DNA from: a virus
Strand: one strand, 5' to 3'
Virus record (IMG/VR): IMGVR_UViG_3300050139_000078
Coordinates: 1 to 30,839 of that record
DNA: 30,839 nt
Shown here: positions 1-30,839 of the stretch, piece after piece
Layout: every line of letters begins with the position of its first letter
How positions within the stretch are numbered: the stretch's first letter is position 1
The notes under the pieces: model-generated
What the model saw: the letters and a program-made list of their open reading frames with translations, nothing else
Told to the model about the DNA's origin: nothing
Databases searched by the model: none
Made by a program: the position numbers and the translations under genes

Positions 1-2489
1 ACTGCTACAGGAACAGCGATGCTTCCGCCTTGTTCTGTAGTAGAAGTCATCTTGATTGAGTTAGAGTTATATATCGATGCTTTCACATTGATCAGGTCTG
101 TATTAAGAGACTTAACGATGTCTGTTATTAGGGCAGCAGGTGGATTAGTTACATATATACCGCGCCAGATCTGAGGAAAGCCATCAGTGCCAAAAGCCTT
201 AATGTCAAGCGAATCAAGAATAGAGACGCTAGCTTGAGGAACAACTACAGCGTTCTCTACATCGATGTATGAGTCAGCACCAGCAGTAATATTGTGGCCC
301 TTATCAATAAGTTTAAACAGTCCAGTATTAGCTGTGTTCAGCCAGCCAGAAGTTCTCTTTACAAGGTAGATGAAATCTCCAGGCAGGAGAGCTTCCCAGG
401 TAGATACTGTAGAAGACATGATACGCATGATAGATCCACTAGGATTAGTGATATCTAATGTAGATCCGATTAGCAGAGGTATAGATCTTTGATCGCAGAA
501 GGTAGAGTCCGCAACAACAACCATCTCTGATGGACGTCCAGCTGCATCACTTCCTATATTGTATGTGCCCGAGGTAGTTACGGCTGATAGATCAAATCCC
601 TTAGCGTCCACAACACCAGCAGAGATAGTATCTCCTACGTTCATCGTGAAAATCTCTAAGTTACCAGTCTGTCTGTTAAGTTCAAAGTCTGATGTTTGAC
701 CAACAGATGTAAGTGGTAAACTAGAGAATAACTTAGCAAGTAAGGTACCACCCTCTACATTAATAGCAGAGGTTGATCCAATCTTGTTGGATGTTATTAA
801 CATTGTTTGACTAGCTGTTGCAGTAGCTGTTAACCCAGCAAACTTAGTGTTGAATACTGTAACCCAATTTGCTAAAGTGAGAGATGCAAAAGATGATGCA
901 CCTATGAAGTCAGTAAGCGCAAACGATTGATCCTGGACTGGAGTATCATCAACAGAGATAACTAAGTCACCAGTTGAAGTAACATTCCATAGTGCAAATG
1001 CTATAGTCTCTACTGAGGCACTCTTAGCTTTTTCGCGTAAGCGAGTAGCATTACGGAATAGAGCTATGTAACTAAACTCATCCGTTGGGAACTTAAGTAA
1101 GTTATTTATGTACAGAGTAGGGTCATCTGTTGTAGCAATGGGTGCTACTTGGAGAATCTCTGCTGTGTTGTCTATCGGATATATCAAGATGAACTGAGAG
1201 TTGTTTACAAACCTAGCATTGATCAGCTTAGAGTTTTCATTTATAACAACAATGATCTCTGCTATAGTGGCTGCAGCAATGTTTAAGAATTGACTTGTAG
1301 TGAAGATGATGTCTTCTTGTACACCATCAACGACAACTCTCAAGAATGAACCGCTCTTAAGATCGAATGGTCCAGGTTGAGTATTGATTACTTGAGGACG
1401 TGGCACAGGGTAGTTGGCAAGCTGTAAGAACTTCTCTTTGCCTGTGGCATTAGTTAACATGATATCGACAGACTGTCCTGCAAAAGACGGTTGGAAACCA
1501 GTTCCGTCGTCGATGTATAGTATCGATGGATCGCCGACTTTAACAGGCTCTGAGATAACAGCCGAAGCTACTTGCTTACTTTCATCTGGGTCTGATACCC
1601 CGATGACAGCAGATAAGATAGATGCAGCAGTACCACGAGCTAGTGTAGTTGCATAAGCCTTAATCCTGTTTCTAAGTTGATCGTCCGTCTCTATGTCTGT
1701 TCCATTAGAGAACGCAGAAGTATTAGTGACAGCAGCTCCGGAAAAGGGAGCAGTATCGAACGATGTAATAGTGTGAATACCAGCGTTGCCCTGTGAGCCA
1801 GGAGCAATAGCAATAACAGCAACACCATCTACTTCGACTTCACCAGAGGGGATAACAGCATCACGCAAGGTAATGTATTGAATCTCTGGGTTCTGATTGT
1901 TGGCTGGAATGTCAACTATAGTTCCAGCAGCAATGTTCTGATCCGGTTGTCCTTGTGAATTAACTACGACATCGGAGATAAGGTGATTTCTTTGTAGGGC
2001 AGATGCTAACGCAATTGTAAAGTATGTGACGTTATTTGTAATAGACGTGTACGCGATAGGGCCTTCAAACGTCTGTGTGCCTCTGCCGATGTAGAGCGTT
2101 CCAGTTGGCGTCCAGCCTGTCGTGTTATTGACGAACAGCGTTGTCTGTCCCGCAATAGGAGCAGGTTTGATTACATATAAGCCTGTGCTTTGTTTAGTAA
2201 TATTCGTATTAAGGATGTTAACAAGCCCAGATGCCTTAATAGCAGCATTTCTAGTGAGACCATAGTCAGCAGCTCTATCATCTAAGTCATTGTTTTTGAC
2301 TGCATCAATGTTAAGTAACTCTAAGACGTTTAAGATTGCGGCATTGTTTTCGAAGTCATTTGCTGCAGCGGCTTCTAATAACGTTAGAAGCACTGAGCCA
2401 GCATTTAGGTCATTAAGTGGGGTCTCCGCTATGATCGTTCTGATCATGGCCCCTAGGATCTGATTGAAACTTTTAATCTTAATTGACAT
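1..2489 (-). CDS. Baseplate J-like protein (Mu gp47/T4 gp6 type), C-terminus beyond window
   Basis: The frame is open from an ATG at 2489 to the window edge, giving at least 829 residues with no stop. The N-terminus (LNAGSVLLTLLEAAAANDFE, then a helix with LNIDAVKNNDLDDRAADYGL) and a later segment with ETDDQLRNRIKAYATTLARG and GVSDP match the pattern of baseplate J/gp47 family proteins, which form the wedge arms around the hub. The protein is much longer than Mu gp47, so it probably carries extra beta-rich domains after the J core. The start is preceded by AAGGTAAGG. It lies at the end of the tail block, directly after a gp25-like gene, the usual order for wedge genes. The family call is fairly secure; the functions of the extra domains are unknown. 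Confidence 0.82.
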   Translation of the reverse strand, partial: MSIKIKSFNQILGAMIRTIIAETPLNDLNAGSVLLTLLEAAAANDFENNAAILNVLELLNIDAVKNNDLDDRAADYGLTRNAAIKASGLVNILNTNITKQSTGLYVIKPAPIAGQTTLFVNNTTGWTPTGTLYIGRGTQTFEGPIAYTSITNNVTYFTIALASALQRNHLISDVVVNSQGQPDQNIAAGTIVDIPANNQNPEIQYITLRDAVIPSGEVEVDGVAVIAIAPGSQGNAGIHTITSFDTAPFSGAAVTNTSAFSNGTDIETDDQLRNRIKAYATTLARGTAASILSAVIGVSDPDESKQVASAVISEPVKVGDPSILYIDDGTGFQPSFAGQSVDIMLTNATGKEKFLQLANYPVPRPQVINTQPGPFDLKSGSFLRVVVDGVQEDIIFTTSQFLNIAAATIAEIIVVINENSKLINARFVNNSQFILIYPIDNTAEILQVAPIATTDDPTLYINNLLKFPTDEFSYIALFRNATRLREKAKSASVETIAFALWNVTSTGDLVISVDDTPVQDQSFALTDFIGASSFASLTLANWVTVFNTKFAGLTATATASQTMLITSNKIGSTSAINVEGGTLLAKLFSSLPLTSVGQTSDFELNRQTGNLEIFTMNVGDTISAGVVDAKGFDLSAVTTSGTYNIGSDAAGRPSEMVVVADSTFCDQRSIPLLIGSTLDITNPSGSIMRIMSSTVSTWEALLPGDFIYLVKRTSGWLNTANTGLFKLIDKGHNITAGADSYIDVENAVVVPQASVSILDSLDIKAFGTDGFPQIWRGIYVTNPPAALITDIVKSLNTDLINVKASIYNSNSIKMTSTTEQGGSIAVPVA

Positions 2490-2530
2490 TGACCTTACCT
2501 TGTCTTTATTTTACTACGACCATAGCCAAG

Positions 2531-4129
2531 TTACGACGGATTATTAACCGTAAAGCTAATAGGTAGTACCTTATTACCACCAGCCATCCTAACAGACATA
2601 ATTACTGCTATAGCTGATACACCAGTTGCTCCTGTGTTGCTAGCTACATACTCAACATCTAGGGTTTCTATACGATCAAAGCGCGGGTCTGCTGCAACCT
2701 GGACCGTTAAGGACTCTACTATGAGGCTCTTAACGGCATCAACGTCACTGTTGATCTTTCCTATAACACTTACAAGCCCATAAGTAGGATGATAGCGTAG
2801 CGAACCCAACTCAGTGATCACCTTCAGTTTCATCGCCTGAATAGCATTTTCTAGACCAAAGCTCAACTTTAAATCCCCATTGGGCATGAAGTTGATCTCG
2901 CCACTGGCATCAATAGCTATGTCAACTTTAGCACGTTTCTCGTCATCGGCACTCTTTGCTAAGAACCAAGGGATCTCTTCTTTGCGATCATCGTCAAGAG
3001 GGATGCTGCTTGGGATAAGAACATAGAAGGAACTGTTGATAGTATTGGGTAAGTAAACCCGTACGTTAGCATTATCAGCTGTCCTGTATATGTTCAAGTT
3101 GGATGGACCGTCCAACTCGATGATGATCTCATTGGAAACTGGTATCTGCCTAATATTTACTATAGATCTTTGATCAACTACTAGTTGAGTGCTGGACTGT
3201 AAAAATACAGGTTGATTTATATAGAACCTATCAATGTTCAAGTTCCCTGATACATCCGTTCCTGCAATGTTCATCTGGTTTCCATTGCCGTTGGCCAAGA
3301 GAGGAATCATCACTCCAACTTCATCTATGTATGGTGATTTAAGTCCATTGGCAATAGCAATATCTAGCCACTTGTCTGGATCATTGAGATACTTAAAAGC
3401 TAAGGCTTCTAGATTGTCTCCATAGTTTAATCTCACGAGAAAACCGGAAGCATAGGATCCTATGTTAACATTTGGGTTGTTTGCATTTGCCCTAGCAAGA
3501 GCAAAAGGATCTATTGATACATCAACAGCAAACAGGTTAGCCAATATGAAGTTGGCTGTATTGATTGCGCCCTGTAGTGTTAGCAGAAAGTTAACATCAA
3601 CTATAGTCGCTGTGGTCTGTGCTGCTATAGGACTTTTATTGTATGTGAGATCGTACTGACTATCATCTAGTCCAACGGTATCTGCATATGTATCTCTAAA
3701 CGCTGCCACAGTGCTCTTAATTCTCATGAAGTCGTTCTTAGAGTATATCTTCACGGCTTCAATAGTGTTCTTCATTAGAAGTTTTTCTTCATTGGTTAGG
3801 CTTATGCCTTCGATCTGCACATTATCGAATATAGCATAGAACTTAAAGAATACTATCGAGTTAGAGAATGGATTAACTGCACTGTACCTCTGTGATGTAA
3901 TGAATGTGCCAAAATCTATTATCTGTGCGTTCATGAAATCTGGATCGAAGTAACTAGATACTCTATTTTGCAAACCAGGTCTTATAAATTCCCAGTTATC
4001 TCTGAAGTATGCCCATCTCAGCGGAATAATGGTAGGAATATCAGATAGCATTATAGGATCGCCAGAGCGCTGCTTCAGCCACAGGTTCATATTGGCTATG
4101 CCTTGATATGTTTCGTTTAGTGTAGCCAT
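2531..4129 (-). CDS. Baseplate wedge protein with LysM-like segment and C-terminal gp25-like domain
   Basis: This 532-aa protein has three visible parts. Residues 1-200 form an alpha-rich region I do not recognise. Residues 231-279 resemble LysM (YGDNLEALAFKYLNDPDKW, then NGLKSPYI). Residues 425-515 resemble the gp25/GPW wedge domain, with LGSLRYHPTYGLVS followed by a helix and a beta strand rich in small residues. gp25-like proteins join baseplate wedges to the sheath and trigger contraction, and LysM-like modules in baseplate proteins usually mediate assembly contacts rather than peptidoglycan binding. It lies between J and an upstream baseplate gene. Its start codon overlaps the stop of the gene before it, consistent with translational coupling. 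Confidence 0.78.
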   Translation of the reverse strand: MATLNETYQGIANMNLWLKQRSGDPIMLSDIPTIIPLRWAYFRDNWEFIRPGLQNRVSSYFDPDFMNAQIIDFGTFITSQRYSAVNPFSNSIVFFKFYAIFDNVQIEGISLTNEEKLLMKNTIEAVKIYSKNDFMRIKSTVAAFRDTYADTVGLDDSQYDLTYNKSPIAAQTTATIVDVNFLLTLQGAINTANFILANLFAVDVSIDPFALARANANNPNVNIGSYASGFLVRLNYGDNLEALAFKYLNDPDKWLDIAIANGLKSPYIDEVGVMIPLLANGNGNQMNIAGTDVSGNLNIDRFYINQPVFLQSSTQLVVDQRSIVNIRQIPVSNEIIIELDGPSNLNIYRTADNANVRVYLPNTINSSFYVLIPSSIPLDDDRKEEIPWFLAKSADDEKRAKVDIAIDASGEINFMPNGDLKLSFGLENAIQAMKLKVITELGSLRYHPTYGLVSVIGKINSDVDAVKSLIVESLTVQVAADPRFDRIETLDVEYVASNTGATGVSAIAVIMSVRMAGGNKVLPISFTVNNPS

Positions 4130-5082
4130 TATCTACCCAGTACGCTTATTCCACCGACTGCAGCACCTATGATGCCCTTAATGCCGTTGGAAAGTGATTT
4201 AATATCTCCTAATATAGAAGATCCATCAACTCCATTTAATCCAAGATCTGCCAGTCTTTGCTTCAAGCTGTCCTTAATTTGATTACCAGACACAGTCCTA
4301 AGGTTATAGCATCTCAGTTGAATGCTGTATATGTACTGCTGAGGATCAGCATTGCTTCTACGAAGAGTGAAGCCTCTAACTACGCAATCGTACTCATTGT
4401 TATCCTTATAATTGAAGAATGTCAACGGATGTGCTTTTCTAGGGAACGATGATCCATCTGTTCCGGCAGCATCCTGTTTATAAACCTTAAGGAACCTATA
4501 GAGATTATGAAAAGCGACGTAACCTGTATCTGAGTTGGCAATGCCAGATTGTGGCTTAGGACCACCATTTATAAGATCTGTTGCTTTGTTCTGTACTGCG
4601 TTGATAGCGCCAAGTGTCTTAGAGAAGAAACCACCAAGCGATATACCCTGAGCAACAGTGAAGCTAGATCTACCAGTCTTTCTGAAAGACACAGCAGCAA
4701 TAGAGGCTTCCCATTCAGCAGGCTCAACATATCTAGGTGCAAAGCCAGTTGTACCGTCAATACTGATGTCGTAGTATCTTACGTCAGAGTGCTCTTCAAC
4801 GGTGCCATATAATGTAGGGATAATGTTGGTCGCAAAGCTAGTCTGTATTGTCATATTGCTAGGAGCAATAGGAAGAAACATAACCACTTGGCTACCGGCT
4901 CTAGATGTAGACTTGAATCCATATGGCTTAGCAGAGTACCAATTGACTGCACTAATCTTATAGATCTTGTCCATCGAACCATGGATGGCAGAACTACCGT
5001 TGTCGCTGACCTTGCTTGATACAGCAGCTGACGGCTTCGGTCTGTCAAATATATTCTTGATATCACTTAGTCCAAAACTCAT
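4129..5082 (-). CDS. Putative baseplate or tail-hub structural protein
   Basis: This 317-aa protein lies between the spike and the gp25-like wedge gene, so a baseplate role is inferred from position. The middle (NIIPTLYGTVEEHSD, YYDISIDGTTGFAPRY) has a beta pattern like hub or tube-adaptor proteins, but I cannot assign a family. The C-terminus is rich in Gly, Ile and Ser. No ribosome binding site is visible: the sequence before the ATG is TATAAT, then six bases, then ATG, the geometry expected for a leaderless transcript. It ends in an overlap with the next start codon. Confidence 0.6.
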   Translation of the reverse strand: MSFGLSDIKNIFDRPKPSAAVSSKVSDNGSSAIHGSMDKIYKISAVNWYSAKPYGFKSTSRAGSQVVMFLPIAPSNMTIQTSFATNIIPTLYGTVEEHSDVRYYDISIDGTTGFAPRYVEPAEWEASIAAVSFRKTGRSSFTVAQGISLGGFFSKTLGAINAVQNKATDLINGGPKPQSGIANSDTGYVAFHNLYRFLKVYKQDAAGTDGSSFPRKAHPLTFFNYKDNNEYDCVVRGFTLRRSNADPQQYIYSIQLRCYNLRTVSGNQIKDSLKQRLADLGLNGVDGSSILGDIKSLSNGIKGIIGAAVGGISVLGR

Positions 5083-5088
5083 AGCTTA

Positions 5089-5094
5089 ATTATA
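5089..5094 (-). promoter_or_regulatory. -10 box with leaderless spacing
   Basis: The minus strand reads AGTATAATTA, with TATAAT ending exactly 6 bp before the ATG at 5082. Transcription would then begin at or next to the start codon. No -35 hexamer is visible. The same box and spacing occur before the genes starting at 13042, 20936 and 25734. Confidence 0.5.
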
Positions 5095-5110
5095 CTTTAA
5101 GTTCACTTAG

Positions 5111-6118
5111 TTACAGTGACCCAGTAATCTCCTTGATCTTCGCCTTAATGGCATCAACTGCAGGCCACTCTGGAGTAGCGCTAAGTGCAGTACATGGTCC
5201 AATAGGCGATATTGGTGTTACCTTGCCCAAAGCATCAACTAGCTGAGCAAGTTGATCTAGGAGTTCAACTCCATCAGTTCCGAAGGCAACCTTAGGACTT
5301 TTAATCTTAGCTGTTGAGCTAGCAGTAATCGACCAGTCTTTCGTAGTCTCAGTTACACTAGTATCGGCTGTAACAACTAGAGTCTTAGTCTTCATGCTCA
5401 CATCTTGAGAGCCCTTAGTGAAGATAAGGGAAACCTGCCCTGAATTGATTAATATCTTTCCATTGGGCTTATCGATGCGAACCCTTTGTGGATCAACAGT
5501 CGCATTGTCTGATGTCTCCCAGCTGCCTGTCTTATCGAACTTAGTAAAAGTAGTACCTACTTTTAGATCATACTTAGGCGCAGGAATTTTTGCTGACGGC
5601 GTGTTATTGAGCTGTGCTATGTTAGTGGGAAGGCCCTTGAAGGTAGTGGTGAACTCGCCATCTTTGTTGATAGAGTTCTCAACACCGTTGAATTCAGACA
5701 AATACTGAGGACCATCCTTGATAGAAAGTGCAGATGCTCTAGCAGGATGTGATACACCACCGAGTATTATGCCCTCACGCGACTGACCGTTCAAGAAGGC
5801 TAATAGTACAGTATCGCCAGCTTTAGCTTTAAAATCGCTGGTAGGGTCCGGTCTATCACTGATCTTATAGCCTTGCAGAATAACGTCTTCATAGTTATAT
5901 ACGCCACCAAAGCGACGTAGTAAGCTAGCATTGACTTCACTGATGTTATTCATGTCTCGTATTTCAACTAAATATCGTATATCGGTTGTTACGGTGTCCC
6001 TGTAGACACGTTTGACGATGCCCAGCCGTAGGTAAGGGTCCCTGCGCGAAATCGCCTTCTGGTCAGTCTCCTGACGCCATACGGAACTGTCCTTTATGAT
6101 ATCGAATGGATCAGCCAT
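5111..6118 (-). CDS. Baseplate spike/puncturing protein with gp5/gpV-type OB fold
   Basis: This 335-aa protein has an N-terminal OB-fold pattern at about residues 28-125: LGIVKRVYRD, a long loop, then AGDTVLLAFLNG and GIILGGVSHPAR. This matches the gpV/gp5/gp45 spike family that sits below the hub and pierces the outer barrier. Residues about 205-285 are short alternating strands (SLIFTKGSQDVSMKTKTLVV) that suggest a beta-helical needle. No lysozyme domain is present, unlike T4 gp5. The C-terminus includes a Pro- and Cys-containing turn (ISPIGPCTAL). It overlaps the hub gene stop by TAATG. Confidence 0.78.
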   Translation of the reverse strand: MADPFDIIKDSSVWRQETDQKAISRRDPYLRLGIVKRVYRDTVTTDIRYLVEIRDMNNISEVNASLLRRFGGVYNYEDVILQGYKISDRPDPTSDFKAKAGDTVLLAFLNGQSREGIILGGVSHPARASALSIKDGPQYLSEFNGVENSINKDGEFTTTFKGLPTNIAQLNNTPSAKIPAPKYDLKVGTTFTKFDKTGSWETSDNATVDPQRVRIDKPNGKILINSGQVSLIFTKGSQDVSMKTKTLVVTADTSVTETTKDWSITASSTAKIKSPKVAFGTDGVELLDQLAQLVDALGKVTPISPIGPCTALSATPEWPAVDAIKAKIKEITGSL

Positions 6119-7851
6119 TAGCTACCACCGTTATCACCTGGAAATTCTGGATCTGCCCCACCGAGTACATTGGCACTATTGAGATCGCTGCCAAAAGGAA
6201 CTTCATTGGCGAACTGATCGAGAGCACCTGCTCCAGTGAGAACGTTCTGACTGTCAACTACGATACCACGAACAAATTGAATAGTGGTTACATACGATCT
6301 TGCATCCCCATTAACAATAGTAAAGGAGTGAGATACGTTCTCAATGTGGGCTAGGATATATTGATTCTGTCCAGCTGCAACAGTTGCGGCATTGATATTA
6401 GGAGTTGGATTAAGCAATCCAGCCTCAAATCTGATATTGTCCCCTACTGCAATATATTCATCTATACCGTGTAGAGTTATGGTCCCGTTCAGCATCCTGT
6501 GTGTATCGAAGAACCACTCGCGGAGTAGTTTTACCCATGGTAGTAGCTGATCGAAGTCCACCTGTATAGTAGACGATGTGGATGTCTTTTCGCCCTTAAA
6601 TGGGAACTGCTTTGTTCCAACGATGTAAGGCCTGAATCCTTCACGTTCAAAAGCCGTGGCATCTGAGTCTTGGCACTTCTGTGCAGACCAGTTCCCAATT
6701 ACATTGAAGTCTGAGAAGTTAGGCTTAATCTCTACAAAGTTATACTTGTCGCGCCAATTTGTACCAGCATTGAGAGATATAACATCAACGGGGTCTATAT
6801 CGCCACCAGTTGTCTGTATGTAGTGCGTTCTTAAGTTCTTGAAATACGAGCGCAAGTTTTTAAGATTGTTTGGGTCGCTATCGCTGAATGAGAAGGGCTT
6901 AATCCTATTGAATAAGGTCAAGGATAGGTTATTGCTCTCAGTCTCTTGGTCATCCCATATCATCTCACAGAACATCTCGTTTAAGGCAGGATTACTATTC
7001 TCTAGTAGAATTTGCCAGAAAGTGTTAGTGCCCTGTAATGTGAAAGGATCTATGTAGCCGAGTGCTTCCGGTGATGTATCGTACTCTTCAACGCCTACTA
7101 GTCTACCTGTTTGCAGACTAAGTATGTTGTTGATAAGTTGACTTTTAATGGGTCCATGCTCGTTGACAAAACTAAAGAAATCAACCATCTCTTTGGGAAT
7201 TCTAAAGTTGTATACAGCCTTAGCTAGCCTGTTGATGTCCTCACCTGCTTTAGTGAGTCCAACTGCTGGTTGACCAAAGACACCTATGATGCTGCGTAGG
7301 TTGTCAAATACAGGGCGAATCTGAGGCGACGCGCCATCAGCACCGAAGAGTGCATTTCTAATTACCACTGCCGCTGTATTACCTTGACCCCCTGTATCGT
7401 TTGTAGAGGCTATCAAGTTATCTATGTAAAGAACGCTATTGAAGATATGCCCCCAGTCTACGCCAGTAACATTGAATGTAGTAGATCTAGCACCTTCGTC
7501 ATTAACTACAACTTCAGCTCTAACAGACTCAATCTTGCCTATCATCTTGACTTGCTGACGGTTTGCCTTAATGAGATCTTGCTTGGTTATGGGTGTATTA
7601 CCCATAAGGATACAGCACCAACTTCCTGGCGTGATCTCTTCTACCCAATTCTTAGTAGGGGCAAGGACAAAGCTAAAGGTCCCGTCTGGTTGCGACTTTG
7701 ATTTGGCAGTCTGGATCTGACGGCACGATACTGTACTAATTATCAGCTCACTAAGAGTGTCCAGCTGTGTAACACCCTGACTAGTAATACGGTCATTGTA
7801 GTTCCAGATGAGTATTGCAGCATGAGGTGTAGTAACATTACTATTAGACAT
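6118..7851 (-). CDS. Baseplate hub protein, gpD/gp27-like
   Basis: This 577-aa protein lies between the tape measure and the spike, the usual place for the hub. The N-terminus (TFSFVLAPTKNWVEEITPG, then SWCCILMGN) and the segment IGKIESVRAEVVVNDEGA follow the late control D/gp27 pattern of a ring protein that adapts the tube to the trimeric spike. A later segment (LHGIDEYIAVGDNIRFEAG) looks like the second barrel. The C-terminal 40 residues are Gly, Asn and Asp rich and probably flexible. Both ends overlap neighbouring genes by TAATG. The family assignment rests on pattern and position. Confidence 0.7.
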   Translation of the reverse strand: MSNSNVTTPHAAILIWNYNDRITSQGVTQLDTLSELIISTVSCRQIQTAKSKSQPDGTFSFVLAPTKNWVEEITPGSWCCILMGNTPITKQDLIKANRQQVKMIGKIESVRAEVVVNDEGARSTTFNVTGVDWGHIFNSVLYIDNLIASTNDTGGQGNTAAVVIRNALFGADGASPQIRPVFDNLRSIIGVFGQPAVGLTKAGEDINRLAKAVYNFRIPKEMVDFFSFVNEHGPIKSQLINNILSLQTGRLVGVEEYDTSPEALGYIDPFTLQGTNTFWQILLENSNPALNEMFCEMIWDDQETESNNLSLTLFNRIKPFSFSDSDPNNLKNLRSYFKNLRTHYIQTTGGDIDPVDVISLNAGTNWRDKYNFVEIKPNFSDFNVIGNWSAQKCQDSDATAFEREGFRPYIVGTKQFPFKGEKTSTSSTIQVDFDQLLPWVKLLREWFFDTHRMLNGTITLHGIDEYIAVGDNIRFEAGLLNPTPNINAATVAAGQNQYILAHIENVSHSFTIVNGDARSYVTTIQFVRGIVVDSQNVLTGAGALDQFANEVPFGSDLNSANVLGGADPEFPGDNGGS

Positions 7852-10778
7852 TATCGACTAAGACCTAATTTACTTTTGACATTATTTTCTAACTTTTTAA
7901 TTTCTCTGTTTGCATGAGGATCGTTTGCGGCTCCTAAGCCAGCTTTTGCAGCCATGATCTTTGCAGCCTCTAGGAAGATACCACCAGCATGATCAATCTT
8001 GGCAGCACCAGCTCCAAATGACTCTGCTGAAGCTGCGGCTGCACCTTTAGCTTTACCTTCATATCCAGTATCGCCAAGTTTTTCTACGCTCTTTGCCATT
8101 TTACTTACTGCTGCAAATGCATCCTGTGCTGACTTGAAGCCTTTTGTAGCTTCAGCAGCGGCTTGAGCGAGTTGCTTAGATCCTTGAGTTAATAGATCGT
8201 CTGTTCCACGAACTGCTTCACTTCCACCCTTGCCGGCCATACCGCCAGCTATTTTTTTCTTAGAGTGAGGGTCATTTTCAGCATACACCGCTTCGATAGC
8301 CTTCAGGGCCTCAACGCCATTTCCGACCTTACCATTGATGCTAGTTTTACCCAACATCAGCTGTTCGTCCTCTGTTAGCTTATTAAAGTCTATCTTGCCC
8401 TTGCTATCCTTGACTTTCTTAAGGATGGAATCTCTCATTCTTTCATTGCCGACTGCAAAACCAATACCGCCACCTTCAATTAAAGTTGCCGCTCTGTCGT
8501 CCAACAAGGTGTTAACCATCTTGCCAGAATCTTTAGCAGATACATTAATACCTTTTTGACGGAACTGCTCGGCTCGTTTCGATGGATCCTTCTCATCCTT
8601 CATTGCTCTTAAGGTCTCTGTATCAATACTTTGAGCAGAAATTGCTTCAGTCATAGTCATGCCAGTAGTCTTACTGATCCTTGAAGTGGCAACCATTCCA
8701 GAGAAACTCATGTCTCTGTTAGTGCCCATAGCTTTAATATTCTCTTGGAGAGAAGCTGCACGCTCAAGTGAAGCCTCTTTATTCTTAGAGTTAGGATCAA
8801 CCATAGATGACAGCATAGTTGCAGCTGCTGCACTAGTATCTAATCCCATAGCACGACCAACAGAGGAAGCAGCCATACTTGCCGTATGATCTACCATCGC
8901 ATTGATTGCTTTAGATGAATCCATGCCTTTAGATACTGCAGCTTCGAGTACTCCACCGAGACTGGTCTGCGGGTTGTTTGCTCCTGCTGCTGCTAGTGTT
9001 GACATGCGGCCCATGTTCTCTTGCATTGTTCCCAAGCCAGAGCGCTCAAGACCACGAGCTGCAAACACTTGCTTCTCGTTGAATGTGCTTCCCATGTTCT
9101 GCACACCCATCTGAGACATCTTATTGAATTCTTCAGGACTCATGCGCGCCATTGATAACGCTGAGTCTATTCCGCCTTGACCATTGGGTGTACCTTTAGA
9201 AAGCTCCATCGATCTGTTTATAAAGCCTGCTCCAGCACTTCCCATGCCACGAGCTGTAGCTCCTAGACCAGCACCAAAATCTCTGAAACCTTGTAGTTGC
9301 TCTGCGCCGACGTGTTGTAACGCCTGTGTAGATGCCAAGTATCCGTTCACCGCTGAGATTCTACTAGAAGTCTCTGTAGTGCGTCTGTATAAGTCCATGC
9401 CGGTAGTTGCTGTCTGAGCAAGACCTGCCGCTGTATTAACTCCACCAGCTACAAGTTCTTGTGTCGCACCCGAACTCGTTCCTAATGCGTACGTAGCGGG
9501 ATTGAATTTCTCTCCACCACCTTCAGTCATCTGAAGAACACCAGCACCGGTCTGTGCCAATGCGCCTAGACCTTGTAACCCTGTAGCTGTGATCTGACCT
9601 GTAGAGATTGCATTACCAAAACCCTCTGCAGCACCAAACTGCGAGAGTTGCATCTGAGCTGCTATATTGCCCTTAGCAGCAGATTTATACGTGTCGTACT
9701 TTTGATTTTCTATACCAGCAAGTCCAGTAATATTCGATACCTGCTGAAGCCGTTGATTGACCAGAATTTCTTGAGCAGCACCAGAGGCAGATTGGAAACC
9801 GCTTGCAAGAGCGGATGCAACCTGTGATCCTCTAATTCCGCCACCAGAGGCAGCAATGCCCTTGTCTAATTTCTCTATGTTGTCAGCAGCTTCTTCTGCA
9901 TCACCCTTCAGTTTCCTGAAGTTAGCAGATGTTTCGTCTGTTTCTTTTGCAAGTTTCGATAGTGCATCAGTGAGTGCCTTAGCCTCAGTCATCTGAGCTT
10001 TTTGGAAATCATTGGCAGCGATCGACACCGCTTTGCCGCCTCTATTAATATTGAAGTTGCCAGTGTTTACATCTTCAGCTACTTGAGCTGCACCAAGCAT
10101 ATTGGCTGCTCTACCGCCAACCTTAAATAGATCGTCTTTTCTAGACTGTGGATCCATGCCCAAATTACGCTGGGTTCTCATTGCTGCTTCTGTTGTGCCC
10201 ATCACATTAACAGCAGCATTTCTCTTTGACTCTAATCGTTGAAGTTCGGCAACCTTACGAGGATCTTGCTCACCTTGTGAATTATATAAGCCTTCGCTAA
10301 CTGTAGCAGCTCTAGCACTTAAATTTTCAATGGTATTTTGAGCCGAAGCTTTTCTGCGCTCAAGCGTTTCCCATGGTGTATTCCCCATGGTCATGCTAGC
10401 ATTGATCGCAGAGCTTCCTCTGCTTACCTGCATACTCTGTCCATTGATAGAACTAGAACTATAAGACTGAGCAACTTTGATCTGTGTTAAGTCAGCAATA
10501 CGCTCAATCTGTGATCTTTGTCTAACATCACTGCGACCATTGATAGAGTCAAGTCGTTCTTGGCTCTTGGCATTCATGCCTAGCAGTTCTTTTTCAACTT
10601 CACCCGGTACGCCATAGTCTATGAGTTCTTCACGGGCATCTATCTTGTTTAATAGTTCCCCTGCTCTTACGAAGTCTGTTTCACTTTGAACAGTAGTGCG
10701 CTGAGCTCTCTTTTGTAGAGACTCGAAGTCCATTCCATTTGGTGGACCTTTGCCTGATTTATTAGGAGGACGTGCCAT
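7851..10778 (-). CDS. Tail tape measure protein
   Basis: This 975-aa protein is dominated by Ala, Gly, Met, Gln and Ser with long helical stretches, the typical tape measure composition, and it follows the two overlapping chaperone-type genes. The N-terminal 300 residues are charged and coiled-coil-like. The centre contains less charged Gly/Ala/Thr-rich segments (SSGATQELVAGGVNTAAGLA) that could enter a membrane. The C-terminus is lysine rich. No lysozyme or peptidase motif is visible. At about 0.15 nm per residue a helical ruler of this size implies a tail near 145 nm. The length estimate is an inference from tape measure scaling. Confidence 0.85.
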   Translation of the reverse strand: MARPPNKSGKGPPNGMDFESLQKRAQRTTVQSETDFVRAGELLNKIDAREELIDYGVPGEVEKELLGMNAKSQERLDSINGRSDVRQRSQIERIADLTQIKVAQSYSSSSINGQSMQVSRGSSAINASMTMGNTPWETLERRKASAQNTIENLSARAATVSEGLYNSQGEQDPRKVAELQRLESKRNAAVNVMGTTEAAMRTQRNLGMDPQSRKDDLFKVGGRAANMLGAAQVAEDVNTGNFNINRGGKAVSIAANDFQKAQMTEAKALTDALSKLAKETDETSANFRKLKGDAEEAADNIEKLDKGIAASGGGIRGSQVASALASGFQSASGAAQEILVNQRLQQVSNITGLAGIENQKYDTYKSAAKGNIAAQMQLSQFGAAEGFGNAISTGQITATGLQGLGALAQTGAGVLQMTEGGGEKFNPATYALGTSSGATQELVAGGVNTAAGLAQTATTGMDLYRRTTETSSRISAVNGYLASTQALQHVGAEQLQGFRDFGAGLGATARGMGSAGAGFINRSMELSKGTPNGQGGIDSALSMARMSPEEFNKMSQMGVQNMGSTFNEKQVFAARGLERSGLGTMQENMGRMSTLAAAGANNPQTSLGGVLEAAVSKGMDSSKAINAMVDHTASMAASSVGRAMGLDTSAAAATMLSSMVDPNSKNKEASLERAASLQENIKAMGTNRDMSFSGMVATSRISKTTGMTMTEAISAQSIDTETLRAMKDEKDPSKRAEQFRQKGINVSAKDSGKMVNTLLDDRAATLIEGGGIGFAVGNERMRDSILKKVKDSKGKIDFNKLTEDEQLMLGKTSINGKVGNGVEALKAIEAVYAENDPHSKKKIAGGMAGKGGSEAVRGTDDLLTQGSKQLAQAAAEATKGFKSAQDAFAAVSKMAKSVEKLGDTGYEGKAKGAAAASAESFGAGAAKIDHAGGIFLEAAKIMAAKAGLGAANDPHANREIKKLENNVKSKLGLSR

Positions 10779-11323
10779 TAGCTACCTTCAAAGTTATCGT
10801 CTATATCCTCGCCAAAAGTATCACCGTGGATTTTCTTAGCAGCGGCTAGCTGATCTTCCATCCACTTGATATTAGCAGGATCCTTAGTTGGATCAGGTTT
10901 CACTGCCTCTTGTTTGGCCGCTTTAGACTTAAGAGCTTCTAACTCTTTCTTCTCTTCTTGCTCGGCCCAATCAAGGTCAGCTTGTTCCTTATCTATCTCT
11001 ATCTTATCAGCTTCTCCCTCAAGACGCTCTTCCTCTGCAACCCTGCGCTCCACGCGATCATAGAACTCATATATGAGCTCTTCTAGAGTATATGACAAAA
11101 GGATTGGATCTTTGAGAGGGCGATTGTACGTGCGAGACCACCAGCTCTGAAGAAACAATAGGAGTTGCTTCTCTGAGTTTAGCTCGGATCTAGCATTGCT
11201 ATACGCTATTGCTTTTATTTGATCTAGGATTGAGGTGTTGCTGGTAATGGGCTCGATGGTGCTGCTGGAGTCGCTTGGCTCTCCTGAGCTTTCTTCGCCT
11301 TGTCCAGTAGGTCGTCTTTCCAT
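10778..11323 (-). CDS. Second tail assembly chaperone-type protein
   Basis: This 181-aa product overlaps the upstream gene by 100 bp in the -1 frame and sits just before the tape measure, the arrangement of paired chaperones such as lambda G and GT. Its first 40 residues are Ser/Thr-rich; residues 95-145 form a highly charged Glu/Lys/Asp coiled coil. An ATG at 11323 follows TTGAGGACAA, which offers a ribosome binding site, so independent initiation is plausible. I could not find a standard X-XXY-YYZ slippery heptamer in the overlap in the correct phase. It overlaps the tape measure start by TAATG. Confidence 0.65.
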   Translation of the reverse strand: MERRPTGQGEESSGEPSDSSSTIEPITSNTSILDQIKAIAYSNARSELNSEKQLLLFLQSWWSRTYNRPLKDPILLSYTLEELIYEFYDRVERRVAEEERLEGEADKIEIDKEQADLDWAEQEEKKELEALKSKAAKQEAVKPDPTKDPANIKWMEDQLAAAKKIHGDTFGEDIDDNFEGS

Positions 11324-11643
11324 TTGTCCTCAACTTCTTGAAGCTTTCTGTAGAGTGCAACTAAGGCATCTTCGTCTTCAATTGTAGCCCCACCGCTTGA
11401 TTGCAGCCACCAATTAGGACCATTCAAGATCTTGATGCGAAGGTTAGAGAGGCATATAGCTAAACCTTCAAGGCCGGCTGTTGGTGATGCAAAGTTACCA
11501 AGAAGTCTTGTCTTCTCTAATTCTAGAGCATGCTTCTGACCAATGTTAAGAGAGCAGAGTACAGTGAATGTCCCGTCATACTTCTTGCCCAAATCGGTAG
11601 TGTGTTCAAAATCAAAAACTTGCTGCTTTAACGGTAGGTCCAT
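11224..11643 (-). CDS. Tail assembly chaperone-type protein
   Basis: This 139-aa protein has a beta-rich N-terminus (VFDFEHTTDLGKKYDGTFTV), a segment with NWWLQSSGG, and a disordered Pro/Ala/Ser-rich tail that overlaps the next gene. In siphophages and myophages the gene at this place encodes a chaperone that coats the tape measure before tube polymerisation. The start has the ribosome binding site AGGAGAG. A -10 box lies 27 bp upstream, and a hairpin overlaps part of the ribosome binding site. The function is assigned from synteny. Confidence 0.62.
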   Translation of the reverse strand: MDLPLKQQVFDFEHTTDLGKKYDGTFTVLCSLNIGQKHALELEKTRLLGNFASPTAGLEGLAICLSNLRIKILNGPNWWLQSSGGATIEDEDALVALYRKLQEVEDKWKDDLLDKAKKAQESQATPAAPSSPLPATPQS

Positions 11644-11651
11644 TTAACTCT

Positions 11652-11683
11652 CCTATAGGTATACACTTCAATTATACCTTAGG
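11652..11683 (-). promoter_or_regulatory. Hairpin overlapping a ribosome binding site and a -10 box
   Basis: On the minus strand CCTAAGGTATA can pair with TATACCTATAGG with one bulged base. The distal arm reaches into the AGGAGAG ribosome binding site (11648-11654), and the proximal arm contains the TATAAT box (11671-11676). A read-through mRNA would contain both arms; an mRNA started from the box would lack the proximal arm. Confidence 0.4.
11671..11676 (-). promoter_or_regulatory. -10 box before the tail chaperone gene
   Basis: The minus strand reads GGTATAATTG, with the box 27 bp before the ATG at 11643, leaving room for a short leader with a ribosome binding site. No -35 hexamer is visible. 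Confidence 0.4.
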
Positions 11684-12359
11684 CGTTGTTGGTCTCGCCG
11701 CCGCCAGGACTAATTATGCTTCCACCGCTGCCCATGATGTTGGCAATGCCGGTAGAGTTAGTGATCGCATCGAGAGGTCCACCTGCAAACTGTCCAAGTA
11801 GTCGACTCTGGATTGAGTCCTTCTTCTTAGTTGTTTGATTCTGGTTGACTGGAAGCTCAGGAGTGCGCTCATCACGGAAGCCAATAGCTTTCCATGATAG
11901 TTGAACTTGAGCTAATGAGTCGACCCTAATATCTTCTGCTCTGCTTGTAATCATTGCCTTATCTGTAAAGAAAAGCAACTGATCTGTTGCAGAGTCACGA
12001 ACTTCAATAGAGATATACTGTTGAAATAGGAAGTTAAGGAGATCTGGTTGCCATAGTAGTGTGCCAGCACTCTGTCCTGGTATATGAAGTGCACTAATCG
12101 TACCTTCACATGTAACACGCTGAGGCGCAAGCTCGTAGGGAAGATAATCATCTATAGTGTTTATTTCTACTACGGTTGTATTTATACGAACACTGAAGTC
12201 AAATGCAAAGCCAACTAGTTTGCTGTTTATTTTTAAAGCACAACGAGGACCAGAGGCATATTTAGCAGTTGGTTTAGTAGAGAGAATCCCTGATATGTTG
12301 CTAGCGATGTTATTCGCTATCGAATTTCCTATTGATGGAACGTTATTAAATCCACTCAT
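11679..12359 (-). CDS. Tail tube-like paralog 3
   Basis: This 226-aa protein has a central region (CALKINSKLVGFAFDFSVRI, then CEGTISALHI) that aligns in pattern with the two tube-like proteins upstream: a strand with K(I/L)N, a (F/C)xFDFS/CSDFS motif, and a G(T/S)(I/L)S strand. The N-terminal 35 residues are low complexity (SIANNIASNISG) and the C-terminal 50 residues are Gly/Asn-rich, so it is a tube fold with flexible ends, perhaps a tube initiator or cap. Its start overlaps the preceding stop by TAATG. Tube-fold membership is inferred from motif similarity. Confidence 0.6.
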   Translation of the reverse strand: MSGFNNVPSIGNSIANNIASNISGILSTKPTAKYASGPRCALKINSKLVGFAFDFSVRINTTVVEINTIDDYLPYELAPQRVTCEGTISALHIPGQSAGTLLWQPDLLNFLFQQYISIEVRDSATDQLLFFTDKAMITSRAEDIRVDSLAQVQLSWKAIGFRDERTPELPVNQNQTTKKKDSIQSRLLGQFAGGPLDAITNSTGIANIMGSGGSIISPGGGETNNA

Positions 12360-13042
12360 TAGAATTGTTGTCCTGTGCCGCTGAAGTCAGCTACAAAAGA
12401 GTCTTCATCTACATATAGAGCAACAAAATTAAATCTCTGAATCGCTGCACCTCTTTTAGAAAGGCTGAAGTCTGCCTGTGTGATCCTGCAGTTACGAATA
12501 TTAGCTACACCAAGGACATCGTTCGCCTCTAGGTTGTTACCTGTAAGTGCGCCGCCTATAGTCTGCAATGCAGATGTAATTTGTCCTGCCACTGTGTTGT
12601 TAGTAGTACCAGGTGTTGCAATCTTCTGATAGACCTGAATATCAAATGTAGTTCCACCAGCAAGCTTGCTGGGATCTAGGGCTTCATTAGCTCTGCCATC
12701 ATTACCCACGCCGTTCCTTGATAGGAAATCGCCTAAGCTTCCGCCCCATTGACTGCCCCAGTTACCAACACCGTTTCCGGCATCGTTCTTGGCAATGCCG
12801 TGTGGTTCGCTTCCACCAACGTTTGACTGTGCATCCTTAACATACCTAATAATAGAGAAGCTCCCAGATACATTGTATCCAAGGGGCTCAACTGAAGTAC
12901 CCTCATACATTCCTAGTACTTTAGGAGTCTGAGTTAGAATTTGAACTGAGTAGGAAAAGTCTGAGCAGAATGCCATAGTCTTGCCGTTGAGCTTGATCTT
13001 AGCATTAGCACCAGTAATAAAGAAGGGACGAGCGGCTGACAT
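12359..13042 (-). CDS. Tail tube-like paralog 2
   Basis: This 227-aa protein starts with FITGANAKIKLNGKTMAFCS, nearly the same as the next upstream gene (FITGANAKILVGGVTFAYCS), and both end with a strand ending in DSF. It is therefore a paralog of the presumed major tube protein with an extra Gly/Asn-rich loop at about residues 70-125. Such second copies usually serve as tube initiators or terminators. The start has no ribosome binding site; TATAAT lies exactly 6 bp upstream, as expected for a leaderless message. Confidence 0.68.
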   Translation of the reverse strand: MSAARPFFITGANAKIKLNGKTMAFCSDFSYSVQILTQTPKVLGMYEGTSVEPLGYNVSGSFSIIRYVKDAQSNVGGSEPHGIAKNDAGNGVGNWGSQWGGSLGDFLSRNGVGNDGRANEALDPSKLAGGTTFDIQVYQKIATPGTTNNTVAGQITSALQTIGGALTGNNLEANDVLGVANIRNCRITQADFSLSKRGAAIQRFNFVALYVDEDSFVADFSGTGQQF

Positions 13043-13048
13043 GTAGTT

Positions 13049-13054
13049 ATTATA
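13049..13054 (-). promoter_or_regulatory. -10 box with leaderless spacing
   Basis: The minus strand reads AGTATAATAACTACATG. The box ends 6 bp before the ATG at 13042, and there is no purine-rich ribosome binding site in between. Confidence 0.5.
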
Positions 13055-13071
13055 CTATGCTCTAAGTCAAA

Positions 13072-13095
13072 TTAAAATGGGCCCTATTGGACCCA
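13072..13095 (-). terminator. Intrinsic terminator after the tail tube gene
   Basis: The minus strand forms TGGGTCC-AATA-GGGCCCA, a 7-bp stem with a 4-base loop, followed by TTTTAATTT. It lies 29 bp after the stop of the tube gene and before the next -10 box. Confidence 0.7.
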
Positions 13096-13123
13096 CTTTG
13101 TGTACACATTATGATAAGAGATA

Positions 13124-13684
13124 TTACGAGAGATCGATATCGCCAGAGTGTGATGCAGTGAACGAATCGTCGTCTGCCAAGATACCTACGAAATCAAGAC
13201 GATCAACTAAGATACCGCGCTTATTAAGCGATGCACTCTTACGAGTGAAGCGGCAGTCTGTGATGTTGATGAACTGAGTAGTAGTGATCGTGCCAGGCGC
13301 AGTTGCGCTTGCAGCAGTTGATTCTTGCTTCTGATATACAGCTAAGTCCCAAGTTTGCGAGAACAAGATGTTTCCAGGGTTGATCATGTCAGATGCTGTT
13401 CCGCCAGTAGTTGGAAGAACTTCACCAAGACCGTTACCATTCTTAGCAACGCTGGGCATTAGGTTTGTAGCAGCTACTTTAGTATAGCGAACTACTGATA
13501 GAGATCCAGCAACGGAGTAGTTGACAGGTTCATTTGTCACTGCTTCGTAGCGACCCATCGTTTCGATCGGGATAGTGTCTACAGAGACTTGATACGAAAC
13601 GTCAGAGCAGTAGGCGAAAGTTACGCCTCCAACTAAGATCTTCGCATTCGCGCCTGTTATAAATGAGGGCTTCTGTGCAGCCAT
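13124..13684 (-). CDS. Probable major tail tube protein
   Basis: This 186-aa protein is the most compact of three tube-like paralogs. It has the shared start FITGANAKILVGG, the motif YCSDVSYQVSVDTIPIETMG, the strand VAGSLSVVRYTK, and a C-terminus with FVGILADDDSF. Tube proteins form the inner hexameric rings through which DNA passes. It lies between the sheath and the tube-like paralogs and has its own promoter, leader hairpin and terminator, which fits a protein needed in many copies. The ribosome binding site is AAAGGAA, 7 bp before the ATG. Calling it the major tube protein is an inference from size and regulation. Confidence 0.72.
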   Translation of the reverse strand: MAAQKPSFITGANAKILVGGVTFAYCSDVSYQVSVDTIPIETMGRYEAVTNEPVNYSVAGSLSVVRYTKVAATNLMPSVAKNGNGLGEVLPTTGGTASDMINPGNILFSQTWDLAVYQKQESTAASATAPGTITTTQFINITDCRFTRKSASLNKRGILVDRLDFVGILADDDSFTASHSGDIDLS

Positions 13685-13695
13685 GTTAATTCCTT

Positions 13696-13715
13696 TTGGT
13701 CTTGTGGTTGACCAA
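13696..13715 (-). promoter_or_regulatory. Leader hairpin before the tail tube gene
   Basis: TTGGTC-AACCACAA-GACCAA forms a 6-bp stem just upstream of the AAGGA ribosome binding site in the presumed 5' leader. It could stabilise the mRNA. Confidence 0.4.
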
Positions 13716-13759
13716 TACCTTCCATTTTTTTAGGCAATCACTATGATCGACCTGAGATT

Positions 13760-13765
13760 ACTATA
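13760..13765 (-). promoter_or_regulatory. -10 box of the tail tube gene
   Basis: The minus strand reads GGGTATAGTAATC about 75 bp upstream of the tube ATG. It is one base from the TATAAT consensus seen before other genes here. Confidence 0.38.
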
Positions 13766-13782
13766 CCCTAATTTGGGTTAAG

Positions 13783-14004
13783 TTACTTTATTGACCACTG
13801 CCCATTTTTAGACATAGAGCAGTATTCGCCCTTTGTAATGGGTTTTTTGCCGCTGATGATCCCTTTTACATCACGTTCAGGGATATTAGCTGGATGATCT
13901 TCGGGCTCTGGTACTGGCGGGAGCTTCACTGACTCGTTCTTAATCTTCTTGGCAGCCTTCATAGACTTAAGAAGTTCTTCAAGTTTTGTGCGTAGTTTAT
14001 CCAT
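13783..14004 (-). CDS. Small basic protein between sheath and tube genes, unknown
   Basis: This 73-aa protein starts with an amphipathic Lys-rich helix (LRTKLEELLKSMKAAKKIKN) followed by a Pro-rich linker (LPPVPEPEDHP) and a small C-terminal part with KGEYCSMSKNGQW. The ribosome binding site is AGGACT. It sits right after the sheath terminator, so its expression may depend on read-through. I do not recognise a family. Confidence 0.6.
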   Translation of the reverse strand: MDKLRTKLEELLKSMKAAKKIKNESVKLPPVPEPEDHPANIPERDVKGIISGKKPITKGEYCSMSKNGQWSIK

Positions 14005-14010
14005 ATAGTC

Positions 14011-14038
14011 CTAAAAGAAAAGGGGCGTTAAGCCCCTT
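14011..14038 (-). terminator. Intrinsic terminator after the tail sheath gene
   Basis: The minus strand forms AAGGGGC-TTAAC-GCCCCTT followed by TTCTTTTAG, a 7-bp GC-rich stem and T-rich tail. It begins 4 bp after the sheath stop codon. Confidence 0.8.
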
Positions 14039-14042
14039 ATTG

Positions 14043-16877
14043 TTACGCAGTTTGACTTGCGCGTTGCAGAGTAATTTGTTCTAAGATGAAGTCGATACCT
14101 TCAACAAGCTTCACAACAACCGAGATGTTTACAACATTCCCGTTCATCTGAACAACTAGTTGCTTGTATCCATTCTTGGCATCCGAAGTACTCACTGTGA
14201 TACCTTGAGCGAGATAAGTCGTCAAGATTGCAGCAGCGGTAGAGCTGATCTCAGAGGCTGAAACTGTATTCTTCAGACCAATGTAGATGTTCTCCATCTG
14301 GTTACGGAAGTCATAGGTAAGAACGTCGGCAGCGTAAAGGACATTGGCACGATTGAAGACCCAGTTTCCATCTTTACCGTAAGTTGTATTATCTACAACC
14401 AAGCGGAATCCACCGGTCTGAGGAGCTTCCCAGAAGGTAACGCCATTTGCGATAGCGTCATCATACTGAATATCCGGATCGAAGTCGACATGGATATTAG
14501 CTTCAGGAGTTGACATGGGCTGAGCAGTCTGACGAATACCAGACATGTTGAAGTACTTGAATGTCATAGGATTTCCTACAGGAGATCCGCCGCGTGCACC
14601 AGCTAACATTGCAGAACCTGCCCAAGGGCAGAACCACTTGATAACTCCGTTGCTATCGATCTGACGAACATCTTGGATGCTCATCTGGATGCGAGCATCT
14701 GCCATTACAGCGATCTCAGCTTTGCAGTTGATATAAGTATCTTTAAGCGACAAGTATCCTTGACGTTCAGACTTCTTCTTGGTAGTTGCCATCAGAGACA
14801 AGTGAGTCTTAACAGCTTGATGGATACCATCAATAGTGTAGTTAGAAGCACCGTCGGTGTATCCATCTGCAATATCGGCAGTAGCGTCTCGCGAGAAGAG
14901 AGGAACAACGCTGTTTACGTGAACCTTAGTGAAAGCAGTAAGAGCGTTAACCATATCAGCTGTTGAGCTTGCTCCAAGTGTTCCACCAGCGAGATATGTC
15001 TCAGCAGAAGCATTTGGAAGACCTTGAGTAATACCAGTACCAGGGATCAGAGAAGCATTTGAAGATTGAGCAAAGAACTGTTCAACTTCAAAAGCATCCT
15101 TCTTGATTTGAGCAGGATAGCTAGTAGGCGATGCAGAGGCTGCAGGCAATGCAGTAACTTGATCAAGTACAGAGATAGGAAGTTGACCCATCAGGTTGCT
15201 TCCAGCAGCAGCACTCCAGTTCAATCCCAGCGCACCCGAGTTGATGAACAATACAAGCTGAGAAACTGTACCGAAGTTAGCTAAGGTAATAGTTGCTTCA
15301 ACTGCAGAGTTGTTGCTCAAGATCAAACTTGTAGCGTTGAGAGTTATGTTGGGGCTAACATTGCCAGCACCATAACGACCAAGTTCAAGAACAACGTTTC
15401 CACCAACAGTACCAGACTCATCTATAAGAGTAGACTTGTTAGACAGGGTAATCATTATTTGAGCTTGTGCAGTTGGGCCGACAAGTTCGGAACCGATGTT
15501 GATCGTTCCTTCGCCAGATCCAAGGAGACTTCCACTTACAAGCTCGAAGTTACCAGAACCAGACATTGTGATAGCTACAGTCGCAGCAGCATCAGTTGCT
15601 CCACCGACAGTGAAGGTCATGCCAGCGGGAAGACCGCCAGACCAGTTACCTGCAAGGGCTAGAGCAGCTTGAAGAGCAGCACGAGTAGTTACAGTACTTG
15701 GAATAGAGAAAGTGTTAGTTGCTCCACCGTTAATACGCAATACAATCGTTCCGCCAGTAGACATCGATGTAGTGTAGCCAGTTACAGTGCCTGTAGGGCT
15801 AGATCCTACTTTTCCACGAACAACGCTACCTGCAAACATAGTTACAGCAGAAGTGCCCAAGATTGCATACTCTCTTGCTGTAAGCAACAGAGGAGCAAAT
15901 TGTGCATTAACATTTGCTGCGGCGCTGAGTGTTACAGCAGCACCAAGAGCAATCATGCTTCCGTTTACAGTACCACCAAGAGTATCGGTGATAGCTGTAG
16001 TAGCAATGATGTTACCGTTGAAAACTCCAGGGTTGCCAGAGTTGACAGTTGCAGAACTACCGATCAACCAGTAAACGTTCTTAGCTAATGCGCCGCCAGC
16101 GAGAGTAATCGTTGGAGTTGCACCAGCACCAGTTGTAAGAGTAGAAGGTGTCTTGAACACGAACACATCTGTAGCCGAACCTGTCAGGGTAAGAGGAGTA
16201 CCAGGAAGTGTTGTAGCTAGATGCACGTCGCCAGAAGCGAAAGTGTAGTAACCAGCAGTCAAACTTTGACCATCAAGAGTGTTTGGGATCGTAACATATC
16301 CAGCGTGTGCAGCTAAGCTTGTGTAAGCTGCAGCAGCATCAGTTTGAGCTTGGATAGAATCTGCGTCATCTAAGTGCGAAGACTGACCGCCAGAATAAAT
16401 TCCGCTGGTCAAGTCAAAAGGTGCAGAAGAAGAATTAGCAGGTCCAACAGCGGGAACAGCTGTGCTCTTATAGGTGATAAGATTTCCACCGATACCATAT
16501 GCAAGAGACTGGACAGTTCCGTAGCTAGAAGTTAAAGCAAGCGAAGCGCGAGTTGAAGCGTTAGTCTTATAGATATAAACGGCTTGCGCTCCACCAGGGA
16601 TCGCACCGTCAGCACCAGGAGCAAACAAGAAGTTACATGCATCAACAATCGGTCCGTTTCCGTATGTGTTCTTGATCAGAGGCAGTTCGTCCGGGGTGAA
16701 GAAGTTATTAGAAATGTTAGGGACAGAAGATCCAGGCGCTCCTTTGTCTGATTCTCCGAAAATCGCAACAAGGCCAGTTGGACTTAGTGGAAAGCCACCG
16801 CCAAGGTCTATCGAAACCTGTGAGTAGGCACCGGGCTTATAAATTGTCGCCCCATTAAAACTTACATTGATTGCCAT
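14043..16877 (-). CDS. Tail sheath protein with inserted ice-binding-like domain
   Basis: This 944-aa protein has sheath hallmarks at both ends: the N-terminus TIYKPGAYSQVSIDLGG and LVAIFGESDKG, and a C-terminal region (about 690-940) with GYLSLKDTYINCKAEIA, KYFNMSGIRQT, WEAPQTGGFRLVVDN, and the terminal arm NISVVVKLVEGIDFI. The sheath polymer contracts to drive the tube through the envelope. Between about residues 152 and 367 is a domain resembling DUF3494/ice-binding-like proteins, and residues 368-575 form another Ser/Thr/Gly/Ala-rich beta region. The ribosome binding site is GGAGAG. The gene has its own -10 box and a strong terminator. Sheath identity is firm. Confidence 0.88.
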   Translation of the reverse strand: MAINVSFNGATIYKPGAYSQVSIDLGGGFPLSPTGLVAIFGESDKGAPGSSVPNISNNFFTPDELPLIKNTYGNGPIVDACNFLFAPGADGAIPGGAQAVYIYKTNASTRASLALTSSYGTVQSLAYGIGGNLITYKSTAVPAVGPANSSSAPFDLTSGIYSGGQSSHLDDADSIQAQTDAAAAYTSLAAHAGYVTIPNTLDGQSLTAGYYTFASGDVHLATTLPGTPLTLTGSATDVFVFKTPSTLTTGAGATPTITLAGGALAKNVYWLIGSSATVNSGNPGVFNGNIIATTAITDTLGGTVNGSMIALGAAVTLSAAANVNAQFAPLLLTAREYAILGTSAVTMFAGSVVRGKVGSSPTGTVTGYTTSMSTGGTIVLRINGGATNTFSIPSTVTTRAALQAALALAGNWSGGLPAGMTFTVGGATDAAATVAITMSGSGNFELVSGSLLGSGEGTINIGSELVGPTAQAQIMITLSNKSTLIDESGTVGGNVVLELGRYGAGNVSPNITLNATSLILSNNSAVEATITLANFGTVSQLVLFINSGALGLNWSAAAGSNLMGQLPISVLDQVTALPAASASPTSYPAQIKKDAFEVEQFFAQSSNASLIPGTGITQGLPNASAETYLAGGTLGASSTADMVNALTAFTKVHVNSVVPLFSRDATADIADGYTDGASNYTIDGIHQAVKTHLSLMATTKKKSERQGYLSLKDTYINCKAEIAVMADARIQMSIQDVRQIDSNGVIKWFCPWAGSAMLAGARGGSPVGNPMTFKYFNMSGIRQTAQPMSTPEANIHVDFDPDIQYDDAIANGVTFWEAPQTGGFRLVVDNTTYGKDGNWVFNRANVLYAADVLTYDFRNQMENIYIGLKNTVSASEISSTAAAILTTYLAQGITVSTSDAKNGYKQLVVQMNGNVVNISVVVKLVEGIDFILEQITLQRASQTA
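15777..16424 (-). other. Ice-binding-like (DUF3494) domain in permuted order within the sheath
   Basis: In residues 152-367 the order is: GGQSSHLDDADSIQAQTDAA (helix), LDGQSLTAGYYTFASG, LTLTGSATDVFVFKTPSTL, NVYWLIGSSATVN, FNGNIIATTAIT, GTVNGSMIALGAAVTL, and last REYAILGTSAVT plus GKVGSSPTGTVTGY. In standard DUF3494 proteins the last segment comes first. The repeats of a right-handed beta-helix are evident. Ice binding itself is not shown; related domains also act as adhesins or surface modules. Confidence 0.72.
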
Positions 16878-16912
16878 AGTGTATCTCTCCTGAGTCTATT
16901 GTGTACCAATAA

Positions 16913-16918
16913 ATTATA
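16913..16918 (-). promoter_or_regulatory. -10 box of the tail sheath gene
   Basis: The minus strand reads TGTTATAATTTATTG 35 bp before the sheath ATG, leaving a leader of about 28 bases with a GGAGAG ribosome binding site. Confidence 0.45.
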
Positions 16919-16932
16919 ACATAGGCGCTGAG

Positions 16933-17133
16933 TTAACCTAACACAACCCCATATTTCTTTAGGGCTTTATCAAACTCTGACATCGTAGATAGGTTTTTGA
17001 CACCTTGGGCTGTAAAGTCAGCCTTCAGAATCTCTCTACGGTGCTGCTGTGGGATGGCCTTTTCGCGCATTGCGAACCAGGTCTCAAATTCCATCTTCTG
17101 CAGATTCTCATTAGTGTTTGTTTTATTAGCCAT
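16933..17133 (-). CDS. Small protein upstream of the sheath gene, unknown
   Basis: This 66-aa protein starts after the ribosome binding site AAGGAG. It is mostly helical and charged (FETWFAMREKAIPQQHRREI) and ends in KALKKYGVVLG. It lies between the neck-type gene and the sheath, where small tail-completion or assembly factors are common. No family was recognised. Confidence 0.6.
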   Translation of the reverse strand: MANKTNTNENLQKMEFETWFAMREKAIPQQHRREILKADFTAQGVKNLSTMSEFDKALKKYGVVLG

Positions 17134-17163
17134 ATATGCTCCTTATTTTAACTTACTTGTCAG

Positions 17164-17892
17164 TTAAATGTTAACGTCTTCATCCTCTGCATTGCCAGCC
17201 CTCAACCCATCATTAGCTGTTATATCCACGGTAGTTGGGTCAACATCATCACTGGTTGCTAAGTCACGGGCTGGTTCAAGACCTATTGCCGGAGCAATAT
17301 TAATTGCGTCAATGTCAGCGAACTTATCAGCGGCCCAGAAGTTCTCAGTTGTGCAGCGGAACCTAATCCATCTGGTCCAGATGTTATCTACCATCTTAGA
17401 GGCATCCTTGTTGTAGTCGGATGCGCTAAAAGTCTGTAACTTAAGTCCAAGTCGATGAGCCATCAGCTTATACTTGAACAGGATGTAGCTGACTATGTAA
17501 TATAGCCATAGCACCTGGTCACCAGCTCTACTGGCATGGATACCTATGTCAACCATAACAGTAAAGACGCCAGTACCGACTTCGCCCTCTTCAGAGGCTC
17601 CAAAGTAATCGCCTATTGCATCCTTAGTTTCATCCTCAGTCTCATTGGCTAAGTGAACACTTATACAAGGGATTACCTGAGTATTAAGTGACCAAGCACG
17701 AACTATAGGAATCTTAGTTGTTGAGAACCACTTCCAGACTTCATCAATGTACTTAGCACCATAGTCCTCAGAGAGTTCATCTTGATCGAACTGCCCAAAT
17801 AGATCATAGAATGCGTGCTTGTCGGCCCTAAGCTGTCTGATGCCATTAGCTAGGATCTTCTGTACTGCGATCTCAGGCATTACGAACGACAT
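17164..17892 (-). CDS. Putative tail completion/terminator (neck) protein
   Basis: This 242-aa protein has a helix at the N-terminus (QKILANGIRQLRADKHAFYD), a central beta segment (TGVFTVMVDIGIHASRAGDQ), and an acidic C-terminal tail. The layout resembles tail terminator proteins that cap the tube and meet the head connector, and its position just before sheath and tube fits. Its start overlaps the preceding stop by TAATG and has GAGGATGAG upstream. The role is inferred from position and pattern. Confidence 0.5.
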   Translation of the reverse strand: MSFVMPEIAVQKILANGIRQLRADKHAFYDLFGQFDQDELSEDYGAKYIDEVWKWFSTTKIPIVRAWSLNTQVIPCISVHLANETEDETKDAIGDYFGASEEGEVGTGVFTVMVDIGIHASRAGDQVLWLYYIVSYILFKYKLMAHRLGLKLQTFSASDYNKDASKMVDNIWTRWIRFRCTTENFWAADKFADIDAINIAPAIGLEPARDLATSDDVDPTTVDITANDGLRAGNAEDEDVNI

Positions 17893-18527
17893 TAAAACTC
17901 ATCCTCATAAGAACGTATAACACGCTCTATTATCTCTTGTGACTGCTCGTTCAACGAGTTATTTATATCAGTCAGGTCTGTTGTAAAGTCTTTATCCTTT
18001 GCTGGCATTACCCAACTAGTTGATCGACTTTGTTTGCTAGTTGCTGTCCTAAAATTAGCTTTAGAAGCGACTGGCTTTATCTTATTATACTGAGCTACAG
18101 CTGATTCATGCCTCTCGGCAGCAATCTGTTTCTGAGCGTCAAAGATGTTATTCGCTATAGTTGGCTTCTTTCCAGGAGTTCCAACTGGAATAACCTTATA
18201 GACTCCAGAACCATCTTTCATCGGCTTAGCATTAGAGAGAAGCTTGTCTAACATAGGATACGGAGGATCTGAGAAGTCCATGTTATGTGAGGCAGTCTCT
18301 AGTTGAAAAGCACCTGGCATAGGGCGTAGATCGTTGATGAATTGTGCCGATTGCTTCTGTACTCCAGCTTCAATAGCTAAATCCATAGCTGCATCCATGG
18401 CGTCTCGCATCTCAGATTCTATTTCTATCTGCGCTTTGTCGACCAATGAATCTATGGTCTCTTCTGCGAGACCTCTAGCTCTCAACGTCATGCGCAGCCT
18501 GTCTAGATCTAATTGGACGTTAGCCAT
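17892..18527 (-). CDS. Putative head-tail connector protein (HK97 gp10-like position)
   Basis: This 211-aa protein has a long N-terminal helical part (RLRMTLRARGLAEETIDSLV) and a C-terminal acidic helix (SQEIIERVIRSYEDEF). Between them is a short Pro/Gly segment (VGTPGKKPTI). Its place between the head-closure-type genes and the tail terminator candidate matches HK97 gp10-like connectors, but I do not see a decisive motif. Its start overlaps the end of the NUDIX gene by 8 bp. Confidence 0.45.
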   Translation of the reverse strand: MANVQLDLDRLRMTLRARGLAEETIDSLVDKAQIEIESEMRDAMDAAMDLAIEAGVQKQSAQFINDLRPMPGAFQLETASHNMDFSDPPYPMLDKLLSNAKPMKDGSGVYKVIPVGTPGKKPTIANNIFDAQKQIAAERHESAVAQYNKIKPVASKANFRTATSKQSRSTSWVMPAKDKDFTTDLTDINNSLNEQSQEIIERVIRSYEDEF

Positions 18528-20064
18528 TGCCTTTTCCCTTACTAATCGTCTTAGCTCGCATGTCTGTGAGAAAGTTCTCTTTCTCTAAGTGCTGCCAATC
18601 TGACCCAAACATGATAGTTATCTTACCGCTAGGCATGATCTCTACCTTAGGTCTTGATAGATAAGGGTAAAAGTTATCAATAACTTCATCTTTGTTGGGG
18701 GGATTAGCAGAGAAGGCTTCAACCTTTTGAGGTTTCTTACCCATCTCATCGATTTTTGATTGTAATTCGCGTAGCTTTCTTTCAAGCTCATCTACATCGT
18801 CGCCAGCATGTGTCGCCAGCGAGTTGTGTTTCTCTGTCAGCGTGTGGACCAGTTCTTCTAACCTGTCGAACAAGGACATGATCCTGTGCTCAACCTGCTG
18901 CAGATCAACAGCCATACCATTTCTTATCGTAGAACGAATATGCTCCATCTCTTCATAGATGTTAGCAATGTTGTGCCGCTTATAATTATCAATGAGGTTA
19001 TTTAAACCACCATGAAGAGCATCGTCAGAGAGCTGATCGTTACCTTCCATGTCAAATAGCTTCTCGTCTTCTGGTAGATACCATTCGAAGACGCTCATCA
19101 GCGCAGCGGTCATTTCAGGAAGTGATTTATTAGTGAACTGATATACAACTTTATGTCCGTCGCTGACACGACCAGAGTAGATGTCGCTCATATGCTTGCG
19201 AACGCTCAAGGTATATGTATCAATATGTACATCCTTGAAGTCTTCGTCTTTCATGCTCCTGACAGCATTCTTGAGCTGTCTGAACAATCCAGTTCCTACG
19301 AGACGCAGTGCATCGCCGTGGGTTACTTCAAGTACTGCATCGCCTTTCTGGCGGATGATATTCTTTTCTAGATTTTCTAATGCCAGCATGCCCTTAAGAG
19401 TCTTGCCAAGTCTATTGGTCAAGAATTCTTTTAGTGGAGCTCTGCAGCAGCCTCTGATACTGTCCCACTCAATCTTATTGGGCTCAACCCATCTTATATT
19501 CTTTAATTCTTTGCTGGATTTCGGCTTGCCTGTGTATGATTCGACTAGATAAACTATCACGTGGTGACCGCGGTCTGTACCTTCCCAAACTTTGTTTGGG
19601 TTCATACCGATCACACCTGCTTCTTCATGGAGCTCGCGCATTGCAGTAGTAGCGAAGTCTCCGTTGTCTGCAGTATCCATGTGACCACCTGGAAAGGCCA
19701 TTCCGCCTTTGTGATCGCCTAGTAGAATGCGACCCATGTCATCCATTACGATGCATGCTGCCGCGTTGCCACTGGCTAGATCGCCCTCGGTCTCAGCACC
19801 CTTCTTGAGGTGCTTCTTGTGCTTGTCTTTCTTGCGTTCATGCCGTTTGGCCTCTACGCGTTCTTTGTCTTTAGCGTGGTGGTGTTCGCCCCATGTACCG
19901 CCACGGTTCTCTCCGTGCTGTTCAGGAGCATCTTTACCTGGATCTGTATACTTTGCTGCCACGGATTTAGGAGGAGTACCTCTGCCACCTGAGGAGCTTC
20001 CACCCTTGCCAGATAAGATCGCTCGCATCATACGGTATTGTTTACGACTTACTGCCTGTGGCAC
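18520..20064 (-). CDS. Virion-cluster protein with NUDIX hydrolase domain
   Basis: This 514-aa protein begins at a GTG preceded by AGGAGT. Residues 1-90 are a Gly/His/Lys-rich basic tail (HHHAKDKERVEAKRHERKKD). Residues about 98-205 form a NUDIX domain: GGHMDTADNGDFATT, then AMRELHEEAGVIG, preserving the REUxEExGU core that binds metal, although the spacing from the first Gly is longer and the first Glu looks replaced. NUDIX enzymes cleave nucleoside diphosphates linked to another group. Residues 225-514 include a long helical region with a coiled coil (DDVDELERKLRELQSKIDEM). Placing it within the head-tail gene block is unusual and suggests a virion-associated or chimeric protein. Confidence 0.75.
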   Translation of the reverse strand: MPQAVSRKQYRMMRAILSGKGGSSSGGRGTPPKSVAAKYTDPGKDAPEQHGENRGGTWGEHHHAKDKERVEAKRHERKKDKHKKHLKKGAETEGDLASGNAAACIVMDDMGRILLGDHKGGMAFPGGHMDTADNGDFATTAMRELHEEAGVIGMNPNKVWEGTDRGHHVIVYLVESYTGKPKSSKELKNIRWVEPNKIEWDSIRGCCRAPLKEFLTNRLGKTLKGMLALENLEKNIIRQKGDAVLEVTHGDALRLVGTGLFRQLKNAVRSMKDEDFKDVHIDTYTLSVRKHMSDIYSGRVSDGHKVVYQFTNKSLPEMTAALMSVFEWYLPEDEKLFDMEGNDQLSDDALHGGLNNLIDNYKRHNIANIYEEMEHIRSTIRNGMAVDLQQVEHRIMSLFDRLEELVHTLTEKHNSLATHAGDDVDELERKLRELQSKIDEMGKKPQKVEAFSANPPNKDEVIDNFYPYLSRPKVEIMPSGKITIMFGSDWQHLEKENFLTDMRAKTISKGKGNG

Positions 20065-20092
20065 TTAATTGACTCCTATGAACGACAAGATA

Positions 20093-20098
20093 ATTATA
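20093..20098 (-). promoter_or_regulatory. -10 box before the NUDIX gene
   Basis: The minus strand reads GTTATAATTATC 28 bp before the GTG start, with the AGGAGT ribosome binding site between. It lies in the 53-bp gap after the preceding gene. Confidence 0.4.
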
Positions 20099-20117
20099 AC
20101 TCAGTATACGGGCTAAC

Positions 20118-20936
20118 TTACGGATTCTCTTGTCCCGTATTGACTAGCTTATCACCCTGGTTAACCAAGAAGTCACGTTTCACTAAGATCTGCTGTGGAA
20201 GTCGCCTTGCTTGTTTTTGCCCATTCACTAGTTCTTGAGTAATTCTAAGTTCACGCAGTGATTGGAGCACTAGATATACGGGTTTAGCATAGTATGCCCA
20301 ACCAATAACTTCGCCTCTTTCTAGGGCTGTGTTATATATAGGCTGATGTCCATCTACCCAAACTATATCTCCGGCTGCATCTATGTTGAAGTCAACACCC
20401 ACCGTATAGAACTTCTGTATTCCATCTGTGATAGAGGAAGCATAGTCGATCTTCTCTACTGGATACCTAAGGTCCTGTATATCACCTGGACGTGGCTCAT
20501 ACATCTTATGTTGCCAAAGCCGAACAGTAAAGTCGGGAAGCTCAAGCTTATCGTACGTATTGAAGTCAGCCTGAGTTCCATCTGGATACTCAGTCGGCAG
20601 CGTAACAACTGCAGATCCTACTTCCCAAACGCCGTGGGCCTCAAAGGTCTTCTCTATGGAGTTACCGCTGAAAATGCCCCATATTTCTTTAGATTCGTAG
20701 TAGATAATGCCAGAGTTGTTGCAGTATGGACACTCAGGATCGTGAGCTTGAAAGTCAGTTGACCTAATGTTAAAACAAGGTATCGCCTTGTGATGAATCA
20801 TCCTTACACCGCGCTGCGTGATCAGCTGATCGAAGCTAACACCCTTAATGCTTGGATCTGGTAGATACAGCGGCATAGGTGATGGCGTGGTTGTAGGCGC
20901 ATTAGGGTATGGTTGATTAGGTGTATCCATGGACAT
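20118..20936 (-). CDS. Putative head-closure/neck protein with zinc-binding-type cysteines
   Basis: This 272-aa protein has a Pro-rich N-terminus, then Cys54, His65, Cys69 and Cys72 in a CPYCNNSGIIYY knuckle typical of structural zinc sites. Later beta segments (SGNSIEKTF, AVVTLPTEYPDG, YTVGVDFNIDAAGDIVWVDG) resemble neck or adaptor proteins of large myophages. It is the first minus-strand gene of the structural block in this window. The ATG has TATAAT 6 bp upstream; a second ATG at 20930 follows AGGT, so the exact start is uncertain. Confidence 0.5.
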   Translation of the reverse strand: MSMDTPNQPYPNAPTTTPSPMPLYLPDPSIKGVSFDQLITQRGVRMIHHKAIPCFNIRSTDFQAHDPECPYCNNSGIIYYESKEIWGIFSGNSIEKTFEAHGVWEVGSAVVTLPTEYPDGTQADFNTYDKLELPDFTVRLWQHKMYEPRPGDIQDLRYPVEKIDYASSITDGIQKFYTVGVDFNIDAAGDIVWVDGHQPIYNTALERGEVIGWAYYAKPVYLVLQSLRELRITQELVNGQKQARRLPQQILVKRDFLVNQGDKLVNTGQENP

Positions 20937-20942
20937 GACCTA

Positions 20943-20948
20943 ATTATA
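20943..20948 (-). promoter_or_regulatory. -10 box with leaderless spacing, divergent region
   Basis: The minus strand reads GGTATAATTAGGTCATG, with the box 6 bp before the ATG at 20936. It faces a second box on the plus strand in the same 47-bp gap. Confidence 0.45.
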
Positions 20949-20969
20949 CCACTAAGCTTGTATGTCATT

Positions 20970-20975
20970 TATAAT
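20970..20975 (+). promoter_or_regulatory. -10 box of the plus-strand accessory run
   Basis: TATAAT ends 8 bp before the ATG at 20984, with GAAGG between. A message starting the usual distance from this box would have only one or two bases of leader. Confidence 0.4.
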
Positions 20976-20983
20976 GAAGGCTG

Positions 20984-21235
20984 ATGGATATACTAAGTAA
21001 AATAATAGAAGAGGAAGGGCATTGCGGTCTCTGGGCTACACCAGATGTATGCAGGCGCTGTCCGCTTAGTAGATTAAAACAGAAAGCCGATGGTAGCTAT
21101 CTTAGTTGCATTGAGGCTATTAATGCTGCAAGCGTGTCGTCAGAGCAAGAAGCAGATGCACTCTACAAAGAGATCGCCATCAAGCTGTTGCTGAATAAAT
21201 CTGTAGAAGACATGCTCATCGACGACGAGGAATAA
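20984..21235 (+). CDS. Small four-cysteine protein
   Basis: This 83-aa protein has cysteines at 14, 23, 26 and 42 (HCGLWATPDVCRRCPLSR, then GSYLSCIEA). The CX8CX2CX15C spacing could hold zinc or an iron-sulfur centre. The rest is an acidic helical tail (EADALYKEIAIKLLLNKS). It leads a short plus-strand run of small genes transcribed away from the structural block. Similar short Cys-rich proteins are common in large phages, but no function is assigned. Confidence 0.65.
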   Translation: MDILSKIIEEEGHCGLWATPDVCRRCPLSRLKQKADGSYLSCIEAINAASVSSEQEADALYKEIAIKLLLNKSVEDMLIDDEE

Positions 21236-21237
21236 AC

Positions 21238-21351
21238 ATGAAACAAAAGATTACAACTAAGCTACGCACCGATCGTACAGACGACATAAAGACATATCGT
21301 CTATTCATACTAGCGATGAAGCTTCTAGCAGTTCATCACTGTACTGTCTGA
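21238..21351 (+). CDS. Micro-protein of the LLxxLG family
   Basis: This 37-codon gene begins 3 bp after the preceding stop, with GAGGAA upstream. Its second half contains YRLFILAMKLLAV, which matches the hydrophobic helix shared by many tiny genes in 21-27 kb. Confidence 0.5.
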   Translation: MKQKITTKLRTDRTDDIKTYRLFILAMKLLAVHHCTV

Positions 21352-21458
21352 TAGAATATATCTAAGCTATAGTCTAGCTAACTGAGAGGCAACTATGTTA
21401 ACTAAAGAGTTATCTACTAACTGCGCCTCTCTTCACGTCACATTCAGAGGACTCGCGT

Positions 21459-21587
21459 ATGGACAAACTAAATCGTCCGGTTCGTATTCATTTTGCAGAC
21501 AACAGGGAAGCTGTGGATCTAACAATCAAGATGGAACTCAAGTACTTTATTATGCGACTACTTTACTATTCCAAGGCTGGAAAGTAG
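21459..21587 (+). CDS. Micro-protein of the LLxxLG family
   Basis: This 42-aa frame starts after AGAGGA and ends with LKYFIMRLLYYSKAGK, the family helix at the C-terminus, preceded by a beta-like stretch (RPVRIHFADNR). A 75-aa frame at 21395-21622 overlaps it in another phase and also has a ribosome binding site (GAGAGG). I favour this shorter frame because it carries the family motif. Confidence 0.45.
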   Translation: MDKLNRPVRIHFADNREAVDLTIKMELKYFIMRLLYYSKAGK

Positions 21588-21596
21588 AATCCAACT

Positions 21597-21893
21597 ATGG
21601 GACCATTCGAGAATCTAACTAGCCAGGAAGTAACGAGCCTACATATAATGATCCGTTTCTTAAGGAGATTGGGTTGCTGTGGGAAGGTGTTCACTACCAC
21701 TGTCAGTGCAGATAAGAATATCCCTGTGTCCGCATTGAACTTTGCAGACAGAGACCACAAGAGCCTCAGATACTCCATCAGATATGACGGGTACGATCCT
21801 AGTCGCTATGAGATGCAGGTAGAGCTTGAGCTAGAAAAGATCTTCGGCAGCAAGATGCGAGTAGATCCTTGGACGACACACTTTAAGTTTTAA
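21597..21893 (+). CDS. Member of the LLxxLG family, 98 aa
   Basis: Residues 10-30 contain LHIMIRFLRRLGCCGKVF, a full version of the shared motif. The rest is a mixed, charged region (YDPSRYEMQVELELEKIFG). It ends 3 bp past the stop of the convergent minus-strand micro-gene, so the two 3' ends overlap by 4 bp. Confidence 0.6.
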   Translation: MGPFENLTSQEVTSLHIMIRFLRRLGCCGKVFTTTVSADKNIPVSALNFADRDHKSLRYSIRYDGYDPSRYEMQVELELEKIFGSKMRVDPWTTHFKF

Positions 21894-22054
21894 ACTCTGT
21901 AATAGTGCCACTCTCTGTCCATTAGCTTGCATAGTAAGTTTCGTAAGCTATAGAAGTGAGTACACGAGCAGGGAATGCCAACTGTCCCCATGCCGGCACG
22001 GGTCAAGGTTTCACATAGGGTATTAGAATGTATCTTAAACACTTTCTTTGCCAT
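21890..22054 (-). CDS. Micro-protein of the LLxxLG family
   Basis: This 54-aa protein has three Cys in the first half (LCETLTRAGMGTVGIPCSC) and the family helix near the C-terminus (FYSLRNLLCKLMDREWHYY). It is the last gene of the minus-strand array. TATAAT lies 13 bp before the ATG. Confidence 0.55.
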   Translation of the reverse strand: MAKKVFKIHSNTLCETLTRAGMGTVGIPCSCTHFYSLRNLLCKLMDREWHYYRV

Positions 22055-22067
22055 TTCTTACTTTTAC

Positions 22068-22073
22068 ATTATA
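22068..22073 (-). promoter_or_regulatory. -10 box before the last micro-gene
   Basis: The minus strand reads AAGTATAATGTAAAAG, 13 bp upstream of the ATG at 22054. Confidence 0.38.
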
Positions 22074-22190
22074 CTTTCCCATAGTAAAGTATAGTTTACT
22101 ACATAGTGACTCATTCTCTAACGGCTAGAGATCGCTGATCTTTTCAGTCGCTATATTAGATACAATATAATCATCCTAGTTTTAGGCACA
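22074..22190. other. Short AT-rich intergenic region
   Basis: No gene is visible. CTAGTTTT at 22176-22183 and AAAACTAG at 22204-22211 form an inverted repeat with a 20-base loop spanning the stop of the next minus-strand gene. Confidence 0.35.
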
Positions 22191-22499
22191 CTACAATGAT
22201 GGGAAAACTAGCTGTTTAGAGATAGATTCCATTGATTCTACTTGCAGAACCCCTTGAGGCATGTGGATTGAGACCTTCTGTTTGACTCCATCTTGGTCAA
22301 CCTTACTCCAGTACCACCCAGTTGGGTCCTTAGTCCAGCCCAATAGCTTTACCGTCATTTGCTGAAGTGTAGCCCTGCTGATATTTTCTGGAGTAGGAGC
22401 TGGATAGTACATACCCATTTCCAGTGCTTTCATCAGGGACTTGATCAGGGACTTGAGAGCATCTTCCATGGCAGTATTAGGCGGCATCTGCCATCTCAA
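22191..22499 (-). CDS. Member of the LLxxLG family, 102 aa
   Basis: The protein contains LQQMTVKLLGWTKDPTG at about residues 46-62, closely matching LLKFLLPLIGWTKEP in the gene at 26454-26615, followed by a beta-hairpin-like stretch (YWSKVDQDGVKQKVSIHM). A first helix (LKSLIKSLMKALEMG) looks like a second copy of the motif. No strong ribosome binding site precedes the ATG, so the start is uncertain. Confidence 0.6.
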   Translation of the reverse strand: MRWQMPPNTAMEDALKSLIKSLMKALEMGMYYPAPTPENISRATLQQMTVKLLGWTKDPTGWYWSKVDQDGVKQKVSIHMPQGVLQVESMESISKQLVFPSL

Positions 22500-22541
22500 T
22501 GAGAAGGAATAGCCAAGCGGCTAAAAGATAGTAGTTAAGAT

Positions 22542-22844
22542 CTACAAGCAGGCATACAAGAGTAATGAGCATTTCCAGACTCCAGCAATAAATAGGCCAA
22601 CAATACCGACAGTGACAATTATACCGATGCCCATCATCACCCTGTCTGGCCATGTACTTGCAGCTGGTGCAACAGGATAACTTTGATATGATGTGCCAAG
22701 CATAGAGCTGAACATGCCCATGGTATGTCTGAGCGTTAGTTTATCTTTAGCCTCATTGAGAATCTGAACATTGAATCCCATAGATCTCATGAGTATGAAT
22801 AGCTTGATAGTGCTGGAGTATGCACCTATCTGATTATCGTCCAC
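22542..22844 (-). CDS. LLxxLG-family protein with a transmembrane helix
   Basis: This 100-aa protein has the family motif near the N-terminus (IKLFILMRSMGFNVQ). Residues 66-95 contain a clear hydrophobic membrane span (VMMGIGIIVTVGIVGLFIAG). It would present the motif on one side of the inner membrane. The start overlaps the stop of the previous gene. Confidence 0.6.
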   Translation of the reverse strand: MDDNQIGAYSSTIKLFILMRSMGFNVQILNEAKDKLTLRHTMGMFSSMLGTSYQSYPVAPAASTWPDRVMMGIGIIVTVGIVGLFIAGVWKCSLLLYACL

Positions 22845-23050
22845 TACGTATCCTCGTGTGGTAAAAGAATGGTTATATAGTGAAGACTAGTGTCCACCAT
22901 TGGTAGAGGAATAGAACATGGTGGCATTGATGGTCCATGGCCGAACACCATTGTTAAAGCATGTGCGACCTGTCCACGCTTCATCTTGATTAGTTGAAGC
23001 TTTAGCAGCAGCGTCAACAGGCTAATATAAATTGTATTGTAGTGGTCCAT
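22844..23050 (-). CDS. LLxxLG-family small protein
   Basis: This 68-aa protein has ISLLTLLLKLQLIKM near its N-terminus, a diverged form of the shared motif, followed by a Pro- and His-containing segment (FGHGPSMPPCSIPLP). The start codon overlaps the previous stop as TAATG, so translation is probably coupled. Confidence 0.5.
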   Translation of the reverse strand: MDHYNTIYISLLTLLLKLQLIKMKRGQVAHALTMVFGHGPSMPPCSIPLPMVDTSLHYITILLPHEDT

Positions 23051-23226
23051 TATGTTTCAAACTTCTTTGCAAACTTCTTTATGTCTTTCACCATCGTAAC
23101 ATGGTCCTCAAGACCAAGCCGCATTAAGAAAACTATAAGCCACATAGCATATCTCTCGCCAGGAGGTTTGTTCTCTGCCATGTAAAGAAGACGTAGCGGT
23201 GAATACGGGTACGTCTTCTCTCTCAT
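23050..23226 (-). CDS. Micro-protein of the LLxxLG family
   Basis: This 58-aa protein has a Pro- and Tyr-rich N-terminus (EKTYPYSPLRLLYMAENKPP), then the motif MWLIVFLMRLGLEDHVT and a Lys-rich tail (VKDIKKFAKKFET). Both ends overlap neighbouring genes through TAATG junctions. Confidence 0.6.
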   Translation of the reverse strand: MREKTYPYSPLRLLYMAENKPPGERYAMWLIVFLMRLGLEDHVTMVKDIKKFAKKFET

Positions 23227-23693
23227 TAGTCCATTACTCGAAATACGATATTGCTAACTGTCCGATAGCAGAGGACACATCCTTGCGCCGGTCCAATATG
23301 TCTATATTTGAAATCCTCTAGACCAAAAACCCCATAGAGATTGCTAGTGAGTTTCACTACATGTGTAGGAACACCAAAGTTATCTAAGCTATCGTGTGCA
23401 GCAGCTTCGATTCTATCTTGCTCTGTTCCGGCATAAGCACCTAGTGCTACTTGGTCAAGGATCTGAGCGAGAAGGTTATTCTTGGTTGGCTCTTGAACTA
23501 CAACGGCGTTGCGAACATAAACCGAATCCTCTAGTTCTCCAGATTCGTCCAGCCCGCCGTACGACACTTGTCTGTTGTATGTCTGAACTGTAAGCGTTGT
23601 GCTCTCACTTGGAATTAGTGCTAAGAACTGCTCGAACGTTACGACATCCAAACTTGCACTGAATTTATATTCTTCTTTAACTACTTCTGACAT
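23226..23693 (-). CDS. Hypothetical protein within the micro-gene array
   Basis: This 155-aa protein is larger than its neighbours and I see no convincing LLxxLG motif. It has a beta-rich first half (SASLDVVTFEQFLALIPSES, LTVQTYNRQVSYGG) and a C-terminal segment with two Cys (GPAQGCVLCYRTVSN). The ribosome binding site is AAAAGGAG, and a TATAAT box lies 23 bp upstream of the ATG, so it probably opens its own transcript. Confidence 0.7.
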   Translation of the reverse strand: MSEVVKEEYKFSASLDVVTFEQFLALIPSESTTLTVQTYNRQVSYGGLDESGELEDSVYVRNAVVVQEPTKNNLLAQILDQVALGAYAGTEQDRIEAAAHDSLDNFGVPTHVVKLTSNLYGVFGLEDFKYRHIGPAQGCVLCYRTVSNIVFRVMD

Positions 23694-23716
23694 ATGGTCT
23701 CCTTTTGTAAAAGACT

Positions 23717-23722
23717 ATTATA
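23717..23722 (-). promoter_or_regulatory. -10 box before the 155-aa gene
   Basis: The minus strand reads TAGTATAATAGTC, 23 bp upstream of the ATG, next to the end of the preceding gene. Confidence 0.42.
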
Positions 23723-24040
23723 CTATCGATGCGGTGGCATCCTTGGTCGTTTATACTTAGCTCCAAATAACCATACAAGCCTGCGCATATTTGGATCAAG
23801 GTCGAGCTCACGAAGAAGAGCTATGAGTGCTCTCTTTGATATCTGTTGGTTTCTCTCTGTGGCTACGCGCTCGCGTCTCTTGTCCATCTTGCGACTTGCC
23901 CACCATAAGGATATGGTCAATATGGTTGCAGCAATCTCTAAGATCACGGTCTCATCCTGTATATGCGTGCTTGTAAGATACCGCCATGCATGTTTAGGCC
24001 GAGCTTTGAAAGAAACTGACATAGAAACATGCGAGACCAT
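23723..24040 (-). CDS. LLxxLG-family protein with an N-terminal-half membrane span
   Basis: This protein is 105 aa from the ATG at 24040, which follows GCAGAGGCG; a TTG at 24058 would add six residues. It has a hydrophobic span (ETVILEIAATILTISLWWAS) followed by a strongly basic loop (RKMDKRRERVATERN), then the family motif RALIALLRELDLDPNM and a basic C-terminus. The basic loop after the span suggests a cytoplasmic C-terminal half with the motif. Confidence 0.6.
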   Translation of the reverse strand: MVSHVSMSVSFKARPKHAWRYLTSTHIQDETVILEIAATILTISLWWASRKMDKRRERVATERNQQISKRALIALLRELDLDPNMRRLVWLFGAKYKRPRMPPHR

Positions 24041-24098
24041 TCGCGCCTCTGCTTCCAATGCGATTTCTTGATTCTGTTTACATGATTGCCCATCAGGG

Positions 24099-24371
24099 CT
24101 ATTTTACTTCTTCGTTTCCTAGACCTGGAGAACGCTCAGAGACAACGCTGTGCTCTGGATGAGAGACCTTGCCTGCTGTCCGCTTGTTGTATGCGTTCTT
24201 GGGGCGTTTGCCGCCACCGAAGTTATGGAGAGATCCCTTAGCTCCAAAGTCCTGGTGAAGTTCACCAGTGACAGAGCTACCGCCATATACCTTATAGGGC
24301 TTGTCGTACGTAGGGCCTGCAGCTTTGCATAGTTCCCACTGACCTAGGGCGTTGAATTTAGTGTACTCCAT
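24099..24371 (-). CDS. Small Gly/Lys-rich protein, unknown
   Basis: This 90-aa protein has many Gly, Lys and Ser residues (YGGSSVTGELHQDFGAKG, HNFGGGKRPKNAYNK) and no clear helix motif. Its first 28 bp overlap the end of the next micro-gene in another phase. No family is recognised. Confidence 0.5.
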   Translation of the reverse strand: MEYTKFNALGQWELCKAAGPTYDKPYKVYGGSSVTGELHQDFGAKGSLHNFGGGKRPKNAYNKRTAGKVSHPEHSVVSERSPGLGNEEVK

Positions 24372-24514
24372 AGCTTTATCTTATCATCTTTGAAGGTTAC
24401 TCTAAAGAAGCCAGTCTTTGTCTCTATGAACTGGTCAAAGTCTTGTAGAACGCCCAGCAGTGTGAGAAACTCTATGAGCTGAAGCTGATAGACATTCTTA
24501 ATCGTATATGCCAT
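24344..24514 (-). CDS. Micro-protein of the LLxxLG family
   Basis: This 56-aa protein reads LQLIEFLTLLGVLQDFDQF near the N-terminus, one of the clearest copies of the motif, followed by a beta-hairpin-like stretch with aromatic residues (GFFRVTFKDDKIKLW). It overlaps both neighbours by 17 and 28 bp. Confidence 0.6.
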   Translation of the reverse strand: MAYTIKNVYQLQLIEFLTLLGVLQDFDQFIETKTGFFRVTFKDDKIKLWSTLNSTP

Positions 24515-24671
24515 TTATCACCATCTGCTTCTTCCAGTCGCTTTGTACCACATATCCATTACTAATCAGGTGTATGTGAATCTCAATGTTCACTACTTTA
24601 AGTACCCTGAGAAGTTCCATAAGTTTATAGCGCGCGTTATCGCCAGAGACTATAGTCCCTATTTCCACCAT
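24498..24671 (-). CDS. Micro-protein of the LLxxLG family
   Basis: This 57-aa protein has YKLMELLRVLKVVN, followed by alternating hydrophobic strands (IEIHIHLISNGYVVQSDW) with the Asn-Gly turn and Trp seen in other members. The upstream sequence GGAAAAGAG may be its ribosome binding site. Confidence 0.58.
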   Translation of the reverse strand: MVEIGTIVSGDNARYKLMELLRVLKVVNIEIHIHLISNGYVVQSDWKKQMVINGIYD

Positions 24672-24799
24672 ATACACTCTTTTCCTACTCCACCATTAGC
24701 ACCTGGGTCCCAGTAGTAATGTGGAGTCATTGGAATCCTCATGCCTAGGGTGCTAAGCAACTGAAGCAGTCTCCATGTTGGATTGTTATCTGTTACCAT
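24659..24799 (-). CDS. Micro-protein of the LLxxLG family
   Basis: This 46-aa protein starts with an Asn/Thr-rich cap and the motif WRLLQLLSTLGMRIPM, then an aromatic C-terminus (HYYWDPGANGG, CIWWK). The motif is N-terminal, unlike genes 25060-25206 and 25203-25367 where it is C-terminal. Confidence 0.58.
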   Translation of the reverse strand: MVTDNNPTWRLLQLLSTLGMRIPMTPHYYWDPGANGGVGKECIWWK

Positions 24800-24947
24800 C
24801 GTGCCATTTCTCTACATGCGCTTGGAGACCAAATGCCATCGGTCTCATGTCTACGACGGCACACTCGCCTGGTATAAGCTTGAACTTCAGCAAGAGCATC
24901 ACTAAGCTGTACTGTGAGTCTGTATAGAGCTTTATCATTTGAACCAT
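24786..24947 (-). CDS. Micro-protein of the LLxxLG family
   Basis: This 53-aa protein reads YSLVMLLLKFKLIPGE at residues 13-28, then CAVVDMRPMAFGLQAHVEKW. The 3' end overlaps the next start by 14 bp. Confidence 0.55.
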   Translation of the reverse strand: MVQMIKLYTDSQYSLVMLLLKFKLIPGECAVVDMRPMAFGLQAHVEKWHDGNR

Positions 24948-25063
24948 ATTTTAAATTTAGCTAACAGCTGCAGCGCATACCGTGTATCTGCTGCTCTCTC
25001 CTGCTGCCTGCGAATGTAGTAGTTACCCGCAAAGTCTGGTACTCGCTTGTCGTTAGGGCTCAT
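24935..25063 (-). CDS. Micro-protein of the LLxxLG family, motif at C-terminus
   Basis: This 42-aa protein ends with YALQLLAKFKIWFK after a basic stretch (YIRRQQERAADTR). Its start overlaps the preceding stop by 4 bp (ATGA type). Confidence 0.5.
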   Translation of the reverse strand: MSPNDKRVPDFAGNYYIRRQQERAADTRYALQLLAKFKIWFK

Positions 25064-25206
25064 CTCATCCCCAGTTTATGCAAGAGTATAAAAAGTTGTA
25101 TCTGCGTCTCCGTCAGCATGTGTTTATTGAAGATTTCCCGAATAGGGCCCCCACCACTCTTGTACATCACCTTAATAACATAGCCACCCTTCATGTTGAT
25201 GCTCAT
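25060..25206 (-). CDS. Micro-protein of the LLxxLG family, motif at C-terminus
   Basis: This 48-aa protein starts with a beta-hairpin-like stretch (INMKGGYVIKVMYKSGGG) and ends with IQLFILLHKLGMR as its last residues. It overlaps both neighbours by 4 bp. The ending is almost the same as in the next upstream gene (FIFMHRIGMR). Confidence 0.6.
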   Translation of the reverse strand: MSINMKGGYVIKVMYKSGGGPIREIFNKHMLTETQIQLFILLHKLGMR

Positions 25207-25367
25207 CGCATCCCTATCCTATGCATGAAGATGAAGAGCCTGTGGTGTATATGAGTGCTTGGCTCGCACAGCACAGTCTCACTGAAGATCCCGTCGTACT
25301 TGTGGAAGTTATCAAACATGTAGCTCAAGCTCTCTGTGTCCTTGTACGTAGCTTTCCATACGCTCAT
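25203..25367 (-). CDS. Micro-protein of the LLxxLG family, motif at C-terminus
   Basis: This 54-aa protein ends with HRLFIFMHRIGMR. The first part is aromatic and polar (SYMFDNFHKYDGIFSE). The 4-bp ATGA overlap suggests coupled translation with the preceding gene. Confidence 0.58.
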   Translation of the reverse strand: MSVWKATYKDTESLSYMFDNFHKYDGIFSETVLCEPSTHIHHRLFIFMHRIGMR

Positions 25368-25459
25368 TGCTGAGCCTTCCTGAGCTTATCGACAAAGCGA
25401 ATAAGCTTCTCCTGCCTGCTCATCGGTATCATTCCCCAGATTAAGGGTCTAAACGCCAC
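25364..25459 (-). CDS. Very short LLxxLG-like protein, GTG start
   Basis: Starting at a GTG after AAGGTGG, the product is 31 aa and contains EKLIRFVDKLRKAQQ, a polar version of the shared helix. An ATG at 25432 would give 22 aa. It overlaps both neighbours. It could be a decayed member. Confidence 0.38.
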   Translation of the reverse strand: MAFRPLIWGMIPMSRQEKLIRFVDKLRKAQQ

Positions 25460-25586
25460 GATTCCACCTTACGCCTAGCTTATGCAAGAACTGAGTGAGA
25501 GCAAATTGCTTGTACCAATAAGACGGTGGTCCATAGCAACCTGGCACCTTAATGTCGGTGCCGTTGAACCTAACGGTAATTGCCAT
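25449..25586 (-). CDS. Micro-protein of the LLxxLG family, motif near C-terminus
   Basis: This 45-aa protein begins with a strand-turn-strand (ITVRFNGTDIKVPG), then aromatic residues, and ends with FALTQFLHKLGVRWNRGV. The order strand then helix is the same as in 25060-25206. Confidence 0.6.
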   Translation of the reverse strand: MAITVRFNGTDIKVPGCYGPPSYWYKQFALTQFLHKLGVRWNRGV

Positions 25587-25734
25587 AACTCTCTTCCTCG
25601 CACTGCGGCCACATCATGTACTCACGCGGCACTATGTCCAGCAGGTAGAGCAGACCCATCAGGCAGACCATGGCCTCGAACTTGGGGCGCGGCAATACTA
25701 TGCGGGTCCAGCGGCGTACGTCTTCCGTTATCAT
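25570..25734 (-). CDS. Micro-protein of the LLxxLG family, GC-rich
   Basis: This 54-aa protein has MVCLMGLLYLLDIVPREY in the centre and an acidic C-terminus. From this gene upstream to 26615 the DNA is clearly richer in G and C than the preceding micro-genes. TATAAT lies 6 bp before the ATG with no ribosome binding site. Confidence 0.52.
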   Translation of the reverse strand: MITEDVRRWTRIVLPRPKFEAMVCLMGLLYLLDIVPREYMMWPQCEEESYGNYR

Positions 25735-25740
25735 TGTTAT

Positions 25741-25746
25741 ATTATA
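25741..25746 (-). promoter_or_regulatory. -10 box with leaderless spacing inside the array
   Basis: The minus strand reads GTGTATAATATAACAATG, with the box 6 bp before the ATG at 25734. It overlaps the stop region of the preceding gene and could start a second transcript for the downstream half of the array. Confidence 0.42.
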
Positions 25747-25939
25747 CACGACCGGCTTGCCGCAGCAGGCGACAGGTGAGGCATAGCAGCCATTCGCGGT
25801 GCAGTGGAGCCAACATGTGCCACTGCGGGTAATAGCGCTTGATTGGTCGTTTGATCTCCATCTCCGCGAAGCGGGAGATGCGATCTTCGACCGTGACCAT
25901 GCGCGTCATCCGCACTGGACGCATAGGTATGCCGCTCAT
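25742..25939 (-). CDS. Basic micro-gene product with LL-rich C-terminus
   Basis: This 65-aa protein is rich in Arg and Met (MRPVRMTRMVTVEDRISR) and ends with REWLLCLTCRLLRQAGRV, a distant version of the family helix at the C-terminus. Its start overlaps the previous stop by 4 bp. Confidence 0.5.
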   Translation of the reverse strand: MSGIPMRPVRMTRMVTVEDRISRFAEMEIKRPIKRYYPQWHMLAPLHREWLLCLTCRLLRQAGRV

Positions 25940-26100
25940 GTGGTCCTCAGGTTATATGGATCGATGGCGCCTAGCATGTCGAGCAGCTTGATGAGCTCGT
26001 AGTAGGAGTTGTACTCCTCGATGTTATCGATGTAGATGGGAATAGGTAGGTTGTACTCGCCGTGGTTGATGTGATACTGACGAATGTAAGTATAGTCCAT
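25936..26100 (-). CDS. Micro-protein of the LLxxLG family
   Basis: From the ATG at 26100 this is 54 aa, with a Tyr/Ile/Asn-rich first half (YNLPIPIYIDNIEEYNS) and the motif YELIKLLDMLGAIDPYN near the end. A longer start at 26136 exists but would overlap the previous gene by 37 bp. Confidence 0.6.
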   Translation of the reverse strand: MDYTYIRQYHINHGEYNLPIPIYIDNIEEYNSYYELIKLLDMLGAIDPYNLRTT

Positions 26101-26246
26101 CAGTAGTCGTTCCCGCCGAAGGCGTCGATGTCGCACCCGTTGTCAATGAAGACATAAGGAATGTTGTGACTACGGGCAAGGCCGAGAGCCTGGAGGAAGA
26201 GGAACAGGGTGCGAACCTGCTGGTCGTTGAAGGTGAGCTCTGTCAT
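26100..26246 (-). CDS. Micro-protein of the LLxxLG family
   Basis: This 48-aa protein carries VRTLFLFLQALGLARSHN after a short N-terminus and ends in an acidic, Gly-rich tail (IDNGCDIDAFGGNDY). Confidence 0.58.
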   Translation of the reverse strand: MTELTFNDQQVRTLFLFLQALGLARSHNIPYVFIDNGCDIDAFGGNDY

Positions 26247-26335
26247 TGGGTGAGTATGAGCCTGTACGGGTTATAGCCGAGTTTGGCCAGAAGAATAAAG
26301 AGCTCTAGATGAGGGTGAGGAGTGTCTTTCTTCAT
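26243..26335 (-). CDS. Minimal LLxxLG micro-protein, 30 aa
   Basis: The product consists of little more than the motif: LELFILLAKLGYNPYRLIL after a Lys/His/Pro cap. It overlaps neighbours by 4 bp at both ends. A longer frame up to 26431 exists but lies inside the preceding gene. Confidence 0.5.
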   Translation of the reverse strand: MKKDTPHPHLELFILLAKLGYNPYRLILTQ

Positions 26336-26454
26336 TGTGTTGGGAACCTGATGCGCATTGCGGTGGTGTAGTCTTCTACGGAGAGGATGTGAAACTTGTT
26401 GAGGATGCGGAGTAGCTGTCGTGTTGGCCAATAGCCGGGTGGTGTGGCCTTCAT
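26332..26454 (-). CDS. Micro-protein of the LLxxLG family
   Basis: This 40-aa protein reads RQLLRILNKFHILSVEDY, then TTAMRIRF. The plus-strand gene 29382-29573 has RDLVSFLKSVGLIDVEEY followed by VSIMRILI, so the two are recognisable paralogs over about 26 residues although they lie on opposite strands 3 kb apart. Confidence 0.58.
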   Translation of the reverse strand: MKATPPGYWPTRQLLRILNKFHILSVEDYTTAMRIRFPTQ

Positions 26455-26615
26455 TAGTCGTTCCACCAGTGGATGCCGTTGAAGCTGATGCCGATGCGGT
26501 TGCCCTTGTGGTTTATGTAGGTCATAGTGAGGGTAGTGATGGGCTCTTTGGTCCAGCCGATGAGAGGGAGGAGGAACTTGAGGAGGGTGAAGCTGTGGGC
26601 CTGTTTGATATCCAT
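26454..26615 (-). CDS. First gene of the minus-strand micro-gene array
   Basis: This 53-aa protein has FTLLKFLLPLIGWTKEP near its N-terminus, then a strand-turn-strand (LTMTYINHKGNRIGISF) and ends in WWND. It is the closest relative of 22191-22499 through the GWTK(E/D)P motif. No ribosome binding site is visible; TATAAA lies 7 bp before the ATG. Confidence 0.58.
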   Translation of the reverse strand: MDIKQAHSFTLLKFLLPLIGWTKEPITTLTMTYINHKGNRIGISFNGIHWWND

Positions 26616-26822
26616 ATAATATTTTATACCTATTAGGAAACAAGTAGTGGTACCTGTGTTTGCCTATTAGGTGCATGAAAATATGAAAAACCTTATGTAC
26701 ACTAGGATTTGGCGGCGAGTACCACTCCTGACACAAGGGATCCCTTGAAAGGTGAAGCTAGCGGGCCCTTTCTGAAACTAAGCACTGATGTAACGAATAT
26801 ATAACGATTGAATAACCTGATG
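26616..26822. promoter_or_regulatory. Divergent intergenic control region
   Basis: No gene is visible between the minus-strand array and the plus-strand early genes. It contains CCTATTAGG twice (about 26629 and 26663), an 8-bp inverted repeat AGTGGTAC (26646-26653) with GTACCACT (26719-26726), the perfect palindrome CAAGGGATCCCTTG at 26734-26747, and a further GAAAGG/CCTTTC stem just after it. TATAAA for the minus-strand array lies at its left edge. Confidence 0.4.
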
Positions 26823-26861
26823 CCCACTTGGGATCTAGTCCCTCCCTTGTGGGTAGTTTTT
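26823..26861 (+). terminator. Probable intrinsic terminator
   Basis: CCCAC pairs with GTGGG and an inner GGGA pairs with TCCC, followed by TAGTTTTT. It would stop transcripts entering from the left before the 26934 gene. Confidence 0.5.
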
Positions 26862-26881
26862 GACTGACGGACTTCTGATCT

Positions 26882-26889
26882 TATAAATA
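26882..26889 (+). promoter_or_regulatory. TATAAATA promoter-like element
   Basis: TATAAATA lies 45 bp before the ATG at 26934. It equals the T4 late promoter consensus, but a similar element at 27703 lies in a probable early region, so the class is uncertain. Confidence 0.4.
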
Positions 26890-26933
26890 AATATAAGCAA
26901 AGCGATTATGCTCTGCTTAGCATGGAGGACTGA

Positions 26934-27443
26934 ATGAAAGTGAATCAAAAGACTGCCGTCTACATGGCGATCACTACGGTGCTTGCTGAGGCTGGACATG
27001 ACTTCAGCGACGGCATGAATGTGGCAGCATTCATGACCAAGGACCTTCGGGCGATAGTGAACGCGATCCTGTTCAAGGGATTCCGCGACAGCGAGATCGA
27101 ACTGGACCGAGAGTACAGCGATACGGATCTCAAGGCGTATGTGAGCGGGTTGCAGAGCAACTGGATACGCAAGGACAAGCGGTTCAACGGCAACACGAAG
27201 TACGTCGCCAAGAACCCTGGGTCAAGAGCGGGAAGCGGAGATCAAGCGTTGGTCAATGCCAAGCGTCTGCTAGCTCAGGTCGAGCTTGGCAACAACGGAT
27301 ACACGGCGGCTGACAAGGATGTGCTCGAGACATTCATCAGGGAGCGCACATCAGAGATTGCAGCTGAGAAGATCAAGGCGACAGTGATCGACTTCTCCGC
27401 TCTGCCTCCGCATCTGCGCACTAAGTTCCAGACCAACCACTAG
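26934..27443 (+). CDS. Paralogous phage protein A, unknown function
   Basis: This 169-aa protein begins after ATGGAGGACTGA, a strong ribosome binding site. Its core (DREYSDTDLKAYVSGLQSNW, then IRKDKR, NGNT, YVAKNPGSRAGSGD) is highly conserved with the gene at 28736-29224: I count 58 identical residues in a 66-residue stretch. The C-terminus ends in IDFSALPPHLRTKF. The basic IRKDKR and the Gly/Ser/Arg turn could touch nucleic acid, but no known fold is recognised. It is followed by a strong terminator, so it is a single-gene unit. Confidence 0.75.
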   Translation: MKVNQKTAVYMAITTVLAEAGHDFSDGMNVAAFMTKDLRAIVNAILFKGFRDSEIELDREYSDTDLKAYVSGLQSNWIRKDKRFNGNTKYVAKNPGSRAGSGDQALVNAKRLLAQVELGNNGYTAADKDVLETFIRERTSEIAAEKIKATVIDFSALPPHLRTKFQTNH

Positions 27444-27453
27444 ACACTGAATG

Positions 27454-27482
27454 GATGGAGGACTTCGGTCCTCCATCTTCTT
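27454..27482 (+). terminator. Intrinsic terminator with TTCG loop
   Basis: GATGGAGGAC-TTCG-GTCCTCCATC is a perfect 10-bp stem with the very stable C(UUCG)G loop, followed by TTCTT. It lies 10 bp after the stop of paralog A. Confidence 0.82.
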
Positions 27483-27506
27483 GAGTGGACTAACAAGGGA
27501 GAATAT

Positions 27507-27644
27507 ATGTTTACTACTGAGGAACTAACGCTGTTGCATATCGCTATGTCTCTTCTCATCAGTGAATCTATCGGAGAGACAGAGCAAGAAGAGAAGCTGA
27601 TGGAGAAGATCTTAGATCTCCTCATCGATCATACTGAGGACTAG
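27507..27644 (+). CDS. 45-aa acidic protein with a leucine-rich helix
   Basis: The ATG follows AACAAGGGAGAATAT. The product has LTLLHIAMSLLISESIG and an acidic Glu-rich second half ending in LDLLIDHTED. The first helix resembles the LLxxLG motif loosely. It is followed by a GCAA-loop hairpin. Confidence 0.6.
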   Translation: MFTTEELTLLHIAMSLLISESIGETEQEEKLMEKILDLLIDHTED

Positions 27645-27645
27645 C

Positions 27646-27669
27646 TCAGTAGGGCGCAAGCCCTACTGA
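27646..27669 (+). terminator. GCAA-loop hairpin
   Basis: TCAGTAGGGC-GCAA-GCCCTACTGA is a perfect 10-bp stem with a GNRA tetraloop that begins 2 bp after the preceding stop. There is no T-run, so it may be an RNA stability or processing element rather than a classic terminator. Confidence 0.6.
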
Positions 27670-27681
27670 CACTGCTACGCC
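27668..27681 (+). repeat. Module motif GACACTGCTACGCC, copy 1
   Basis: This is the first of three identical 14-bp copies (27668, 28351, 29305), each placed between a hairpin and an AT-rich stretch before a small gene. A variant, TGCTTACGCC, occurs at 29622. Confidence 0.7.
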
Positions 27682-27690
27682 TATGCCGAC

Positions 27691-27710
27691 TATATATAAT
27701 AATATAAATA
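27691..27710 (+). promoter_or_regulatory. AT-rich -10 region after motif copy 1
   Basis: The stretch contains TATAAT at 27695-27700 and TATAAATA at 27703-27710. TGCTAC within the repeat ends 16 bp before the TATAAT, a spacing compatible with a promoter in which the repeat acts as the upstream element. Confidence 0.45.
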
Positions 27711-27752
27711 AAGTTATTAAACAAATTAATAACTTATAACAAGGAGGACTAC

Positions 27753-27974
27753 ATGTTACTCACTATCACAGAGCGTGTCACTACGCGCGCCATCAGGTAT
27801 GTGATCGAGCAGGATGGAGTGCGGACACACATGCTCAACAGTGCGAGTCTCGACTGGCATCTAGAGCACAAGCTCTACCTGACAGCTGGACAGAGGAACG
27901 AGGTATTCATGGAGATGGCCGATCAAGGCAAGGCTGTGCTCGAACTGACCCAAGTCGAATCAATTGCTTCCTAA
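27753..27974 (+). CDS. Small phage protein, unknown
   Basis: This 73-aa protein follows AACAAGGAGGACTAC. It has strands at the N-terminus (LLTITERVTTRAIRYVIEQD) and a helix (NEVFMEMADQGKAVLELTQV). No family is recognised. It shares its leader with the next gene 20 bp downstream. Confidence 0.68.
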   Translation: MLLTITERVTTRAIRYVIEQDGVRTHMLNSASLDWHLEHKLYLTAGQRNEVFMEMADQGKAVLELTQVESIAS

Positions 27975-27994
27975 CCAATAACAAAGGGGACTAA

Positions 27995-28297
27995 ATGATT
28001 ACACTCAAGAATGCTCAGTCAATAGGTTGTATCGACTATGGCAACAACAACTTCTTCGAGATCATGAAGGATAGTGATGGAACTATCGGGTTCATGAGTC
28101 ATGGAGAACCAGCGGATGACAATGGTGACGGAACATGGAGCTGCGAGGCTGATAGCATAACCAAGTTCCTAGCCGACATCAAGGACCGACCAGACTTCGA
28201 TGAGATCACAACCAATCTCATGGAGATATTCAACTACAACGAGCACTATGAGACGCGCACGGCGATAGTGAGTGCGCGAGCTGATTACAAGATCTAG
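27995..28297 (+). CDS. Small acidic phage protein, unknown
   Basis: This 100-aa protein follows AACAAAGGGGACTAA. It has a Gly/Asn/Asp-rich beta region (IDYGNNNFFEIMKDSDGTIG, DDNGDGTW) and an acidic helix (ITKFLADIKDRPDFDEITTN). Acidic small proteins of this kind in phage early regions often inhibit host enzymes, but no specific target can be inferred. Confidence 0.7.
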   Translation: MITLKNAQSIGCIDYGNNNFFEIMKDSDGTIGFMSHGEPADDNGDGTWSCEADSITKFLADIKDRPDFDEITTNLMEIFNYNEHYETRTAIVSARADYKI

Positions 28298-28306
28298 CAA
28301 GCATAT

Positions 28307-28334
28307 GACAGGGCGAGCGCAAGCTCGCCCTGTC
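28307..28334 (+). terminator. Long GCAA-loop hairpin
   Basis: GACAGGGCGAGC-GCAA-GCTCGCCCTGTC is a perfect 12-bp stem with a GNRA loop, 9 bp after the stop codon. It is followed by TCTCTGG, a weak T tract. Confidence 0.65.
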
Positions 28335-28350
28335 TCTCTGGCCTATGCAT

Positions 28351-28364
28351 GACACTGCTACGCC
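28351..28364 (+). repeat. Module motif GACACTGCTACGCC, copy 2
   Basis: Identical to the copy at 27668. An AT-rich stretch with TATATA at 28380-28385 follows 15 bp later. Confidence 0.7.
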
Positions 28365-28441
28365 ACCCCATCCTGAACATATATACTAATATAAGTTTTG
28401 AGTATTAAATTAATAATACTCATGCACACACTGGAGGACTG

Positions 28442-28669
28442 ATGTTAGTGAAAGAGAAGTGGTCTGATCTGAGTGAGCAGCAGATGTATGAGTGGACTAT
28501 GGCAACTGCTACTGCATACAACCGAAAGAAGCGAGCGCACTATGCATGGTGGCAGACTATAAAGAATGACCCCGTGGAGTTCTGCTCCTTCGATGATGTA
28601 CTGAGACTATGCGACATCAGAGAGATACAGGCAAGAGAGAACAAGCGGCCAGCGTTCAAGCGGAGATAG
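28442..28669 (+). CDS. Small basic phage protein, unknown
   Basis: This 75-aa protein follows CTGGAGGACTG. It has three Trp residues and a Tyr/Lys/Arg-rich middle (YNRKKRAHYAWWQTIKN), and ends with REIQARENKRPAFKRR. The charge suggests nucleic acid or ribosome contact, but this is inference only. Confidence 0.66.
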   Translation: MLVKEKWSDLSEQQMYEWTMATATAYNRKKRAHYAWWQTIKNDPVEFCSFDDVLRLCDIREIQARENKRPAFKRR

Positions 28670-28701
28670 TGCGGTTCTGATCTTATGGATAGTTAACAAC
28701 A

Positions 28702-28717
28702 ATGAGTCATTAGACTC
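28702..28717 (+). promoter_or_regulatory. Small hairpin before paralog B
   Basis: TGAGTC-ATTA-GACTCA is a perfect 6-bp stem, followed by AAAACAAGGGAGAATCAA, the ribosome binding site of paralog B. Confidence 0.4.
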
Positions 28718-28735
28718 AAAACAAGGGAGAATCAA

Positions 28736-29224
28736 GTGAAAGTGAATCAAAAGTCGGCTGTGTTTGCAGCCATCAGCATGGTGCTGAGCAATGCAGGTAT
28801 CGAGTTCACCGAGGGTGAGAACGTATCTGAGCACATGACCAAAGAAGTCCGTGCACAGGTCAATGCGATCCTCTTCCAAGGCTTCAGAGCTGGGGACATT
28901 GAGCTCGACCGTGAGTACAGTGACACGGACCTGAAGGCGTATGTGAGTGGCTTACAGTCCAACTGGATCCGCAAGGACAAGCGACTGAATGGCAACACCA
29001 CATATGTGGCCAAGAACCCTGGATCACGTGCAGGCTCTGGAGACAGCCAGCTCAAGAACATGAAGCTCTTGCTGGCGACGCTCACTCCTGGCACGGACGA
29101 CTACATCGAGGTCGAGACCGCAGTGACCGCACGCACTATCGAAGTGCAAGCGAGCAAGGCCAAGTCGATCACGGTGGACTTCAGTGCTCTGCCTGCTCAT
29201 CTCCGCGCTAAGTTCCAGAAGTAA
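28736..29224 (+). CDS. Paralogous phage protein B, unknown function
   Basis: This 162-aa protein starts at a GTG after AAGGGAGAATCAA. It has the same opening (MKVNQKSAVF), conserved core and ending (VDFSALPAHLRAKF) as 26934-27443. Many codons differ by synonymous changes in the conserved core, so the duplication is old and both copies have been kept under selection at protein level. It is followed by a strong terminator. Function unknown. Confidence 0.75.
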   Translation: MKVNQKSAVFAAISMVLSNAGIEFTEGENVSEHMTKEVRAQVNAILFQGFRAGDIELDREYSDTDLKAYVSGLQSNWIRKDKRLNGNTTYVAKNPGSRAGSGDSQLKNMKLLLATLTPGTDDYIEVETAVTARTIEVQASKAKSITVDFSALPAHLRAKFQK

Positions 29225-29249
29225 TATCCCGATAGCATAAGCCAACTCT

Positions 29250-29281
29250 GCCCAGGTCGCTCTGATCTGGGCTTTCTTATT
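29250..29281 (+). terminator. Intrinsic terminator after paralog B
   Basis: GCCCAGGTC-GCTCT-GATCTGGGC forms a 9-bp stem with one G-T pair, followed by TTTCTTATT. Confidence 0.8.
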
Positions 29282-29283
29282 CC

Positions 29284-29305
29284 CAGTAGGCCTCAGCGCC
29301 TGCTG
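29284..29305 (+). terminator. Third module hairpin
   Basis: CAGTAGGC pairs with GCCTGCTG around a 6-base loop. Its last base is the first base of motif copy 3, the same close spacing as at 27646-27681. Confidence 0.5.
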
Positions 29306-29318
29306 ACACTGCTACGCC
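29305..29318 (+). repeat. Module motif GACACTGCTACGCC, copy 3
   Basis: Identical to the copies at 27668 and 28351, again between a hairpin and a gene. The AT-rich part after it (ACATATACG) is shorter. Confidence 0.7.
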
Positions 29319-29381
29319 GAGCCCACATATACGCTCCAGCTCGTGCTGATACTAATGAATACATGGACTGGAGGGTTTTCA

Positions 29382-29573
29382 GTGCACGCCGATATATTCG
29401 AGAAAGAGCTAATAACAAGAGACCTAGTCTCATTCCTTAAATCAGTAGGCCTTATAGATGTAGAAGAGTATGTCAGCATCATGCGCATCCTGATAGGGAG
29501 GATAGACGAGGAGCTGAAGAGACCGATGCCGACCACTATATCTGGCCAACTTAGGAAAGCCGACTCAGAGTGA
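29382..29573 (+). CDS. Plus-strand member of the LLxxLG family
   Basis: The likely start is a GTG at 29382 after TGGAGGG, giving 63 aa; the frame extends further upstream without a better ribosome binding site. It contains RDLVSFLKSVGLIDVEEY and VSIMRILIGRIDEEL, clearly related to the minus-strand gene 26332-26454. This links the early modules to the micro-gene array. Confidence 0.6.
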   Translation: MHADIFEKELITRDLVSFLKSVGLIDVEEYVSIMRILIGRIDEELKRPMPTTISGQLRKADSE

Positions 29574-29735
29574 CCAGCGGCCTAATTGGCCTTTCCTTGG
29601 GCCTGCTCTCGTCTTATCAACTGCTTACGCCATATCCCGACCTGATATATTGCTGGGTTGTAGGTGTGTATTCAGTTACAACTAAGAACCAACTGGGATA
29701 ATCTAGTTGGTAGCTACAGAAGTGGGGAGGCAAGT
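29574..29735 (+). promoter_or_regulatory. Control region of the last gene run
   Basis: It contains a short GGCC-TAATT-GGCC stem with TTTCCTT, a variant module motif TGCTTACGCC (29622-29631), TGATATATTGC as a -10-like stretch, and a perfect 7-bp inverted repeat ACCAACT/AGTTGGT at 29688-29711 with a 10-base spacer just before the next ribosome binding site. Confidence 0.45.
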
Positions 29736-29864
29736 ATGGACGATAAGGGTGTAAGTGCTGCTTATAATGTGGTTGTTCGCATAAGGGACGAGACATGGCT
29801 TACAGAGTTCCATGTAGATGAAGTGGCTGTATTGGGTGTTAACTTAACTAAGGAGGATATATGA
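29736..29864 (+). CDS. 42-aa protein, unknown
   Basis: The ATG follows GTGGGGAGGCAAGT, which decides against a longer upstream start. The product is beta-rich (AYNVVVRIRDETWLTEFHVD) and its stop overlaps the next start as ATGA. Confidence 0.6.
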   Translation: MDDKGVSAAYNVVVRIRDETWLTEFHVDEVAVLGVNLTKEDI

Positions 29865-30067
29865 ATGCAGGTGAGAGGTTCTTCGTGTTCTGTGTAGATG
29901 CTACTGGGAAGGATGTCTTCGTGGCCAAGGATGGAGGTCTCACTCCTGATCTAGCTGAGGCTGACCTTAATACAGAGGACATAGCTGATGACTTAGCAGT
30001 CTTAGTGAGTGCTGAGTTCGACATGTGCTTTGGTATTGGTCAGGATGTCTCGAGCTGGGAGGCATAG
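29861..30067 (+). CDS. 68-aa acidic protein, unknown
   Basis: The start follows AACTAAGGAGGATAT. It has an N-terminal strand (RFFVFCVDATGKDVFVAKDG), then a very acidic stretch (DLAEADLNTEDIADDLAVLV). It is coupled to its neighbours by short spacing. Confidence 0.65.
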   Translation: MNAGERFFVFCVDATGKDVFVAKDGGLTPDLAEADLNTEDIADDLAVLVSAEFDMCFGIGQDVSSWEA

Positions 30068-30322
30068 ATGTATACCGCATTACAGGTCTCTACAGCATGT
30101 AGGAAGGCTGGATTCAAGGTATTAGATGTGGAAGAGGGGAATGAGGCTGAGCAGACAGATGGTATTGTCCAGCTCACTCCTTATACGCATATCCAGGTCG
30201 GATGTCATTACCTCTGTCTGGTCAAAGAGGACGACGGCAAGTTCGAGTGGCTGCACGAGACCGAATCATTGGCCAACATGATCTACTTCATCCGCACCTG
30301 CTTCATAGGCAGGAAGATATGA
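30068..30322 (+). CDS. 84-aa protein, unknown
   Basis: The ATG directly follows the preceding stop and the ribosome binding site is GGGAGG. The product has an N-terminal helix, a beta pair (THIQVGCHYLCLVKEDDGKF) and a C-terminal hydrophobic helix (SLANMIYFIRTCFIG). Strand-turn-strand followed by a helix resembles some micro-proteins of the array, but the LLxxLG signature is missing. Confidence 0.62.
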   Translation: MYTALQVSTACRKAGFKVLDVEEGNEAEQTDGIVQLTPYTHIQVGCHYLCLVKEDDGKFEWLHETESLANMIYFIRTCFIGRKI

Positions 30323-30543
30323 GTTCAATAGCGTTCAACCAGAAGATGAAGAAATCAGAGTTTGAGGCCAAGGTTGTAGCAGATCTTGGCATGGACGGTC
30401 TTACTTGCTGTCCGTATGTTGAAGAGGGGAAGCACATGACTCTATACTACAAGAATGGCGTACATGTAGGAACATGGATAAGAAGTTGTGGTATTAGTCG
30501 AGGTTGGATCTTTACATCTGCGTATCCAAAGCCAACACCTTGA
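30319..30543 (+). CDS. 74-aa protein, unknown
   Basis: The ATG overlaps the preceding stop as ATGA and follows AGGAAG; a longer start at 30202 lies inside the previous gene. It contains an aromatic strand-turn-strand (HMTLYYKNGVHVGTWI) like those in the micro-gene family and ends in SAYPKPTP. Confidence 0.58.
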   Translation: MSSIAFNQKMKKSEFEAKVVADLGMDGLTCCPYVEEGKHMTLYYKNGVHVGTWIRSCGISRGWIFTSAYPKPTP

Positions 30544-30686
30544 ACGACCATATCCTTGCTATCCAAGATCTAATTAGATTGCTCAGGATGCTGGATATTC
30601 GCAGCGCTTTGAATGTAAAAGGTGACCACGGAAGGTTATACTACTTTGGCTTTGCTGAGAGAATGGGCATCAACACTCAATCCTGA
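30540..30686 (+). CDS. Plus-strand LLxxLG micro-protein, TTG start
   Basis: The frame carries QDLIRLLRMLDIRSALNV, followed by an aromatic segment (GRLYYFGFAERMG). TTG at 30540 overlaps the previous stop as TTGA, a coupled start giving 48 aa. A TTG at 30504 would give 60 aa. Neither has a good ribosome binding site. Confidence 0.52.
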   Translation: MNDHILAIQDLIRLLRMLDIRSALNVKGDHGRLYYFGFAERMGINTQS

Positions 30687-30716
30687 ACTGAATATACTGT
30701 AACAAGGGAGGACTCG

Positions 30717-30839
30717 ATGTCGAACGAATTGAAGCCACAAGAATTGATGCTCACTGCAACAACTCTAGCTGATCTCAAAGAGAATGTCGCTCGAAGTATG
30801 AGAGAGAATAGCTTTGGTGACGGTATGGAGTACGAGATG
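30717..30839 (+). CDS. Start of a gene running off the window
   Basis: An ATG after AACAAGGGAGGACTCG opens a frame with no stop to the window end (41 codons). The N-terminus is helical and polar (LMLTATTLADLKENVARSMR). TATACT lies about 25 bp upstream. Too little is present to identify it. Confidence 0.6.
   Translation, partial: MSNELKPQELMLTATTLADLKENVARSMRENSFGDGMEYEM

Follow-up and report, generated by a model that had tools for sequence, protein, structure and literature searches.

What is a domain of the ice-binding type doing inside a gene for the contractile tail of a phage, and how did it come to be there with its parts seemingly in the wrong order? The locus lies on a 30,839-base IMG/VR contig of an uncultured phage (the whole of which we call the window), a fragment from which alone the phage is known. 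A sequence-only reading had proposed that the tail sheath carries a DUF3494 domain, inserted into a surface loop and circularly permuted, that would decorate the tail with about six copies per ring, perhaps for adhesion or for binding ice. We asked which of these claims survive comparison with related phages, known structures and the literature.

A tail sheath with a nested insert

The open reading frame at 14043-16877 (-) encodes a 944-aa protein that is a contractile tail sheath. A PHROGs search matched it to tail sheath family PHROG 279 over aa 492-941 (E 1.8e-26), 29 sheath relatives were fetched from IMG/VR for comparison, and an AlphaFold2 (AF2) model of the full sheath (mean pLDDT 77, pTM 0.52) has the phage 812 sheath as its structural match (Z 19 over 467 aa, rmsd 10.3). 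The PHROG 279 match, together with the phage 812 match from this pTM 0.52 model, indicates a conserved core split as in known sheaths. The gene stands in a tail gene cluster adjoining baseplate-family proteins, in an order identical to that in its nearest relative, L149. The sheath identity proposed earlier therefore held, on the PHROG 279 and phage 812 matches.

Several neighbouring genes have features of their own. Just before a tape-measure-like gene, two ORFs (10778-11323 and 11224-11643, both (-)) overlap by 100 bases in a manner resembling frameshifted tail chaperones, with no clear slippery site on reading the overlap. Three adjacent small proteins (11679-13684, (-)), seemingly related to one another and with weak matches to tail or unknown PHROGs, are perhaps tube paralogues; L149 likewise has three. 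L149 also carries, among its structural genes, two small proteins with HNH-like motifs (5864-6376 and 6985-7479 of that record, (+)) that are seemingly missing from the window.

The sheaths compared fall into three size classes: the core alone at about 600 aa, the core with an accessory domain at about 735 aa, and the core with both that accessory domain and the ice-binding-type domain at about 945 aa. Because of these classes, the insert can be placed inside the accessory domain, where it is clean against domain-free sheaths and spans aa ~157-372 (15762-16409, (-)), a stretch absent at that position in most relatives. On its N-terminal side the hosting part of the accessory domain (aa 134-156; 16410-16478, (-)) is present in 735-aa sheaths such as L005 and not in 600-aa sheaths such as L019; the C-terminal part (aa 373-470; 15468-15761, (-)), delimited by the same comparison, is modelled by AF2 as strands and a helix. 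Insertion into a sheath loop thus held, the loop being one of the accessory domain according to the insert-free sheaths and AF2, and the boundaries first read as 15777-16424 were close.

In a first scan of the relatives, L002-L004 carried the insert and most others were without it, with further carriers added by the domain search described below. The sheath tree requires at least two changes in the presence of the insert, and the best tree takes three, so more than one gain or loss has occurred within this sheath family. Between the window and L002-L004, identity is 53-55% in the domain and 64-69% across the remaining sheath.

A circularly permuted DUF3494 domain

The inserted sequence belongs to PF11999 (Ice_binding, DUF3494), the Pfam match scoring 101.2 bits (E 7.9e-29), above the gathering cut-off of 28.7 bits. 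Six PDB sequences match the 944-aa protein up to E 10, every one an ice-binding or antifreeze protein. AF2, given aa 154-378 and 24 phage sequences, predicts a solenoid (mean pLDDT 88, pTM 0.86) whose clear structural matches in the PDB are exclusively DUF3494 proteins (Z 17-19); the ice-binding protein (IBP) structure 7bwx aligns at Z 18.7 with rmsd 1.6 over 151 aa, against Z 8.7 for the best non-IBP fold, and aa 163-328 of the full sheath model again match ice-binding proteins. By AF2 and PDB comparison, then, the domain folds as a beta-solenoid with about six coils and a long helix bracing them. Its body, consisting of the long helix and coils b2-b6 (aa 168-320; 15918-16376, (-)), matches the BODY profile at E 7e-60 and aligns with residues 42-203 of 7bwx. 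The sequence-only reading had quoted DUF3494 motifs, all of which are found in this reading frame, and had proposed structure prediction as a check on the fold; the DUF3494 solenoid was predicted, so this claim held on the family match, the predicted fold and the PDB matches alike.

Canonical cellular DUF3494 domains run from an opening segment (coil b1) through the long helix to coils b2-b6. In the sheath, the helix and b2-b6 come first, and the b1 segment, REYAILGTSAVT...GKVGSSPTGTVTGY, forms the last part of the domain (aa 325-376; 15750-15905, (-); NSEG profile E 1e-17). A phmmer comparison with 7dc5 recovers two swapped pieces, query residues 180-320 aligning with chain residues 86-218 and query residues 331-380 with chain residues 8-59. 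Foldseek and VIA structure searches are sequential and cannot alone show permutation, and sequence tests were used instead. With a profile built from 35 cellular canonical domains alone, we scored 26 non-identical phage domains as they stand, with canonical order restored, and in 20 versions whose moved segment had been shuffled. Restoring canonical order raised the sheath domain from 106.3 to 142.3 bits, a gain of 36, the best of its 20 shuffles reaching 110.9 bits, which excludes a chance resemblance of the moved segment. Across the 26 phage domains the mean gain was 45 bits; restored order scored higher in all 26, and in all 26 it outscored every shuffle. The Pfam PF11999 model itself rises from 106.2 bits (profile positions 61-205) in native order to 113.3 bits (positions 1-204) once the domain is reordered; in further phage records that model alone finds the body and then, downstream, its own first 37 to 113 positions, and opening segments near the consensus occur in L003, L031 and L033. 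The sheath domain fails canonical membership in DUF3494 on coil order only, and because that order is not met we file it as a circularly permuted variant of the family, not as a canonical member. Both the permutation and the late position of the opening segment had been claimed from sequence alone, and both held.

What does the permutation do to the solenoid? The coils of the DUF3494 protein AnpIBP stack as b1-b6-b5-b4-b3-b2, b1 adjoining b6 (PMC7277481), and the fold has been termed a discontinuous solenoid (PMC12337378). Because of this stacking, we infer that a chain running b2-b6 and then b1 tracks the spatial order of the coils unbroken, giving a continuous solenoid; both new ends are expected at the b1 tip of the rod, an inference made without distance measurement. 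Joining b6 to b1 would in this way place the ends at one tip, from which the rod could project from a loop. The earlier suggestion that permutation serves to bring the ends together failed as a reason, the canonical ends being already near each other: since canonical b1 stacks on b6 (PMC7277481), permutation is not needed merely to join them. The sheath domain shares fold, helix and coils, and B-face residues with characterized DUF3494 IBPs (AnpIBP 7bwx, FfIBP, ColAFP, SfIBP); it differs from them in its coil order (b2-b6, then b1) and in sitting within a virion protein, and would be a naturally continuous form of a solenoid whose usual topology is discontinuous. In the literature searched we met no naturally occurring circular permutant of the ice-binding fold.

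A recurring cassette and its origin

The domain is not confined to one sheath. A domain search yielded 68 viral loci, among which permuted copies occur in the window's sheath family, in a second sheath family (also PHROG 279) that carries the cassette at a different loop of the accessory domain, in a Baseplate_J protein (L034) and in two more protein types (L036 and L050/L051). Canonical copies occur in baseplate wedge proteins (PHROG 6; L047 and L069) and in other proteins without an assigned family, some of them large and modular. Domain-bearing records often hold 2 to 5 copies, the additional ones mostly in canonical order and in baseplate and other structural-type proteins. The domain is therefore shared by a group of uncultured phages and sits on sheath, baseplate and other proteins of structural type; the earlier reading had missed that it recurs as a cassette, both in two sheath families and in further virion proteins. 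It is tempting to equate permuted copies with loop insertions and canonical copies with linkers, but this is a tendency only, L066 and L074 holding canonical copies within a domain. A 141,877-base record from a more distant phage group (L094) holds five canonical PF11999 copies in other protein types.

The nine records whose window-family sheaths lack the domain hold no copy at all, five of them exceeding 100 kb. Further copies occur in 7 of 10 domain-bearing records against 0 of 9 domain-free ones (Fisher p 0.003); these counts were set by hand from fragmentary and related records, and the test is indicative only. The window phage may itself carry a second copy: its baseplate wedge protein (3-2489, (-); PHROG 6) is cut by the window edge, and the wedge homologues L069 and L071 have a canonical-order copy near aa 1360-1560, beyond the part visible in the window, from which we predict that the window phage's wedge protein has one too. 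Neither the window copy nor a canonical phage copy, used as queries, had a match in 50,697 INPHARED phages. The nearest INPHARED sheath, that of Myxococcus phage Mx1, which shares 41% identity with the second sheath family and 32% with the sheath of the window, has no DUF3494 domain that we could find, other sequence occupying that region.

The permuted order was not seen in cellular proteins among the 48 loci of a genome scan, nor in any of the 42 family-bearing genomes out of 447 searched in two phyla. In the domain tree nearly all phage copies, permuted and canonical, cluster apart from cellular ones. The junction in permuted copies follows a common pattern, VNAQ-SPLL-AGSF, and looks like a fusion of one copy's C-terminal tail with the N-terminal start of a second copy; L075 contains two canonical copies in tandem, the intermediate expected if duplication was the route. 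We infer that the permutation likely arose by tandem duplication followed by trimming. A single origin of all permuted copies is possible: L034 and L036 fall outside the main permuted group, and the AU test does not reject one origin (p 0.355). The window copy and that of L149 group with copies of the second sheath family (98/89), hinting at a possible exchange of cassettes between sheath families; the matter is unsettled by the AU test, which does not reject the alternative to a second-family source (p 0.108).

Inferred surface display and the question of ligand

The accessory domains of sheaths face away from the tube and may contribute to adhesion or to stability (PMC9230969). From sheath homology and that survey we infer, without an assembled-tail model, that the inserted domain faces outward. 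Type 3 multi-domain phage sheaths with Ig-like domains (PMC9230969) are alike in having a core split by outward accessory inserts; the window sheath differs in its insert, a solenoid of the ice-binding type that lies within a further accessory domain. Ice binding is unmentioned in that survey of 112 sheaths, and we found no description of a sheath with a DUF3494 domain in the literature searched, within which the earlier statement that none had been described held. Against that literature, the novelty lies in the permutation, the sheath location and the spread over virion proteins. Viral PF11999 'ice-binding-like' auxiliary genes are annotated in Arctic vOTUs, where they were read as serving host cryoprotection (PMC11515562). 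These resemble the window phage in having PF11999 in a viral genome, but the window's domain is permuted and part of a virion structural protein.

The residues of the putative binding face are suggestive. Ser274 and Thr277 of the sheath, in the stretch Ser274-Ser275-Ala276-Thr277 (16047-16058, (-)), are the equivalents of AnpIBP S153 and T156 by the PDB sequence alignment and the coil numbering of PMC7277481, and the column is kept in phage copies; replacing S153 and T156 by Tyr cut AnpIBP activity to 17% (PMC7277481). Among phage copies the B-face columns are occupied mainly by Thr, Ser, Ala, Gly, Val or Ile, and charged residues make up 3.4% of permuted phage, 3.7% of canonical phage and 8.3% of cellular domains. 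Judged from sequence and register, with no surface calculation, the domain has the flat B-face built of small hydrophobic residues together with Thr and Ser.

Taken as a whole, the best explanation we can offer is that the sheath would show a permuted DUF3494 beta-solenoid outward, one per subunit and many per tail, as a surface-binding decoration with ice its most likely ligand; function being inferred, we regard this explanation as no better than evenly balanced. Ice is the leading guess because the B-face is conserved, uncharged and rich in Thr, Ser and Ala; in the absence of activity data we would lean slightly against it, with host-surface or mineral/polysaccharide ligands next in line. 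Binding to ice would keep virions beside their hosts at ice surfaces, or reduce damage from freezing. Against it, ice-binding activity has not been shown for any phage copy, and DUF3494 also occurs in ice-free habitats and substrate-binding proteins (PMC12337378). Low charge could possibly reflect solenoid packing or phage surface composition instead, and a link to cold sites lacks data, the IMG sample numbers of the source metagenomes not having been found in the literature searched. The six copies per ring, the surface display and the adhesion or ice role of the earlier reading accordingly remain inference. A bolder version is possible, though less likely than not: these would be ice-binding virions of a group of large contractile phages, with DUF3494 coating sheath, baseplate and other parts for holding to ice or withstanding freezing, and a once-permuted form of the domain would be spreading among phage structural proteins as a cassette suited to loop insertion.

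Foremost among the rivals is that the domain binds a surface other than ice, such as cell-surface polysaccharide, plant or mineral, with DUF3494 serving as a general adhesion scaffold. This remains possible: a similar role has been proposed for Ig-like sheath domains and accessory domains are thought adhesive (PMC9230969), the family is known from substrate-binding proteins and ice-free sites (PMC12337378), and copies also sit in baseplate proteins. Against it, the B-face is uncharged, small and conserved across copies, where a face used for adhesion to hosts should vary from phage to phage, and residues of the ice-binding site (IBS) tested by mutation are retained. Less likely is a purely structural part with no ligand, cementing neighbouring sheath subunits or protecting the virion. 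A stabilising role in the sheath disc has been suggested for domain II of phage 812 (PMC9230969), and the fold is a rigid rod; however, near relatives of the sheath do without the domain, and unrelated virion proteins of the same phages carry it, which a ligand fits better than a sheath contact. The weakest rival, an ordinary sheath insertion whose last segment resembles b1 by chance, draws on the lack of a Pfam match for the window's isolated 52-aa segment and is all but excluded by the reordering test (positive in 26/26), the second Pfam stretches at other loci and the near-consensus opening segments.

Under the preferred reading of an outward, surface-binding decoration, the permuted sheath domain gives a direct way to test whether viruses can bind ice, and a many-copy tail, if ice-binding, would bind ice multivalently, which is of practical interest in cryopreservation. 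The locus is also a case of an adhesion-type module spread over unrelated virion proteins.

Elsewhere in the window, a 514-aa protein with a NUDIX domain (18520-20064, (-); E 2.2e-12) lies among the structural genes, its L149 homologue being likewise placed, and a pair of paralogues (169 and 162 aa, sharing 64% identity; 26934-27443 and 28736-29224, both (+)) is encoded on the other strand from the tail genes.

Follow-up and report, generated by a model that had tools for sequence, protein, structure and literature searches.

Analysis of the entire 30.8-kb record of one phage (30,839 nt; IMG/VR record IMGVR_UViG_3300050139_000078, hereafter the window) uncovered an array of approximately 24 consecutive minus-strand micro-genes spanning 4.4 kb (positions 22191–26615), in which about 19 of the 24 encoded proteins share an amphipathic decamer with the consensus LLxLLxKLG[I/V/L]. 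A subset of the helix-bearing small proteins was traced to pieces of virion proteins of the same phages. The architecture, consisting of a leader, a variable array, and helix-tagged micro-genes, is almost certainly real, and we propose, with a probability of roughly 45%, that the micro-proteins act as helix-docked adaptors that would show different baits to one partner. Functions are lacking for a vast number of the proteins that small phage genes encode, and here dozens of otherwise unrelated ones are united by one short helix. Questions of gene origin and gene function become testable through a single point, the binding target of the shared helix.

The array and its relatives

Neighboring array genes in the window mostly overlap by 1 to 28 bases, and the members of 22 of the 23 adjacent pairs, nearly all of them overlapping, lie in different reading frames. 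Approximately 45 distinct related contigs were recovered from IMG/VR using two neck-region genes (18520–20064 and 20118–20936). Most of these have an array of the same kind upstream of their neck genes, often with a short divergent cluster after it, and the arrays adjoin head and tail genes. The head protein of one relative is related to gp6.1 of phage SPO1 (PDB 9vel, 2.3e-63). It also has more remote relatives in Bacteroides phage DAC16, Chryseobacterium phage MA9V-3, and Myxococcus phage Mx1. The phage was present in two bacterial metagenome bins, one of Saprospiraceae and one of Cytophagales, and on this binning evidence the hosts are probably Bacteroidota; the phages represent an uncultured group of large, tailed, SPO1-like viruses.

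Four near-complete contigs (147–177 kb) each encode 20–27 motif-bearing ORFs outside large genes at a score of at least 12, counts that are approximate since antisense ORFs can pass the motif threshold by chance. The same count in DAC16, MA9V-3, SPO1, and Mx1 is 0, 2, 0, and 1, respectively, and the motif profile finds no match in the cultured relatives DAC16, SJC03, MA9V-3, SPO1, and Mx1.

A short helix shared by array proteins

Scoring with a ten-residue matrix (L-x-x-[LF]-L-x-[KR]-L-[GNKD]-[IVLM]) gave values of at least 11 for 19 of the 24 array proteins, where shuffled sequences would yield 0.07, and a second matrix, trained on 247 motifs from outside the window, gave at least 10 for 16 of the 24 (0.067 expected). 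The initial annotation had reported a shared motif in micro-genes of this region, among them five at 24344–24514, 24659–24799, 25060–25206, 25203–25367, and 25449–25586. These five ORFs are present on the minus strand, the sharing is above chance and far more widespread than was claimed, and the genes are part of the larger array rather than a local oddity.

From its upstream end, with all genes on the minus strand, the array begins with 26454–26615 (helix first, LKFLLPLIGW; missed by the non-window matrix), 26332–26454 (a product starting MKATPPGYW, helix LLRILNKFHI), 26243–26335 (LFILLAKLGY), 26100–26246 (helix first, LFLFLQALGL), and 25936–26100 (a late helix, LIKLLDMLGA), followed by 25742–25939, in which the motif is degenerate or absent (score 6.1), and 25570–25749 (GTG start, LMGLLYLLDI). 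The gene at 25449–25586 combines a segment resembling the tail-sheath N-terminus, MAITVRFNGTDIKVPGCY, with the helix LTQFLHKLGV. Next are 25364–25459 (GTG start, LIRFVDKLRK; weak by the non-window matrix), two genes with C-terminal helices at 25203–25367 (LFIFMHRIGM) and 25060–25206 (LFILLHKLGM, the top motif score in the window), 24935–25063 (ALQLLAKFKI, near the C-terminus), 24786–24947 (LVMLLLKFKL, near the N-terminus), 24659–24799 (LLQLLSTLGM, then YWDPGANGGVGKE), 24498–24677 (GTG start, LMELLRVLKV), and 24344–24514 (LIEFLTLLGV, then RVTFKDDKIKLWSTL). A conserved gene without the helix occupies 24099–24371. The remaining genes are 23944–24093 (LCQFLSKLGL), 23723–24040 (start uncertain, LIALLRELDL), 23226–23693 (155 aa, motif sub-threshold), 23050–23226 (LIVFLMRLGL), 22844–23050 (N-terminal helix, LLTLLLKLQL), 22542–22844 (GTG start, LFILMRSMGF; weak by the non-window matrix), and 22191–22499 (motif disrupted, score 1.4). 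Outside the array, on the plus strand, the helix occurs in a gene of the divergent cluster at 21597–21893 (MIRFLRRLGC) and at 30504–30686 (LIRLLRMLDI), and a helix-like sequence at 29382–29573 (LVSFLKSVGL).

Across 258 motifs from outside the window, leucine occupies positions 1, 5, and 8 in 93–97% of cases, lysine position 7 in 60%, glycine position 9 in 54%, and isoleucine, valine, or leucine position 10 in 91%, often with KSA next. Each protein carries a single helix, the exception being one low-complexity protein with two (1/258). Placement is free from the N- to the C-terminus: of the 258 helices, 31 begin no more than 12 residues from the N-terminus, and 44 finish no more than 8 residues from the C-terminus.

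At identical helix residues, codon agreement equals the expectation from codon use (0.257 in the window versus 0.251 expected). The helix is therefore a protein-level feature rather than a DNA repeat, and its copies are not recent DNA duplicates, so both of these origins were ruled out; the copies are either old paralogues under protein-level selection or convergent short motifs. Derivation of the helix from a large phage protein was likewise rejected, since 78 families of large proteins showed no conserved site; a single protein of 195 aa in this comparison matches the helix well. Searches with the window micro-proteins against Pfam and PHROG returned scattered single matches, none significant (best 0.012 and 0.01, respectively), and the motif profile had no significant match in the PDB (best 0.8).

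Variants of the helix are lineage-specific. Phenylalanine at position 1 is found in 13 of 18 motifs of contigs L041, L043, L049, and L054 versus 14 of 418 elsewhere (p 5e-14), on paralogues that are otherwise unrelated, with codons saturated in L043 and L054; confined to four related phages, this variant could partly reflect shared descent. The distant phage L007 uses its own version, FYxTFYxLxG, on genes including one sheath fragment and one tube fragment. Parallel change of the helix in unrelated paralogues suggests a common binding partner with which it would co-evolve. The 64 clade-specific conserved genes make a list too long to single out that partner. Parallel change within a lineage is also predicted if the micro-proteins are mutual partners, with the helix serving as a self-association element in one mixed oligomer. 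The L1-L4-L5-L8 pattern is amphipathic, but ten residues with a terminal glycine cap are short for a stable coiled coil, and we regard a mixed oligomer as improbable.

Payloads related to virion proteins

When helix-masked micro-proteins were set against 795 large proteins from this clade, 11 matched at E<1e-3, versus none of the reversed or shuffled controls. Profiles built from large-protein families and from micro-protein families gave agreeing payload matches, with controls near zero. The donors were identified with PHROGs as head (3e-52), sheath (1.8e-26), and baseplate wedge (6.6e-25) proteins.

One payload corresponds to residues 1–19 of the tail sheath (family HMM of six members, 1.7e-9). 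Its products are 44–97 aa long and the match is confined to the first 18–20 or so residues of the sheath. The window representative, 25449–25586 (−), is supported by a segment HMM (4e-4), by the family HMM against sheaths, and by alignment, and the window sheath at 14043–16877 (−; phrog_279) is the donor-type protein; sheath domains past the N-terminal strand are absent from this gene and its relatives. Two payloads match the major head protein, one at approximately residues 43–91 (6e-12 over 47–74) and the other at residues 221–267 (1e-6 over 221–266). In the window, the product of 24344–24514 (−) resembles the payload from head-protein residues 43–74 in alignment and is not significant alone, while the 155-aa product of 23226–23693 (−), which appears homologous to L003:2324, weakly resembles the 221–267 segment (segment HMM E 1.5, not significant). 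Further payloads match tube-like proteins over a hairpin (1.5e-7 and 3e-4), for which the tail tube-like protein at 13124–13684 (−; phrog_365, 0.009) is the donor type of the payloads found in relatives. The first 40 or so residues of the baseplate wedge protein recur in one gene (1e-6), and a protein of about 1200 residues from the tail operon is matched by two genes, including 24659–24799 (−), in which YWDPGANGGVGKE is the shared stretch (two-member family HMM against F066 proteins, 7e-4). By alignment, 22191–22499 (−) likely belongs to a family with a baseplate-like start and a head-protein-like end. Separately, L086:1894–2142 (−) seems to be a three-part composite, in which a start like the baseplate wedge N-terminus (MAIxxKxFxQI) is joined to the helix and to a segment of the head protein.

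A scan independent of the helix, in which segment profiles were run against all 11,788 short ORFs at a cut-off of 0.05, returned 22 matches, 18 of them in helix-bearing ORFs; reversed ORFs gave 0. The remainder includes one sheath gene truncated by its contig end and two variant-helix genes of L007, whose array at 1255–3434, with its different helix (FYxTFYxLxG), still contains sheath and tube fragments. We place high confidence in the derivation of the sheath and head-protein families from virion proteins. No origin could be detected for most of the other payloads, so the term bait generalizes from five or six families.

The best conserved array gene is 24099–24371 (−), despite having no helix. 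It has orthologues in 8 other phages, and its N-terminus (MEYxxFxxxGQWxLxK) is weakly similar to late tail-operon proteins (L044:17448–17993, 0.0057; L057:17941–18510, 0.03), which would perhaps make its start another virion fragment.

The fragments might alternatively be scrap from gene birth, taken from strongly expressed virion genes to supply a start site or raw coding sequence, with only the helix being of consequence. Capture of start regions would predict N-terminal fragments, which is true of the sheath and wedge pieces, and many payloads are of no detectable origin, but the head and tube fragments are internal and virion-like residues are kept in the fragments across divergent phages. 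In addition, dN/dS between homologous micro-genes of different phages is 0.08–0.39 where dS is measurable and is low along the whole length of the genes measured, a sign of purifying selection, compared with 1.2 and 1.9 for two artefactual pairs of antisense ORFs that served as a negative control. Taken together, these observations leave gene-birth scrap with a low probability.

Order of helix and payload

The arrangement of helix and payload in the five genes is as originally described. The helix comes first in 24659–24799 (residues 11–20 of 46) and 24344–24514 (13–22 of 56), and last in 25060–25206 (38–47 of 48), 25203–25367 (44–53 of 54), and 25449–25586 (30–39 of 45). Description of the other part as a beta segment is weakly supported: AlphaFold places strands at residues 3–7 and 10–14 and a helix at 22–36 of the 25449–25586 product, with a mean pLDDT of only 63. 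Both orders also occur with homologous payloads. The helix precedes the payload from head-protein residues 43–74 in L027, G002, and G005 and follows it in G006, and it precedes the tube payload in L027 and G001 and follows it in L044 (more weakly in L055 and L032). Judged from these homologous payloads, the change of side is genuine.

The initial annotation had explained the two orders by start and stop codons sliding along a chain of alternating helix and hairpin units. While both orders occur as that model predicts, the reading frame changes at 22 of the 23 window junctions, and a shifted start or stop codon between such overlapping neighbors cannot transfer a module without indels. Sliding would also be expected to leave two-helix proteins, of which the single low-complexity case among 258 was found, and the register of helix and payload is kept in 120 of 134 homologous pairs. 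Nor are the non-helix parts copies of a single repeated helix-hairpin unit; they bear no relation to one another, and several derive from different virion proteins. The outcome named at the time as refuting the model, fixed boundaries with unrelated folds in related phages, is largely what the relatives show. Boundary sliding is thus not supported and we consider it highly improbable, whereas re-pairing of the helix with different payloads, by recombination or convergent gain of the motif, fits the data better.

A proposed model of helix-docked adaptors

In the adaptor model, each array product would consist of two parts, the ten-residue amphipathic helix and one variable bait. The helix would dock all products on one common partner, of phage or host origin, and the bait would set what reaches that partner. 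Virion-derived baits would bind where the intact segment does, and would intercept or recruit virion subunits or whatever recognizes those segments. In contractile tails, the sheath N-terminus is an intersubunit strand that joins the sheet of neighboring subunits (PMC10457771), so a micro-protein presenting this strand could take up the same slot. Fragments of 18–50 residues may not fold or bind alone. New products would arise when the helix is joined to another fragment rather than through shifts of gene boundaries, and as independent modules the helix and bait would be free in order.

Such adaptors could control the phage's own assembly, block competing phages, or mislead host sensors. A rival reading is that the virion-fragment micro-proteins are anti-defense decoys, binding host sensors for head, tube, or sheath proteins without setting them off. 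We know of no sensor of sheath N-termini, which counts against decoys, and the shared helix and non-virion payloads are left unexplained. Tube and head segments do recur among the payloads, and bacterial sensors of virion proteins exist, such as DSR2, which is reported to be triggered by a tail tube protein (PMC11263360); on balance, a decoy role seems quite unlikely.

A conserved leader upstream of the array

A conserved element of approximately 180 nt containing the palindrome CAAGGGATCCCTTG lies at 26644–26806 (−) in the window (nhmmer E 3e-34). It occurs once per genome, just upstream of the arrays, in approximately 27 relatives including L007 (nhmmer, E down to 5.5e-43), and nhmmer does not find it in DAC16, MA9V-3, SPO1, or Mx1. 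This leader is much better conserved than the array genes behind it. As a candidate structured RNA it was rejected, with no supported fold and no Rfam match, and a sigma-70-like promoter was not found in the leader region, Bacteroidota promoters being different from that type.

Homologues in another phage were found for 37% of genes in the leader-distal quarter of the arrays versus 14% in the first quarter, and this polarity along the array (Spearman 0.18, p 0.036) is weak and no more than suggestive. By analogy only, the array resembles CRISPR arrays, in that a conserved leader heads hypervariable content whose leader-distal units are slightly more shared, but its units are translated genes without DNA repeats. 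Extending this analogy, the array could be a protein-level library in which fragments of virion genes are caught beside the leader and fused to the docking helix, yielding interchangeable adaptors that would act on virion assembly by related competitor phages or by parasitic elements, with turnover like that of a CRISPR array. We regard this extended version as speculative and improbable.

Comparison with known phage systems

The capsid targeting sequence of phage T4 is N-terminal, whereas the tag described here is a helix of about ten residues at any position. T4 internal proteins are a diverse set with a common short conserved targeting sequence (PMC3012670), and the array is similar in that matrix scans find one short conserved tag uniting otherwise diverse small phage proteins; it differs in having 20–27 genes per genome and payloads that include copies of virion proteins. 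By this comparison, the helix could be a packaging tag for varied payloads that travel inside the virion and reach the cell at infection, which would suit arrays adjoining head and tail genes. Such a tag is unlikely, given that the helix may be N-terminal, internal, or C-terminal and that copies of virion segments would be odd cargo.

In SPO1, the host takeover module groups early genes, most of them small, into one cluster (PMC6873191). A dense cluster of small genes is likewise present at the window array and in relatives, and SPO1 has a related head protein (gp6.1), but the module has no described shared motif; in the SPO1 genome no short ORF carries the helix at a score of at least 12 and the motif profile matches nowhere. 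Tab (tail assembly blocker) targets the tape measure protein and blocks the tail assembly of another phage (PMC10884400). Interference by a phage protein with another phage's virion assembly is also one reading of the virion-fragment adaptors, although Tab is a single prophage protein and not an array. None of the three is the same system as the array. The full combination of a free-position putative docking helix, virion-fragment payloads, a conserved leader, and hypervariable content had no counterpart in family libraries nor, in a limited keyword check, in open papers.

Other features of the window

The divergent-cluster gene at 21597–21893 (+) belongs to a family of 12 members across phages, for which AlphaFold predicts a beta/alpha mini-domain (pLDDT 76). 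The family model has no significant fold match (Foldseek best E 0.27–0.30; VIA Z at most 4.5), and in sequence the family resembles tube-like proteins only weakly (0.13). Residues 129–320 of the window sheath (−) form an inserted ice-binding-like domain (PF11999, 7.9e-29), and the neck-region protein at 18520–20064 (−), conserved clade-wide, contains a NUDIX domain (PF00293, 2.2e-12). Two paralogous proteins of approximately 165 aa starting MKVNQKxAVxxAI are encoded at 26934–27443 and 28736–29224 (+), with apparent further copies in relatives (for example G001 at 109686 and 117466, and G006 at 106806 and 111099).
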